This document shows positions 1 to 60,087 of a stretch of DNA of 60,087 nucleotides, in pieces. The notes beneath the pieces are model-generated. The model ran no database searches, was not told the origin of the DNA, and saw only the letters and a program-made list of their open reading frames with translations. A program made the translations under genes and the position numbers. The DNA comes from Carboxylicivirga sediminis (GTDB taxonomy: Bacteria > Bacteroidota > Bacteroidia > Bacteroidales > Marinilabiliaceae). The stretch covers positions 1 to 60,087 of the forward strand of contig NZ_JAGTAR010000034.1 in assembly GCF_018156225.1 (NCBI RefSeq), in the 5' to 3' direction. Numbering within the stretch: the first letter of the stretch is position 1; every line of letters starts with the position of its first letter.

Positions 1-210
1 CTCAAATCGCTTATAAATGTTTAGTTTCAAGGAATATTTGTGAAAGCATAGCGAGCTATGGTGAACAGATATGACGATGAAAATGAATATTTATAGGTGA
101 AACTCTAAGCTTTTCCTTAAATAATCGATTTACTGCTTTAAATTTCATCACCGTAGCTCGCTACGCTTCTGAAATTTGCATTGTAAATCAGTTATTTAAG
201 AAATTTTGAG
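1..210. repeat. Inverted pair of a dispersed palindromic repeat
   Basis: Two copies of an element of about 90 bases face each other. The left copy runs from 1 to about 100. The right copy runs from 210 leftwards to about 110. Both begin CTCAAA and carry a palindrome at the same offset: CATAGCGAGCTATG at 47-60 and CGTAGCTCGCTACG at 152-165. Each palindrome pairs perfectly around a 2-base centre, and they differ by a compensated A-T to G-C change, so the palindrome itself seems to be what is conserved. A third copy lies at 60003-60087. No open frame of note lies inside. It could be a REP-like element, a small-RNA hairpin or a site for a dimeric protein; I do not recognise a named family. Confidence 0.75.
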
Positions 211-417
211 CTCTGTAATTTTAATCGAACTCAGGTTTTTAGCATACCTTCTGTCAATAAATCAGGATTGGGTTGTGATCATCTTTCTTTTCAGTAAAAA
301 AAGTTAAGAAATATATTTTCCATATGCGATAATTATTTAGGCTTAATGTTTAAAAATTCAATGGATTACTCTTGCTATTGGCTGTTGATGCAGCTTGTCG
401 AAAAGTATGGCATCATC

Positions 418-711
418 GGCTCATTAATTAAGTCGGAGATCAACTTTATTACTCCAGTTATTCAATTTATCTGCTCCAATTTTGATTTTATCGACCCAAA
501 TACTCATTTTATCACCTCAAAGATTGATTTTGCCGAATTGAGGAGTGACTTTATTTCTTCAGTTATTTATTTAATCTGTTCCAATTATGACTTTATCAGT
601 TCAGATATTCATTTTATTACCTCAATGATTCAATTTATTGAGCTGAGGAGTGTTTTTTATTTCAATTACTTTTAATTTATCGAGTCAAATGGTGACTTTG
701 TCAGCCTGTAA
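418..711. repeat. Degenerate 21-bp tandem array A (14 units, 105-bp higher-order period)
   Basis: Fourteen consecutive 21-base units fit without any insertion. The unit core is an ATTTTAT-like block at unit positions 5-11 followed by a TCAA-like block at positions 17-20. Units five apart resemble each other more than neighbours do. By hand count, units starting at 439, 460, 481, 502 and 523 match those at 544, 565, 586, 607 and 628 at 16, 17, 14, 18 and 14 of 21 bases, so a 105-base block was duplicated. Because 21 is a multiple of three, the array leaves one long frame open (346-675), which encodes hydrophobic heptads. I treat that frame as a by-product of the repeat. Confidence 0.85.
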
Positions 712-893
712 TACGATGATGAAGCAGAGATATCATCCGCACCTGGTAATTGAAGATTCTCTTTGGAATAATAGCGAATAAGTTTCACACAAAGTGCTTG
801 AATTTAAAAAAAGCAATTTCCTTGTGAATGAAGACTGTAAATAGGCACTTCTTATCCTTTTTGTGTAACTTATAGCATCTAAGATACCTTATT
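712..893. other. Leader region of the ATP-grasp/pseudo-GDH operon
   Basis: This stretch lies between array A and the first gene of the operon. It contains no repeat unit, no plausible gene and no clear TTTG / TAnnTTTG promoter pair. A T-rich block near 855-870 might be part of a promoter. There is no good Shine-Dalgarno sequence before the ATG at 894, which is usual for Bacteroidota. Confidence 0.4.
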
Positions 894-3800
894 ATGTCAT
901 CTATGCCTCATCCATTAAAGCTTCCGGCTACGGGTTCTCAGCGCGTGCTCGATACCTTGAACCAGGTTTTGGAAATTATTCAGCAGGAAAACCCGGTTGA
1001 TGAAACCATTGAAGAAGTGATAGAAATAGTGGGTAAAGGCTTTACCTACCCTGATATATGTGTGCGTATCCGCTATAAGCAGATTGAGTTTTCGACCAGC
1101 GGATTTATGGAGACCTTGAACGGGCTCACTGAGCGCTTTTCAACCATAGATGGTAAGAAAGGCGTTATTGATGCCTTTTATATAGAGGAACACCCGCCAA
1201 AAGACGAAGGCGTGTTTTCGCGCGATGAGCGCTCACTGCTCAACCAGCTGGCCCGTATGCTAACAGGTTTTATTAACCGCATTGTGGCCGAGCGTAGTCA
1301 TTCCGAATCGGTTGAGCGCCTCAAAGAATTATCAACCATTAACCGCACTACACGCATTATCAATGAAGGGAAGTCAATAGATGATGTGCTGCAACAAATA
1401 GCATTTATTATGCCCCTTGGCTGGCAGTACCCCGAGTTCACAGTGGCGCGCATCAGCTATGGCGGGCGCGAGTACAAGAGCGAACATTTTATGGAATCGG
1501 AGTGGGTGCAAACGCAGCGCTTACATACCAGCGACGGGCAATCGGGTTCCATAGATGTGTTTTATATCAAGGAATTTCCGTCGCTTAATGGTGACCCTTT
1601 TTTGGCCGAAGAGCGTGATTTATTAATCAACCTGTCGCGACTGATAACCGATTTTCTGAATAGCCAACTGGCCGCCAAAGATAAGTTTGAACGGCAAGAA
1701 AGGGTCAAAGAGCTGCAAACCATCAATGAAACGGCTCGTATTATTGCTCTTCAAATGCCCATTGCATATACCTTAAGTCACATTGTTGACCGCATGCCGG
1801 CGGGTATGCAGCACCCCGATTATTCGGTAGCCCGCATAACATTGGAAGGGCAGGAATACTTAAGTCCTGGTTTTGTTGAAACACCCTGGTTGCTGCGTCA
1901 CTCCTTTGAAACCATCAATGGTAAAAAAGGAACTGTTGAGATATACTATTTGAAAGAACTGGCCAAAACTCAGGAAGAGCTCTTTCTGAATGAAGAGAAT
2001 GACCTGATACTGAATCTGAGCCACCTGATAGTGGGCTACCTCAACAGCATGGAGGCTCGCAACCTGATGGAGAAGGTGGGGCATCCGCACCAGGTTAGAA
2101 CCGTTAGCCATGAGTCAGATGTTGTGACCGAATCAACCGGTAACAGCAAGCACCTGTTGCAGAATTTTATGCACCGTAACAATGCGGCGCGGGATATTTA
2201 CCACGATTTAATGCCCTTTAAAGTCAAGGAAATACTGCTGGTAGCCACTTTGTATGATGCTTATGCCATTGAAAATGAAGGACGATTCACCGAACAGGTG
2301 ATGGGTGGGTTTTACCAGTTGCACCTCTCGCTATTGCCACGTGTAACAGGGGTTACCACCTATGAGGAAGCCATGGCCAAACTCAGCGAAAAGCACTACG
2401 ACCTTATTATTGTGATGGTGGGCGTTGAAAAACAGTCGCCCATGGCACTCAGCCAGATGGTGAAAAAGGAATACCCCTACATTCCCATTTTCATGCTGCT
2501 CAATAACGATGGCGATATACCATATTTTCAGGCTCGCCAGCGCGAGTTAGGTGTACTCGATGAGATTTTTGTGTGGAATGGCGATCCTAAGGTGTTTTCA
2601 TCCATGGTTTACCACCTTGAGGACAAGGTGAATGTGGAGAATGATACAGAGATAGGGCTGGCTCGCGTTATTCTGTTGGTAGAGGATTCGGTGCGCTATT
2701 ACTCCAAGTATTTGCCACTGCTTTATGCCAGTGTGCTGGAACAAACCAAACGCCTGATAGATGATGTGAAAGAGGATGAGCTGTATGCTGTGTTAAGGCA
2801 TAAGGCACGACCTAAAATACTACTGGCCCGCACCTATGAAGAGGCCCAGGAGATATTTGAAAAGTACCGCGACTACCTGTTATGCCTTATCTCTGATGTG
2901 GAGTTTTCAAAAAACGGGCAGCAAAATGCCAATGCCGGTTTTGAACTGGTTAACTACGTTAAGTCGCACATCAAAGATTTGCCGGTCATACTACAGTCAT
3001 CCAAAATAGAGTATTCGCAGGATGCCTATGAGCTAAAAACTGTTTTTATCAACAAATATTCCGAAAGCCTGATTCAAGATATCAAAACCTTTATCAGCCA
3101 TTATCTGGGCTTTGGTAATTTTGCCTATAAAGATGCCAATGGTCGCACCATTGCTGTAGCCCGCAACCTGAAGGAGTTTGAACGCACCATGCGCAAAGTA
3201 CCAGCTGAATCAATCGTCTACCATGCACGGAAAAATCACTTCTCTTTATGGCTGATGGCGCGTGGCGAGATTAGGATTGCCCGTAAGATAGCCCCGTACC
3301 GCATCACCGATTTTGAGGGAGCTGAAGAGATACGTTCGTACCTGTTAGAGGTGATTAAGCGGCACCGCGAGGAGAAGAACCAGGGCAAGGTCATTGATTT
3401 TGATGAGGTGGAAGTCATTGATGACACCAATATTGTTAGCCTCTCGGGTGGTTCGCTGGGAGGTAAAGGGCGGGGCCTGTCTTTTATCAACACCCTCTTG
3501 TTTAATTTTGATTTTGAAACACATGTACCAGGTATTAATATTCGTACACCACGCACTACGGTGGTGGGAGCCGATGAGTTTGAGTTATTTATGGAACGTA
3601 ACAGTTTCAGAGAACTCATCTTTCGTAACCTCAACTATCACCAGATAAAAAAACTCTTTCTGGGTGGGGAACTGTCTTTATCGCTGGTACAGCGCCTGAA
3701 ACGCCTGCTGACCATATTTACAGGTCCTATTGCGGTGCGTTCATCCGGCTTGCTGGAAGATAGCCAGAAGCAGCCATTCTCCGGTGTGTTTGAAACCTAC

Positions 3801-5105
3801 CTCTTGCCTAATAATGCCGATACTCAGCAGGAACGGCTTAAAGAGTTGTGCAACGCCATCAAACTGGTGTTTGCCTCCGTGTTTAGTGATTCTGCCAGGG
3901 CTTTTACCGAGGCGGTTGATTTTAAAATTGAGGAGGAGAAAATGGCTGTTGTGATACAGGAGGCAGTGGGGCATACGCACGACAATGTATTTTACCCGCA
4001 TATAAGTGGCGTTGCTCAGTCGTACAACTATTACTCATTTGGTCACATGAATCCCGAGGATGGCTTCGCAGTGATGGCCCTGGGTTTTGGTAAGTATGTG
4101 GTGGATGGTGAAAAAGCCTTGCGCTTTTGTCCGGTTTATCCGGACCTGGATAATAACTCGGCCAAGGACCAGTTGAAGAATAGCCAGACAGAGTTTTATG
4201 CCATTGATTTAAGAAAGAAAAATCTGAACCTGCTTGAGGGGGAGACGGCAGGACTGGTGCGCCTCGATGTTGATGAGGCTGAAATGCATGGGACGCTCAG
4301 TCATCTGGCCTCGGTTTATAATCCCGATAATAATACCATACAGGCCGGACTGGATGCCAGCGGGCCACGTGTGCTAAACTTTGCCGATATACTCAAGTAT
4401 AAATATATTCCTTTGTCCAGGGCACTGGAAGTAGTGCTCGATGTGGTGAAGGAGTCCATGGGTGCACCGGTGGAAATAGAGTTTGCTGTGGATCTGAAAA
4501 AAGACAAGGATGGACGGGCTACCTTCTACCTTTTACAGATTAAGCCGTTACTGGGTGGTGCGCAAAACTACAGCATCAATATGGAGCGCATTAATACCGA
4601 TGAAATAATCCTGCAATCGGAGCAAAGTATGGGCAATGGCAAGAACAAAACCATTACTGACATCATTTATATAGATAGTGCCCGGTTTGATAAGGCCAAA
4701 ACAAGGGATATGGCCAGCGAAATTGAGCGCTTAAATGCAAAGATGAAACAAGAAAACAGGCATTATATATTAATAGGGCCGGGTAGATGGGGCACGCGCG
4801 ATCCGTGGATTGGCATACCCGTCAACTGGACCCAGATATCTAATGCCAAGATGATTGTAGAAACCGATCTGGATGATTTTCCTTTGGAGGCTTCCTGTGG
4901 TTCGCATTTTTTTCATAATGTTACCACCATGCAGGTGGGCTATTGCTCAGTGGTGAAGAGTGAGCCCGCATCGTTTATCAAGTGGGAAGTGCTGAAAGAT
5001 GCCAGGCAAATTGAGCAGACCACCTATTTCAGACATATTCGCTTTGATAAGCCCTTGGTGATGCGCATGGATGGTAAAAAACGGAAAGCAATCATTACCT
5101 TGTAG
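894..5105 (+). CDS. GAF-like x3 / receiver x2 / PEP-synthase-type ATP-grasp regulator
   Basis: A 1403-residue soluble protein. Three repeats of about 120 residues (15-135, 142-262, 272-387) share a YPxxxVARI-like strand and a GxIDxFYIxE strand and resemble GAF-type sensor domains. Two receiver-like domains follow. The first (445-575) has no aspartate at the phosphoacceptor position (DLIIV at 503-507). The second (592-735) keeps VEDS at 596-599, Asp668, Ser702/703 and Lys721. A PPDK_N/PEP-synthase ATP-grasp domain spans about 845-1220, with SLGGKGRGL at 854-862, AVRSS at 947-951 and LQIKP at 1214-1218, so its ATP-site residues look intact. The phosphohistidine swivel domain and PEP-binding barrel of true PEP synthases are absent; instead there is a conserved tail with GPGRWG at 1295-1300. 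It is first in an operon with a shorter paralogue 36 bases downstream. I infer nucleotide-dependent regulation rather than PEP synthesis. Confidence 0.85.
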   Translation: MSSMPHPLKLPATGSQRVLDTLNQVLEIIQQENPVDETIEEVIEIVGKGFTYPDICVRIRYKQIEFSTSGFMETLNGLTERFSTIDGKKGVIDAFYIEEHPPKDEGVFSRDERSLLNQLARMLTGFINRIVAERSHSESVERLKELSTINRTTRIINEGKSIDDVLQQIAFIMPLGWQYPEFTVARISYGGREYKSEHFMESEWVQTQRLHTSDGQSGSIDVFYIKEFPSLNGDPFLAEERDLLINLSRLITDFLNSQLAAKDKFERQERVKELQTINETARIIALQMPIAYTLSHIVDRMPAGMQHPDYSVARITLEGQEYLSPGFVETPWLLRHSFETINGKKGTVEIYYLKELAKTQEELFLNEENDLILNLSHLIVGYLNSMEARNLMEKVGHPHQVRTVSHESDVVTESTGNSKHLLQNFMHRNNAARDIYHDLMPFKVKEILLVATLYDAYAIENEGRFTEQVMGGFYQLHLSLLPRVTGVTTYEEAMAKLSEKHYDLIIVMVGVEKQSPMALSQMVKKEYPYIPIFMLLNNDGDIPYFQARQRELGVLDEIFVWNGDPKVFSSMVYHLEDKVNVENDTEIGLARVILLVEDSVRYYSKYLPLLYASVLEQTKRLIDDVKEDELYAVLRHKARPKILLARTYEEAQEIFEKYRDYLLCLISDVEFSKNGQQNANAGFELVNYVKSHIKDLPVILQSSKIEYSQDAYELKTVFINKYSESLIQDIKTFISHYLGFGNFAYKDANGRTIAVARNLKEFERTMRKVPAESIVYHARKNHFSLWLMARGEIRIARKIAPYRITDFEGAEEIRSYLLEVIKRHREEKNQGKVIDFDEVEVIDDTNIVSLSGGSLGGKGRGLSFINTLLFNFDFETHVPGINIRTPRTTVVGADEFELFMERNSFRELIFRNLNYHQIKKLFLGGELSLSLVQRLKRLLTIFTGPIAVRSSGLLEDSQKQPFSGVFETYLLPNNADTQQERLKELCNAIKLVFASVFSDSARAFTEAVDFKIEEEKMAVVIQEAVGHTHDNVFYPHISGVAQSYNYYSFGHMNPEDGFAVMALGFGKYVVDGEKALRFCPVYPDLDNNSAKDQLKNSQTEFYAIDLRKKNLNLLEGETAGLVRLDVDEAEMHGTLSHLASVYNPDNNTIQAGLDASGPRVLNFADILKYKYIPLSRALEVVLDVVKESMGAPVEIEFAVDLKKDKDGRATFYLLQIKPLLGGAQNYSINMERINTDEIILQSEQSMGNGKNKTITDIIYIDSARFDKAKTRDMASEIERLNAKMKQENRHYILIGPGRWGTRDPWIGIPVNWTQISNAKMIVETDLDDFPLEASCGSHFFHNVTTMQVGYCSVVKSEPASFIKWEVLKDARQIEQTTYFRHIRFDKPLVMRMDGKKRKAIITL

Positions 5106-5141
5106 GCACATAAACCAGTAATCAGCGTAACTATTAGTTTA

Positions 5142-8100
5142 ATGACAAACCCACAAAATATACAGCAGACCGGCTATTTTTCTGAAACACCTTTTGGGCA
5201 CCTGATGCAAAAGCGCATCCATAAAGTTCTGCTAATCTGCAGTGGCTACGATGCCTTTATGTTGGATGAGGACGGGCGTATTGATGAGCAGATTTTCAAT
5301 GAGTACGTGTCGCTCAACCTGCGTTATCCACCTCATTTCATTCATGTTGAGACCTCTGAAGAAGCTTTGGAGGTGCTGGGTAGTGAGCAAATCGACTTGG
5401 TTATTACCATGTTGAGTATCGGCGGAATGGACCCTTTCTCAATGGCCAAAAAGGTTAAAGAATCGTATGAGAAGATTCCGATTGTGGTGCTCACTCCGTT
5501 CTCCCGCGAAGTATCGGTGAGGATGCGCCGTGAAGATACGAGTGCCATTGATTATATCTTCTGCTGGCTGGGCAATGCCGACATTATGCTGGCCATTATC
5601 AAGCTGATTGAAGACGAGATGAATGTGCAGCATGATGTGGAAGAGGTGGGGGTGCAAGCCATCTTGTTGGTGGAGGATTCGGTCAGGTTTTATTCGAGCT
5701 ATCTGCCGCTTATCTATCGCATCATACTTACGCAGGCCAAAAAATTTATGGATGAAGGGCTGAATGAACACCAGAAAATGATGCGCATGCGCGGACGCCC
5801 TAAAATTATGCTGGCACGCACCTATGAAGAAGCCATCGCTATTTATGAGAAATATGAAGATAATCTGCTGGGAATCATTTCTGATGTATCCTATGCAAAA
5901 GGAGGTGTGAAAGATACTGAGGCTGGTATTAAGCTGGCCAGGCACGTCAAAGAACGGAATAAGTACATGCCGTTTCTGTTGCAATCCTCTAATCGCAGCC
6001 TCGAAAAGGTAGCTAAGGATTTAAAGGTCGCTTTCTTATATAAGCATTCTTCATCGCTGTTAAGGCGCCTCAAGCATTTTATTAATAAATACCTGGCTTT
6101 TGGTGATTTTGTTTTTGTAGACCCTTCCAACGGGCAGGAAGTGGGACGGGTAAGTAGCCTGAAGGAGTTGCAGGAGAAATTATTTCAAATTCCGGATGAA
6201 TCCTTGTTTTACCATTTTCAGCGCGATCATGTTTCAAAATGGCTCAATGCCAGGGCTTTGTTTTCCATTGCTGAGGTGATTAAATACTTGAAGGTGGAAG
6301 ATTTTGCCAATCTGGATGCCACCAAACGCTTTTTGTTCGACACCATTGCCAATTTCCGATACAGCAAGTCGCGTGGCGTTATTGCCAAGTTTTACCGCGA
6401 ACGCTTTGATGAATACCTTACATTTACCAGAATTGGAGATGGCACCATCGGTGGTAAAGCCCGGGGACTGGCATTTCTTAACCTGTTGATAAAGAAGTAT
6501 GATGCTATCCATGCCTTCGACAATGTATTGGTTACTATTCCGCGAACCGTCGTGCTCAGTACCGATGTGTTTGACGAATTTATGGAGGTGAATGAATTGT
6601 ATCCGATAGCCTTGTCAGAGGCTAGTGATGAGGAGATACTGAAAGCCTTTGTAAAAGCGCATTTACCAGAGCGTATTCATGGTGACTTGTATAAATTTAT
6701 TTCCATCGTTAATAAGCCCATTGCCGTGCGTTCATCAAGTGTGTTGGAAGATAGCCATTACCAACCTTTTGCTGGGATCTATTCAACCTACATGATTGCC
6801 AATAATGATGAGGAAAATATTGTGCTGGAACAGTTGTGTAATGCCATTAAGTGCGTTTATGCCTCTGCATTTTATAATTCCAGCAAGCGTTACATGGAAG
6901 CCACCATGAACGTAATAGATGAGGAACGCATGGGTATTGTGCTGCAGGAGGTGGTTGGTCAGCGCCATGGCGATGTGTTTTATCCAACCTTTTCAGGCGT
7001 AGGACGCTCTGTTAACTTTTACCCTATTGAACCTGAGAAAGCCGAGGATGGAACTGTTAATGTGGCCATGGGATTGGGTAAACACATTGTAGAAGGCAGT
7101 GCTTCCTTACGATTCTCCCCCAAATATCCGCAGAAAATACTGCAATTATCCAGCACCGACATGGCCGTTCGCGAAACACAAAAGAACTTTTTTGCGCTTG
7201 ATCTTAAGTCATCCAGCTTTCATCCTTCAGTCAATGATTCCGTAAACATTGAGAAGCTCGACCTGAAAACAGCTGAGGAACATGGTACCTTACGCTGGCT
7301 GGGATCGGTATACGATTATAACAACCACATGATTAGGGATGGTTTAATGGCCAAAGGCTTGCGCCTGGTTACCTTTGCCAATGTGCTTAAATACGATGCT
7401 TTTCCGTTGGCCCCAATTATTCAGAAGGTTATGGAGATTGGTCAGAAGGAAATGAATCAGCCGGTTGAGGTGGAGTTTGCAGTGGATTTGCAGGTGCCTC
7501 AAGGACAGCCACCTGTATTTTACCTTTTGCAAATCAGGCCTATTGTTGACTCCAAAGAGTCCATTACAGAGAAGCTGGAAGAGCTTGAACCATCAGATAC
7601 TTTGGTACATTCAACATCGGCTCTTGGAAATGGAATTATTGATGATATACAGGATGTTATATATATTAGGCCAGAATCATTTAACCCGGCCAATAACACT
7701 AAGCTGGTGTTCATTATTGAGCAATTAAATGCTCCGTTTCATCGAAACCATAAGTCATATATTTTGATTGGTCCCGGGCGGTGGGGGTCGCAGGATTCCT
7801 GGCTGGGAGTTCCGGTTAAATGGACACAGATTTCGGCGGCCCGCCTTATTGTGGAAACAGGCCTTGAAAATTACCGGGTTGATCCATCGCAAGGCACACA
7901 TTTCTTTCAGAATCTGACAAGCCTGCGTGTTGGTTATTTTACGGTGACCCCTTCCATTGGCGATGGTTTTGTAGACACAAGCTACCTCGACAGTTTACCT
8001 GCCGAATATGAGGATGAGTATCTGAGGCATGTGCGTTTGCCATCGGCCTGCACAGTGAAGATTGATGGTCAGAAGGGGATAGGAGTGGTATTACCACCTG

Positions 8101-8153
8101 GATATAATGCTGCCAAAAATGAAGAATTTCCTCTGGAATATAGTATCGAATAA
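5142..8153 (+). CDS. Receiver x2 / PEP-synthase-type ATP-grasp protein
   Basis: A 1003-residue paralogue of the preceding protein, collinear with it from the first receiver domain onward but without the GAF-like repeats. Receiver 1 (about 28-160) has IDLVITML at 84-91 and lacks a clear phosphoacceptor. Receiver 2 (172-312) has VEDS at 177-180, Asp248, Ser282/283 and Lys301. The ATP-grasp domain (about 430-805) carries TIGGKARGL at 435-443, AVRSS at 528-532 and LQIRP at 796-800. The C-terminal tail again contains GPGRWG (877-882). From memory, a protein of this length and order is widespread in Bacteroidales and is often labelled PEP synthase or pyruvate phosphate dikinase. The lack of the catalytic histidine domain argues against that activity. 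It ends 11 bases before the GDH homologue, so co-translation is likely. Confidence 0.88.
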   Translation: MTNPQNIQQTGYFSETPFGHLMQKRIHKVLLICSGYDAFMLDEDGRIDEQIFNEYVSLNLRYPPHFIHVETSEEALEVLGSEQIDLVITMLSIGGMDPFSMAKKVKESYEKIPIVVLTPFSREVSVRMRREDTSAIDYIFCWLGNADIMLAIIKLIEDEMNVQHDVEEVGVQAILLVEDSVRFYSSYLPLIYRIILTQAKKFMDEGLNEHQKMMRMRGRPKIMLARTYEEAIAIYEKYEDNLLGIISDVSYAKGGVKDTEAGIKLARHVKERNKYMPFLLQSSNRSLEKVAKDLKVAFLYKHSSSLLRRLKHFINKYLAFGDFVFVDPSNGQEVGRVSSLKELQEKLFQIPDESLFYHFQRDHVSKWLNARALFSIAEVIKYLKVEDFANLDATKRFLFDTIANFRYSKSRGVIAKFYRERFDEYLTFTRIGDGTIGGKARGLAFLNLLIKKYDAIHAFDNVLVTIPRTVVLSTDVFDEFMEVNELYPIALSEASDEEILKAFVKAHLPERIHGDLYKFISIVNKPIAVRSSSVLEDSHYQPFAGIYSTYMIANNDEENIVLEQLCNAIKCVYASAFYNSSKRYMEATMNVIDEERMGIVLQEVVGQRHGDVFYPTFSGVGRSVNFYPIEPEKAEDGTVNVAMGLGKHIVEGSASLRFSPKYPQKILQLSSTDMAVRETQKNFFALDLKSSSFHPSVNDSVNIEKLDLKTAEEHGTLRWLGSVYDYNNHMIRDGLMAKGLRLVTFANVLKYDAFPLAPIIQKVMEIGQKEMNQPVEVEFAVDLQVPQGQPPVFYLLQIRPIVDSKESITEKLEELEPSDTLVHSTSALGNGIIDDIQDVIYIRPESFNPANNTKLVFIIEQLNAPFHRNHKSYILIGPGRWGSQDSWLGVPVKWTQISAARLIVETGLENYRVDPSQGTHFFQNLTSLRVGYFTVTPSIGDGFVDTSYLDSLPAEYEDEYLRHVRLPSACTVKIDGQKGIGVVLPPGYNAAKNEEFPLEYSIE

Positions 8154-8164
8154 AAACTTCAATT

Positions 8165-9502
8165 ATGAGTTTGGATAGGTTTCTGTATCAGCTACAACTT
8201 AATAATCCCAATGAACCCGAGTTTATTCAGGGTGTCAGGGTCTTTCTTAGCACAGTTGAAGATCGTATCAGAGACGACTTCAGGCTGAGCAACGCAGCTG
8301 TGTTAGAGCGTTTGACTGAACCGGACAGGGTGCTGCAGTTTAAAGTGCCCTGGCTAAATGATGAGGGCCGGGTGATTGTGAATCGTGGCTATCGGGTGCA
8401 GTATAATAATGCATTGGGGCCTTATAGCGGAGGAGTACGCTTTCATCCTGCATTAACATTGGGTACGGTTAAGATGCTGGCTTTTGAGCAGGTATTTAAA
8501 AATAGCCTTTCTTCGCTACCATTGGGAGGAGCCATGGGAGGAGCTAATTTTGATCCTAAGGGTAAATCAGAAGCTGAAATTATGCGATTCTGCCAGAGCT
8601 ATATACTGCAACTGTGGGACGCTGTAGGTGCTGATATTGATATATTGGGCGGTGATATAGGAGTAGGCAGCCGGGAAGTTGGATACCTCTTTGGTATGTA
8701 TAAAAAGCTAACACATCAGCACAGTGGTGCCTTTACAGGCAAGTCACCCGATTGGGGCGGTACCGGTTTACGAGCCGAATCCAATGGCTATGGCGTTGTT
8801 TATCTTTTAAAGTCCTTACTCAAGCGGCATAATGATTCATTGGGCGGTAAAACAATAGCCGTGTCTGGTTTTGGTAATATGGCCCATGGTGTTATAAAAA
8901 AAGCCAATGCTATGGGGGCAAAGGTGGTAACCATTTCAGGGCCTGATGGCTATGTGTATGATCCGGGCGGCATTGATAGTACAAAACTCGAGTATCTGAT
9001 TGAGTTAAGAGCTACATCGCAGGATTTAGTACGCCCTTATTCCATAGAGTTTCCAGGGACTATTTATGTAGAGGGGAAAAAGCCATGGGAGGTGGAGTGT
9101 GATGTTGCCATACCTTGCGCCATTCAAAATGAGATAGATGTTAAGGAAGCAGGCATGCTTCAGGCTAATAAATGCCGGTATCTAATAGAGGCCGCCGATC
9201 AGTCATGTACCGAAGAGGCCATCCAGTTTTTGATGGATAACTCAATAACATATGTGCCCAGCAAGGCTGCGAATGTTGGAAGTGTAGCAATTTCAGCACT
9301 TGAACTGGCGCAAAATACCATGAAGGTGGCCTGGTCTGATTCGGAAATTGAAAATCGCCTGCAGGATATTATGGAGCGGACATATAATTTATGCCGGCAG
9401 TTCGGTAGTCAGAATAAAGAAGGTGTGAACTATTTGAGAGGAGCTAATGTAGCTGCATTTCAAAGGGTGGCTGAAGCTATGATCGACCAGGGGGCTGTGT
9501 AA
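8165..9502 (+). CDS. Glutamate dehydrogenase homologue lacking two active-site lysines
   Basis: The 445 residues align end to end with hexameric bacterial glutamate dehydrogenases (family length about 445). Numbering is one less than Clostridium symbiosum GDH. The family GPYKGG motif reads GPYSGG (Ser88 for Lys89). The catalytic-lysine motif PMGGxKGGSDF reads PLGGAMGGANF (Met124 for Lys125). Lys112 (EQVFKNSL) and Asp164 (GGDIGVGSREVGY) are kept. The usual EGANMP motif reads EAADQS (342-347), and AGGV reads VGSV (371-374). The Rossmann motif SGFGNMA (234-240) remains, so dinucleotide binding may persist. The codons are unambiguous and the frame is intact, so this is not a decayed gene. It lies 11 bases downstream of the second ATP-grasp protein. 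Likely an enzyme of altered specificity or a pseudoenzyme regulator; I would not assign ordinary GDH activity. Confidence 0.88.
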   Translation: MSLDRFLYQLQLNNPNEPEFIQGVRVFLSTVEDRIRDDFRLSNAAVLERLTEPDRVLQFKVPWLNDEGRVIVNRGYRVQYNNALGPYSGGVRFHPALTLGTVKMLAFEQVFKNSLSSLPLGGAMGGANFDPKGKSEAEIMRFCQSYILQLWDAVGADIDILGGDIGVGSREVGYLFGMYKKLTHQHSGAFTGKSPDWGGTGLRAESNGYGVVYLLKSLLKRHNDSLGGKTIAVSGFGNMAHGVIKKANAMGAKVVTISGPDGYVYDPGGIDSTKLEYLIELRATSQDLVRPYSIEFPGTIYVEGKKPWEVECDVAIPCAIQNEIDVKEAGMLQANKCRYLIEAADQSCTEEAIQFLMDNSITYVPSKAANVGSVAISALELAQNTMKVAWSDSEIENRLQDIMERTYNLCRQFGSQNKEGVNYLRGANVAAFQRVAEAMIDQGAV

Positions 9503-9508
9503 AAATAA

Positions 9509-9532
9509 AAAGCCCGGGTTAAACCGAGCTTT
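9509..9532. terminator. Bidirectional terminator, GDH homologue / helical periplasmic protein
   Basis: AAAGCCCGG at 9509-9517 pairs with CCGAGCTTT at 9524-9532, with one C-A mismatch. Read on the minus strand the hairpin is followed by TTTTTATTTTT, which is the better tail, so it probably serves the convergent minus-strand gene as well as the operon. Confidence 0.7.
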
Positions 9533-9556
9533 ATAAAGTAATGATTATCGATATTG

Positions 9557-10030
9557 TTAGTTCTTCTCAGGAATTATAATCGGCAGGCTTTCAATAATGG
9601 TAGCATTAATGTGTGTATAGATATACCCATCTATCTGATAAAACTGAGCAGCTACTTTCATGCCGAGTTCTTTTTTAAACTTTTTATAGAATTTCATGCG
9701 CAGGTTCTGACGGGCTTTCTGTGCTTTATCTAGTGCAATAATTTTTTTGTCAAGCTCATCTTCAGATAGTGCACCTTCTTTGGCAATAATTTCTTTAAGT
9801 AATTCAACCCGCTGGTTGCTAATGGGTTTTAAAGCAGCTTCATATTCATCATAAATCGCCCAAAAAGCTTCACTTTCTGATGTTGACAACTTAATGTTCT
9901 GTGCATAGAAAACTTTTATCTCAGATTTTAATATAGAGCCAATTAGGCCTAATTCTTGTTCTGTTTTCTGCGCATTAATCCCTGAAATTCCTGCCGATAA
10001 GATGTAAATGATAAGTAGTAATTTTTTCAT
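9557..10030 (-). CDS. Small helical exported protein, Spy/CpxP-like in character
   Basis: A 157-residue protein with a typical signal peptide: MKKLLLII, a hydrophobic core and a likely cut after INA at residues 18-20. The mature part is almost wholly charged and helical, with long runs of Lys and Glu around 75-130 and no cysteines. Size and composition recall periplasmic helical stress proteins of the Spy/CpxP kind, but I cannot identify an LTxxQ motif with confidence, so the family is left open. It converges on the GDH homologue with a shared terminator and is divergent from the lipoprotein gene at 10202. Confidence 0.7.
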   Translation of the reverse strand: MKKLLLIIYILSAGISGINAQKTEQELGLIGSILKSEIKVFYAQNIKLSTSESEAFWAIYDEYEAALKPISNQRVELLKEIIAKEGALSEDELDKKIIALDKAQKARQNLRMKFYKKFKKELGMKVAAQFYQIDGYIYTHINATIIESLPIIIPEKN

Positions 10031-10201
10031 AGTCTAAAAACTGTTATGGTTCATTGAACTGTAAAAATAAACCAAATTAGTCATATATTTGTTCTTTTGT
10101 TTGAATCAAAAAATGTAACTGCTTGCAAAATTTTCCTTAAAATTGTTACTAAGCGCAACTATTAACGCGTAATTTTATCTAACCTTAAATAACGATATTA
10201 T

Positions 10202-10822
10202 ATGAGAACACATTTGAATTTTTTATTAGTCATAGGGCTATTATTTTCAGTTTATGCCTGTTATCCGGGTGGAGCTGAGTATGTTGATGAATTAGATACC
10301 TCAATATCAAAATATGATCCAGCCTACAATTGGGATGCATTAGATGGTAAAACCTACTCATTACCCGAAGAAATTTTGTATGTCAAAGATGGCGATGAGG
10401 TTGAAAAACCTAACAGGGTGCATGATGAAAATATTCTTAAGCAGATGCGTGAAGAATTAAATAGTCTGGGTATGGTTGAGGCCGAAGCGGATACTTCACT
10501 AGCCATTGCTATAGTGATATTAGAGCAGAATAATTCTGGTGCAGCCTGGGTTCCGGGCGGTGGCTGGTGGGGCGGCTGGTACCCTGGTTATCCCGGTTGG
10601 GGATGGGGTGGCTGGTATCCATGGTACCCTGTTTATTACAACTATAAAACCGGATCTATTATTATAGAAATGGCTGATTACGAAAATCGTGATGCAGAGA
10701 AGAAAACAGCGCCACTTGTTTATACAGGTGTTCTTGATGGTTTAATGCAGGGCAGCCAAAGCTATACTGCCAGTCGCATCGAAAGAGGCATTGATGAATT
10801 ATTTAATCAGGCTCCTTTTTAA
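10202..10822 (+). CDS. DUF4136-like lipoprotein with Gly/Trp/Tyr/Pro-rich insert
   Basis: A 206-residue protein. The N-terminus is hydrophobic and ends at VYAC with Cys20, a plausible lipobox. The DAxxNWDALDGKTY-like start of the mature region, the conserved Asp-rich helix and the C-terminal segment ending in ELFNQAPF resemble DUF4136 lipoproteins of Bacteroidota. Inserted at about 118-147 is a run made almost only of Gly, Trp, Tyr and Pro, which is not part of the core fold as I know it. A beta-barrel gene follows 35 bases downstream, so the two probably form an envelope operon. Confidence 0.7.
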   Translation: MRTHLNFLLVIGLLFSVYACYPGGAEYVDELDTSISKYDPAYNWDALDGKTYSLPEEILYVKDGDEVEKPNRVHDENILKQMREELNSLGMVEAEADTSLAIAIVILEQNNSGAAWVPGGGWWGGWYPGYPGWGWGGWYPWYPVYYNYKTGSIIIEMADYENRDAEKKTAPLVYTGVLDGLMQGSQSYTASRIERGIDELFNQAPF

Positions 10823-10857
10823 CCTAACATTACCTCAATCTTTTAATTACAACCAAT

Positions 10858-11457
10858 ATGAAATTAGTAAAATACATATTCATTTTTGCCCTTACAATCA
10901 TTAGTCTGGAGGTAAGCGCACAAACCAAAACGAACGTATTCTATGGTATGGCATTGCCAATGGGCGATACCAAAGATTATATTAATCCGGCCAGTTTCAG
11001 AGGCGCCAACATCGAATTCGAGAAGTTTGTAAACCCAAGCATCGGAGTAGGTCTGTTGGTTGGCTGGAACACTTTCTATGAGGCCAAAGACAGGGCAACA
11101 CAACCATTGCCAAGTGGAAATGGTGAAATTACCAGTAATGAATACCGCTATTTAAATGCGATACCTATTCAGGCAACAGGTAAATATTATTTTGCCGATG
11201 ACGATGCAGTTGTAAGGCCATTTGTAGGAATTGCAGCAGGTACCTATTATATGGAGCAACGGCGCGATAATGGATTGTTCTCGACAAGTGATAAGGGCTG
11301 GACCTGGTCAGTGGCTCCCAAAGCAGGGTTGTTAGTGCCTGTTAACTACCGAACCAGTCTGGCAATAAGTGTTGATTACAGTACTTCATTTAAATCCTCG
11401 GATGTGCCTCAACAGAATTGGTTAGGCATTAATATTGGGTTTAGCTGGGATTATTGA
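10858..11457 (+). CDS. Small outer-membrane beta-barrel protein
   Basis: A 199-residue protein with a signal peptide (cleavage near VSAQ at about residue 21). The rest alternates polar and hydrophobic residues with aromatic girdles, contains VRPFVGIAAG-like strands and ends in FSWDY, an aromatic C-terminal strand typical of OmpW/OmpA-type eight-stranded barrels. No substrate can be read from the sequence. It follows the DUF4136-like lipoprotein gene by 35 bases and ends just before a strong terminator. Confidence 0.75.
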   Translation: MKLVKYIFIFALTIISLEVSAQTKTNVFYGMALPMGDTKDYINPASFRGANIEFEKFVNPSIGVGLLVGWNTFYEAKDRATQPLPSGNGEITSNEYRYLNAIPIQATGKYYFADDDAVVRPFVGIAAGTYYMEQRRDNGLFSTSDKGWTWSVAPKAGLLVPVNYRTSLAISVDYSTSFKSSDVPQQNWLGINIGFSWDY

Positions 11458-11484
11458 TTGGTGTAAAGTTCGATAATATTAATA

Positions 11485-11516
11485 AAAAGCGAGTTGGTAG
11501 ATACCGACTCGCTTTT
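11485..11516 (+). terminator. Rho-independent terminator after the beta-barrel gene
   Basis: A 15-base-pair stem joins 11485-11499 to 11502-11516 (AAAAGCGAG pairs with CTCGCTTTT, with one G-T wobble in the stem), and a T-run follows to 11517. Confidence 0.9.
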
Positions 11517-11532
11517 TTATTTCCTCCTAAAA

Positions 11533-11846
11533 AGAGGTTGCACTAGGCAACCTCTATACACACAGGAATTGTTGGGAGGAAAATAACTCTCATAACGCCC
11601 CAAAGGTCTTCTTTTAGCGCATGCCTGTAGTTACCTCTCTGTTATTTATACTTTAAATAAAGATTACCAGTATTAACTTGAGAGGCGAGTCAATTTGGCA
11701 CCTATTAATTTAAAACCAAGACACATTGGCATGTATGAATTGTAATAATCTGTAATAGTGGCAGATAAGCGGTGGTGGCATTATCATTGAAGTAACATGA
11801 CCAAACAGAAAACAATTAAAAATTTAAATAATAGGAGATTTTAATT
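11533..11846. other. Gene-free stretch with a GAGGTTGC hairpin and the hsp20 leader
   Basis: AGAGGTTGC at 11533-11541 pairs perfectly with GCAACCTCT at 11547-11555 around a 5-base loop, but no T-run follows, so it is not a standard terminator. The rest of the stretch up to the Hsp20 start has no open frame of interest. GTGG and TGGCA words recur at 11758-11782. The Hsp20 gene has an AGGAG-like ribosome site about 10 bases before its ATG, which is notable in this phylum. Confidence 0.45.
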
Positions 11847-12287
11847 ATGAGACTAGTGAAATTTAACAACAGGTATCCACAATCAAGTAATTTGTTAAAT
11901 CATTTCTTTGGCAATGAATTGTTAAGTGCAGCTGATACTTTAAAAGGAGGACAGTGTTTTGATACGCCTAAAGTGAATATTGAGGAAAATGATGATGCTT
12001 TTGCTATTGACGTAGCCGCACCGGGTTATGAAAAGAAAGATTTTAATGTAACGGTTGATAACAATGTATTAACGATTGAAGTTGTTAAGGAGGAAGAGGC
12101 TGGGAATAAAAAATATTCACACTATGAGTTTACCTATGGAAGCTTTAAGCGTTCATTTTCGTTACCAAAGGATAAAGTGAATGACGCCAAAATATCTGCC
12201 ACATACAACAATGGTATACTAAATGTATTACTGCCAAAGAAAGAAGAAGCAAAGGCCCAGCCAAAGCGGCTGATTGATATTTTTTAA
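11847..12287 (+). CDS. Hsp20/alpha-crystallin small heat-shock protein
   Basis: A 146-residue protein with the alpha-crystallin domain at about 40-131. Signature stretches are APGYEKKDF (58-66), FKRSFSLP (100-107) and NGILNVLLPK (122-131). A C-terminal I-D-I (143-145) matches the IxI motif used for oligomer contacts. It is a cytoplasmic, ATP-independent holdase that keeps unfolding proteins soluble. It is monocistronic, with a good AGGAG ribosome site upstream and a strong terminator at 12333-12359. I see no CIRCE element in its 300-base leader. Confidence 0.93.
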   Translation: MRLVKFNNRYPQSSNLLNHFFGNELLSAADTLKGGQCFDTPKVNIEENDDAFAIDVAAPGYEKKDFNVTVDNNVLTIEVVKEEEAGNKKYSHYEFTYGSFKRSFSLPKDKVNDAKISATYNNGILNVLLPKKEEAKAQPKRLIDIF

Positions 12288-12332
12288 TTAATTTTTCAGA
12301 CGATACTTTTTCATAATCAAAGTGATTTTTAG

Positions 12333-12359
12333 GGCTGCCGAAAGGCAGCCTTTTTTTTT
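12333..12359 (+). terminator. Rho-independent terminator after hsp20
   Basis: GGCTGCC at 12333-12339 and GGCAGCC at 12344-12350 enclose a GAAA tetraloop, followed by nine T residues at 12351-12359. Confidence 0.95.
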
Positions 12360-12476
12360 GTGTATTGCATAAAGTCAGGATGTGTATTATTAACCATGTG
12401 ATGTTAAATAAAGTAAAATAATTAAGTGTATTCCATAAGCTGGCTGTCATTAGCATAAACCAGTAAACCTAATTCT

Positions 12477-12884
12477 ATGAAAGTTAAAGGCTTTTTATGC
12501 TTTGCATTGGCTCTCGTTTTGTGTTCTTCATGCGAATACCTCTTAGATGAGGTGATAGATGATATGCTTTACAATGCTCGCTGCGAAGTGGTAAGGCAAA
12601 CGGAACTTATACTTGTTAAACCGGGTAAGGCAGTTATGGAAGTAAAGGTGAAGAACAAAGGTTCTTTGGATGCTTGTGATGTATGGGTGTCAGTTTGTTT
12701 AATGAATGGCGACTTACTAGTTGAAAAACAGCAAGTATATATTCCTTATTTAAGTGCCAAGTCATCGACCACAGTCAGGCTAACATTTACTCAGCTAATT
12801 TATGGTTCAGAATATTCCAGGGTTGATGTTTCATTATACTGGACAGAGGTTGAACGTGAAGATTATGACGACGATGACTGGTAG
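12477..12884 (+). CDS. Small lipoprotein with a CARDB-like beta-sandwich
   Basis: A 135-residue protein. The lipobox LCSSC places the lipidated cysteine at residue 19. The mature part contains VMEVKVKNKGS, followed by strands with SAKSSTTVRLTF, the pattern of an Ig-like adhesion fold such as CARDB. The C-terminus is acidic (EREDYDDDDW). No enzymatic motif is visible. It is a single gene that converges on the PorP/SprF gene, with only 26 bases between them. Confidence 0.65.
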   Translation: MKVKGFLCFALALVLCSSCEYLLDEVIDDMLYNARCEVVRQTELILVKPGKAVMEVKVKNKGSLDACDVWVSVCLMNGDLLVEKQQVYIPYLSAKSSTTVRLTFTQLIYGSEYSRVDVSLYWTEVEREDYDDDDW

Positions 12885-12910
12885 AATTTCCTGCTAATTG
12901 AATATAGAGG

Positions 12911-13972
12911 TCAATATAATCGCCTCTTCTTACGTGTGTACTTACCACCTTTGCTGCTCAATGGATTGGCCGATTCACTGCAAGGAACAGCGGGTCTTTT
13001 GCCGCCCAGCCGCAAGCCGCCTCGCTGATTAAATTCGAAAATCAACGATAATTCATGTGCCCCGGCTGTTGACCACCCAAGACTTGAAATGGTAATGTCG
13101 TAGCTGTACCCAATTCTGAGAGGCCCCAAGTCATACGCTAGTAAAGCAACTATGGCATCCTGATTAAGGCTTTTGCTGTTAGATTGATTAAACACTGGTA
13201 TGCCACGGTACCACATGCCAAGCTCAATAGGCGAATTATGCCAGTAAACACCCACATCGAGTTGGTTGAACTGCCCCTGGTGCTGATACCTGAAACTGGT
13301 TGAAAAGGCTCTTTGCATTCCTGTTCGCCGGCGCTGTTCTGTCCAAATGTTCATTCCTCCAAAGACTACATATTTGTAATCAAATTTAGATTCCTCATTC
13401 AGGAATGTGTAGTTGGGTCTTGATAAATGGTCAATAGTAACTCCCATCCAGTATTTGGAGCTGTAAACAAACACAGATGCAGCCATATCAATATAGTGTA
13501 TCTGTTCGTTATTGAGGCGATCGTATGAACCTGAGGCACCTACTCCACCTGGTGGTTGATCGGGGAATATTATTTTACTGAAATCGACTGATTTATTACC
13601 ATAGGCAAACTGGATAGCTGGTACAACTTGCCACTCTTTCGATATCATCAGGTTATAGGAATATTGGAAGGCGGCATGTGTACTCGTAAGCCCAACACTA
13701 CCCGCTTTATCTTGAAGGAGGTAAAAGCCTAATCCGCTGTTAAACTGGGGAAAGAAGTTATCGAACGAAATGGCATATGTCGAAAAGGCCTTAGAAATTT
13801 CGGGCCATTGGTTGCGGTAGTTCATAATCAGACGGCCTCCATCGGTGGCACCAGCTAATGATGGGCTTAGGTACAGCGGATTAGCATAAAACTGCGAAAA
13901 GTGATAATCCTGTGCCCAGCCTGAGTGATTAAGGCCACAAAAAGTAAGCAATATGATTAGCAGTTTCCTCAT
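12911..13972 (-). CDS. PorP/SprF family T9SS outer-membrane protein (copy 1)
   Basis: A 353-residue protein with a signal peptide (cut near GWAQ, residue about 21). The family start is clear: HFSQFYANPLYLSPSLAG, then YRNQWP and a TYAISFD stretch, followed by barrel strands. The tail is PCSE, then KYTRKKRRLY, a basic periplasmic-looking end preceded by a single cysteine. PorP/SprF proteins are outer-membrane partners needed to export or anchor type B T9SS substrates, and they are often encoded next to one. Here the gene starts inside the stop codon of the large substrate gene (TAATG at 13971-13974 read on the minus strand), so translation is probably coupled. Confidence 0.92.
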   Translation of the reverse strand: MRKLLIILLTFCGLNHSGWAQDYHFSQFYANPLYLSPSLAGATDGGRLIMNYRNQWPEISKAFSTYAISFDNFFPQFNSGLGFYLLQDKAGSVGLTSTHAAFQYSYNLMISKEWQVVPAIQFAYGNKSVDFSKIIFPDQPPGGVGASGSYDRLNNEQIHYIDMAASVFVYSSKYWMGVTIDHLSRPNYTFLNEESKFDYKYVVFGGMNIWTEQRRRTGMQRAFSTSFRYQHQGQFNQLDVGVYWHNSPIELGMWYRGIPVFNQSNSKSLNQDAIVALLAYDLGPLRIGYSYDITISSLGWSTAGAHELSLIFEFNQRGGLRLGGKRPAVPCSESANPLSSKGGKYTRKKRRLY

Positions 13973-16900
13973 TATCTGAATAATGTTACATCTCCGGTTA
14001 ATGTTTCAGTCAAACCATTTGAATAGCGGCAATATACCTTCCAGATATAAACTCCTCCGGGGCATAATTTTCCTCGGAAATAACCATCCCAGCCAATATT
14101 TATGTCTGTACTTTCAAATAGGATCTCTCCCCACCTTGAATAGACTCTAAACTCGTATTCTACAACTCCTTCTGTTACAAATGGGTAGAATACATGGTTT
14201 TCGGGTGAGCCGGGTACATATACTCCGCCATTGGAGCCGTTAGGATTGGGGGTAAACGAATTGGGGAAATCGATGCGTCCTGCTTCTTTGGCCGTAACTG
14301 CATTTCTGATAGTTAAAGAGTCTTTACACCCTTTGTCGTTAATTGCAATGAGTGTTACATCATAACTGCCAGGATCCTGGTAGGCATATTGGATGGAATG
14401 TTCGGTGGAGGTATTACCATCGCCAAAATCCCACAGGTAATTGATGGCGCCTTCCGATTTATTTATGAAGGATACTGTTTCTGGTATTTTAACAACAGTT
14501 GGTCTCACTTCGAAGTTGGCAAATGGCTTATCATAAACATGGATGACCACATCATTGCTTTCAACAATACCACCTGGGCCTTCTATCAACAGTGTGACAT
14601 TATATTGGCCGGGTGTATAGTAGGTATGCTTTGGTGCTTTTTCGGATGACACATTTCCGTCGCCAAAATCCCAAAAGTAGGTGTGAGCATCGATAGAATT
14701 GTTGTAAAACTGAACTTCCAAAGGCGGGCAGCCTTCGCTATCAGGACCGTAATCCAGAATTGGCAGGTTGGGATGTATCAACACCCGTTGCATCAGAGAA
14801 TCACTGCAATATTCGGCATCTGCTCTTAGCCAGATTTCATATTCGCCAGATGCATTGTAAGTATAATTACCAGGCTGCTGCGCTGATGATGTGTTGCCAT
14901 CACCAAAGCGCCAGAGATACTCAAGGTTGCTGCCTGTAGTCAGGTTATTGATATTAACAGTTGATTCAGGCATTTGGAGCTCCTGCGGTGTAACAGTATA
15001 TTCAGGAATTGGTCTACGGTAGGCCGTAACCTGTGTATAGGCTGTGTCGCTGCATGCAAACATAGAAGTTGCAATCATTGATACTTCGTAAGTTTGATTA
15101 CTGGTTGTATTGTTGATGTATGTATGGTGCCCATTAAAGCTGTCGGATGTATTGCCGTCGCCAAAATCCCAGAAATAGCTGTTGGCTCCTTCGGTATTGT
15201 TTTGAATACTCTCAAAATAAGGTGTACAACCTGCTCCACCATCTGTAATAGCGGCTTTTACTTGCGGAAAGACACTCAATGATACTTCACTTGAGTCCTT
15301 ACAGCCATAACTGTTTTCAACAATTAGTTTGGGTAGCCAATAATTAATTGATGTAGTTGTATTGGTATAGGTGTGTGAAGCAGAAGCATTTCCTCCTCCA
15401 TTCTCGGTGTCTCCATCGCCAAATAGCCATCGGCTTGATTGTACATTAACTGAGTTGTTTTCAAACTCAACTAATAGAGGGGAACAGCCTTCAGTAACAT
15501 CAGGAGTGAAACTACTGACAGGAGAAGGATTGACGGTAATAGATGTTTTGCTGGTGTCAAGGCAGCCGAAAGCCGAGCTGGTGTAAACTTGTACCTCAAT
15601 TGTTTTCGGCGTGCTTTCAGTGTTTTCAAAAACGTTCATCATGGCGTTGGCTCCATCAGTTATATTACCATCGCCAAAATCCCATTTATACCACATGGCA
15701 CCAGGCTCTGTTAACAAGTCAACTCTTAGGGGATGACACCCTTCCGTTGGAGAAGCGCTGATGGTGTAGTCATATTTTGGATATACAGTGATGTATGTAT
15801 CGGCCGTATCGCTGCATGAGTAGTTATTGTTGGCTATCAATTCAACGTGATAGGCTTGCACATACTGTTCGTTGTTAAAAAACGTGTGATTAGGGTTTTC
15901 TCCTGTTTCAGATGGAGAACCATCGCCAAAGTGCCATTCATATGAGCTGGCTCCCTCTGATTGATTTGTGAAAGTTATTTCAAGCGGGCTGCAACCAGGG
16001 TTATCGCTATTGGCAAAGTTAGCCCTGGCATTAGGTAGTACACTTATATCATAAATACTCGTGTCGGCGCATCCAAAATCATTTTTAGCGATAAGTGATA
16101 TCTCATAATCGATAATGTCAAATGTGAAATTGGTAAATGCATGCAAAGGGTTTTCATCTTCCGAAGTAGCCCCATCACCAAAATCCCAGTCATATGAATT
16201 GGCATTGGTGGAAATATTCTCAAATTGAACGTCTGCCGGACTGCATTGCTCATTGTCAAATGGCTGTATTTGTGCTACCGGTATTGGGAAAAAATCAACC
16301 TGTGTATCTGTGCTGCCAATACAACCATTATTGTTTTCCGTCCACCTGAAGCTATAGTTGCCTGGTGTTGTAACAGTAACGCCTGTAATATCTGCCGAGG
16401 CATCTTCAAAAGTTACAGTGCCAGGACCTGTTAATAGAGTCCATTGGCCAAGTCCAACATCTGGTGTTACTTTTATTTGGTAAACGAGTCCGCAAGTGTC
16501 AGCATTCTCCATTGCAATAGGCGTTGGTACCTTTGCAAATGTAAAAGTTACCTGATCGCTTGAGATACATGAATTATTGTCCTCTGACCACTGGAAGGTA
16601 TACTCGCCATAGGTATCTACATTAATATCTGAGGTAGGTGAGTTAACATCTGAAAAGGTAACACTTCCTGTTCCGGAAATAAGTGTCCAAGTACCAACTC
16701 CTATAGATGGAACGGCAGCCAGTTGAGTTGCCATGCCACAGACTATGGTATTATCCCCGGCATTGCTAACCGGTTGTTGGTGCACAACTATTGTAACGGT
16801 TGTAAAGTCGGAACAACCATAACTGTCCGTTACAGTGTATGTATAGGTGTAAGTGCCGGGTGTCAGGCCTGTAAAATCAGGGTTTTGTATGTTGGTAGCC

Positions 16901-18360
16901 GATAGTAAAGCTGTGTTGGTGCCTGTCCATAAATGCTCCACAAACACTTCTGAACCTCCTGTTGGCATAGGATCTATATTAAAAGAAATGCCGGTACAGG
17001 CAACGAAATCGTTGTTTGTGAATTTAATGCTGATTGTATCGGTAATTATTTGAATTGCATCTTCATCGAAACAGCCATTTGGGGATGTTACCCGGTAATT
17101 CAGATTAAAAATACCTTCAGTATTAGCCTGGAATACAGGATTAGGGATTGCTGTGTTGCTGAGGTAGGCAATGTCACCTGTCCAGATATGGGTATATGGT
17201 GTGGTGCCCCCACTTGGATTTCCATCCAACTCAATTATGATGCCCGGGCAGGCACTGGCGGGTGAGGACGGGGTTATTGCAGCAGAGGGGGTAGGTTTAA
17301 CTTCTACCAATACATCGTCAGTACCAACACATCCTGCGGCACTAAATACGGTATACTCAATTAGGTGAATGCCTTCACCAGCCATCGAAGGATCAAACTC
17401 ACCCGTAGACGCATCGACTATGCCATTGCCAGTCCATACACCACCTCCTGTAGCAGCAGTCAAAAAGATAGGTGCATCATTTTCGCAAAGCGGGGCCGGC
17501 TGAGTAATGGTTGCATCAGGATTATCAACAATAACGATGCGAGCCCTGGTAATCACCGGATCGTGTGTTGGATAGGGATTACAATAGTTCCAGTTACGTA
17601 GCTCAATTTCAAACTCATCGCCCACAGCTCTTTGATCATTCACTTGAATAGGCATTGCTTCACTAATGGGCGGGGTTGGTCCAAGTATTGGCTCTGTGGT
17701 CTCCTCAACCGGTGCTTCGAAAGGATAAGCTCTAAGTGTGCCATCTACCAATGCGTCATCAATGAAGTTACCTGCTCCAGAGTTGGTGCCATATACCCAT
17801 TGTACCCATCTTTTTCGGTCGTTGGGTACATCTTCTTCATCGGGGGGGGTACAGTTCCATTGGCTGTTGTCAACAAAATTAGCTGTGCCTCCATTGCCAA
17901 CACAAATTGGATATTCAACAGGGTTGATGTTCATCTCGCCACCGTTCATATCATCCGTGTCCCAAACAGTAACTGTTTGTTCCTGCACTGAACTGGTGCA
18001 CTCAATACCATCCACCACCAATGTTACTCTTGGGTGATAATTACATTGGTCGCCACCTATTGGATATATATGGTTGTTACTGGTTTCCCATTCGCCAGTT
18101 GCTGCATCAATAAGCGTTGCATTAATTATTTCTATTGGTGAACCGTCATCCCAGTCGTAACGCATTTGTACATTACCGGTACCGCCATCGTCCACACCAC
18201 GATACACCACATCCCAGATAACTGAAACAGGGGCACACAATTTGTCGGGTTCAATATTATTAGCTCGTGAGGTTATATTGCAGGATTGCGAATAACCACG
18301 CGTACTAATAACTACCAACAACGCTATTAAAATTGCTTTTATTTTACCGTCCATAAGCAT
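13972..18360 (-). CDS. PKD-repeat surface protein with T9SS type B C-terminal signal
   Basis: A 1462-residue exported protein. The signal peptide spans about 1-25 (cut near GYSQ); translation may begin at Met1 or Met3. An N-terminal PKD-like unit (45-130) and Ig-like modules with paired cysteines (about 270-700) precede eight PKD domains recognised by FGDG motifs between about 715 and 1355. The last 100 residues (from IDFPNSFTPNP) carry the type B sorting signal: YSRWGEILFES, then GWDGYFRG, GGVYIWKV and a final VTLFR. It should be moved across the outer membrane by the T9SS and held at the surface through its PorP/SprF partner, encoded immediately downstream. A role in adhesion or matrix binding is inferred; no catalytic domain is visible. 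Confidence 0.93.
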   Translation of the reverse strand: MLMDGKIKAILIALLVVISTRGYSQSCNITSRANNIEPDKLCAPVSVIWDVVYRGVDDGGTGNVQMRYDWDDGSPIEIINATLIDAATGEWETSNNHIYPIGGDQCNYHPRVTLVVDGIECTSSVQEQTVTVWDTDDMNGGEMNINPVEYPICVGNGGTANFVDNSQWNCTPPDEEDVPNDRKRWVQWVYGTNSGAGNFIDDALVDGTLRAYPFEAPVEETTEPILGPTPPISEAMPIQVNDQRAVGDEFEIELRNWNYCNPYPTHDPVITRARIVIVDNPDATITQPAPLCENDAPIFLTAATGGGVWTGNGIVDASTGEFDPSMAGEGIHLIEYTVFSAAGCVGTDDVLVEVKPTPSAAITPSSPASACPGIIIELDGNPSGGTTPYTHIWTGDIAYLSNTAIPNPVFQANTEGIFNLNYRVTSPNGCFDEDAIQIITDTISIKFTNNDFVACTGISFNIDPMPTGGSEVFVEHLWTGTNTALLSATNIQNPDFTGLTPGTYTYTYTVTDSYGCSDFTTVTIVVHQQPVSNAGDNTIVCGMATQLAAVPSIGVGTWTLISGTGSVTFSDVNSPTSDINVDTYGEYTFQWSEDNNSCISSDQVTFTFAKVPTPIAMENADTCGLVYQIKVTPDVGLGQWTLLTGPGTVTFEDASADITGVTVTTPGNYSFRWTENNNGCIGSTDTQVDFFPIPVAQIQPFDNEQCSPADVQFENISTNANSYDWDFGDGATSEDENPLHAFTNFTFDIIDYEISLIAKNDFGCADTSIYDISVLPNARANFANSDNPGCSPLEITFTNQSEGASSYEWHFGDGSPSETGENPNHTFFNNEQYVQAYHVELIANNNYSCSDTADTYITVYPKYDYTISASPTEGCHPLRVDLLTEPGAMWYKWDFGDGNITDGANAMMNVFENTESTPKTIEVQVYTSSAFGCLDTSKTSITVNPSPVSSFTPDVTEGCSPLLVEFENNSVNVQSSRWLFGDGDTENGGGNASASHTYTNTTTSINYWLPKLIVENSYGCKDSSEVSLSVFPQVKAAITDGGAGCTPYFESIQNNTEGANSYFWDFGDGNTSDSFNGHHTYINNTTSNQTYEVSMIATSMFACSDTAYTQVTAYRRPIPEYTVTPQELQMPESTVNINNLTTGSNLEYLWRFGDGNTSSAQQPGNYTYNASGEYEIWLRADAEYCSDSLMQRVLIHPNLPILDYGPDSEGCPPLEVQFYNNSIDAHTYFWDFGDGNVSSEKAPKHTYYTPGQYNVTLLIEGPGGIVESNDVVIHVYDKPFANFEVRPTVVKIPETVSFINKSEGAINYLWDFGDGNTSTEHSIQYAYQDPGSYDVTLIAINDKGCKDSLTIRNAVTAKEAGRIDFPNSFTPNPNGSNGGVYVPGSPENHVFYPFVTEGVVEYEFRVYSRWGEILFESTDINIGWDGYFRGKLCPGGVYIWKVYCRYSNGLTETLTGDVTLFR

Positions 18361-18659
18361 TTTAAGAGGTCGTTCTGTTATCTCTTCTAACTAGTGAAGA
18401 GTATATTTTATTATCGTCAAATTACGATTTTTTCCTATTTATGTCATTTATCATTTAAAATTTCACTCATTGTTTGAATAACGTGAGTTTCGTCATTTTT
18501 TATTTTCCAAAGTGTTCCAAAATTTACAATCCTGAATTCAAGAATTACTCCCTGGGAAACAAAATATTGCTATTGACATTTTGTCGGTATTACGCAGCTA
18601 TTGTCTGTTTGTTCCGATAAAGGCAATTTTTTTTATAACTAACTAAAAGGAAATCTACG
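18361..18659. other. AT-rich divergent promoter region
   Basis: This 299-base region separates the minus-strand PKD gene from proline dehydrogenase. It is AT-rich. It contains the direct repeat GTTCCAAA near 18512-18521 and an interrupted ACTCA/TGAGT pair around 18466-18488. I find no convincing promoter pair, only an AAAGGA ribosome site at 18646-18651 before the proline dehydrogenase start. Confidence 0.4.
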
Positions 18660-19571
18660 ATGATGAATAAATTAATTGCAAGAACGCTTCCGTATTTTCC
18701 GAAGAAATTTGTGTGGATTTTTTCGCGAAAATATATTGCGGGAGAGACGATCGATGAAGCTATTCTGGCTTCCAGGCAATTGAATGAAAAGGGCATGCTG
18801 GTTACTGTTGACCTTCTGGGAGAGTTTATCACAAATTTGGAACAGGCAAAAAGTAATAAAGATGAATATTTAGCAATCATTGAACGCTTTGAAGCTGAAA
18901 AAATCAAGGGAAACTACTCCTTGAAGCCCACTAGTTTTGGTCTGTTACTTGATGCAGAGGTGTGTTATGAATACGTTAGGGAGATTGTTGCAAAGGCGGC
19001 TGAGTACAATAATTTTGTTCGCATCGATATGGAAGATTCAAAGTGTGTGGATCTGGAGATTGATATGTTTCGTCGCATAAAGGCTGAATTTCCTAAGCAT
19101 GTGGGATTGGTTTTTCAGGCTTACTTAAAGCGTACGATGCCCGACCTGGAGGCTTTAATGGATATTCATAATGAAGAGAATCCGATTAACTACCGTTTGT
19201 GTAAAGGTATTTATGTAGAACCCAAAGAGATAGCCTATAAAGACTATTATGAGGTAAACGAGCATTACCTAAAAGACCTGGAGTACCTGTTGAAAAATAA
19301 GGTATATGCAGGGATTGCTACTCACGATAGAAAACTGGTTGAAGGCGCTATTAAAATCATCGAAGAAAATAATATTCCCGAAGAGCAATTTGAATTTCAG
19401 ATGCTTTATGGTGTAACACCTGAGCTGCGTAAAGAGATATTAAGCAAAGGTTATAAGATGCGGGTATATGTGCCTTATGGTAAAGATTGGTTTGGCTATA
19501 GTACCCGCCGCTTGAAAGAAAATCCTAAAATGGCCTCACATATTATTAAGTCTTTATTTATTAAAGGCTAA
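18660..19571 (+). CDS. Proline dehydrogenase
   Basis: A 303-residue monofunctional proline dehydrogenase that oxidises L-proline to pyrroline-5-carboxylate with FAD on a TIM barrel, feeding electrons to the quinone pool. Motifs include TVDLLGEF near residue 45, RIDMED near 120, YRLCKGIYVEP near 180 (usually RLVKGAY), ATHD near 222, QMLYG near 248 and the substrate-site block YVPYGKDWFGYSTRRLKENP near 273-292. The length matches the single-domain bacterial form, and no P5C dehydrogenase domain is fused or adjacent. Two ATGs sit side by side; the first, 8 bases after AAAGGA, is used here. A terminator follows. Confidence 0.92.
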   Translation: MMNKLIARTLPYFPKKFVWIFSRKYIAGETIDEAILASRQLNEKGMLVTVDLLGEFITNLEQAKSNKDEYLAIIERFEAEKIKGNYSLKPTSFGLLLDAEVCYEYVREIVAKAAEYNNFVRIDMEDSKCVDLEIDMFRRIKAEFPKHVGLVFQAYLKRTMPDLEALMDIHNEENPINYRLCKGIYVEPKEIAYKDYYEVNEHYLKDLEYLLKNKVYAGIATHDRKLVEGAIKIIEENNIPEEQFEFQMLYGVTPELRKEILSKGYKMRVYVPYGKDWFGYSTRRLKENPKMASHIIKSLFIKG

Positions 19572-19595
19572 GCGTGCAATTTAATTAATTGAGTG

Positions 19596-19630
19596 TGGCA
19601 TCTCATCAATACGGTGAGATGCCATTTTGT
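19596..19630. terminator. Terminator between proline dehydrogenase and the MATE gene
   Basis: TGGCATCTCA at 19596-19605 pairs perfectly with TGAGATGCCA at 19615-19624, followed by TTTTGTTT. It sits between convergent genes and may work in both directions. Confidence 0.8.
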
Positions 19631-19647
19631 TTAGTAGCACAAAGGGG

Positions 19648-20943
19648 TTATTGCCTGAATACGCTTAGATGTTTATAAAAAAGGGTTTGAAATAATCCGC
19701 GGCTTAGCATAAACGCATTCATAGATAGCCATAAGGCGTGGTTGCCAATTGAACCCTTCAGCAAGGTAAAAAGCAGAAAGAACATAACTGTTGCCAAAAG
19801 CATAGTGTTACGCATGAGGCGTGAAGCTGTGGCTCCAATATAAATACCATCCCAGATGAATGATGAAAATCCGGTTAGGGGCAACAGCATTAACCATGGC
19901 AGGTAGTCAGATGCAGTGCTAATCACTTCCTGCTGATTGGTAAATAGCAGGAGCAAATATTGACCGCCTAAAGCATAGAGCATTAAAAAAATAAAGGCAA
20001 ATGCAAAGCCCCAGCCAAAGAGGTAACGCACAGCGCGCTTTACTTCAGTTATGCTGCGTCCTCCTGTAAACTTACCAACCAGAGCTTCAGCTGCGTAAGC
20101 AAAACCATCGAGAAAATAGGAGAACAAAAATAGAAATTGAAGCAAGGCACTGTTGGCAGCCAATATAAGGTCACCATTTCCGGCCGATTTGGAAGTGAAA
20201 AAGGTAAAAACAATAATGATACAAAGGGTGCGCAGAAATATGTCGCCGCTAACGTTTAAGAACCCAAACATGCCTTTTTTGTCTATTAATTCATACCAGT
20301 CAAATTCCTTAAGTATGTAAGTGTATTTTTTTAAGAACAGGATGATGGACAACATAAAACCAACCACATTGGCCACTACTGAACCCAGGGCTACGCCCTC
20401 CACTTTCATGTTCAGTACTTTCACAAAGAAAAAGGATGAGGCAATGTTGACAACATTAATGGTGATGGAGATAATCATTGGATAAATGGCGTTTTGCATA
20501 CCTAAAAACCATCCGTTAATCACCATTAAGGAGATGGCAAGCGGAGCAGCCCAGATGCGCACATAAAAATAGTCACTGGCCAATTGCTTAACTTCATCAC
20601 TACCCTCCAGAATTTTCAGGCTGATGCCAACAACTCCTTTCTGAAGCAGAAGAAGTAACAGGCCAGCCGAAAATGCCAGCAATAATCCTCTGAAAAGCAT
20701 CATGGCCATTTCTTGTTGATTATTTCTGCCAAAAGCCTGTGCTGCCATGCCGCTTAAGCTCATGCGCAAGAAAGCAAAGCCCCAATACACAAAGTTGAAT
20801 ATGACACCACCGAGCGCAACAGCTCCCATAAAAACCGATGAATCCTGGTAGCCCATCAAATGCATGTCAACCATGCCCAATAGGGGGACAGTCAGATTCG
20901 TCAGAATATTGGGGATGGCGAGCTTCAGTATGTCTTTATTCAT
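19648..20943 (-). CDS. MATE family multidrug exporter, DinF-like
   Basis: A 431-residue, very hydrophobic protein with about 12 membrane segments in two halves, the MATE fold. The N-terminus, with LGMVDMHLMGY at about 22-32, VALGGVIFNFVYWGFAFLRM at about 42-61 and SGMAAQAFG next, is characteristic of the DinF branch. The family exports cationic drugs or metabolites using H+ or Na+ gradients. It stands alone on the minus strand between convergent proline dehydrogenase and divergent sodA. The substrate cannot be predicted. Confidence 0.9.
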   Translation of the reverse strand: MNKDILKLAIPNILTNLTVPLLGMVDMHLMGYQDSSVFMGAVALGGVIFNFVYWGFAFLRMSLSGMAAQAFGRNNQQEMAMMLFRGLLLAFSAGLLLLLLQKGVVGISLKILEGSDEVKQLASDYFYVRIWAAPLAISLMVINGWFLGMQNAIYPMIISITINVVNIASSFFFVKVLNMKVEGVALGSVVANVVGFMLSIILFLKKYTYILKEFDWYELIDKKGMFGFLNVSGDIFLRTLCIIIVFTFFTSKSAGNGDLILAANSALLQFLFLFSYFLDGFAYAAEALVGKFTGGRSITEVKRAVRYLFGWGFAFAFIFLMLYALGGQYLLLLFTNQQEVISTASDYLPWLMLLPLTGFSSFIWDGIYIGATASRLMRNTMLLATVMFFLLFTLLKGSIGNHALWLSMNAFMLSRGLFQTLFYKHLSVFRQ

Positions 20944-21068
20944 AATGTGTGATATTGGCCTACGAAGATAACTTTATTTGAATAACTGACCGAATACTCT
21001 GTAAGGTGTTGGTTGATAAGAGTTAGGTGGTTATTTTATAAATAAAAGATAAAATAGTCTTTATTTTA

Positions 21069-21100
21069 TTTGGACTAATTCCAAATAGTTTTTAGTTTTG
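21069..21100 (+). promoter_or_regulatory. Bacteroidota-type promoter of sodA
   Basis: TTTG at 21069-21072 and TAGTTTTG at 21093-21100 are separated by 20 bases, matching the TTTG / TAnnTTTG consensus. Transcription would begin near 21106, about 34 bases before the ATG at 21140. Confidence 0.6.
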
Positions 21101-21139
21101 AATCGTTATTCTAATTTTAAACCTAATAATAACAATAAT

Positions 21140-21742
21140 ATGGCTTTTGAATTACCAAAACTAGAATATGCCTACGATGCATTAGAACCACATATAGATG
21201 CACGTACAATGGAAATACACCACACAAAGCACCATGCTGCATATACTAACAACCTGAATGGAGCTGTGGCCGGAACCGAACTGGAAGGACAATCAATTGA
21301 AGATTTACTGGCCAACATTTCAAAGCACTCAGTAGCTGTGCGCAATAATGGCGGTGGTTTTTTTAACCACAATTTATTCTGGACTGTAATGTCGCCCAAT
21401 GGCGGTGGCGAACCAACTGGTGAGTTGGCTGAGGCTATCACTAAAGACTTTGGCTCATTTGATGCCTTTAAAGAGGCGTTTAATAAAGCTGCAGCCACAC
21501 GTTTTGGCTCAGGTTGGGCATGGTTGGTTAAGCAGGCCGATGGTAAGTTGGTGGTGAGTTCAACCGCTAACCAGGATAATCCATTAATGGATATTGCTGA
21601 TGTGAAAGGAACACCAATCCTTGGATTGGATGTATGGGAGCATGCTTATTACTTACACTATCAAAATAGACGTCCTGATTATATTGGTGCGTTCTGGAAC
21701 GTTATCAATTGGGACGAAGTAACGAGACGTTTTAAAGTTTAG
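21140..21742 (+). CDS. Superoxide dismutase, Mn-type signature
   Basis: A 200-residue Fe/Mn superoxide dismutase. Metal ligands are His27, His77, Asp164 and His168. The discriminating residues are Mn-type: [11 protein letters not shown] around His77 and a glutamine in [10 protein letters not shown] (Gln145), as in E. coli SodA; the C-terminus [18 protein letters not shown] also follows SodA. I chose the ATG at 21140 over an upstream in-frame ATG at 21098, because the latter lies inside the predicted -7 element and would add 14 low-complexity residues before the conserved MAFELP start. It detoxifies superoxide in the cytoplasm. A second, Fe-type SOD follows after a terminator. Confidence 0.93.
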
Positions 21743-21761
21743 TTTGTTCATTTTGTCTGGG

Positions 21762-21801
21762 AAAAAGGGAATTCAAACGTGAATTCCCTTTTTATTTTTT
21801 T
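21762..21801 (+). terminator. Terminator between the two SOD genes
   Basis: AAAAAGGGAATTC at 21762-21774 pairs perfectly with GAATTCCCTTTTT at 21781-21793, followed by ATTTTTTT. It separates the SOD genes into independent transcripts. Confidence 0.93.
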
Positions 21802-21807
21802 AAGGTT

Positions 21808-21834
21808 TTTGAAAACATAAAAAATGTAAGTTTG
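21808..21834 (+). promoter_or_regulatory. Probable promoter of sodB
   Basis: TAAGTTTG at 21827-21834 fits the -7 element. The nearest TTTG (21808-21811) is only 15 bases upstream, shorter than the usual 19-21, so the -33 assignment is weak. Confidence 0.4.
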
Positions 21835-21869
21835 TTTAATCCCAAGACAAATATTTAAAACGAACAAAT

Positions 21870-22445
21870 ATGAACTTTGAATTACCAAAATTACCGTATG
21901 CGCTGGATGCGCTAGAACCTGTTATCTCAAAACAAACCATGGAATTTCACTATGGTAAGCACCATCAGGCTTATGTGAATAACCTGAATAACCTGGTTAA
22001 AGGCACTGAATTTGAAAATGCCGATCTGGAAACCATTGTTAAAAAGTCGGAAGGTGGTATCTTTAATAACGGTGCACAGGTTTGGAATCACACTTTTTAT
22101 TTTATGTCGTTTAAACCTAATGGAGGCGGAGCTCCAAGCGGGGCTTTAGCAGAAGCCATCAATGCTTCATTCGGTTCTTTCGATAAGTTTAAGGAAGAGT
22201 TTTCAGCTGCTGCAGCTACTCTGTTTGGATCGGGTTGGGCCTGGTTAGTTAAAAAGGCAGATGGCTCATTAGCCATCGTAAAAGAGAGCAATGCCGGTAA
22301 TCCAATGCGCGATGGACTAACGCCAATTTTAACCTGCGATGTATGGGAGCATGCCTATTACCTTGATAAGCAAAACCTGCGTCCAAAATACATCGAGGAG
22401 TTCTTTAGTATATTGGATTGGGACGTTATTTCAGCCAGGTATTAG
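21870..22445 (+). CDS. Superoxide dismutase, Fe-type signature
   Basis: A 191-residue superoxide dismutase with metal ligands His27, His74, Asp157 and His161. The residues that separate Fe from Mn enzymes are Fe-type: glutamine in NNGAQVWNHTFYF (Gln70) and alanine in SNAGNP (Ala142), as in E. coli SodB. It is a tandem paralogue of the Mn-type gene 127 bases upstream but has its own predicted promoter and terminator, so the two can be expressed under different metal or oxygen conditions. The metal assignment is by motif; cambialistic enzymes exist in Bacteroidota. Confidence 0.93.
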   Translation: MNFELPKLPYALDALEPVISKQTMEFHYGKHHQAYVNNLNNLVKGTEFENADLETIVKKSEGGIFNNGAQVWNHTFYFMSFKPNGGGAPSGALAEAINASFGSFDKFKEEFSAAAATLFGSGWAWLVKKADGSLAIVKESNAGNPMRDGLTPILTCDVWEHAYYLDKQNLRPKYIEEFFSILDWDVISARY

Positions 22446-22470
22446 TATTAGGAAATTATCTTACTTTTTA

Positions 22471-22515
22471 GCGAGACTTGATAACATTTTTTGTATATTA
22501 AGTCTCGCTTTTTTT
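22471..22515 (+). terminator. Rho-independent terminator after sodB
   Basis: GCGAGACTTGATA at 22471-22483 pairs with TATTAAGTCTCGC at 22496-22508 (one G-T wobble), followed by seven T residues. Confidence 0.92.
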
Positions 22516-22545
22516 ACCCGTAAACAATAACTAAAAAACGTTTTT

Positions 22546-23109
22546 ATGCTGAAAGATTTAATTCTTAAAAACCGCAGTTACAGGCGCTTTTATCAGGATG
22601 AACCAGTGGAGGTGGAAACCTTGCGTGAGCTGGTTGATCTGGCTCGTTTATCGCCATCGGCCCGTAATGCACAGCCCTTAAAATATTTCTTAGCCAATTC
22701 ACCGGAAATAAACGATAAAATATTTCCACACCTGTCATGGGCAGGCTATTTGAAAGATTGGGCAGGCCCCGAGAAGGGCGAACAGCCTTCGGCCTACATT
22801 GTGGTGTTAAACGATACTGATATTTCGGCCAACTACTTTTGTGATGATGGTATTGCTACCCAAAGCATTTTGTTGGGAGCTGTGGAAAAAGGCTTGGGGG
22901 GTTGTATAGTGGGTTCATTAAACCGATTACAATTACACAGAGAGCTTCGCTTGTCGGATAATCTTAAAATTGTGCATATCATAGCATTGGGTAAGCCAAA
23001 GGAAGAAGTAAAGATTGAAGCGATGAAAGAGGAAAGTATCAAGTATTGGCGTGATGTACAGCAGGTACACCATGTACCTAAGCGCGATTTGAAAGACATT
23101 ATTGTTTAA
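22546..23109 (+). CDS. Nitroreductase family FMN oxidoreductase
   Basis: A 187-residue nitroreductase-like flavoprotein. The phosphate-binding start KNRSYRRF (8-15), the SPSARNAQPLKYF stretch (about 46-58) and GAVEKGLGGC in the middle are family signatures. The C-terminus IIALGKPKEE is also typical. Such enzymes use NAD(P)H and FMN to reduce nitroaromatics, quinones or flavins; the physiological substrate here is unknown. It is a single gene between two terminators. Its position after the SOD pair suggests, but does not prove, a redox-stress role. Confidence 0.88.
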   Translation: MLKDLILKNRSYRRFYQDEPVEVETLRELVDLARLSPSARNAQPLKYFLANSPEINDKIFPHLSWAGYLKDWAGPEKGEQPSAYIVVLNDTDISANYFCDDGIATQSILLGAVEKGLGGCIVGSLNRLQLHRELRLSDNLKIVHIIALGKPKEEVKIEAMKEESIKYWRDVQQVHHVPKRDLKDIIV

Positions 23110-23127
23110 ACAGTTTAGTGTATTATT

Positions 23128-23159
23128 AGAGGCCCGATGTAGTTCTGCATCGGGCCTCT
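23128..23159 (+). terminator. Rho-independent terminator after the nitroreductase gene
   Basis: AGAGGCCCGATG at 23128-23139 pairs perfectly with CATCGGGCCTCT at 23148-23159, followed by TTATTTGTG. Confidence 0.88.
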
Positions 23160-23239
23160 TTATTTGTGTTTTATCCAACCAAATGGCAGCTGGATTGTTA
23201 CAATTAGTGAACATCTGTTTAAACCATATCTATTAAACT

Positions 23240-23956
23240 ATGAAATTAGGAACACTAATCACTCTGCTCATTTTAATATCCGGTGGCCTTTGTGGACAAG
23301 TAACAAACAATGATTCCATCCGGGTTACGGGTGTAGTACTTGAAAAAGATAGTCTGACAGTTTTGCCATACTCCCGTCTTAATCGTCAAACAATGGATTA
23401 TGCATCGGATGAGAAAGGACAGTTTTCGTTTTGGGCCCGACAGGGTGATGTAGTTCGATTTTCTCACATGGGATTTAAGGATACCTACATTCAGATAAAC
23501 GATTCATTAAACCAAAAAAATTACCTGTTAGGCGTATTTCTCTCGCGAGATACTATTGAGATTAGCGAAGTTATAGTCATGCCACGATATGAGCGCCTGG
23601 CTCTCGAAGCCAAAACAATGCCGTTGGTAATAACGCCAGATATGGCCCGTGCAACAAATAACGTGAGGAACTCTACAAGGCAGGCACTGACACAAACACC
23701 TATACGCATGGATGCTGAGATGAATCAAGAAATGGTGTTGCAAGAGAGAACCTGGAGTACTATCTATAAAACACAAATCCCGCCCAGTCAAACAATAGGT
23801 GTTACTTCTGATAACATGGCATTGATGCGATTCTTTGAGCCAAAGAATAAACAGAAATTGATGGAGACCGTTCCAACGGCCTTGTCGCGAAACGAGTTGG
23901 AATTAATATTACGGATTTATGAACAACGTACTCAAAAGGGCTTGCCAGTTCCTTAA
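23240..23956 (+). CDS. Exported protein with CarboxypepD_reg-like domain
   Basis: A 238-residue protein with a signal peptide (cut near LCGQ, about residue 20). Residues about 28-115 form a carboxypeptidase regulatory-like fold: VTGVVLEKDSLTVLPYSRL, then DEKGQFSFWARQGDVVRFSH and a closing EISEVIVMPRY strand. This domain heads many TonB-dependent receptors, but here the chain stops after a further 120 polar residues with no barrel, so it is a free periplasmic or outer-membrane-associated protein. The C-terminal part has no motif I recognise. It is single, upstream of folE and separated from it by about 100 bases. Confidence 0.75.
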   Translation: MKLGTLITLLILISGGLCGQVTNNDSIRVTGVVLEKDSLTVLPYSRLNRQTMDYASDEKGQFSFWARQGDVVRFSHMGFKDTYIQINDSLNQKNYLLGVFLSRDTIEISEVIVMPRYERLALEAKTMPLVITPDMARATNNVRNSTRQALTQTPIRMDAEMNQEMVLQERTWSTIYKTQIPPSQTIGVTSDNMALMRFFEPKNKQKLMETVPTALSRNELELILRIYEQRTQKGLPVP

Positions 23957-24058
23957 AGAAAAGTGTGAAAGATATAAATCAGATAAATATCAGTTATAAA
24001 TTAAAAGAAAATAGGCACTTTTGCAGCTTGCAAAATTTGTTCTGTCAAAAAAAGCACA

Positions 24059-24682
24059 ATGGAATTTACTTTAAACGGAGATAAGGGATATTCAAAGGTG
24101 GAGTCATACAACGACGAAACAACCAATGAATTATCGAATCACTATCATAAAATACTTGAATCGTTAGGTGAGGACCCTTCGCGTGAGGGGCTGGAGAAAA
24201 CACCATTAAGGGTGGCCAAAGCCATGCAGTTTTTAACACAGGGCTACCATATGGATCCGGAGGAAATAATTAAGTCGGCCATGTTTCGCGAAGATTATCA
24301 GCAGATGGTTGTGGTGAAAGATATTGAACTGTATTCGATGTGTGAACACCATATGCTGCCATTTTTCGGTAAAGCCCACGTGGCCTATATTCCGCGTCAT
24401 CATATTACCGGATTAAGTAAACTGGCTCGTGTAGTGGAAGCTTTCGCCCGTCGACTGCAGGTGCAGGAACGTTTAACAACGCAAATTAAAGAGTGCATTC
24501 AGAATACACTTAACCCACTTGGAGTGGCTGTTGTTATTGAAGCTCAGCACATGTGCATGCAGATGCGTGGGGTACAGAAGCAACACTCGGTAACAACTAC
24601 ATCTGATTTTACGGGTGCTTTTCAGAAAAACCTGGCTACACGCGAGGAGTTTATGAAAATCATTAGTTCGAATTTACACTAG
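24059..24682 (+). CDS. GTP cyclohydrolase I
   Basis: A 207-residue FolE that converts GTP to 7,8-dihydroneopterin triphosphate, the entry to folate, biopterin and related pathways. Zinc ligands are Cys95 and His98 in [12 protein letters not shown] and Cys166 in [29 protein letters not shown] (118-137) is the canonical block, and the tail TREEFMKII closes the fold. The N-terminus is about 30 residues of low conservation. It is monocistronic, with a strong terminator shared with the convergent barrel gene. All catalytic motifs are intact. Confidence 0.96.
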
Positions 24683-24698
24683 GAGTAATAATACTGAG

Positions 24699-24730
24699 AA
24701 GCCCCGCTAACCTAATTAGCGGGGCTTTTT
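24699..24730. terminator. Terminator after folE
   Basis: AAGCCCCGCTA at 24699-24709 pairs perfectly with TAGCGGGGCTT at 24717-24727, followed by a T-run. It lies between convergent genes. Confidence 0.93.
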
Positions 24731-24748
24731 CATTACTTTTATTGTCAT

Positions 24749-25303
24749 TTAAAAGAATAATACCGCACCAATTTGCAAATATTCAGATTTTAGATCGGCA
24801 TCGGTTTGATTAACTAAACCCCAGGTATAGCGAGCCTCAACACCGAGCATTAAGAATTTAAAACCTACTCCAAGATGAGCACCTGCATCAAGCGTTGAAA
24901 AGTCCCCAACATCGGCTCCAACTTCTGCAAAATCTGATGAGCCACCGAGTTTAACGGCACCATTGACACCACCGAGGGCATACACCGGCCCAAGCTTTAA
25001 TTTTAGAGACAGGGGTACACTTAAATAATGCAGTTTCAGTTCAGCACTACCTGTTTTACCCCCAACCTGGAAGTATTCAATGCCAGAATCCCATTTGAGC
25101 ATGGGTACAATATTACTGCTGTTAAAATAGCCTACGTAGAAGTTGTTGTAAGGATCATCAAAGGCCTTATCACCATCTATCTTAAAAAAGCTGTTCTGAT
25201 AACCGGCCCTAATCCCTCTTCCGTCAGGCCCTTCTTCGGCCTTTACGTTTGAACCAAAGCTTAGCATACCTATGGCCAGGCAAATAATAAGTATTCGTTT
25301 CAT
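24749..25303 (-). CDS. Small outer-membrane beta-barrel protein
   Basis: A 184-residue protein with a signal peptide (cut after VKA at about 20-22). Mature strands alternate and include GPVYALGGVNGAVKLG and GAHLGVGFKFLMLGVEARYTWG, with the final aromatic strand LQIGAVLFF, as expected for an OmpW/PorT-like eight-stranded barrel. No enzymatic motif. The next gene on the same strand (25499-26101) is a similar barrel about 195 bases upstream, with a terminator between them, so they are probably separate units derived from related genes. Confidence 0.72.
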   Translation of the reverse strand: MKRILIICLAIGMLSFGSNVKAEEGPDGRGIRAGYQNSFFKIDGDKAFDDPYNNFYVGYFNSSNIVPMLKWDSGIEYFQVGGKTGSAELKLHYLSVPLSLKLKLGPVYALGGVNGAVKLGGSSDFAEVGADVGDFSTLDAGAHLGVGFKFLMLGVEARYTWGLVNQTDADLKSEYLQIGAVLFF

Positions 25304-25420
25304 AGTCTAATAATTAAGTTGATTTGTTGTGCCACACAAATTACTTAATACAAACCAAAAAGTAAAGTTGAGCGTTCTTTGAGGTGATAAGTGAGGGAAG
25401 GTATTGGCAGTAATACACAC

Positions 25421-25456
25421 AAAAAAAAGCCGGCCTTTAAAAAAAGAACCGACTCT
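25421..25456 (-). terminator. Minus-strand terminator after the upstream barrel gene
   Basis: On the minus strand AGTCGG pairs with CCGGCT (one G-T wobble), followed by eight T residues (A-run at 25421-25428 on plus). It lies downstream of the gene at 25499-26101. Confidence 0.7.
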
Positions 25457-25498
25457 TATTATAGATTTAGGTATATTTTATATTTCTGGAACAGGCTT

Positions 25499-26101
25499 TT
25501 ATATGCCAAATAATTTAAAGCCAACGGCAAATGTTAAAACATCGGTTTTTTGACCGATTTGTGCTTTTGAAATATCTTTCATACCCCACTCGTAACGTAC
25601 ATCGGCTGTGAAGCGCCAGAATTCAGCACCAAGGCCCGCCTGAAATGTCCAGTTGGTATTCTCAACACCATTGTAATCAGGGAAATCAGTTGTTGACTTG
25701 GCATTAAATGATGCAACCGGGCCAGCCAAGCCATATATGCTGGCTACTTTCAAATCTAGTAGGCGTGCATTTACCAATAGAGGAATATCCCAGGTATGGT
25801 AAGTTACATCAAAACTCATAGGTGTTTGTCCATCAATACTTATACCCTTAAATTCACTTTGTTTTTTAGCATAGTACATTTCTGGTTGGAAGCTAATGTT
25901 GCCAACTAACCGCAGGCGACCATAAGCACCAAAAAGAAAACCATTATTGGCTTCGTTTTTAACGGTTTCACCATCCGGGATGTCGCTCAGTTTTATTTTG
26001 GTAGAGTTAAAACCGGCTTTTAATCCAACTGCAACACGATCCTGTGCTGATGCCATGCTCACTATAGCTAGCAGGGTAAGCATTAATACTGCCTTTTTCA
26101 T
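25499..26101 (-). CDS. Porin-family outer-membrane beta-barrel protein
   Basis: A 200-residue protein with a classic signal peptide (MKKAVLMLTLLAIVSMASAQ). The mature sequence has the PorT-family/OMP_b-brl_2 pattern: GLKAGFNSTKI near the start, FLFGAYGRL, FQPEMYYAKKQSEF, and the final strands FTADVRYEWG and LTFAVGFKLFGI. It lies in the outer membrane; the function is unknown. A symmetric TGTCA motif sits 29-46 bases upstream of its start and is shared with the divergent redoxin gene. Confidence 0.8.
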   Translation of the reverse strand: MKKAVLMLTLLAIVSMASAQDRVAVGLKAGFNSTKIKLSDIPDGETVKNEANNGFLFGAYGRLRLVGNISFQPEMYYAKKQSEFKGISIDGQTPMSFDVTYHTWDIPLLVNARLLDLKVASIYGLAGPVASFNAKSTTDFPDYNGVENTNWTFQAGLGAEFWRFTADVRYEWGMKDISKAQIGQKTDVLTFAVGFKLFGI

Positions 26102-26129
26102 TGTATTAGGTTTTAATGATTTTTTGTTA

Positions 26130-26147
26130 GTGTCAAGTAAATGACAC
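26130..26147. promoter_or_regulatory. Operator-like inverted repeat between barrel and redoxin genes
   Basis: GTGTCA at 26130-26135 and TGACAC at 26142-26147 form a perfect inverted repeat with a 6-base AT-rich spacer. A further TGTCA half-site follows at 26154-26158. It sits 29 bases upstream of the minus-strand barrel gene and 96 bases before the redoxin gene, a plausible place for a dimeric regulator. No regulator gene is adjacent. Confidence 0.4.
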
Positions 26148-26242
26148 CTGCCATGTCAAATACACTTATATAAATTTTTTGTAAGGAAATAGGTATAGCT
26201 TCGTCTAAGTCCGTAAATAATCATAAATCAAATATTTATACC

Positions 26243-26821
26243 ATGAAGAAAGGTGTTGCATTATTTTTATTTTTTATTGGAAGTATTTATTGGGTGACAG
26301 CTCAGGAGGGCATTCGGGTTAATGAATCAGCTCCCATGTTTACGGCCATCGATCAGCGTGGTGATACCATTGATTTAGCCGAAGAACTGACCGAAAATAA
26401 GGTCGTATTGCTGTTTTATAGAGGGCAGTGGTGTCCGTATTGCAACAGGCATATGTCTGCATTACAAGATTCTGTTCATCTGATTAATGCAAAAGGAGCC
26501 ATGGTAATAGCAGTTACGCCCGAAAACCAGGAAGCCATTGAGGAGACCATAACAAAAACAGGGGCCAAATTTCCGATTATTTACGATAAGGATCATCAAA
26601 TAATGGACGCCTGGGATGTGACATTTAATTTGAGTAAAAGTAAGCATGTCGCCTACCAGGCAGCAGGCATAAATATTAACCATGCAAGCGGCAATAACGA
26701 CCGGGCTTTGCCAGTACCAGCTACCTATATAATTTCACGCGAAGGCATTGTAACACACCGTCACTTCGATAAAAATTATAAACAGCGAATGAGTATTCGG
26801 GAGATACTGGATAATTTATAA
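26243..26821 (+). CDS. Exported redoxin/peroxiredoxin-like protein
   Basis: A 192-residue thioredoxin-fold protein with a signal peptide (cut near VTAQ, residue about 21), hence periplasmic. The AhpC/TSA-like core has FYRGQWCPYCNRHM with Cys64 and Cys67, then VIAVTPENQEAI and PATYIISREGIV. The CPYC pair suggests disulfide reductase or peroxide-reducing chemistry; the exact activity cannot be fixed. It is divergent from the barrel gene across a TGTCA inverted repeat, and its stop codon region overlaps the end of the convergent lipoprotein gene by six bases. Confidence 0.85.
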   Translation: MKKGVALFLFFIGSIYWVTAQEGIRVNESAPMFTAIDQRGDTIDLAEELTENKVVLLFYRGQWCPYCNRHMSALQDSVHLINAKGAMVIAVTPENQEAIEETITKTGAKFPIIYDKDHQIMDAWDVTFNLSKSKHVAYQAAGININHASGNNDRALPVPATYIISREGIVTHRHFDKNYKQRMSIREILDNL

Positions 26822-27274
26822 TGCATCAGTCTGGCTGATTAGCTTTTTATACGTTTCTAGCACCAGGTAGTTGTTGTCATTAATAAAAAGGACGAGTGGA
26901 TTGTTTTCACCTCCCTCAAATCGGGTGGTCTTACGTATTAAAGTAAGCACGTATAGCTCCCAGCTTGATTCGCAGCATTGCGATTCGCAGTTGCTTTGTT
27001 TTATGCTGAATGAACCGTCGATATTAGCATCATACTTGCCTTCGCATTGGCTGTTGCCGAAACTAAGCCTGAACTCACCTTGTTTTGGGAAATCAATAGA
27101 GATGGTTTGCTGCTCTTTTGGTCCCTTAAATGGGTAATCAGGCGCATTAATTGCTTCCAGCTGGTATTCCTTGTTAAAATAGTGTTTTTCGGTAATGTAG
27201 GTGGTTGGATCGCAGTTGCTCAATAGAATTATACAACAAATTGCAGTAAGAAATTGGGTTGATTTGGTTAGCAT
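26816..27274 (-). CDS. Small META-like lipoprotein
   Basis: A 152-residue protein with lipobox LLSNC (Cys21). The mature part contains strands such as EQQTISIDFP and GEFRLSFGNSQCEGKY, a QSNCESQCCESS stretch with four cysteines in total, and FINDNNYLVLE near the end, a layout that recalls META/HslJ-type domains but is not a firm match. It ends six bases inside the convergent redoxin gene. The function is unknown, and the cysteine content suggests an oxidised periplasmic or surface location. Confidence 0.65.
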   Translation of the reverse strand: MLTKSTQFLTAICCIILLSNCDPTTYITEKHYFNKEYQLEAINAPDYPFKGPKEQQTISIDFPKQGEFRLSFGNSQCEGKYDANIDGSFSIKQSNCESQCCESSWELYVLTLIRKTTRFEGGENNPLVLFINDNNYLVLETYKKLISQTDAL

Positions 27275-27338
27275 ACTGGTTGTTTTAGGTTAGGACAAAG
27301 GTAGTTAGATTGCTTGTTTTTAAAAATATATATACAAT

Positions 27339-28631
27339 TTATTTGGGATGAAATTGAAGCTTTATTTTGACTGTATCTTCCACCGGAAAACCTTTATCGG
27401 TGGCTGGTAACCATCTTGAACCATTGCGTATTGCACGTATGGTTTCAATGCTGTAAGATTCGCCCGGACTGCGTTTGATTTCAATATTTTTTATTTCGCC
27501 TCTTTGATTGATGGTAATAAGCGCCACAACCTGTTCCTTTTTGCCCGTGCCATTAGCAGGGTAGCGCAGGTTCTTCTCCAGCTCAATGATGTAATCATCC
27601 AGACCTTTCTCGGGCCGGGCATCTATCTTTTCATCAATCTGACGTTTTTTCTCTGCGCCGTATGATATTGTCACCACCTCACTTAAGGCATAATTTTGTT
27701 CTTCCAGTACAAAGTTAAGTGAGTCATTAACCAATAGATCCGACTCTTGTGGGACAAAGCCTATGAAATCAACCCGTATAGACTTGCTGGTGTCTTCAAC
27801 CGGGATAGCCATTTCATAACTGCCATCAGTTTTGGCCACCGTTGACAGGCTGGTGCCTTTAATATTGACACTGGCTCCCGGAACTGGTTGCTGGCTGCGA
27901 TCGATAATCCGACCTCTCACAACCAACATATCACCACTACTGCCACTGTCGCTCAGGCCTTGCAGGCTGTTGCCTTCCAGGGTGCCGTAGTCAACGCTCA
28001 TCACCTCTTTTTCTATCCGGCCAGCCGATGATTTGTGCTTCGGTACTTCAATTTTCATTTCTTCTGTATCGGCCAGCTGAAAATCAGAGTATGATTTAAG
28101 CGGTTCGGCGGATTTGTCCGCCTTTGCTGCTACAGCGACCGGTACTTCCATATCAGGTAGAGATTCTTCCGCATCGTTTTCTACCTCAATCATTGCTATT
28201 GGCTCTGCTGCTTGTTCGCTCGATATTATTTCAACCTCTGTTTCAGGTTTTATTGCTTCAATAGACTCAGCTTTGGCTGCAACCGGAGCTTTGGGTAGCT
28301 CCATGTGGTCCGATACCGTTGGCAGTTGTTTGGGTTGGAGTAGCCACAAAACAGATATAAGTCCAATGGTAAGAGCAAATGATGCTGCTGCATAAAAGGC
28401 TGGTCGTTGCCAGATGAATTTCCGTTTACTGATTTTTGATTGAAGAGATGCCATGTCGTCCCTGAACGCTTTGGCACCAATGGACGATAAACCTTCGAGT
28501 GCTTCATTTTCGAATGAGTCGTTGAGTAGCCGGCGCTCAAATTCGTGCGCTTCATTGGGCTGCATCTCATTGTTCATATAACGTTGAAATGCATCCGCAT
28601 CTGTGGTTGTATGTATCTTTCGTTTATTCAC
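27339..28631 (-). CDS. Anti-sigma-like TonB-family membrane protein with CarboxypepD_reg domain
   Basis: A 430-residue inner-membrane protein in one topology: a cytoplasmic N-terminus of about 75 residues (helical, with an RYMNNEM segment), one membrane segment at about 79-98, then a periplasmic part. The linker is Ala/Glu/Pro-rich (100-230). A CarboxypepD_reg-like domain follows at about 232-310 (VVRGRIIDRSQQPVPGASV), then a TonB C-terminal domain (about 345-430; KKEQVVALITINQRGEI, IRNGSRWLPA). Its start overlaps the end of the ECF sigma gene by 8 bases, the standard layout for an anti-sigma factor. I infer that the N-terminus binds the sigma factor and the TonB-like end senses or contacts an outer-membrane partner. 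Confidence 0.8.
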   Translation of the reverse strand: MNKRKIHTTTDADAFQRYMNNEMQPNEAHEFERRLLNDSFENEALEGLSSIGAKAFRDDMASLQSKISKRKFIWQRPAFYAAASFALTIGLISVLWLLQPKQLPTVSDHMELPKAPVAAKAESIEAIKPETEVEIISSEQAAEPIAMIEVENDAEESLPDMEVPVAVAAKADKSAEPLKSYSDFQLADTEEMKIEVPKHKSSAGRIEKEVMSVDYGTLEGNSLQGLSDSGSSGDMLVVRGRIIDRSQQPVPGASVNIKGTSLSTVAKTDGSYEMAIPVEDTSKSIRVDFIGFVPQESDLLVNDSLNFVLEEQNYALSEVVTISYGAEKKRQIDEKIDARPEKGLDDYIIELEKNLRYPANGTGKKEQVVALITINQRGEIKNIEIKRSPGESYSIETIRAIRNGSRWLPATDKGFPVEDTVKIKLQFHPK

Positions 28632-29211
28632 TGTATGACTCTATACACAACTTTAAATTTCGCTTCCCATTCTGGATGTAGCTCTTCACCTTTTTAATAT
28701 CAATGTTTAAATTATCACTTATTTCCTGGTAGCACAACTCCTTAAAGTAGAACAGCTCAATGCAGGCGCGCTGATGCTCTCTTAGCTTATTCAAACACGC
28801 TTGCAGACGTTTGTCCATTTCTTCGGGCTCCCAGTTATCACCATTAGGATGCATTATAGCATCTGATTCCATAAAAGGAAGTTCACTTTTTTCAAAATCT
28901 TTTTGTTTGCGCAGCTGTGTTTGCTGACTTCGCAATTGCATCAGACAATGATTTTTAGTCACCACATATAGCCAGGGTTTAAAATTGTTAACCTCTTTGC
29001 TAAGCAGCTCCCTGCCTAGTTTTTCGTATAACTCCATCACAGCATCCTGCGCATCCTCCCTGTTCTTAAGGTATTTCAGGCACACGCCATAAACCAGGTG
29101 CATATAGCGCTCAAACAGCAATCCAAGTACATCAATATTACCGGTTTGCTGAAACTCGCTCAATAGATGTTCGTCGCTTTTCTCCTTGTTTTTAAACCAC
29201 TTAATCGCCAT
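28624..29211 (-). CDS. ECF-type RNA polymerase sigma factor
   Basis: A 195-residue sigma factor with region 2 at about 25-95 (LFERYMHLVYGVCLKYLKN, then EDAQDAVMELYEKL and PWLYVVTKNHCL) and region 4 at about 130-190 (CLNKLREHQRACIELFYF, then YQEISDNLNIDIKKVKSYIQ). It directs RNA polymerase to a small regulon, typically envelope functions. It overlaps the downstream anti-sigma-like gene by 8 bases. The divergent vWA gene at 29454 is a natural candidate target, inferred from position. Confidence 0.93.
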   Translation of the reverse strand: MAIKWFKNKEKSDEHLLSEFQQTGNIDVLGLLFERYMHLVYGVCLKYLKNREDAQDAVMELYEKLGRELLSKEVNNFKPWLYVVTKNHCLMQLRSQQTQLRKQKDFEKSELPFMESDAIMHPNGDNWEPEEMDKRLQACLNKLREHQRACIELFYFKELCYQEISDNLNIDIKKVKSYIQNGKRNLKLCIESYSE

Positions 29212-29356
29212 ATGTTACTCTGGTGAATTTAAAAGTAGAAAAAATATCAAAAACTTTTATGGAATCCATCGTAAAGCTGCATCCTAATGGCAAAACGTTT
29301 CATGTAAAAACCAATAATGTGTTGTATGATTGCTCTAAAATGCTTGATGTTTTTTG

Positions 29357-29386
29357 TTTCCTTTTTGTCACAAGGAACAAAAGGAA
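29357..29386. repeat. Imperfect inverted repeat in the sigma/vWA divergent region
   Basis: TTTCCTTTTTGT at 29357-29368 pairs with ACAAAAGGAA at 29377-29386 with one bulged base. It resembles a type of short palindrome seen repeatedly between genes in Bacteroidota; compare 34562-34585. A 64-codon open frame across it (29223-29417) is not supported as a gene. Confidence 0.5.
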
Positions 29387-29453
29387 GTCTGGTTTGGGCG
29401 AAGCGCCATTAAAGTAATTATACAGTACCCTATTGATTTAAAACCTTAAGATT

Positions 29454-31361
29454 ATGAAAAAGAAAGTTTTGTTTTTAGTCGCATTAGTTGCCATGCTAGG
29501 CATAGGCATACAAGCGCAAACACGAATGGTTACTGGTTTAATTACCGATGAAGCAGGAAGCCCATTGCCGGGCGTTTCGGTGGTGAGTAAAACTACATCA
29601 GAAAGCACAGTCTCCGATACGTATGGTAAATACGCGATTAAAGTATCAGGTGAGAAGGATATTCTTCGCTTTAATTTTATTGGCATGGTGCCGCAGGATA
29701 TCAAGGTAGGGAAGCAAACCGTTATAAACGTAGTACTCAAAGCTGATGTATGTGAAGTGGAAGAAGTGATGGTGGTTGCTTATGGCTCTAGTCAGAAAAG
29801 GTCCTTAACAGGTGCAATAAGTGGCATCAAAATTAGAGGAGCAGGTAGAAAAGGTAAGCGACAGAATGCTTTACAAGGACAACAGGCCTATTTTGTAATG
29901 AATGATTACGAAGCTGATTTTAATACCGAGAATTATGCCTCTATTAATGAGAACGGTTATAAGCAGGTGACACAGCAACCATTGTCAACTTTCTCGGTGG
30001 ATGTCGACAGGGCCGCTTACACCAACGTGCGCCGTTTCTTAAACAGCGGGCAGATGCCGCCTCATGATGCAGTGCGTATTGAAGAGATGATCAACTATTT
30101 TGATTATGAGTATGAGGCTCCTGCAGATGATCAACCTTTTGCGGTTAAATCAGAACTGGCTGTTTGTCCCTGGAATACTGAGCATCATCTGCTGAAGATT
30201 GGTTTGAAAGGACGTGAGATTGAAAAGGATAACCTGCCACCGTCCAACCTGGTGTTTTTAATCGATGTGTCGGGTTCGATGAGTAGTAACAATAAGCTGC
30301 CACTGCTTAAGTCGTCGTTCCGATTGCTGGTGAATGAGCTAAGACCCGAAGACCATGTGGCCATTGTGGTGTATGCAGGAGCAGCCGGTGTGGTGCTCCA
30401 ACCAACATCGGGCAGGGATAAGAAAACGATTCTGGCTGCCCTTGATAAGCTGGAAGCAGGCGGATCAACAGCTGGTGGTGCCGGACTTAAACTGGCCTAT
30501 AAGTTGGCTAAGGAACATTACCAGGAGCATGCCAATAACCGCATCATCCTGGCTACCGATGGCGATTTTAATGTGGGCGTTAGTTCCAATGCGGCCATGG
30601 AAGAGCTGGTTGAGAAGGAGCGTGACAGTGGCATCTTTATGACTGTATTGGGCTTTGGTATGGGTAACTACAAAGACGACTGCATGGAGATAATAGCCGA
30701 TAAGGGAAATGGTAATTATGCCTATATCGATAACCTCCAGGAAGCACAAAAGACGCTGGTGAGTGAGTTCGGCGGCACCTTGTTTACCATTGCCAAAGAT
30801 GTGAAGTTTCAGATAGAGTTTAACCCGGCTAAGGTGCTGGCCTATCGCTTGATTGGTTATGAGAACAGGCTATTGAATGATGAAGATTTTAACGACGACA
30901 CCAAGGATGCAGGTGAGATAGGAGCTGGTCATACGGTTACCGCTTTGTATGAAATCATACCGGTAGGGGCAAAGGATAGCAAGGAGTTGGTTAAATCAGT
31001 GGATAAGCTGAAGTACCAAAAGCAAAAGGAGCCTGTAGTGGCGGCTTCGGATGAGTGGTTAACCCTTAAACTGCGCTATAAGCAACCCAATGGAAATAAA
31101 AGTCAGCTGATGGAACGACCTGTCAGCGGTGTGGTTAAGCGCTTTGAAATGGCTGGTGACGATTTTCGTTTTGCAGCAGCAGTAGCCGGTTTTGGTATGT
31201 TGCTTAGCGACTCGCAGTATAAAGGTGATTTAGACTACGAAACCATCAGGGCGATGGCAAAAGCGGCCCGGGGCGAAGACGAGCAGGGCTTTAAGGCTGA
31301 AATGATACGATTGGTAAAAACCGCCGAATCATTGGATGCCAACCTGGTTTATGCCGAATAG
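29454..31361 (+). CDS. YfbK-like vWA protein with SusC-type N-terminus
   Basis: A 635-residue exported protein with a signal peptide (cut near IQAQ, about 21). Residues 24-98 are a CarboxypepD_reg domain (VTGLITDEAGSPLPGVSVVS), followed at 103-124 by EEVMVVAYGSSQKRSLTG, the segment that normally introduces the TonB box and plug of SusC-type receptors. No plug or barrel follows. Instead there is a YfbK-type N-terminal block (about 160-250), a von Willebrand A domain with MIDAS motif DVSGSMS at 271-277, and a C-terminal region to 635 that completes the family. vWA domains bind protein partners through a divalent metal. It is divergent from the sigma/anti-sigma pair, and its anti-sigma neighbour also has a CarboxypepD_reg domain. 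Confidence 0.88.
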   Translation: MKKKVLFLVALVAMLGIGIQAQTRMVTGLITDEAGSPLPGVSVVSKTTSESTVSDTYGKYAIKVSGEKDILRFNFIGMVPQDIKVGKQTVINVVLKADVCEVEEVMVVAYGSSQKRSLTGAISGIKIRGAGRKGKRQNALQGQQAYFVMNDYEADFNTENYASINENGYKQVTQQPLSTFSVDVDRAAYTNVRRFLNSGQMPPHDAVRIEEMINYFDYEYEAPADDQPFAVKSELAVCPWNTEHHLLKIGLKGREIEKDNLPPSNLVFLIDVSGSMSSNNKLPLLKSSFRLLVNELRPEDHVAIVVYAGAAGVVLQPTSGRDKKTILAALDKLEAGGSTAGGAGLKLAYKLAKEHYQEHANNRIILATDGDFNVGVSSNAAMEELVEKERDSGIFMTVLGFGMGNYKDDCMEIIADKGNGNYAYIDNLQEAQKTLVSEFGGTLFTIAKDVKFQIEFNPAKVLAYRLIGYENRLLNDEDFNDDTKDAGEIGAGHTVTALYEIIPVGAKDSKELVKSVDKLKYQKQKEPVVAASDEWLTLKLRYKQPNGNKSQLMERPVSGVVKRFEMAGDDFRFAAAVAGFGMLLSDSQYKGDLDYETIRAMAKAARGEDEQGFKAEMIRLVKTAESLDANLVYAE

Positions 31362-31372
31362 GATTCCAAAAG

Positions 31373-31416
31373 GAAGGTTCGCATTTCAATAAGAAGATAG
31401 GGCGAACCTTCTGTTT
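31373..31416 (+). terminator. Probable terminator after the vWA gene
   Basis: GAAGGTTCGC at 31373-31382 pairs perfectly with GCGAACCTTC at 31402-31411 across a 19-base loop, followed by TGTTT. The long loop and short T-run make it moderate. Confidence 0.6.
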
Positions 31417-31547
31417 CATGTTATCTCAATAGCCTTCGTTAAAATTACTGACAGATGCAAATTCTCCACTTATGGCATTACATTCCTCATGGACATGGTA
31501 TTGTCTTGTTGTACATCAAGTCTGTTCAAATTTCAATCAGATTAGCG

Positions 31548-31946
31548 GCGCCTCTGAATGATTGGTTTTAACCGGCAGATGAGTGTTCTTCAAAGCCAAT
31601 AGAGTTATCGCTACTTGCAGATGATTTCCTTACCCTGCAGATTCGGTTCCGGTAAGTGTTAATTGAGTGTTCTTAAATGTCAGATGAGTGATATCGACTG
31701 TAGGATCGGTGTTTTCCACTGCGGATAGGAATTGTTTAAATGTAAGCTGCCATTGCTTCAAAGTAGCTGTTGATTTATTAACTGTCAGCTGCAATTGTTT
31801 TACTGTAGATGTTGATTGTTGCAATGTAAGATGGCAATGCTTCAGTTCAAATATAGAATTCCCCACTGTAAGCTACAACTGTTTAACTTTAGATAGTGAT
31901 TGCTTAACTGTATGATGGTAATGTTTCAGTTCAGCTGTTTATTTCC
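31548..31946. repeat. Degenerate 21-bp tandem array B (19 units, 84-bp higher-order period)
   Basis: Nineteen 21-base units fit without insertions between 31548 and 31946. The common core is ACTGTAAGATG-like at unit positions 3-13, with a TG near the end. Units four apart are most alike: those starting at 31569, 31653, 31737, 31821 and 31905 form one class, and units starting TCA at 31590, 31758, 31842 and 31926 form the next. By hand, 31737 vs 31821 match at 16 of 21, 31821 vs 31905 at 15 and 31842 vs 31926 at 15. Frames stay open on both strands (plus 31688-31915, minus 31630-31866) because the period is a multiple of three; neither looks like a real gene. The consensus is unrelated to array A. 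Confidence 0.85.
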
Positions 31947-32087
31947 AGGCTAACAGACACGCTTTTTCCAATGAACGTATAAAATTATACGCATTGACGC
32001 CATATTTCACAGTCTGACAAATATACCTAAAGGGGTATTAAAGCGTCTGAATAATCGCTATCGCATCAGCCAACAGCGATTAGCTTT
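31947..32087. other. Intergenic tail with two palindromes upstream of the aroA stop
   Basis: CGTATAA at 31976-31982 and TTATACG at 31985-31991 form a palindrome with a 2-base centre. TAATCGCT at 32052-32059 and AGCGATTA at 32075-32082 form a stem directly after the aroA stop, which is a possible aroA terminator although no good T-run follows on the minus strand. No gene is visible. Confidence 0.45.
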
Positions 32088-33320
32088 TTATCCTTCGATA
32101 AAACTGATACCTGCCAAGGCAATGTCTTCCCAGTAGTTGGGGTACGACTTGGTGACCACCATCGGATCGTTAATCACCAGGTTGGCATATTTAAACGCTG
32201 CCGGAGCAAAGGCCATCGCCATGCGGTGATCCTTATACGTGTCAATGGTAATAGCTGCTTCCTGTTCGATGACTGTGCGTTCGCCATCCCACTTTAAATC
32301 ATCAGTATCGTTGCTGCTTAGCTGGTAGCCCAGTTTCTTTAGCTCGTTAATCAGTGCATTAATGCGGTCAGTTTCTTTAATCTTCAGCGTTTGCAGGCCG
32401 GTAAAGTGGAAAGGGATATCCATCAGGCAGCAGGTCACCGCCAGTGTCTGGGCCAAATCGGGCTCATTGATAAAGTTATAGTTAAAGCGCCCTGGCTTTT
32501 TACCGGTATTCGTCAGTGTGGTGCCTTTCTGCGAGAATTTGGTTTTCACACCCAGCTTATCAAACATATGCTGCACCTGCGAGTCACCTTGCAGGCTTAT
32601 CTTTTTTAGTCCTTTGAGCGTGACTTCAATGGCCGGATTAAGTGCCACCATCTCATACCAGTAGCTGGCTGCACTCCAGTCCGATTCAGCCGTCACTACC
32701 TTGGGCTGATAGGGTGCTTCAGGCACTGTGATCACATTGCCTTTCCAGTGCGAAGTAACACCAAAATCTTTCATCAGAGCCAGAGTCATCTCCAGGTATG
32801 GCCGCGAAATAATCTCACCAGTCAGTGTTAGTTTGAGCCCATTTTCGATGGTTGGCGCCACCATTAACAGCGCCGAAATGTACTGACTACTCACATTACC
32901 AGGCAACTCCAGTTCACCACCTTCCAGGTTACTGCCAAAGATGCGCAATGGCGGGTAGCCCTCTTTCTCAATATACTCAATCTTAGCGCCCAGCTTGTTC
33001 AACGCATCCACCAGCGTTTTAATGGGGCGTTGCTTCATGCGCTCCGAACCGGTCAGTGTCCATTCGCCCACTATCTTCGATAAAAAAGCCGTCAGAAATC
33101 GCATAGACGTACCGGCTGCCCCCACATCAAAGCTATTGGTGTTGGAGTTAAGTACACCCAGCATCGCTTTAGTATCGTCACTGTCCGATAGGTTTTTGAT
33201 TTCATACGGACTGTAGCTTAAAGCATTGAGCAGCAACAGTCGGTTACTGATGCTTTTTGACGATGGTAACTGTATCTGGATGTGATCTGCTGAAGTGGTT
33301 GTATTGAGTTGATAGTGCAT
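32088..33320 (-). CDS. 3-phosphoshikimate 1-carboxyvinyltransferase (EPSP synthase)
   Basis: A 410-residue enzyme of the shikimate pathway that transfers enolpyruvyl from PEP to shikimate-3-phosphate. Family blocks: PSSKSISNRLLLLNALS (19-35, with Lys22), the GAAGTSMRFLTAFLS loop (about 78-92), GSERMKQRPI (about 99-108), GNVSSQYISALL (about 140-152) and DTYKDHRMAMAF near residue 373. Slightly shorter than the usual 425-440, which is common in Bacteroidota. It lies 45 bases downstream of aroB on the same strand, so the two are co-transcribed. Confidence 0.95.
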   Translation of the reverse strand: MHYQLNTTTSADHIQIQLPSSKSISNRLLLLNALSYSPYEIKNLSDSDDTKAMLGVLNSNTNSFDVGAAGTSMRFLTAFLSKIVGEWTLTGSERMKQRPIKTLVDALNKLGAKIEYIEKEGYPPLRIFGSNLEGGELELPGNVSSQYISALLMVAPTIENGLKLTLTGEIISRPYLEMTLALMKDFGVTSHWKGNVITVPEAPYQPKVVTAESDWSAASYWYEMVALNPAIEVTLKGLKKISLQGDSQVQHMFDKLGVKTKFSQKGTTLTNTGKKPGRFNYNFINEPDLAQTLAVTCCLMDIPFHFTGLQTLKIKETDRINALINELKKLGYQLSSNDTDDLKWDGERTVIEQEAAITIDTYKDHRMAMAFAPAAFKYANLVINDPMVVTKSYPNYWEDIALAGISFIEG

Positions 33321-33365
33321 GGTAAAATGTGATTCTGAAATTGGACAATGATTGGAATGATAAAA

Positions 33366-34436
33366 CTAGCTGATGTTTGTATAAAAATGAAGGGCATCAA
33401 ACACTTCATCTTTCGTAGCCTGACAGTTTATCTGAATCTTACCGATAGACTCCAGCAATGTAAAGTTAATCTGGTTCGATTCATTCTTCTTATCGTGTGT
33501 CATCAACTGGTAGAGCTCTTCAAAATGCGCTTTGTCAAATTCGAAATGGCCAAATATGGCTTCCAGATGATTGGCAATTTCCATTACCAGTGGCATCGGA
33601 AAGCCCAATCGTATATGCGAAAGGTATAGTTCACAAATCATTCCAAAAGCCACTGCATAGCCGTGCAGCACAGGTCGGTTTTCGTGCATCGCCAGGCTTT
33701 CAAAGGCATGCCCAAAGGTATGGCCAAAATTCAGGGCCTTACGGATGTGATTCTCTAATGGGTCGTTCTGTACAAAATGGTCCTTAATACGTATCGAATC
33801 GGCTACCAGCTCTTTCAGCAGCTTGTAGTCTGGGTTCTTAATGTCATAGTTTTTCAGCTGCTCCCATTTGTCAGCCGAATAAATAAAGGCATGCTTCAGC
33901 ATCTCGGCAAAGCCCGAGATAATATTCTCACCGTCCAGCGTGTCCAGAAAGCTGGTTTCGATCAGCACAGCCGTGGCCTGATTAAAAACACCCACTTCGT
34001 TTTTAAATCCTTCAAAGTTAATACCCGTTTTGCCACCAATGGATGCATCCACCTGTGCCAGCAAAGTGGTAGGGATGTTAATAAACTGAATGCCCCGCTT
34101 GAAGGTTGAAGCTGCAAATCCACCCAGGTCGCATGGCATACCGCCTCCAAGGGTAATCAGTAAGGATTTGCGGTCGGCGCCACCATGGCTCAGCAGGTGC
34201 CATACTTTTGACAGTGACTCAATGCCTTTGTTATGGTCGCCCGATGGGATAATCACCGTTCTGTCAGCCGATAGTCCAATGGCGTCTTTTATCTTGGGGT
34301 AGCATAATTCGTAGGCTGTTTCATCTGACAGTAAAAAGACTTTATCGTGCTGAAAACTATTGATGAAATACTCAATGTCTTTCTTTAAATCCTCAACAAT
34401 AAATACATTCGACTCTTTAGATAATAGCGGATACAT
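33366..34436 (-). CDS. 3-dehydroquinate synthase
   Basis: A 356-residue enzyme that cyclises DAHP to 3-dehydroquinate using NAD and a metal. Motifs: SGDHNKGIESL (65-75), the NAD-binding glycine block LGGGMPCDLGGF (96-107; most relatives read GGGVVTD or similar), PTTLLAQVDASIGGKTGIN (122-140), GFAEMLKHAF and NFGHTFGHAFE for metal ligands, and LHGYAVAFGM. The MPC triplet is unusual, but the aspartate that follows is retained. It is first in an aroB-aroA pair. A TATTTTTG -7-like element lies on the minus strand at 34526-34533, about 90 bases upstream. Confidence 0.95.
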   Translation of the reverse strand: MYPLLSKESNVFIVEDLKKDIEYFINSFQHDKVFLLSDETAYELCYPKIKDAIGLSADRTVIIPSGDHNKGIESLSKVWHLLSHGGADRKSLLITLGGGMPCDLGGFAASTFKRGIQFINIPTTLLAQVDASIGGKTGINFEGFKNEVGVFNQATAVLIETSFLDTLDGENIISGFAEMLKHAFIYSADKWEQLKNYDIKNPDYKLLKELVADSIRIKDHFVQNDPLENHIRKALNFGHTFGHAFESLAMHENRPVLHGYAVAFGMICELYLSHIRLGFPMPLVMEIANHLEAIFGHFEFDKAHFEELYQLMTHDKKNESNQINFTLLESIGKIQINCQATKDEVFDALHFYTNIS

Positions 34437-34561
34437 TTTTTATGTAATAACGATGAAACAAGCTAACTATGCATCATACCAAAGGACCGCATCAAATTGC
34501 TTAGCAGCTATTGCCATGATGCCTGCAAAAATAGTTATTTTTAGCAATTGGATTGATGTTT

Positions 34562-34585
34562 TTACTTTTCTTTGGGAAAAAGTAA
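34562..34585. repeat. Short AT-rich palindrome TTACTTTT / AAAAGTAA
   Basis: TTACTTTT at 34562-34569 pairs with AAAAGTAA at 34578-34585 around CTTTGGGA. It sits in the divergent region between aroB and the gene at 34662, and is similar in style to 29357-29386. Confidence 0.5.
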
Positions 34586-34661
34586 CGGTTTGTAATATTT
34601 AAAACCTGATAAATATCACATTGAAAGCATTTGACCCGATGAATCATTTTAATCGCGATAT

Positions 34662-35126
34662 ATGACCATCAAATTTGACAATAAAGGCAGGGCTAAGAAA
34701 GTCAGTAATGTTTTACGCATTATTGTGATGCTGGCCATTGTGCCCATTGGCGTAAACTATTTATGGATTGAAACCACCGATAAGATGGTGGAGATGTTTA
34801 TGTGGCTGTTTCTGATCGTTATAATTGCCTTGTATTATACAGGTGGATTTTGTTATGTTGAGGTCGATGTAACACCCGCCAAACTGGATGTAAAGTACTA
34901 TAACCTGTTTCCTTTCTGGCGCGAATATAAGCGCATTGTTATTCCGGTGGAGCGCATCAAGTATGTTAAAGTCAGAAGGGGATTAGGCAGATTCGGCGCT
35001 GGTTTATTAATTTGCGGTCGAATAAAGGGGCGATTGGCCATGTTTCCATCCGTTGGATTAAGTGCCTGTAGTCAAAAGCAAATAGAGGAATTAAAAGTGT
35101 ATGCAGCATCGTTTTCGGATAAATAG
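34662..35126 (+). CDS. Small membrane protein with PH-like cytoplasmic domain
   Basis: A 154-residue protein. Two membrane segments lie at about 18-36 and 45-64, followed by a soluble half with strands VEVDVTPAKLDVKYYNLFPFW, then VIPVERIKYVKVRR and GLGRFGAGLLICGRIKGRL, and a closing helix. Two transmembrane helices followed by a small beta-rich domain recall bacterial PH-like (bPH) proteins; this is a layout match, not a firm family call. The stop overlaps the next gene by 26 bases, so the two are likely co-translated. Confidence 0.65.
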   Translation: MTIKFDNKGRAKKVSNVLRIIVMLAIVPIGVNYLWIETTDKMVEMFMWLFLIVIIALYYTGGFCYVEVDVTPAKLDVKYYNLFPFWREYKRIVIPVERIKYVKVRRGLGRFGAGLLICGRIKGRLAMFPSVGLSACSQKQIEELKVYAASFSDK

Positions 35127-35751
35127 CTATTGGAATATAAAGGGGAGAGCCATTGTGTTATCACTGGTTTTACTCACTGTTGCGCAAGGTCTAATGGGGC
35201 AGTTCAGTAATAAGGACTGGTACATCAGCCCTAAAATATCATTTGCCGACTATAGCAACCGGCATGATTGGGATGGCTATAGTATTCAAAAGGTGCCGCC
35301 TATCTCATTAGCTGTCGAGAAAGGACTGACCGACTACCTGAGTGCAGGGGCACTGATGGGCTTTAGCCGCGATAAGTATAAAAACGATACATTAGCCACC
35401 AATGTGCATCGCTACTCCGAATTTGCTTTTGGAGGTGTGGCCAACGTGCATTTTGCCGGATGGATAGAGAAATGGACCAACTATAAAGTGTTTTTGGGCG
35501 ATTGGGATTTTTATGCAGGCCTTAGTTTGTTAATGAAATGGAATAATGCCCGGGAAGATGATGTCTGGAATGAAGAGACTCAGCAGTTAGTGAGTTCTAA
35601 ATCAGCTGACTTTAACTTTAGTGTTAGTCCTTTGGTGGGTGTTCGTTACTTTGTTAATGATAACTTTTGTATGCTTCTTGAGATAGGGCCTGGTAATATG
35701 GGCTTTTTCACCACCGGTATTACCTTTCGTATTCCTTCTCAATACTATTGA
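35101..35751 (+). CDS. Outer-membrane beta-barrel protein
   Basis: A 216-residue protein. The N-terminus is long for a signal peptide: a charged stretch of about 17 residues, then VLSLVLLTVAQGLMGQ with likely cleavage near residue 34. An in-frame GTG at the start of that hydrophobic stretch lies close behind GGGGAGA and could be an alternative start, but it would lack basic residues. Mature strands alternate with many aromatics (DWYISPKISFADY, FAFGGVANVHFAG, DWDFYAGLSLLMKW), and the C-terminus ITFRIPSQYY is a typical barrel end. It overlaps the upstream PH-like membrane gene by 26 bases. Confidence 0.7.
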   Translation: MQHRFRINSYWNIKGRAIVLSLVLLTVAQGLMGQFSNKDWYISPKISFADYSNRHDWDGYSIQKVPPISLAVEKGLTDYLSAGALMGFSRDKYKNDTLATNVHRYSEFAFGGVANVHFAGWIEKWTNYKVFLGDWDFYAGLSLLMKWNNAREDDVWNEETQQLVSSKSADFNFSVSPLVGVRYFVNDNFCMLLEIGPGNMGFFTTGITFRIPSQYY

Positions 35752-35990
35752 TTCAATTGAAGCAGATAGTGCATTGCGGACAGTGACCATCAATTATTCA
35801 CCTTTCAGTAATCACTTCTCACCTCTTTATCTTATGTCTTAAATCAAGCTACTTCTGAATAGGCTTTTTCATAGATAGTTGAAGGTGGTTAAAAGCTTTA
35901 ATTGAACGGCAGCAAATATGTTCAACAATAGCTCCAGAAAGCTTGACGATAGAACAGTGCGGTCGTATTATTACGCCAAACTATTTTGTT
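35752..35990. other. Intergenic stretch with pyrimidine-rich blocks
   Basis: No gene or terminator is evident. CTCTTTATCTTATG (35823-35836) and TCTTATGTCTTAA (35830-35842) recur in the next-but-one intergenic gap at 36659-36672 and 36687-36699. Confidence 0.4.
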
Positions 35991-36503
35991 ATGAAAAGGA
36001 TACTATTTACCGGATTTGCACTGTTGATTGTATTAGGTATAGCAGCGCAGGAACCATTTAAGGTTCATAAGCCATTTATCGAACAGAAGCTCGGAAATAT
36101 GATTGGGCAATGGGAATATATGGCCATTGTTTCTATCGGTTATGCCAAAGCTGAAGGAAAAACCGCCACTGAGTTTGGGCATTATGTTGGCGAACAGTTT
36201 AAGACCTCCTGGGACAAAGAAAAGGGATTTAAAGGATTAGTAAATGGAATGCTCTGGAATTTATCCTGTTTCTCACTGGAACCTGAAATGGAAATAGTTA
36301 GTCAGACAGCCGATAAAGTAGAAATGAAGTGTAAGAAATTTGCTCCGTATTTGGAAAAGAATCAACCAGTTTTCGATGTTAGCTATCAGGAGTTTATGGA
36401 TTTTATGGATGCTTTGATGGCACCAATTGCTGAGTATTTAGGATGTTCTCATGAATTAAGGACTGATGAAAAGTGGGTGTATATTACTGTACAAAAGAAT
36501 TAG
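35991..36503 (+). CDS. Exported protein of unknown function
   Basis: A 170-residue protein starting MKRILFTGFALLIVLGIAAQ, a clear signal peptide with cleavage after about residue 19. An upstream in-frame ATG (35943) would add 16 residues ahead of this signal, so I use 35991. The mature protein is a compact alpha/beta chain with two cysteines in the middle (SCFSL and MKCKKF) and one near the C-terminus (LGCSHEL), and ends in a VYITVQKN strand. I do not recognise the family. It stands alone between two gene-poor stretches. Confidence 0.7.
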   Translation: MKRILFTGFALLIVLGIAAQEPFKVHKPFIEQKLGNMIGQWEYMAIVSIGYAKAEGKTATEFGHYVGEQFKTSWDKEKGFKGLVNGMLWNLSCFSLEPEMEIVSQTADKVEMKCKKFAPYLEKNQPVFDVSYQEFMDFMDALMAPIAEYLGCSHELRTDEKWVYITVQKN

Positions 36504-36785
36504 GGCAATGAACGCTTCTGCTTAAGTTATAGCACTGTTTGATAAATCTGGCAGTGCTTTCTTATTTTTAATTTGCAATTTAATTTGCATTACTGCATCA
36601 TGTAGTTTATTAGTTTAAATGCGTTAAGTTCTCATCACTCTCTTCTCATCTTTGGTTTCTCTTTATCTTATGCATGGAGTCAAGTGTCTTATGTCTTAAC
36701 CCTAAGTAAAACATAATTTATTCAAGTTAGGGCTTGTTTGCATCAAAATAATTTCTACTTTAGTAGTTGATAATCAAACCTTAAT
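36504..36785. other. Intergenic stretch before dprA
   Basis: An AT-rich stretch of 282 bases with pyrimidine-rich blocks (36630-36672) and the repeated words described for 35752-35990. No gene or clear promoter pair is evident. The dprA reading frame is closed upstream by TAA at 36771-36773, which forces a start after that point. Confidence 0.4.
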
Positions 36786-37895
36786 TTGTCAGAGCGCTTA
36801 AAATATCAAATTGGCATTAGTCTGATCAAGGGCATCGGTCCTAAACTGGCCCGTAACCTTATCGCCTATATTGGCGACGAGCAAGCCGTTTTCTCCCAAA
36901 GTTTAAGAGCATTGACTGCTATACCCGGAATTGGTTCAGGGCTGGCACAGGCCATTAAATCTGCTGATGTGCTGCCGCGTGCCGAGCAGGAACTGGAGTT
37001 TATTCATAAGCACAACATCAAAGTGCTTTATTTCACAGATGATGATTATCCAGCACGCCTTTCTCATTGTGATGATGCCCCAATAGCGTTATATAGCAAA
37101 GGGGTTACCCAGTTGAACCAACAGAAAATGATTGGAATAGTTGGAACCCGCATGGCCTCTGATGATGGCCGGGTGAATTGTGAGCGTTTGGTGGAGGAGT
37201 TGGCACAACGGCATTCGGGTACAGTTATAGTAAGCGGGTTAGCTTATGGTATTGATGTTTGTGCGCATAAAGCGGCTCTTAAGCATGGTTTACCCACTTA
37301 TGGTGTTTTGGCGCATGGTCTTGATCGCATTTATCCATCGGTGCACCGCAATGTTGCCAGGCAAATGCTGGAAGAAGGTGGGTTGATAACCGAATTTATG
37401 TCAGATACAAAACCTGACAGACCTAATTTTGTGAGGCGAAATCGTATTGTGGCCGGAATGGTGGATGCTTTAGTGATGGTGGAGTCGGCCATAAAGGGAG
37501 GTGCTATTATAACAGCACGTATTGCTCAGTCATATAATCGCGATGTGCTGGCTTTTCCTGGCAAACCTGGGGATGAGTTGGCCAGGGGAGGCAATTACCT
37601 GATTAAAAAAAATATTGCTGCATTAATTGAAAATGTTGAAGACCTGGAATATGCTCTTGGGTGGGAAGGTACTGAAAGAAGTCAGCCAACTCAAGCTTCA
37701 TTATTTCAGTCATTTAATACCAAAGAAGAGGAACAGTTGTACCATGTATTATTGGAGAATAAAGAGCTGACAGCTAACGAGCTGTGTATAAAAAGTGGAC
37801 TGCCGGTAAGTAAAGTCAGCGCTTCTATGTTATCATTGGAGTTTGCAGGGCTTGTAAAGTGCTTACCAGGTAATGCATTTCGGCTATATAAGTAA
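36786..37895 (+). CDS. DNA-processing protein DprA
   Basis: A 369-residue DprA/Smf protein, which binds single-stranded DNA and loads RecA during transformation. An N-terminal helix-hairpin-helix region (about 15-60; GIGPKLARNL, IPGIGSGLAQAI) is followed by the Rossmann-like DprA fold (about 80-290) with GIVGTRMASDDGR, IVSGLAYGIDVCAHKAAL, FVRRNRIVAGMVDALVMVES and GGNYLIKKN, and a C-terminal winged helix (about 305-369). The start is TTG at 36786: an in-frame TAA lies 12 bases upstream and no ATG is available in phase before the conserved region. It is single-gene; the giant surface protein follows 131 bases later. Confidence 0.93.
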   Translation: MSERLKYQIGISLIKGIGPKLARNLIAYIGDEQAVFSQSLRALTAIPGIGSGLAQAIKSADVLPRAEQELEFIHKHNIKVLYFTDDDYPARLSHCDDAPIALYSKGVTQLNQQKMIGIVGTRMASDDGRVNCERLVEELAQRHSGTVIVSGLAYGIDVCAHKAALKHGLPTYGVLAHGLDRIYPSVHRNVARQMLEEGGLITEFMSDTKPDRPNFVRRNRIVAGMVDALVMVESAIKGGAIITARIAQSYNRDVLAFPGKPGDELARGGNYLIKKNIAALIENVEDLEYALGWEGTERSQPTQASLFQSFNTKEEEQLYHVLLENKELTANELCIKSGLPVSKVSASMLSLEFAGLVKCLPGNAFRLYK

Positions 37896-37921
37896 ATTAA
37901 GCAATCTAATTACTAAAACTA

Positions 37922-37978
37922 TTGAAACATTTAGCGCAAAAAGTCAGCGTTTCAACAAACAAAAATGACTATTTTGCG
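37922..37978 (+). promoter_or_regulatory. Leader of the giant surface-protein gene with inverted repeat
   Basis: TTGAAAC at 37922-37928 and GTTTCAA at 37949-37955 form a 7-base inverted repeat. TATTTTG at 37972-37978 is one base short of the TAnnTTTG -7 consensus and lies about 48 bases before the start codon. Either could belong to the promoter of the giant gene; the case is weak. Confidence 0.3.
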
Positions 37979-38026
37979 TACAGTTTTTTTAAGATCTAAG
38001 AAGTATAAGAAACTAAAAAGGGGGTT

Positions 38027-41000
38027 ATGGGCGTAAATACCCAAGCGTTAATCGGTTACCGATTAAAAAAGAGGATGGCATCTTCGATGTTAATCCTTGT
38101 GTTGTTATTAATATCAGGAGTTAAGGCCGTTGGCCAAATCTATCAATACGACAATAAATGTACCGGAGGAGTCATTTATGCGTCAGAAGTATTGGCAAAT
38201 GCTATTGGAGCAGGGGCAAATATTCCACTGGCCGATCAAACCGGAGGTGTATTCGTAACAAGTGATCCTGATTTAATACTGGCAGGGAATGATGAAAATG
38301 CCATTATCTATGGAACCAAAGATGTGGGTGGTGGCCAGCGATTAGATTGGATTGTTAATGGAATAACCTACCGCATTAATATTAAAAAACTGCTTGGAAG
38401 TGCGGGAGCACCGATCGTTATAGATTTTTACACTAATACCCCTGATGTTTGTACAATTCCATATAATGCCATCGTTTATGTAACTATTCAAGGTGGTAGC
38501 TCTTTCTATGATATAACCATCACTGATGAGACAAATGCGGTTATTTCAGAGCTGTTTAACGTTAGTACGAATATTACCAATTACCCCATTAATTTAGGTA
38601 ATTTTTCAATCGATAAAACATTTACAATTAAAGCAGTTTCGGACGGAGGGGCCTGTGTTGCTGATGTTTCAGCTGTCATGCCAGTCTCTTTTACTGCATC
38701 AAATATTCCGCAGACTTATCAGTTGCAGGATATTAATGGTAATACCTATGCAACGGGCTGTTCAAGCAGCGGTGTTGATCTTTATCTGTCAAATAGTGAA
38801 GACCAGGTAACCTATAATGTTTATAGCGGAGGAACCCATGTGCTTGGCCCCATAAATGGCAATAATACCGGTAATCAACTGTTTCTTGGAACAGTCAATA
38901 CAATTGGCATTACTTCTTATTATGTTGAGGCTACGCATAATGGCTCAGGCTGTCAGACAACGATGGGTAATATGACAGTTAACCTGTCCAATGCCCCTGT
39001 GGCTAGCATTGCACCTGGTACAGTATTTGAGAAATGTTTCGGTGCTCCGGATCAGTTTGATATCACGCTCAATATCTCGCCTATTGATCAAGGACCATGG
39101 AACGTTGTAATTACCGACGGTACCAATGATTATGCATTTGTTGCAAATACCTATGATGATGCCTGGCGAACGCCAAATATACAAGCTACAACAACTTTTA
39201 CCATCAAGTCCATAGTTGATAAGAACGGATGTGTTAATACTGTCAATAATGGCTCTGCGCAAATAACTGTTAATCCTAAACCTGCGGTTACGTTAGTAGG
39301 ACCCGACAGGGTTTGTATGGGTAATTCAATCAACCTGGGGACTTCTGTGGCGCCGGTTGGAATAGTTATAGTTGATTATGATTGGAGCACAGGAGCAAAG
39401 GGACCTGGACTTGACAATATTAATGTAACACCTAGTATTCAGCCAATTCATACATATGATGTTACTGTTACATCAGATAAAGGTTGTATCGGTTCAGCTG
39501 TCAAAAATATTACTGTTAATTCGCTGCCTGCAGTTTCGTTTACATCTCCTAAGTATACTTTCTGTCAGGATGATCCTTCGGTGACGCTTTCAAGTGTTCC
39601 GGCCGCGGGAGGTAGTTACAATATTGGTTCAGCAGTATTTGATCCATCAATCATGCCAGTTGGTAGCCAGAGTGTAACTTATACATACACCGATGTAACG
39701 ACAGGCTGTACCAATAGTGATACCAAGTTGTTTACCGTTAATCCGGTGCCGAATGTTTCTATTACTGGGCTTAATGCTTCATATTGTGCTGACGCAGGTG
39801 TTTTGACCATGCAAGGTAACCCGCCCGGAGGAGGAGCAGTTCCTTTTGGCAGTTTCACTTGTTTCCCCAATGGAGGCTTCTTTAATGATAATGGTGATGG
39901 TACAGCTGATTTTAATACTGTTCAGGCAGTAGCTGATCAGGGGCCCGGGGATTATTACTTCTCCTATACTGCTGTTAACTCATTGGGTTGTGATGCTACT
40001 GCAACCGAAAGTGTAACGATTAATGCAGATCTGAATGCAACCGTTAATTATACCGGTCTAGCTAATTTCTATTGTGGTGATGATCCTACACAGGATGTCA
40101 CCTTAACAGGCAATGTGCCAGGTGATGGCATTTTTACCATTCTACCAGCTTGGGCCGCAACTGGAGCCGATGCTGCTTTTGTAGACAATGGCAACGGAAC
40201 TGCGACTTTTAATCCTTATAAAGCTGGTGGTGGTACCTTTGATATTACCTATGAATATACTGATGCTACCGGTTGTACTGGACGCAGAACCTATTCAACA
40301 ACGGTTGGGGCCACGCTTGTTTTTGATCTGGATGGCCAAACTTTCTGTCAGGGCGATCCGGTACAAACATTATCGGCAACACCTGTAGGAGGCTACTTCT
40401 CAATTGAGGCGCCTGATGGTACTGTGCACTCCCCAATTGCTAATGGCAACAGCACCTGGTTTGATCCAACAACTCGAATGCCAGGCATTTATCAGATTAG
40501 CTATCGCTATGACAATGGTACTGGTTGTTTGACTTCTCAAACTTATCCAGTTGAGATCAAAAAAGCGCCATATCCCGACTTTAGTATCGAAGGAACTGGT
40601 AAGTACTGTGAGCAGCAGGGACCGGTTAAATTGACCAAGGTCACAACTAATCCGGGTGTATTTACCGGAACAGGTGTTACAGAAGTAAGTAATGTGTACT
40701 ATTTCAATCCGGATATTGCCGGAGAGGGGATTCATACAATTACTTTTACCACCGATAGCTTGGGTTGTCGTTCAACCAAAACCATGGATGTGGAAGTGGT
40801 TACATCACCTGTGCTTGATATTCAGGTGGACCCATCACTTACCTATTGTGATAATGAACCTGGTGTGGTGATTGAAGGATTGGTTGATGGTACAACCTCA
40901 TTAACAGGTAACTTTACCAGTGCTACTAACCCTGGTGGTGATCTGCTGGTGCTCAATGAATATGCAGCTGAGGGCATTGGCCTCAATGATGGCAAAGGCT

Positions 41001-44000
41001 GGTTGTATCCGGGAGTGGGACCTGGTAATTATGCTGTTACATACATTTATGAGAACCCGGGTAATGGCTGTATTTATCAGCATACTGAAAATATTCAGAT
41101 ACTTCAATCTGACGGTGCCAACTTTAATGGTATAAGTGACGGTGCTGTGCTGTGTCAGGGAACCGGTATTGTTAATCTATATGGGTTATTGCCAAATGGA
41201 GGAACGGGTCGATTCCCAACTCAGAATCCAGCCGATCCAACGCCAGATCCAACAGCTGATCCGGATAAAAACACAGGTGTGATTAATTCAGGAGCACTGG
41301 ATGGGGAAGCTTATTTTGATACACGATTATTATCTCCGGGGAATTATACTTTATTATATGAATATACCAATGCTGCAGGATGTACTAATTACAGCGAAAA
41401 GAACTTCACCATTGTTGAAGGACCTGTAGATGTTTACCAGGTAACCGGTGGTGGTGCCTACTGTGTGGACGATCCAGTTGCTACTAAGGGTGTATTTATT
41501 GGTATTGATGGTTCTACCGCGGGTGTAACTTATGAGTTACGATTAGGTGGTACGCCTGTTCAAACCAAGACCGGACCAGCTGGCGGAGGCCCTATGAATT
41601 TCGATAATCGTGTAACGGATGTTGGAACTTATTCGGTATGGGCTCGACTTGGTGGTTGCGAAGCGCCAATGTCAGGTAATGTAAATGTTGAGTTGTATGA
41701 CTTGCTGCTTCAACTTGATGGTGTCAATGCAGTGAAGCATGTCACTTGTTTTGGTGCTAACGATGGTGAGGTAAAATTAGTAGCTTCCGGCGGAAGTGGT
41801 AACTATACATTTGAGTATAGTTTGAATGGTGGTGCCTGGACTGTGAATCCAAATACTACACCAGATCACTTTATTAATCTGGTACCTGGTAATTATCAGT
41901 TCAGAATTACCGATCAGTCGGGTACAGCATGTGCCTTACCAGCTGGTAGAGAGGTGAATGTAACCATCAATTCTGCTGCTGCAGCCTTGAATGTTGTTTA
42001 TACCCAGCTTAGCAAAAACGGCTGTGACTGCTCAGTGCCAGCTGCAGACTGTGATGGTGCTGCACTGTTAACCATCTCAGGAGGAACGAAATATACCGAC
42101 CTGGTAACCTATCCAAGTGGTTACCTGGTTGAGTGGCCGGCAACGGTGACTAACCTGAGTGCCGACCTGTTAACAGCGACGCACTTATCAGAAGGAACTT
42201 ATACCGTAAATGTGACTGATGCCAATGGTTGTACTTCTTCGGTTATTGTAACAATTGAGAAAGAAGCCGACTTGACATTAGTACTTAATAGTCAGGATGA
42301 TAATCAGTGTTTTGGGGTTAATACGGCTAAGGCGAGAATAACAGCCACAGGTGGTTCAGGTCAGTATCAGTATTCATACGATGGAGGAACAAACTGGACA
42401 TTACCTACAGCTTCAACTACTTACGAAACAGGAGTGCTGGCTACCGGTAACCATAACATATTAGTACGTGACAGCGAGCATCCGCATTGTACGGCCGGTT
42501 TTACAGTTACCATCGTTGGACCTGCAAGTGGTTTGGTTGTTGGTGTAACCCCAGCTGGCGAAACATGCGTTGGCGATGCTGACGGATACATCACCTTGAA
42601 TATCACTGGAGGTACAGCACCTTATCGCTACCAAATGGATGGCGCAGGTGCGATTATGGCAGTTCCGGCTAACTTCGAAATTCACGGAATTAGCAATGGC
42701 GCACATACCATTACAATATTAGATGATAATAACTGCTCTGTTAATGAGGTGTTTACCATAGCAAAAGCACCAGTGATTGATTTAAGCGGTGTAGTTACAA
42801 ATGCAACATGTGATAGTAGTAATGATGGTAAGGTGGTGCTTACAGCGAATCCTGCCAATGTTAATTATGTTTACTCAATTGATGCAGGTGCCAACTGGCA
42901 ATCATCTCCAGTTTTCGATTTTCTATCGGCTGGTACTTATAATTTTATAGTACAGGACAATGTAAAAGGCTGTACTGCAGTTCTTAATAATCTAGTTGTC
43001 GCTGATGACCCGGCAATAGCAATTAATCCGGCTGCGGCTATTCAGCATGTGGTTTGTTTCGGTGAAGCCAATGGATCATTTACAGCCGTAGCAACTGGTG
43101 GTCAGCCAACTGGCTCATTTGAATATGCCATTGCTACCGACGCAGGAGGAAATCCGATTTACCAGGATTCACCAATCTTTAGTAGTTTACCAGCGGCTAC
43201 TTACGACTTGTGGGTGCGCAATAAGGGAACACTTTGTGAAGTGTATCAGTCAGATTATGTAGTTATCAACAATCCGGCCGCTCCACTATCAGTATCATTG
43301 AATAGCAAAACAGATATTGAGTGCGTTGGCGGAAACACCGGTGAGATTGATATTGATGTGAATGATGGTTGGCCAGGTTATACATATCAGTGGCGCAACA
43401 AAGCGACCAATGAAAATTTCGGAACTACACAGGATCTTAATGCTGTGACAGCAGGCAAGCGAATTGCCGGAGCAACCTATGAAGTGGTGGTAACAGATAA
43501 CCAAGGTTGTACGTTTACTTTTGAAGAAACTGTTACGGAACCATCGGCATGGAATGCAACAGTGAGTACAACACCTAATACGATCACCAATGCCGCGACC
43601 GATCCGGCAATTATTGGAAATGGAACCGCAGCATTATCACCCGTTAGTGGCGGTAGCGATCCAGCTACGTATACATATGAGTGGTTCGATAGTTCCAACA
43701 CATCCATCGCAACTGGTGTCATGGCTATCTCAAATTTGGATCCGGGTAACTATTATGTGATGATCACCGGTAGTGCAGCCGGATGTGATCACCGTGTGGA
43801 TTTTGTTATTGGTGATACGACAGTTCCTTTGGCTTTCGACCTGGCAAAAGTAGATGCCGCTTGTTATGGTGAAAATGGAAAATTAATTGTTTCGATAACA
43901 GGTGGAACACCTGACTATACAATTCAATATCAGCGAAATGCTGATCCTGTTCAATCAATTTCCGGAACATCAGCTAATTACCATGAAATAGCTGGGGCTG

Positions 44001-47000
44001 CCGGAACCTACCTTGTAACTGTGCTTGATAACAGTGGTGGAACTGTAACGCAAACTATTACAATTATACAACCTGACGCATTTACTGTTAGTGGAATTGA
44101 AAACTACGATAATTGCGAGGCAGCAATTGATGTGACTATATCTGAAACGGATGATTACCGTGTCACTTGGGTGGTACCAGCTGGTGCGCCTGCCATTGCT
44201 GTACGAACTATTAATTCAGGTAATTCATTTACTGAGAGCGGATTAACTTACGCAGGCGATTACATTGTAACCGTAGAGAATATCGCTTCAGGTTGTATTC
44301 AATCTGACATAATTACCTTACGTGAACCAAAATTAACTGTCGTTGAGGATCTTACACAGCATAAGGATTTACTGTGTAATGCTGCCGATAATGGTTACCT
44401 GGCAGTCAGCGTGACTGGAAGAGAGCCTGGACACGTCTTTAATTATATTTGGCAGAATGTAACAACAGGCGCTCCTTCAATTGATACGGGTTCAACACCA
44501 TCAATCGGATCGGCACATGCAGTTGATGCCGGAGTATGGCAAGTGACTGTCACTTCATCTGATAATTGCGTGGCAGTGTTGGGTGGTATGATTATTACTG
44601 AGCCGGATGCATTAACCTTATCAGATCCGCTTGTTAAAAATATCACAACCTGTTCTTCTCATGATGATGGTCAGGTTGAAGTTTCGGTGAGCGGCGGAAC
44701 TGCTCCTTACACAGTGACCGTGACTAATGGAACGATCACCAGAACACAAACTTTATCCGTATCAGCATTTATATTTACAGATCTGCCTGCCGGAAGTACG
44801 TATACCGTTAGTGTTATTGATGATAATACTTGTGCACCAGTTACTAAGCCATTTGTTATTACAGCTCCTCAAGCTGTAAGTGTTACAAATGTGGACGGTA
44901 CCATATCGTGCTATGGTCCTAACGATGGTATTATTTCGTTTGATATCACCGGAGGTGTTCAGGATGCTTCTAATAATCATAACGTATACGATTTAGTGAT
45001 TACAGGCGACAACGGTTTTAACCTTGGTACGCAAATCGATGTTCTCGCGATTCCATCGTATACCTATAGTTTACCAGGCTTAGCACCAGGAACTTATACT
45101 ATTAAAGTGTGGGATAACCTGGCAACAGTGGATCCAGCAAGTGGATGTCCGAATCCTGCTTATGAAACCAGTGTGACTTTATCACATCTGGAGGTGACAG
45201 AATCAATTATTAATAAAACCTGTCCTGGTGGTATTGATAATGGTTCGATAGAGTTAACTATTATTGGTTCAGGTAATTATATGTGGGTGTGGACTTATCC
45301 TAATGGTACAACTGTAAGTTCTCCTGGTATCATCAGTCAGTATAATTTAGCAGCTGGCACCTACACATTATCACTTACAGATGTTGATCGCGGATGCCCA
45401 TTACCTCCTTTAACGTATACTGTAGATTACGATCGCCAGGTTGAAATTACCAATTGGGAGTTAAAAGATGTAGACTGTTATAACCAGGCCAATGGTTCGA
45501 TTACGAATATTACTCATACTGCCACAGTACCACCGGTTTATACATGGACAGGTGTAGCAGCTGGTAATGAGAATCTAACTGAGCAGACGAATCTGGATGT
45601 TGGGTTTTACCAGCTGGAGATTAGGGAACCTGGAACAGGGTGTTCGGCCATTGAAACATTTGAGATCAAACAACCGGATAATCTACATTTTAATTTATTG
45701 AATACCTTAAGTTGTTCACCATTCAATCAACGAATATATGTAGATGGATTAGTGGGTGGCAATGGAGTAATCGCTAATTATACTTACAGATGGATAGGAC
45801 CGGATGGTAACTTGTTACCTGATGTGACTGATAATATTGATGTTACACAAGAGGGTTTGTACACGGTTACAGTGACAGATGAATTGGGTAAGTGTAGCCT
45901 GACTAAATCAATAAGCATCGAAGGTGAGATGTCTGTTGTGATTACCAAACAACAGCATGTCAGTTGTTTCGGACTTGCTGATGGTGCAATCGAAGTGAGC
46001 ATTCTGGGAGGGCCATCAGACAGGCAGTTTGTGTATAACTGGGAAGTGTTTGATGGTACGAACTGGGTAAATACCGGGGCGCCAACAGCTAATGCTTCTC
46101 TTACAAATATTACGAAAGGAACTTATCGCGTTGTTGTAAGTGCAGTTGACGCCATAAACTATCCATGTTCTGTTACTTCATCTGATATTGTTATAACGGA
46201 ACCACTTGAAATTCAATATGTAAATATTAATCCGATTAATATTACTACTTGTTCGAGCGCAGCAACAGGCGCAATTGAATTAGCTGTTACTGGAGGAAGT
46301 GGTGTTTATTATTTAGATTATACAGGTGATAATGTGACTGATTTGGTATCTAATGACGGCTTGTTCAGGGTTGATAACCTGACAGCCGGACTCTATCAGT
46401 TAAGATTAAGTGACTCAAATGGTTGCGTAACAAATCCTGTGATTGAGGATGTTCCAGTTACTGCGCCTGACCCATTGGTGTTGACTATTGATAATGTGGC
46501 GACTACTATCGACTGTGAAACAGAAGGTACTGGTGCGATTGTGTTTGATATTCGTGGTGGTAACAAAGATGGTAGTGGTAATCCACATTATCAGATAACA
46601 GTTACTGGAGAAACCCCTCGCGATGTTTATGCCGAAGGAACGGAAAGCTATTCTGATTTGAGTTCAGGAACCTACGTTATTAAGGTAGTCGATATGCTGG
46701 CATCAACCCAGTCGGCCTGTACGCAGCTTGAAGAAACAGTTACTTTGGAACTGTTAACGGTTGATGGCTTGGTAATTAATAATACATGTGCTTCAACCTC
46801 TAATAATGTGGGCGCTATTCGCAATATCACCATTAGCGGATCAACCAATTACGATTGGCAATGGGATGAAGTGAATGGTGACGTAGTGAGTGATAACAAC
46901 TCACTCAACCAGGAGAATTTAGCGGCAGGCACCTATATATTGAATGTGACTGATAATGACCGAGCTTGTACCATCTCCAAAGAGTTCATTGTTGGGGAAG

Positions 47001-50000
47001 ACATTACCTTGAATATTACCGGAGTAGCTGTGCCTGTAACATGCTATGGGGCCAATGATGGTAAAATATCTGGTGTAAATATTACAGGTACAGTTGATTA
47101 TACTTTTAATTGGTCAGGGCCTGGTCCGGTTGATAATACGCGCATTGATGGTCAGGAAAATCTGGAACCTGGCTCGTACTTGCTGGAAGTTATTGACAAT
47201 ACCAATGGTTGCCGCGTTAATCAGACCTGGTTGATAGAAGAGTCCCCAGAAATTACTTATGATCTGGAATTTGTCGTAGAAAGTTGTGAGCCTTATGAGC
47301 GTGGTATTAATGTACTTAATCCGTCAGGAGGTAATACCAGCTCGCCTGCTGATTTTAGTTATACATGGCGAGGCCCTGGTAACGTGGTTTATAATGGCCA
47401 GAACCTTACCGGATTAACAGTAGGCGGAATCTATACGGTGACTGTTGCGGATAATAATTGCTCAGTTACAAAGTCAATTGATGTACCTAAAGAGTTGGTA
47501 ATTACACCCACTATTACAGAATTAAATTGTAATGGTAATGTCAATGGTGCCATCGCCATCAGTATAACAGGTGGATCGGGTAACTTCAGTTATCAGTGGA
47601 CAAGAAATGGAGTAGCCTATAGTAATAACCTCGATATTAGTGGACTAGATGCCGCAACATATGAATTAACCGTTACAGATAATACAGAAACAGACGGAAG
47701 TAATTGTACTTATATCTGGTCCTACGATCTAAATGCGCCTGCTCCTATAATAGTGACTGGCACAGCAACGGATATCATCTGTAATGGCGATGCTAATGGG
47801 CAGATAGCCATTAATGTAAGCGGTGGTTCAGGTATCTATACTTATAACTGGACAACAGTTGATGGTAGTGGCCTGGTGCCAGCAAACCAAAACCAAACCG
47901 GCCTGTCAGGAGGTACCTATACGGTAGTGGTTGAAGATTCGAAAGGTTGTGTATCTGCGCCATTTGATTTTACGGTTAATGAATTGGAGGCCATTGACTT
48001 TACATTCATCCCAACAGATGCCGATTGCGACGGAGCTAACGGAGCTATTGATGTAACGCCTTCAGGTGGAAGTGGAACCTATGCCTACCACTGGAGTGCC
48101 AGCGATGGTGGCGTGGTAAGTGCCGCCGATAAAAATCAGGAAGACTTAAGTGGTTTGGTAAGTGGTACGTATACGCTTAAAGTGTGGGATGCCGATCCAT
48201 TGGAAAACAGAACAAGCTGTTTTATTGAAAAAACGATACAACTAACCAAACCAATTACAATTGAACCAACGGTGAAGAACCAGACATGTGCAGGTACTGA
48301 AAATGGTGAGATTGGTATTATTGTAAATGGTGGTACTGCCCCCTATTCATTTGTTTGGTCAACGGCCGATGGCAACGCGGCCAAATTGGATGTCAATGCT
48401 CAAAATCAGAGTGAACTTTCACCAGGTACTTATACAGTTGAAATAACTGATTCACGTACAGTTGCTTGTGTGAAATCCTTTGACATTGTGGTGGGTATTG
48501 ACTCTAATATCGAAATAATCAGTAATGTGTCACCAGTAAATTGTAACGGTGGAACCGATGGCAGTATCACCTTAGTGCAGGTATCAGGTGGGCTGGCTGG
48601 TAACTATAGTTACAACTGGACGGGCTCAGGCACAGGAATAGTGCAGGGGCAACGTAACCAAAGTGGCCTGAGCGCTGGTAACTATGTTGTTACTGTAACC
48701 GATGATGATACTGGTTGTAATGTTCAGGAAGCATTTAAGGTAAATGAACCATCTGTCTTATCAGTAAGTGTTGATAACCTGGTTGATGTGCTTTGTAAAG
48801 GCGATTTGAGTGGTGAGATAAGAGTTGTGGCAAGCGGAGGAACTCCATTCATCGATGGAGTAGGAGATCCTTACTATGAATACGTATGGATTGGCCCATC
48901 TGCTAACCTTATTCAGGATTCAGATACGCAAACCGGCCTCGTAGCTGGTAATTACTCCGTAACAGTTAAAGATGCTAACGGCTGTAGCTCTGCCACACTT
49001 GATATTGAAATTCAGGAACCAGCAACAACTTTATCTGCAACATTGGATAATGTAATTGATGTAAGTGCCACAGGTGGTAATGATGGACAAATATTCATTA
49101 CTGTAAGTGGTGGAACAGGTGGAAAAAATATCGCCTGGACAGGTATCGATCTGTTGGGTAACCCAATACCTGGTATTACGCAAAATACAGTTAATCCGCG
49201 TGACCTGGTGGCTGGTACTTATAAAGTTGTCATCACAGATGATAATGGATGCGATGTCACTATTGATGGTATCGTTGTGGAAGAGCCTAATATGCCTCTG
49301 ACAATGACTGTTTTAATCGATCATATCAAACCATGTCATGGCGATGGAAATGGTGCTATTTCAGTAACAGCTAATGGTGGTACTTCACCTTATATAATTA
49401 CGCTTTACGACGCAGGTAATAATGTGATTCAAACTGTTAATGCTGATGCACTGAGCCAGAGTAACCTGGCCGCAGCTGTGTATCGGGTCGAGATAAGCGA
49501 CAACGGAGGTAATACCATCAGTCGAAATGATTTGGAAATTACGGAACCTTCACCATTAGTGATTACTGCTACAGTAACGCAGCATGTTGATTGCTATAAT
49601 GCCTCAACCGGTGCCATGAATTTCCGTGTTGACGGTGGTGTGCCTGATGCTTCGGGCTACTATAAAGTAACCGTTACAGGGCCACAAGGTTATCGTAGCG
49701 AATTAGATAACATCGAAGAGGGAATTGATTATCCATTAAATAATCTGCCTGCAGGCGCCTATTGGCTGTCTGTTATTGATGATAGCAATGGCGATGGTGC
49801 TTTTGTATTAAGTGATAACTGTTCGGCACCAACAACAGCTACTATCAATCAATTGAGTGCTATTGTAGATGTGGACAATGATGTCACTATATGCGTGGGT
49901 CAATCGGCTGCCTTGCAGTTAACTGTGAGCAACTATCCGGTAAGTGCAGCTAATCCGTTGGATGTTACCTTAAGTGATGGAACAACTGCGACTCTTACTG

Positions 50001-53000
50001 GTATAAGTACAATTGTGAATGTTACGCCTATTGCAACTACTGTATATTCAGTGGTTGATATTGAAGATGGCAGCGGATGTCCAAAGGGACCTGGTAATAA
50101 TGGCAGCAGTGCTACTGTAATTGTAAATGAGCAGCCAATCGCTCAATTGTCGTTGGTAGGTGATGGTGAGATTTGTGAAGGCGAAACGGCATCATTGCGT
50201 ATACGTTTAGTGGAAGGCGTATCGCCTTGGTCGGTGACCTATACCGATGGTGTAACATCAACCACACTGAATAATATTAATACGGCAGATAGGAGCACTA
50301 TTGTCAATGTATCACCTGTGAGCAATACCACCTATAGCCTGTTGTCGGTAACCGATGACAATGGCTGTTCAGGATTGGTGGCAGGAACAGTGGATATCAT
50401 TGTTAATGAATCACCATCTGTTACAATGGCAGTTTCTGGCAATACAACCATCTGTCAGGGAACAGCATCCGCTTTAGAGTTTACTTTCCCAACGGGTTCG
50501 CCAGATTACAGTGTTACCATTAGTGAGAATGGAGTTAATCGCACCTTTAATGCTACGCCATTGGTGGGCAATGTTTATACTTTGCCAGTATCACCTGTGG
50601 TAACCACCAACTATCAGTTAGTGGCAGTGGCCGATTCAAAGGGGTGCAGTGTGCCTATTAGTAGTGGTACAACTTTAACCATTAATGTGGAGAATAATCC
50701 GGCTGACGCAGGCGTTATAACAGGAGATATGTTGGCGTGTCAGGGAAGTACAGGTACCTATTCGGTAGGAGCTATTGCGGATGCCGATTCATACTTGTGG
50801 ACTGTTCCGGCAACTATGGGCACCATCGTAACAGGCAATGGTACAAATACCATTACAGTAGAGTTCTTGAATTCATTTACAGGTAGCGGCTTAATCACAG
50901 TGAGCGGCGTAAATAGTTGTACCACCGGCGTTAGTTCAACGATTGGTGTAACAGCCAGCTTGCTGCCGGCTAAACCTAATACACCGACTGGACCAATAAA
51001 TATTTGTGAAGAAGAAACAGGGCTCAGGTACCGGATTGACCCGGTTACTAATGCCAGCTCATATACCTGGTCTATTCCAGAAGGTCTTGATTTTGTTGGT
51101 GATAATACGGGAACAGAAATTGAATTGGAGGTGAAGCCTGCTTATAACAATTTCGTTGGTGAGGTAAAAGTGACGGCTACCAATGCTTGTGGAGACGGAC
51201 TTGAGTCAGATCCTTTATTAGTAACAGTTTCGCCATTACCAGTGGTTAATGCCGGAACCGATGAGTTTGGAGTGTGTGCATCAACTCATCAGTTGAATGC
51301 GATTGATCCAGGAGCTGGTTTCACCGGGCAATGGACAGTTACAAAAGGAACAGCGCGCATTGTTACAGGAGAGGAAAACCTATTTAATGCCAATGTTACT
51401 GGTATTTCTCATGGCGAAAATACCTTTGTATGGACAGTCACTAACAATGCAACCGGCTGTTTTGCTTCCGATGAAGTGAGCTTCTATAACGATCAGGTGG
51501 TCATCAGTGCTTCAGCCGATAACAATCATGTTTGTAATGGTGAAGTGACAGTAACAGGCACGCCAGTTTATGCAGATGCTAGTCACGGCTATTGGACCGT
51601 TATTGTTGGAAGTGGTAACATTGAAACACCGTCTGCGCCAACAACGCGTATCACTAATTTAGGCGATGGCCTCAATACCATTGAATGGACTATCGTTAAG
51701 AATGGCTGTGAAAGTAAGGCCACTGTTGATGTGTTTAATAACCAGCCAACCATGCCGGTTATCTACGATAAGGATGGTAATCCGGCCACTGTAATTGATC
51801 TGGTTTGTGGTGAAAACTTTACAGATATATCTGCCACAGCACCTGTGCTTGTAGGTGAAGTTGGCACATGGCGTGTTGTTTCCGGTTCGGCCAATATTGG
51901 TGCTAATCCCAATGCTGCCAACATCAATGTTACTGATGTTGCCCTTGGCGAGACAACCATTACCTACACCATGCAAAATGGTTCATGTATTGAAGTGGCT
52001 ACTGTAGTGCTTCGCAATAATAAACTGAATGTATTTGCTGGCGATGATGTTACTCAATGTGATGACACGTTTACACTTGATGCCACAGTGCCGGAGCCTG
52101 GAGTTACAGGACAGTGGTCTATTCCTGCGGGCATGGGAACAGGAGTGTTCAGTAATGGTAATAGTGCAACCGCAACAGTTAGTAATTTAGGCCGTGGAGC
52201 CAATACTCTACGTTGGACATTAACTAAGAATGGTTGTGAAAGCTTTGATGAAATTGTCATTACCAATAATTCGTCGACCGTAGCTTCGGTAGGAGCGGCA
52301 CAAACCATTTGTGCTTACGAAGCTGTTTTAACAGGCAATACGCCTTCTGCGGCCATGGGAGAAAGAGGCTTCTGGTCGGTAATTAAAGGCTCAGGTACTT
52401 TTGATGATGTCAATGCACCTGATACAAACGTTACTGGTTTGGCTCATGGTGAGAATATTTTCCGTTGGACGATTGTTCATAATGGCTGTTCTTCATCTGC
52501 CGACTTGATTGTGAACAACCTGCATGTGGATGTATATGCTGGTAAAGACACAATTATTTGTGGAAAAACAGTGACATTGAACGCCAATACACCGTTACCG
52601 GGTCATACTGGTGAATGGTCATTGATTGCAGGTGAAGGTGGTGGTACCTTCAAGCCAGAAGATATTAATAATCCAAGCATCTTAATCGGAGGATTGGATT
52701 ATGGCCGTAATGGTTTTGTATGGACCATAAATAATGCAGGATGTACATCATCCGATAGCATTTTTGTGACCAATGACAATCCTTATTACTTAGACTCAAA
52801 CGGGGATAAACGAGAGATTTCAGCCGGTGACCCCATTTACGTGAATAGTCCTAACGCCGTAATGGTAGCAGATACACCGGAAAGTCCGGGAACTGGTATC
52901 TGGTCATTGGTATTAGGCGGCGGTGATATTGATAATCCTACTAATCCTGGGACATTAATTACAAACTTGAGGCAAGGAGAAAGTATATTCCGCTGGACGG

Positions 53001-56000
53001 TGACGAACGGAACCTGTAGTTATTTCTCTGATGTAACCATTACCAATGGCGCGGTTGAGCAGGCTAATGCCGGTCAACGCGATACTACTTGTACGGGTGA
53101 AATTAAGCTGAATGCGAATGAGCCTATCAATGCATTGGGAGAATGGAGCGTACTGGTTGGTAATGGTAATTTTGAGGATAAAACTAAGTTTAACACCGTT
53201 GTTACAAACTTGGATAAAGGCGAAAACCATTTTGTATGGACGCTATACAATGGTAGTACACAATCGAAAGATACAGTGGTGATTGTTAACAACATTGTGG
53301 CGCAGGCCTATGCAGGTTTAGATAAGGCCATTTGTAATACTGATACCTTTGAATTAAGTGCTATTGCTCCAGAAGTTGGTCGAGGTACGGTTCAGTGGTC
53401 CGTTGTAAGCGGAGGCGGTTTGTTCGACGATGTGGCATCTCCATCAACCATTGTGAGAGATTTAGGTCAAGGAGCAAATGTGTTGAAGTACCGGATATCT
53501 TTAGGTAAGTGTTACACCGAGGCCTATATAACAATTTCAAACAATACACCAACCACACCAGATGCTGGTGAAGACCAGGTGATTTGTACTGATTCGATTC
53601 AGTTATTGCCTAACACGCCTGCTTTTGGAACCGGTAAATGGAGTGTGGCAAGTGGATATGCAGATCCTGATCCACTACTTAGCGACTGGGCTAAAAAACT
53701 GGCACCAGGTGAGAATTTGCTTGTGTGGACCATTGACAATGAGAATTGTAAGCTTTCTGACACCATTAAGGTGCAGAATAATCAACCGTCAATTGCTTTT
53801 GCAGGCCACGATAGAGAAGTATGTGAAAGTGAGGTTGTGCTATCAGCTAATAATCCTGAGCAAGGTGTTGGCCACTGGGAGTTAGTAGCTGGTTCGGGTA
53901 CCATTACTGATGCAACTGACCGCAATACCCTGGTAACTGGTTTAGGTAATGGTGTCAATCGATTCCGATGGATTATCGACAATAATGGATGTATCTCAAC
54001 CGATGAAGTGGATATCCACTTCAACCTGATTGAGGCCTTTGCTGGTTACGATGATGTTATTTGTGAAGACTACAAAGTGCTTTCGGCCAATGCTGCCTTC
54101 CCGGGTACGGGAACCTGGGGTGTTGAAGCAGGTGCCGGAACAGCTATTTTTGACGATCCAAGCGATCCATATACCACTGTTAGAGGATTGCAGCCAGGAC
54201 CAAACGAGTTGCTTTGGACCATTAATTATGGAGGCTGTTCTTCTACCAGTAAAGTGATTATTACGAATGATAGTCCTTCACCAGCTTTTGCAGGCGATAA
54301 TCAGTCATTGTGTGTGAGTAATTCAACAGTGCTCTCTGCTAATGATCCGGCCAGGGGTGATGGTGAGTGGACTATATTGAATGGCTCAGGCTCATTTAGC
54401 AGTATGATTGAGCATAATCCAACTGTCACAGATTTAGCCTTTGGCGATAATATCTTCCGCTGGACAGTCACACATAATAGCTGTGTGTCAGAGGCCGATG
54501 TAATGGTAAGCTTTAATCGAATTGATGCTTTTGCAGGTGATAATAAAGATTTATGTTCTGATGAAGTACAACTGGCTGCCAATACAGCTAATCCTGGAGT
54601 TGGAACATGGACGATTGTTGGTGGTACCAGTCAAGCTGTCTTTGAAGATATTAATAACCCTAATTCCAAGGTTAGTAATCTGGCGAAAGGTGCCAATGTG
54701 CTACGATGGACCGTTAATTATCGTGGCTGCGAAACCAAGTCAGAAGTAGTTATGACCAATAACTCACCAAGTAAAGCTTATGCAGGTAACCTGCAGGAGT
54801 TATGTATTGATAATACCACTCTGGATGCGACCATTCCAATGCCTGGTGTTGGAGAATGGGATGTGCTAATGGGATCAGGTACAATTGCAGAAGTGAATAA
54901 TGCTAAAACGGCTGTTACTGGTTTGTCAAAAGGTGATAATGTGTTCAGGTGGACCGTCACTAATGGTGTTTGTACTTCTATCGATGAAGTGCGCATCATC
55001 AATAACGAACCATCTGTGCCTTATGCCGGAAAAGATGAGGAGAGTTGTCAGAACTTTATGAATCTGAAAGCAGAAGCACCAACCTTTGGTAGTGGTTTGT
55101 GGAGCATAGAGCAGGGTGGTGGTAATTTCGATGATCCAACCAGCCCAACAGCTACAATTACGAACCTTAATCCGGGGACTAATATTTTAAGATGGACCAT
55201 CACTCAGGGACAGTGCGAACTGAGCCATTCAATTACTGTAACTAACAATGCTGCAGCTATAGCTAATGCAGGGCCTGATGTTCAGGATTGTAAAGACTGG
55301 TCGCAGCTGGATGCCAACATTCCTCAGACAGGATTGGGTATCGGCGAGTGGTCGCTAGTGTCGGGTAAAGGTGATTTTGATGATATTTCGGGTGCCAAAA
55401 CAACTATTCGTAACCTGGGATTTGGCGAGAATATTTTGATGTGGACCATTACCAATGGGGCATGTTTCTCATCTGATCAAGTAACCATTTTTAATAAAAC
55501 ACCAGATCAGGCAGCTGCAGGCGATGACCGCACTACCTGTGAAGATTATATTGTGCTTAATGCCAATATACCAGTTGATGGAGTTGGAGAGTGGACGGTA
55601 GTAAGTGGCAGTGGTGCTTTTGATGATGCCACCAAGTACAATACCATGGTAACAGGAGTCGGCTATGGCGAAAACATCTATAAATGGACGATTGCTTATG
55701 GAGATTGCGTTACAGAAGATGTAGTGGTGATCACCAGTAACAAGGCCTATCCGTTTGCCGGTGAAGATGATGTTACTTATGAGCCGGAATATGCTATGCA
55801 GGCACAAAATCCAGGTTCGTTCAATGGTGTGTGGTCTGTTGTAGCCGGAGGCGGTACGTTTGATGATCCAAACTTCTTTAATACAACGGTGCGTAACCTG
55901 CCTGCCGGAAAGAGTACCTTCCGCTGGACCATTACGACTGATGGGTGTGAGGCATATGATGATGTAATTATTGAATATAAAGAGGTGCCGGAAGCTGGCT

Positions 56001-56779
56001 TTACGGTTAATAACGAGGCTGGTTGTTTCCCATTGGAAGTGAAGTTTACGAACTATTCGGTGGGCGGAAGTGCGTTTACCTGGGAATTTGGTGATGGAGG
56101 AACAACAACTGAAAGAAGCCCGGTTTACACTTATCAGAATCCGGGAACATATACAGCTGTATTAACGGTAGCTGGTCCCGATGGCAATGATGCTATTTAT
56201 ACTCAGCAAATAATTGTTCATGATCATCCGGTAGCTGATTTCAATGTAGGACCTGAAATTGTGTACCTGCCGCAGGATGAAATCAGGTGTTACGATATGT
56301 CGGTTGATGCGGCCAGTTGGTTCTGGGAGTTTGGTGATGGTCAGACTTCTACCGAGCAGAATCCATCATATACTTATGCCAAAGAAGGAGTTTATTCCAT
56401 CAGCCTGACTGTTCAGAATGAGTTTGGTTGCGAAAACAGGTATACGCAATCAGATGCCGTAACAGCGTTGTTGAGTGGATTTATTGAGTTTCCTAATGCC
56501 TTTAAACCACGTCCTGGAGGCGCAGGTAATTCGGGTACAATTGGTGAGCGAAATGATGCTATATTTAAACCTAAACACCGCGATGTTGAAGTGTACCATA
56601 TTCAGATATTCAACCGTTGGGGACAGCTGATTTTTGAGTCGCACAACGTAGAAGAAGGATGGGATGGCAATTATAAAGGCCAACTGGCACCGCAGGCTGT
56701 ATACGTTTATAAGGTAGCAGGTAAGTTTACCAATGGACGCGAGTTCAGCAAAGCAGGTAGTATATTATTAGTGAGATAA
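38027..56779 (+). CDS. Giant SprB-like surface protein with T9SS type B signal
   Basis: A 6250-residue exported protein. The signal peptide ends near AVGQ (residue about 37); Met17 (38075) is an alternative start. Residues about 40-1235 hold Ig-like modules with recurrent FCQGDP/YCxxxP openings and an Asp-Pro-rich loop near 1067-1090. About 31 SprB-like repeats follow (about 1236-3930), each with VxCxGxNDGxI, GGSGxYxYxW and VTDxxGC elements. A few mixed Ig/PKD-like modules (3950-4400) lead to 19 repeats of about 82 residues (4408-5988) with AGxDxxxC, GxWxVxxGxGxFDD and NxFRWTxxxxxC elements. Two PKD domains (WEFGDG) precede the type B signal, from IEFPNAFKP through FNRWGQLIFES and GWDGNYKG to LLVR. 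SprB of Flavobacterium johnsoniae is a motile gliding adhesin; a similar adhesive role is inferred. The PorP/SprF partner starts 5 bases later. Confidence 0.95.
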   Translation: MGVNTQALIGYRLKKRMASSMLILVLLLISGVKAVGQIYQYDNKCTGGVIYASEVLANAIGAGANIPLADQTGGVFVTSDPDLILAGNDENAIIYGTKDVGGGQRLDWIVNGITYRINIKKLLGSAGAPIVIDFYTNTPDVCTIPYNAIVYVTIQGGSSFYDITITDETNAVISELFNVSTNITNYPINLGNFSIDKTFTIKAVSDGGACVADVSAVMPVSFTASNIPQTYQLQDINGNTYATGCSSSGVDLYLSNSEDQVTYNVYSGGTHVLGPINGNNTGNQLFLGTVNTIGITSYYVEATHNGSGCQTTMGNMTVNLSNAPVASIAPGTVFEKCFGAPDQFDITLNISPIDQGPWNVVITDGTNDYAFVANTYDDAWRTPNIQATTTFTIKSIVDKNGCVNTVNNGSAQITVNPKPAVTLVGPDRVCMGNSINLGTSVAPVGIVIVDYDWSTGAKGPGLDNINVTPSIQPIHTYDVTVTSDKGCIGSAVKNITVNSLPAVSFTSPKYTFCQDDPSVTLSSVPAAGGSYNIGSAVFDPSIMPVGSQSVTYTYTDVTTGCTNSDTKLFTVNPVPNVSITGLNASYCADAGVLTMQGNPPGGGAVPFGSFTCFPNGGFFNDNGDGTADFNTVQAVADQGPGDYYFSYTAVNSLGCDATATESVTINADLNATVNYTGLANFYCGDDPTQDVTLTGNVPGDGIFTILPAWAATGADAAFVDNGNGTATFNPYKAGGGTFDITYEYTDATGCTGRRTYSTTVGATLVFDLDGQTFCQGDPVQTLSATPVGGYFSIEAPDGTVHSPIANGNSTWFDPTTRMPGIYQISYRYDNGTGCLTSQTYPVEIKKAPYPDFSIEGTGKYCEQQGPVKLTKVTTNPGVFTGTGVTEVSNVYYFNPDIAGEGIHTITFTTDSLGCRSTKTMDVEVVTSPVLDIQVDPSLTYCDNEPGVVIEGLVDGTTSLTGNFTSATNPGGDLLVLNEYAAEGIGLNDGKGWLYPGVGPGNYAVTYIYENPGNGCIYQHTENIQILQSDGANFNGISDGAVLCQGTGIVNLYGLLPNGGTGRFPTQNPADPTPDPTADPDKNTGVINSGALDGEAYFDTRLLSPGNYTLLYEYTNAAGCTNYSEKNFTIVEGPVDVYQVTGGGAYCVDDPVATKGVFIGIDGSTAGVTYELRLGGTPVQTKTGPAGGGPMNFDNRVTDVGTYSVWARLGGCEAPMSGNVNVELYDLLLQLDGVNAVKHVTCFGANDGEVKLVASGGSGNYTFEYSLNGGAWTVNPNTTPDHFINLVPGNYQFRITDQSGTACALPAGREVNVTINSAAAALNVVYTQLSKNGCDCSVPAADCDGAALLTISGGTKYTDLVTYPSGYLVEWPATVTNLSADLLTATHLSEGTYTVNVTDANGCTSSVIVTIEKEADLTLVLNSQDDNQCFGVNTAKARITATGGSGQYQYSYDGGTNWTLPTASTTYETGVLATGNHNILVRDSEHPHCTAGFTVTIVGPASGLVVGVTPAGETCVGDADGYITLNITGGTAPYRYQMDGAGAIMAVPANFEIHGISNGAHTITILDDNNCSVNEVFTIAKAPVIDLSGVVTNATCDSSNDGKVVLTANPANVNYVYSIDAGANWQSSPVFDFLSAGTYNFIVQDNVKGCTAVLNNLVVADDPAIAINPAAAIQHVVCFGEANGSFTAVATGGQPTGSFEYAIATDAGGNPIYQDSPIFSSLPAATYDLWVRNKGTLCEVYQSDYVVINNPAAPLSVSLNSKTDIECVGGNTGEIDIDVNDGWPGYTYQWRNKATNENFGTTQDLNAVTAGKRIAGATYEVVVTDNQGCTFTFEETVTEPSAWNATVSTTPNTITNAATDPAIIGNGTAALSPVSGGSDPATYTYEWFDSSNTSIATGVMAISNLDPGNYYVMITGSAAGCDHRVDFVIGDTTVPLAFDLAKVDAACYGENGKLIVSITGGTPDYTIQYQRNADPVQSISGTSANYHEIAGAAGTYLVTVLDNSGGTVTQTITIIQPDAFTVSGIENYDNCEAAIDVTISETDDYRVTWVVPAGAPAIAVRTINSGNSFTESGLTYAGDYIVTVENIASGCIQSDIITLREPKLTVVEDLTQHKDLLCNAADNGYLAVSVTGREPGHVFNYIWQNVTTGAPSIDTGSTPSIGSAHAVDAGVWQVTVTSSDNCVAVLGGMIITEPDALTLSDPLVKNITTCSSHDDGQVEVSVSGGTAPYTVTVTNGTITRTQTLSVSAFIFTDLPAGSTYTVSVIDDNTCAPVTKPFVITAPQAVSVTNVDGTISCYGPNDGIISFDITGGVQDASNNHNVYDLVITGDNGFNLGTQIDVLAIPSYTYSLPGLAPGTYTIKVWDNLATVDPASGCPNPAYETSVTLSHLEVTESIINKTCPGGIDNGSIELTIIGSGNYMWVWTYPNGTTVSSPGIISQYNLAAGTYTLSLTDVDRGCPLPPLTYTVDYDRQVEITNWELKDVDCYNQANGSITNITHTATVPPVYTWTGVAAGNENLTEQTNLDVGFYQLEIREPGTGCSAIETFEIKQPDNLHFNLLNTLSCSPFNQRIYVDGLVGGNGVIANYTYRWIGPDGNLLPDVTDNIDVTQEGLYTVTVTDELGKCSLTKSISIEGEMSVVITKQQHVSCFGLADGAIEVSILGGPSDRQFVYNWEVFDGTNWVNTGAPTANASLTNITKGTYRVVVSAVDAINYPCSVTSSDIVITEPLEIQYVNINPINITTCSSAATGAIELAVTGGSGVYYLDYTGDNVTDLVSNDGLFRVDNLTAGLYQLRLSDSNGCVTNPVIEDVPVTAPDPLVLTIDNVATTIDCETEGTGAIVFDIRGGNKDGSGNPHYQITVTGETPRDVYAEGTESYSDLSSGTYVIKVVDMLASTQSACTQLEETVTLELLTVDGLVINNTCASTSNNVGAIRNITISGSTNYDWQWDEVNGDVVSDNNSLNQENLAAGTYILNVTDNDRACTISKEFIVGEDITLNITGVAVPVTCYGANDGKISGVNITGTVDYTFNWSGPGPVDNTRIDGQENLEPGSYLLEVIDNTNGCRVNQTWLIEESPEITYDLEFVVESCEPYERGINVLNPSGGNTSSPADFSYTWRGPGNVVYNGQNLTGLTVGGIYTVTVADNNCSVTKSIDVPKELVITPTITELNCNGNVNGAIAISITGGSGNFSYQWTRNGVAYSNNLDISGLDAATYELTVTDNTETDGSNCTYIWSYDLNAPAPIIVTGTATDIICNGDANGQIAINVSGGSGIYTYNWTTVDGSGLVPANQNQTGLSGGTYTVVVEDSKGCVSAPFDFTVNELEAIDFTFIPTDADCDGANGAIDVTPSGGSGTYAYHWSASDGGVVSAADKNQEDLSGLVSGTYTLKVWDADPLENRTSCFIEKTIQLTKPITIEPTVKNQTCAGTENGEIGIIVNGGTAPYSFVWSTADGNAAKLDVNAQNQSELSPGTYTVEITDSRTVACVKSFDIVVGIDSNIEIISNVSPVNCNGGTDGSITLVQVSGGLAGNYSYNWTGSGTGIVQGQRNQSGLSAGNYVVTVTDDDTGCNVQEAFKVNEPSVLSVSVDNLVDVLCKGDLSGEIRVVASGGTPFIDGVGDPYYEYVWIGPSANLIQDSDTQTGLVAGNYSVTVKDANGCSSATLDIEIQEPATTLSATLDNVIDVSATGGNDGQIFITVSGGTGGKNIAWTGIDLLGNPIPGITQNTVNPRDLVAGTYKVVITDDNGCDVTIDGIVVEEPNMPLTMTVLIDHIKPCHGDGNGAISVTANGGTSPYIITLYDAGNNVIQTVNADALSQSNLAAAVYRVEISDNGGNTISRNDLEITEPSPLVITATVTQHVDCYNASTGAMNFRVDGGVPDASGYYKVTVTGPQGYRSELDNIEEGIDYPLNNLPAGAYWLSVIDDSNGDGAFVLSDNCSAPTTATINQLSAIVDVDNDVTICVGQSAALQLTVSNYPVSAANPLDVTLSDGTTATLTGISTIVNVTPIATTVYSVVDIEDGSGCPKGPGNNGSSATVIVNEQPIAQLSLVGDGEICEGETASLRIRLVEGVSPWSVTYTDGVTSTTLNNINTADRSTIVNVSPVSNTTYSLLSVTDDNGCSGLVAGTVDIIVNESPSVTMAVSGNTTICQGTASALEFTFPTGSPDYSVTISENGVNRTFNATPLVGNVYTLPVSPVVTTNYQLVAVADSKGCSVPISSGTTLTINVENNPADAGVITGDMLACQGSTGTYSVGAIADADSYLWTVPATMGTIVTGNGTNTITVEFLNSFTGSGLITVSGVNSCTTGVSSTIGVTASLLPAKPNTPTGPINICEEETGLRYRIDPVTNASSYTWSIPEGLDFVGDNTGTEIELEVKPAYNNFVGEVKVTATNACGDGLESDPLLVTVSPLPVVNAGTDEFGVCASTHQLNAIDPGAGFTGQWTVTKGTARIVTGEENLFNANVTGISHGENTFVWTVTNNATGCFASDEVSFYNDQVVISASADNNHVCNGEVTVTGTPVYADASHGYWTVIVGSGNIETPSAPTTRITNLGDGLNTIEWTIVKNGCESKATVDVFNNQPTMPVIYDKDGNPATVIDLVCGENFTDISATAPVLVGEVGTWRVVSGSANIGANPNAANINVTDVALGETTITYTMQNGSCIEVATVVLRNNKLNVFAGDDVTQCDDTFTLDATVPEPGVTGQWSIPAGMGTGVFSNGNSATATVSNLGRGANTLRWTLTKNGCESFDEIVITNNSSTVASVGAAQTICAYEAVLTGNTPSAAMGERGFWSVIKGSGTFDDVNAPDTNVTGLAHGENIFRWTIVHNGCSSSADLIVNNLHVDVYAGKDTIICGKTVTLNANTPLPGHTGEWSLIAGEGGGTFKPEDINNPSILIGGLDYGRNGFVWTINNAGCTSSDSIFVTNDNPYYLDSNGDKREISAGDPIYVNSPNAVMVADTPESPGTGIWSLVLGGGDIDNPTNPGTLITNLRQGESIFRWTVTNGTCSYFSDVTITNGAVEQANAGQRDTTCTGEIKLNANEPINALGEWSVLVGNGNFEDKTKFNTVVTNLDKGENHFVWTLYNGSTQSKDTVVIVNNIVAQAYAGLDKAICNTDTFELSAIAPEVGRGTVQWSVVSGGGLFDDVASPSTIVRDLGQGANVLKYRISLGKCYTEAYITISNNTPTTPDAGEDQVICTDSIQLLPNTPAFGTGKWSVASGYADPDPLLSDWAKKLAPGENLLVWTIDNENCKLSDTIKVQNNQPSIAFAGHDREVCESEVVLSANNPEQGVGHWELVAGSGTITDATDRNTLVTGLGNGVNRFRWIIDNNGCISTDEVDIHFNLIEAFAGYDDVICEDYKVLSANAAFPGTGTWGVEAGAGTAIFDDPSDPYTTVRGLQPGPNELLWTINYGGCSSTSKVIITNDSPSPAFAGDNQSLCVSNSTVLSANDPARGDGEWTILNGSGSFSSMIEHNPTVTDLAFGDNIFRWTVTHNSCVSEADVMVSFNRIDAFAGDNKDLCSDEVQLAANTANPGVGTWTIVGGTSQAVFEDINNPNSKVSNLAKGANVLRWTVNYRGCETKSEVVMTNNSPSKAYAGNLQELCIDNTTLDATIPMPGVGEWDVLMGSGTIAEVNNAKTAVTGLSKGDNVFRWTVTNGVCTSIDEVRIINNEPSVPYAGKDEESCQNFMNLKAEAPTFGSGLWSIEQGGGNFDDPTSPTATITNLNPGTNILRWTITQGQCELSHSITVTNNAAAIANAGPDVQDCKDWSQLDANIPQTGLGIGEWSLVSGKGDFDDISGAKTTIRNLGFGENILMWTITNGACFSSDQVTIFNKTPDQAAAGDDRTTCEDYIVLNANIPVDGVGEWTVVSGSGAFDDATKYNTMVTGVGYGENIYKWTIAYGDCVTEDVVVITSNKAYPFAGEDDVTYEPEYAMQAQNPGSFNGVWSVVAGGGTFDDPNFFNTTVRNLPAGKSTFRWTITTDGCEAYDDVIIEYKEVPEAGFTVNNEAGCFPLEVKFTNYSVGGSAFTWEFGDGGTTTERSPVYTYQNPGTYTAVLTVAGPDGNDAIYTQQIIVHDHPVADFNVGPEIVYLPQDEIRCYDMSVDAASWFWEFGDGQTSTEQNPSYTYAKEGVYSISLTVQNEFGCENRYTQSDAVTALLSGFIEFPNAFKPRPGGAGNSGTIGERNDAIFKPKHRDVEVYHIQIFNRWGQLIFESHNVEEGWDGNYKGQLAPQAVYVYKVAGKFTNGREFSKAGSILLVR

Positions 56780-56784
56780 AAACC

Positions 56785-57867
56785 ATGATAAACAATATGC
56801 ACACATTTGAAAGAATACTTAGTTATCTTATAAAGAGCACTTTCGTCTTATGCTGTTTGCTGTCAATCAGTGTCAGGGCGCAAGATGTATCCTTTTCTCA
56901 AATGTATGCTACACCTATGTACCTGAGCCCTTCTTTTACAGGGCTTACTCAAGGTACAAGAATGAGTTTAACGTATCGCGATCAATGGCCAGGTATTGCC
57001 AAAGCCTATCGTTCATATGCTTTGGCAGCCGACCATTTTTTTGATCAGTACAGCAGTGGTCTTGGCATTATGGTTTTGCGCGATGACAGTGGTAATGGTT
57101 TATTGGTAAGGCAGGATATTAGTGCGCTTTATGCCTATGAAATTGAAATTGCCCGGGATATATATGTCAGACCGGGTATTGAGTTCATCTACAAAGAGCG
57201 TAACCTGAGTTTGCTGGATGCCATTTTTCCCTCGGACCAGGGAGATGGAGGTGTAGCCTTGCCAAGTGCCGGAAGTGGAAATAGCGAGTATAATCACAAA
57301 CAGTTTGATGCTGCTGCATCAGCCATGATTTATAACGATAACTTCTGGTTTGGTTTTGCCATGCATAATCTGGTTAAAAGCAATGTGGGCGTCACCGATA
57401 TTGAAACCTATAATCCGTTTAAAACATCGGTGTATGGCGGCTATAAATACCGCTATAAAGATAAAGCCAGACGTAACGATGAACAAAGTATTACGCTAGC
57501 ATTTAACTATCGTATGCAACAAAACTTCAATCAATTGGATATCGGCACCTACTGGTACATTAATCCCATGGAACTTGGCTTGTGGTACCGTGGAATTCCG
57601 TTTGCTTCCAATGGAGGACTCATTAACAACGATGGCCTGATCTTTATTCTCGGCATCAATGTGGGACCAGCACGATTGGCATATAGCTATGACTGGACTT
57701 TGTCAGAATTAAGTGGTTACAGTAATGGCGCCAATGAGTTGAGCTTAATCTATCGGTTTAACCAGTCGGTTAAGAAGCATAAATCAAGAGGCGCTATACC
57801 ATGTAGCGCGCCTGGTTATAGTGGTTCAGGGTCCAAGTACCGAAGAAAAACACGTTCATTCTTCTAA
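56785..57867 (+). CDS. PorP/SprF family T9SS outer-membrane protein (copy 2)
   Basis: A 360-residue protein with a signal peptide ending near VRAQ (about residue 33). Met1 and Met5 are both possible starts. Family blocks are DVSFSQMYATPMYLSPSFTG, YRDQWP, SYALAADHFF and the NQLDIGTYWY and PMELGLWYRGIPF strands. The tail reads IPCSAP followed by SKYRRKTRSFF, matching the tail of the first PorP/SprF protein (PCS, then KYTRKKRRLY). It lies 5 bases downstream of the giant type B substrate, and presumably serves that substrate in secretion or anchoring at the outer membrane. Confidence 0.93.
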   Translation: MINNMHTFERILSYLIKSTFVLCCLLSISVRAQDVSFSQMYATPMYLSPSFTGLTQGTRMSLTYRDQWPGIAKAYRSYALAADHFFDQYSSGLGIMVLRDDSGNGLLVRQDISALYAYEIEIARDIYVRPGIEFIYKERNLSLLDAIFPSDQGDGGVALPSAGSGNSEYNHKQFDAAASAMIYNDNFWFGFAMHNLVKSNVGVTDIETYNPFKTSVYGGYKYRYKDKARRNDEQSITLAFNYRMQQNFNQLDIGTYWYINPMELGLWYRGIPFASNGGLINNDGLIFILGINVGPARLAYSYDWTLSELSGYSNGANELSLIYRFNQSVKKHKSRGAIPCSAPGYSGSGSKYRRKTRSFF

Positions 57868-58001
57868 TCTTTGACCTTGTTTAATCATTCCTAATCGCTT
57901 AGTCTGATTTTACTGATGTATCAGGAATAGCAGATTGTCAAATCACCTGCACTGTTCATTAAAAAAAAGGAGCAAATATTTTTATATGATGGGTAATCAG
58001 T

Positions 58002-58009
58002 TATATTTG
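58002..58009 (+). promoter_or_regulatory. -7 element of the OmpH/Skp-like gene
   Basis: TATATTTG matches TAnnTTTG and lies about 40 bases before the start codon. The -33 position holds TTTT without a G. A GGGAGAG ribosome site precedes the ATG at 58050. Confidence 0.45.
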
Positions 58010-58049
58010 TTCTCCGTTAAATTAAAGGTTAAATTTCACTAGGGAGAGT

Positions 58050-58655
58050 ATGAAACAATTATCAACAGTGCTGAATGGCGTTTTATTAATTGCTGTTATT
58101 ATATTATTTGTATTACATTTTAAAAGCACCGGAACTGACAAAAATACATCGGCTGCAGACGGACAAAGTGCAGGCGGAGAGTTTTTTCCTGTAGCCTATA
58201 TTAATACAGATTCTTTACTTCTGCATTACACTTTTGCCAAGGAAGTTAACGAGCAACTGATGAGCAAAGAAGAAGCGTCAAGAGCTGATTTTAACGAAAA
58301 AGCCAGGGTGTTTCAGCAAGATGCTGTTGAGTTTCAGCGTAAAGTACAAAACAACGGTTTCTTGAGTATGGAACGTGCTCAAAAAGAGCAGCAGCGTTTG
58401 GCCAAAGCAGAGCAGGATTTAGCTCAGTTAAATCAAACACTAACCAATGAGTTGATGAGAGAGCAGGAAAAGCTTAATCGTCAGTTGCGCGATACTTTAA
58501 TCAACTATCTGGAAGAGTACAACAAGCAAAAGCCATACAAGGTGATTTTAAGCAATACACTTGGAGATAATGTGCTATATGGCGCCGCAGGTGTTGATAT
58601 TACCAACGAAATTGTTGAAGTATTAAATGCACGTCATGCTGCATCAAAAAAATAA
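58050..58655 (+). CDS. OmpH/Skp-like periplasmic chaperone, membrane-anchored
   Basis: A 201-residue protein. A single hydrophobic segment (about 9-23) acts as an uncleaved anchor or signal. After a short Ser/Gly linker, VAYINTDSLLLHYTFAKEV starts the OmpH fold, followed by a long charged helix (about 70-160) forming the tentacle-like coiled coil, and the closing strand YKVILSNTLGDNVLYG. Skp-family proteins hold unfolded outer-membrane proteins in the periplasm. The location after two giant secretion genes is suggestive only; the gene has its own promoter and terminator. Confidence 0.85.
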   Translation: MKQLSTVLNGVLLIAVIILFVLHFKSTGTDKNTSAADGQSAGGEFFPVAYINTDSLLLHYTFAKEVNEQLMSKEEASRADFNEKARVFQQDAVEFQRKVQNNGFLSMERAQKEQQRLAKAEQDLAQLNQTLTNELMREQEKLNRQLRDTLINYLEEYNKQKPYKVILSNTLGDNVLYGAAGVDITNEIVEVLNARHAASKK

Positions 58656-58673
58656 TTAATCTATTAATGATTG

Positions 58674-58706
58674 AAAGGCAGAGTTCGTCAGACCTCTGCC
58701 TTTTTT
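58674..58706 (+). terminator. Terminator after the OmpH/Skp-like gene, abutting the next start
   Basis: AAAGGCAGAG at 58674-58683 pairs perfectly with CTCTGCCTTT at 58694-58703, with T residues to 58706. The next gene's ATG is only 8 bases later. Confidence 0.9.
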
Positions 58707-58713
58707 GGTTTTT

Positions 58714-59973
58714 ATGGATATTCTTTCTCAAAAATATTTTGCTAAGCATCAGGTTCAACAGCAGTCTGTTGTTGAGAGTGCAATTAAAGTGGTGGTGCCT
58801 GTCTACCTCGAAGAAGATGATTTGCCTGTGTTGCTGGATAGCCTGAGTGATGCGCTGGCAAAAACACGGCTTGAGGTTGAACTAATACTGGTATTCAATT
58901 ATTCAGAACAGGCCAGTGAGACAGTCAAGGCCAGGCAGCATCGTTTGTACAGTAATATAGATGCTCTAAGTGAAAACTTACCTTTATCGCTGCGTGTAAC
59001 CAAACTCGAAGATTACAATGTGCCTAAAAAGCATGCAGGTGTTGGCCATGCCCGCAAGGTAGGGATGGATTACGCTGCCTGGAGCTATGCCCAACAAGGT
59101 ATTAGCAATGGACTTATAATATCGCTGGACGCCGATTGTACCGTGGCTGATAACTATTTCAAGCATTTAAGCGAACATATCCATTCAAATGCATTAACTG
59201 GAGGTACTATTTATTTTGAACATCCTTTAAGTGGCACGTTAGCTGACGATGTATATGAAGCTATTGCTGAATATGAGTTGCATTTGAGGTATTATGTGCA
59301 GGCATTAAGATATGCTGGGTTTCCTTATGCCTTTCATACAGTTGGCTCATGTTTTTTTGTCACAGCCGAAGCTTATATAAAGGCAGGAGGCATGCCCCGC
59401 AAACAGGCAGGAGAAGACTTCTATTTCTTGCAAAAAGTGATTCCTCAGGGCAATTTTAGTGAAATCAACGGGACTGTGGTTTATCCTTCAGCCAGACCGT
59501 CCGACAGGGTGCCTTTTGGCACAGGGCCTTCCATTAACGAACTATTGCATTCAGGTATGGAATACCAAACCTACAATCTACAAGCTTTTATCGACCTGAA
59601 AGAGTTTCTGGATATTAAGGATGACCTTTATGAGCTGAGCCAGAATGACATCGATGAATTTACGCATCGACTAGGCGGGCGTATGCGAAGCTACCTGATG
59701 AATTCTGATTTTTTTACAGCTCTTAAGCCGATTAAGGATAACTGTGCATCACTGGATGTGTTCAGGAAACGTTTTTACGAGGTTTTTAACGCATTTCGCG
59801 TGGTGAAGTACCTCAATTACACCCACACCCACTTTTTGGAAAAAATGCCTGTTTTCGACGCTGCTTTAAATCTATTGGAGCAAGGCTTTGAACAGTCTGT
59901 TGATGTATTTGAAACAAAGGAATTGTTGCAAGAATATCGATTGATGGAACAAAAACAGACGTATTCAATTTAA
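58714..59973 (+). CDS. Glycosyltransferase family 2-like protein
   Basis: A 419-residue protein. The GT-A type fold begins with IKVVVPVYLEEDDLPVLLDSL (24-44) and has the metal-binding acidic motif SLDADCT near 137-143, then GSCFFVTAEAYIKAGGMP and GEDFYFLQKV, which match the acceptor-site ED block of family 2 enzymes. No transmembrane segment is visible, so it is cytoplasmic or peripheral. The second half (about 290-419) is helical and of unknown role. A TTG at 58705 is in frame but lies within the terminator T-run, so ATG 58714 is preferred. The substrate is unknown. Confidence 0.82.
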   Translation: MDILSQKYFAKHQVQQQSVVESAIKVVVPVYLEEDDLPVLLDSLSDALAKTRLEVELILVFNYSEQASETVKARQHRLYSNIDALSENLPLSLRVTKLEDYNVPKKHAGVGHARKVGMDYAAWSYAQQGISNGLIISLDADCTVADNYFKHLSEHIHSNALTGGTIYFEHPLSGTLADDVYEAIAEYELHLRYYVQALRYAGFPYAFHTVGSCFFVTAEAYIKAGGMPRKQAGEDFYFLQKVIPQGNFSEINGTVVYPSARPSDRVPFGTGPSINELLHSGMEYQTYNLQAFIDLKEFLDIKDDLYELSQNDIDEFTHRLGGRMRSYLMNSDFFTALKPIKDNCASLDVFRKRFYEVFNAFRVVKYLNYTHTHFLEKMPVFDAALNLLEQGFEQSVDVFETKELLQEYRLMEQKQTYSI

Positions 59974-60002
59974 TAAACCTGAGTTCGACGTCAAATTTTG
60001 AA

Positions 60003-60087
60003 CTCAGAACGCTTACAAATAGTGAGTTTCAAGTGTATATTGACGAAAGAATAGCGGGCTATTTTGAGTCGATTACAAGAAGAAAAT
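60003..60087. repeat. Third copy of the dispersed palindromic repeat
   Basis: These 85 bases align with 1-84 with one indel. Shared blocks include CTCA, CGCTTA-AAAT, AGTTTCAAG, GAAAG, TAGCG-GCTAT and GAAAAT. The palindrome here is AATAGCGGGCTATT (60050-60063), again perfectly paired apart from the 2-base centre and differing from the other copies by compensated changes. The element continues past the window end. Confidence 0.75.

Follow-up and report, generated by a model that had tools for sequence, protein, structure and literature searches.

What does a cell do with a glutamate dehydrogenase (GDH) homologue whose catalytic lysine is gone? The question is raised by an ORF, here named pGDH, in a stretch of 60,087 nucleotides from Carboxylicivirga sediminis (NZ_JAGTAR010000034.1) that we refer to at its full length as the window. 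A preliminary description had reported serine and methionine in place of two family lysines, and had proposed a selected loss of glutamate chemistry leading either to a new substrate or to a regulatory pseudoenzyme. The locus comprises the following features.

894..5105, + strand: PPDK1, 1403 aa, with a PPDK_N ATP-grasp domain at its C terminus and a match to DUF5752 (ORF, Pfam)
5142..8153, + strand: PPDK2, 1003 aa, combining receiver-like folds with a PPDK_N ATP-grasp domain and, at the C terminus, a conserved region that contains GPGRWG (ORF, Pfam, conserved columns, predicted structure)
8165..9502, + strand: pGDH, a GDH homologue and predicted pseudoenzyme (ORF, Pfam, 1bgv alignment, 12-member clade, purifying selection)
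8426..8428, + strand: Ser88 codon AGC, at the position of Clostridium symbiosum Lys89 (sequence, alignment; Ser in 2 of 12 orthologues)
8534..8536, + strand: Met124 codon ATG, at the position of the C. symbiosum catalytic Lys125 (sequence, alignment; Met in 12 of 12 orthologues)
9509..9532, no strand assigned (called on the minus strand): hairpin with a T tail, a possible terminator ending the gene group

The pGDH ORF encodes 445 aa from an ATG start with no internal stop. Its Pfam matches (ELFV_dehydrog_N, 154.5 bits against a cut-off of 25.3; ELFV_dehydrog, 230.2 against 23.4), together with the alignment to the C. symbiosum GDH 1bgv, identify a full-length homologue of the hexameric type. 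In the phmmer alignment S88 takes the position of K89 and M124 that of K125, and the DNA reads cct-tat-agc and gcc-atg-gga at the two sites; K112 and D164 are retained as K113 and D165 in 1bgv numbering, which we use below unless stated otherwise. The motifs read GPYSGG, PLGGAMGG, EAADQS and ANVGSV, and the GxGN dinucleotide-binding motif is present as GFGN, as it is in all 12 orthologues described below. The residue assignments, motif readings and intact Rossmann-containing frame given in the preliminary description are all borne out. Among NCBIfam models, pGDH scores 588.3 for PRK14030.1 (cut-off 743) and 518.9 for PRK14031.1 (cut-off 822), and passes the equivalog PRK09414.1 with 554.3 against 536, so automatic pipelines would likely label it an NADP-specific GDH. 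If it is annotated as a working GDH, metabolic models may count a third, probably noncatalytic, enzyme.

We searched 71 genomes of the family for orthologues with E values up to 1e-120. Twelve genomes, the window's included, carry pGDH at 62–100% identity: ten of the 14 genus genomes (the window's and nine more) and two of the 57 other family genomes, both from other genera. All 12 copies are open and full-length and have Met at position 125, which is Lys in each of the 65 rows of the canonical set (the 79 tree rows less the 12 pGDHs and two other-family Met rows). Position 89 is also Lys in all 65 canonical rows of the alignment used, so that neither replacement is put down to chance; it is Lys in ten of the 12 pGDHs, with Ser confined to the window and one 99%-identical relative. 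Judged from these sequences, K125M is old and defines the clade, whereas K89S arose recently. Even the deepest member, L043, has Met125, but it still reads GPYKGG, EGANMP and ANAGGV, which suggests that pGDH was remodeled stepwise. Because Lys89 is retained by ten members, the Ser/Met clade beside PPDK_N proteins envisaged earlier is unsupported as a double-substituted group, the pair not being one event and Ser being the late change; what stands is a clade with PPDK2 upstream on the same strand at all 12 loci. The proposal of selected loss holds to the same extent: a retained, full-length gene has lost its catalytic lysine, and the two substitutions are separate in history.

The remainder of the protein was compared over 148 near-invariant columns, defined by one residue in at least 97% of the 65 canonical rows. 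In all 12 pGDHs 96 of these are unchanged and nine are changed (among them K125M, A163G, F105M and K437R), the other 43 being mixed. K113, D165, N373, S380 and K195 are retained in all 12 orthologues; R205 is kept in eight (Lys in four), G376 in eight (Ser in four) and N347 in two (Asp in ten). Across 14 rows, D165 is retained and the coenzyme-domain residues S234, G235, F236 and G237 and the SGPDG motif are invariant. Changes near six active-site residues, chosen from the structural literature, are not significantly concentrated relative to elsewhere (9/38 versus 18/110, p = 0.33), so the changes are spread across the protein and not confined to the pocket. Loss of catalysis is well supported by the sequences. 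Every member has lost the lysine but retains Asp165, the coenzyme motif and most of the substrate contacts, which as an alignment pattern is that of a ligand-binding pseudoenzyme.

The window genome encodes two more GDHs, GDH1 and GDH2, on another contig (G000:C56). They are 49% and 46% identical to pGDH and both carry GPYKGG and PMGGGKGG, so that the canonical GDH which the preliminary description had suggested seeking elsewhere in the genome is present twice. Searched with the N-terminal GDH domain of Pfam (E values up to 0.001), this genome yielded three GDHs and no fourth. Each of the 12 pGDH genomes has two extra GDHs, and the 19 of these 24 that were read all have both lysines.

Met125 also occurs in two other-family GDHs of the order, L020 (G074:C98:21364-22698) and L201 (G637:C14:14185-15519), in which the remaining active site is nearly canonical. 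Both genomes encode a second, lysine-bearing GDH, and neither Met125 gene has PPDK neighbors; PPDK2-like genes are present elsewhere in G074 and G637. One PPDK2 homologue in G074 (L228, G074:C101:14488-17427) contains a single in-frame TAG. A tree built without the K/M column (79 rows, with a bootstrap not fully settled) places the 12 pGDHs in one group (100/100) that joins other-family GDHs of the order (99/94); 22 of 101 rows, all GDH1 or GDH2 of the family, were left out of it, and the long-branched L030 was excluded from every tree after the first. The six other-family GDHs closest to pGDH comprise two with Met125 and four with Lys. An AU test run on 52 of the 79 rows does not clearly reject the idea that Met125 arose once for both families (p-AU 0.0554); the unconstrained tree of this test needs two changes, which makes convergence the better guess. 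All 14 Met rows have Ala three residues on, versus Ser in 63 of 65 Lys rows (MGGA versus KGGS). In an earlier tree a single branch (SH-aLRT 95) had set the 14 Met rows apart from the rest, an arrangement that was broken up by adding four Lys-bearing other-family genes.

A wide distribution of K125M was considered and rejected on reading the loci matched by DNA pattern. A loose pattern matched 98 of 395 phylum genomes, and only the window's locus among the 30 fetched has the GDH motif; ten of the 30 carry SGHPGG(A/P/S)MGGADF, which we take to be a transketolase motif. Within the order, nine of 393 genomes matched, three of the loci being GDHs (window, G074 and G637) and six not; patterns of this kind would fail to detect variants like GAAMGG in L043. 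A contig scan of the genomes matched GDHs with Lys125 at 80 of 80 loci, these being 80 of at least 591 confirmed stretches.

Selection was estimated from Nei–Gojobori counts with a custom script. The two Ser/Met copies, from the window and its nearest relative, are separated by 5 nonsynonymous and 66 synonymous substitutions, giving a dN/dS of 0.019 (0.007 for GDH2 in the same pair), and constraint thus persists after loss of both lysines. Among pairs with dS < 2, the two deepest members (L042 versus L043) give 0.156 for pGDH versus 0.042 for GDH1. In one species pair the dN of pGDH is 0.130 versus 0.040 and 0.053 for GDH1 and GDH2, and over comparable species pairs, the near-identical pair excluded, it amounts to ~1.6 to 4.7 times the value for GDH1 or GDH2. 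In most other pairs synonymous sites have reached or are close to saturation, and dN/dS is uninformative for most distant pairs. The higher dN indicates a constraint that is real but looser than on GDH1 and GDH2, and the faster amino-acid change also fits relaxed constraint. This rate, the value of 0.156 and the lack of pGDH in four of the 14 genus genomes are what a duplicate decaying into a pseudogene has in its favor. Such decay is extremely improbable and already largely refuted: all 12 copies are intact, the conserved position after PPDK2 is kept, and with the dN/dS of 0.019 between the Ser/Met copies these lead us to reject a decaying gene. The preliminary description had allowed for strain-unique substitutions in a decaying gene, an outcome contradicted by Met125 in all 12 orthologues and by the same dN/dS.

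PPDK1, PPDK2 and pGDH are co-oriented and separated by 36 and 11 nt. PPDK2 immediately precedes pGDH at 11 of the 12 loci, where 11 to 199 nt without an ORF longer than 18 codons separate its stop from pGDH; the exception, G126, has a 793-nt gap that holds a 148-aa ORF (L101, G126:C236, 1515-2320). PPDK1 lies upstream of PPDK2 at 11 of the 12 loci, and the twelfth contig starts at PPDK2. GDH2 is divergent from and adjoins PPDK1 in ten relatives, in seven of which GDH1 follows ~4.6 to 5.9 kb beyond; GDH1 and GDH2 are ~20 kb apart in the window genome and in G110. As the window contig starts 893 bp before PPDK1, the GDH2 border is out of view there. The hairpin at 9509..9532 sits between pGDH and a convergent ORF (9557-10030) and is weak on its own, terminator-like sites numbering 8 against 9.2 by chance; neither the promoter nor the terminator scan gave site numbers above chance.

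All four genus genomes from which pGDH is absent have PPDK2, which therefore does not need pGDH, and no remnant of pGDH was found downstream of PPDK2 in these four; in G112 this search covered ~1.5 kb. The pGDH position of G043 is occupied by a GDH with Lys. PPDK-like genes also lie ~0.1 to 5.5 kb from 19 of 80 ordinary GDH loci (L121, L123, L128, L137, L140, L141, L142, L148, L150, L156, L162, L167, L173, L177, L178, L179, L182, L191 and L200), a raw count, uncorrected for chance, that covers 80 of at least 591 stretches with flanks of unequal length. Most of the 19 carry Bacteroidota labels, and a few are MAGs under other phyla that may be misassigned. Some are tandem, as in the GDH-PPDK2-GDH-PPDK2 order of L177. 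Beside PPDK2–GDH tandems, L173 (19506-20693) and L177 (19835-21061) have a third GDH-like gene, 32–33% identical to GDH2. The presence of PPDK-like genes beside ordinary GDHs makes the PPDK–GDH association look older than the pseudoenzyme, and the PPDK_N proteins with receiver-like domains look like a GDH partner family.

In Pfam, PPDK2 matches PPDK_N, and a Response_reg match falls slightly below its cut-off. In its predicted structure (mean pLDDT 82.7, 20 sequences), part of the chain matches rifampin phosphotransferase and pyruvate phosphate dikinase (best E 2.2e-12, whole-chain TM only 0.2); further matches are response regulators, PleD among them, and single receiver domains. The model fits a protein with receiver-like folds, of which there are probably two, and a nucleotide-binding domain. 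The predicted pGDH monomer (mean pLDDT 75.6) best matches the GDH structures 4fcc, 3sbo and 1hrd, with TM 0.77–0.78 and rmsd > 7 Å. In this model pLDDT is below 50 at residues 53–57, 75–91, 93–99, 116–129 and 157–163, and both substituted sites fall inside these segments; the low values may be a limit of the method, which used 34 sequences and one chain.

Among solved structures, the closest relative of pGDH by sequence is the C. symbiosum NAD-GDH (1bgv, 1hrd; K89L mutant 1k89), aligned over residues 3–444 at 445.4 bits and also among the best matches by fold. That enzyme is an active homohexamer and, unlike the window pGDH, carries K89 and K125. The heterohexameric GdhA/GdhB GDH of Thermus thermophilus (3AOE) is more distant, its chains scoring 153.8 and 167.8 bits. 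We know of no PPDK-like partner of GdhA/GdhB; leucine-binding residues of the GdhA-type subunit are R135 and D166 of the Thermus protein. pGDH resembles GdhA in co-occurring with GDH paralogues (two per genome in 12 genomes, their activity being assumed). According to an excerpt of PMC9570180, the inactive GDH-family subunit GdhA regulates the active one in T. thermophilus. This precedent, together with the pseudoenzyme pattern of pGDH, leads us to favor a regulatory or adaptor subunit acting on GDH1 or GDH2, possibly via PPDK1 and PPDK2.

We thus consider it reasonably probable that pGDH is a pseudoenzyme kept as a regulatory or adaptor subunit that binds ligands, with a function like that of Thermus GdhA; it probably regulates the normal GDHs rather than acting as one, and its ligand binding, its partner and the direction of regulation are what we infer. 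The sequences show that an ancestor of the genus and its neighbors lost the proton-transfer lysine through K125M, whereas the coenzyme motif, the overall fold and most residues in contact with the substrate were retained. They also show that the altered copy stayed open, under purifying selection where this can be closely measured, in cells that kept two further GDHs. Since pGDH still looks able to bind a dinucleotide and, outside the window lineage, glutamate or 2-oxoglutarate, it could work as a ligand-binding, noncatalytic subunit that either joins GDH1 or GDH2 hexamers or associates with the PPDK-like receiver/ATP-grasp proteins of the genes just upstream. Either partnership would tie GDH activity to cell state. 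In the window lineage K89S may weaken glutamate binding, which would shift pGDH closer to a purely structural or coenzyme-sensing role. Besides the residues kept and lost, this reading is favored by the recurrence of K125M in L020 and L201, whose genomes each have a lysine-bearing GDH as well, by the PPDK-like genes near ordinary GDHs, and by the water-priming role that PMC7326016 gives to the plant lysine. Several observations weigh against it: the Met125 genes of G074 and G637 stand apart from PPDK genes, the changes are not concentrated near the active site, PPDK2 occurs without pGDH in four of 14 genus genomes, another ORF intervenes in G126, the faster amino-acid change would also suit relaxed constraint, and the pGDH model has its lowest confidence in loops around both substituted sites.

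In a competing reading, pGDH might only fill places in mixed hexamers, diluting active subunits without sensing a ligand; the further ligand-region changes in the window lineage (S88, D345 and S373 in its own numbering) and the 96 of 148 near-invariant columns intact throughout would suit such a part, but filling alone would not need the invariant coenzyme residues, and we think it unlikely. We estimate it to be quite unlikely that pGDH is a dehydrogenase acting on a different amino or keto acid, with Ser89 admitting a nonacidic side chain and another group replacing the catalytic lysine. The window copy does have K89S, A374V, G376S and G381A at near-invariant canonical positions, presumably all in the pocket, and K89 is also the residue replaced in 1k89, the structure of a C. 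symbiosum K89L mutant. Yet the change common to all 12 members hits the chemistry lysine and not the specificity lysine, K89 being retained in ten and S380, like K113 and D165, in all; leucine, phenylalanine and valine dehydrogenases, moreover, keep the catalytic lysine. The new-substrate branch of the original alternative is thereby weakened, and the regulatory branch is favored, though unproven.

Very unlikely, finally, is a weak or altered catalyst in which Asp165 and the coenzyme still support slow hydride transfer, with glutamate or an imine as substrate and no help from a lysine in hydrolysis. Here the relevant comparison is with plant GDH, whose Lys102 we take to be the equivalent of C. 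symbiosum K125. In the plant mechanism, as set out in an excerpt of PMC7326016, Asp142 takes a proton from the substrate and Lys102 primes a water molecule for attack on the imine, a division of labor that favors residual activity, as do D165 in 14 of 14 rows and the retained coenzyme residues. Against it, A163G in all 12 and N347D in ten of 12 alter other near-invariant positions, and the genome already has two GDHs with intact lysines.

A more specific form of the regulatory reading, which we put forward tentatively and hold to be rather doubtful, is a signaling module in which the dead GDH serves as a metabolite sensor for the tandem-receiver/ATP-grasp (PPDK-like) proteins, and these control the real GDHs. 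The PPDK–GDH linkage beyond the family would represent its older form, one GDH now being dedicated to sensing. Should the regulatory reading be true, pGDH would be an inactive GDH subunit that evolved separately from Thermus GdhA, and the PPDK_N/receiver proteins near GDH genes would gain a likely function. A proposed pseudo-GDH, YwlG of Staphylococcus aureus, is a possible pseudoenzyme activator of GDH; judging by an excerpt of PMC9522360, it differs from pGDH in not being a sequence relative, having 174 aa, a DUF436/UPF0340 assignment and 11% identity to GudB homologues. Among the matches listed by a literature search lying mostly outside subscription journals, no title or abstract opening described a Met125 GDH paralogue or a PPDK_N–GDH linkage. 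Farther along the window, an ORF of 6250 aa (38027-56779) with SprB repeats, PKD-like domains and a CHU_C type IX secretion signal encodes a giant secreted adhesin-like protein and is followed by a PorP/SprF gene (56785-57867).
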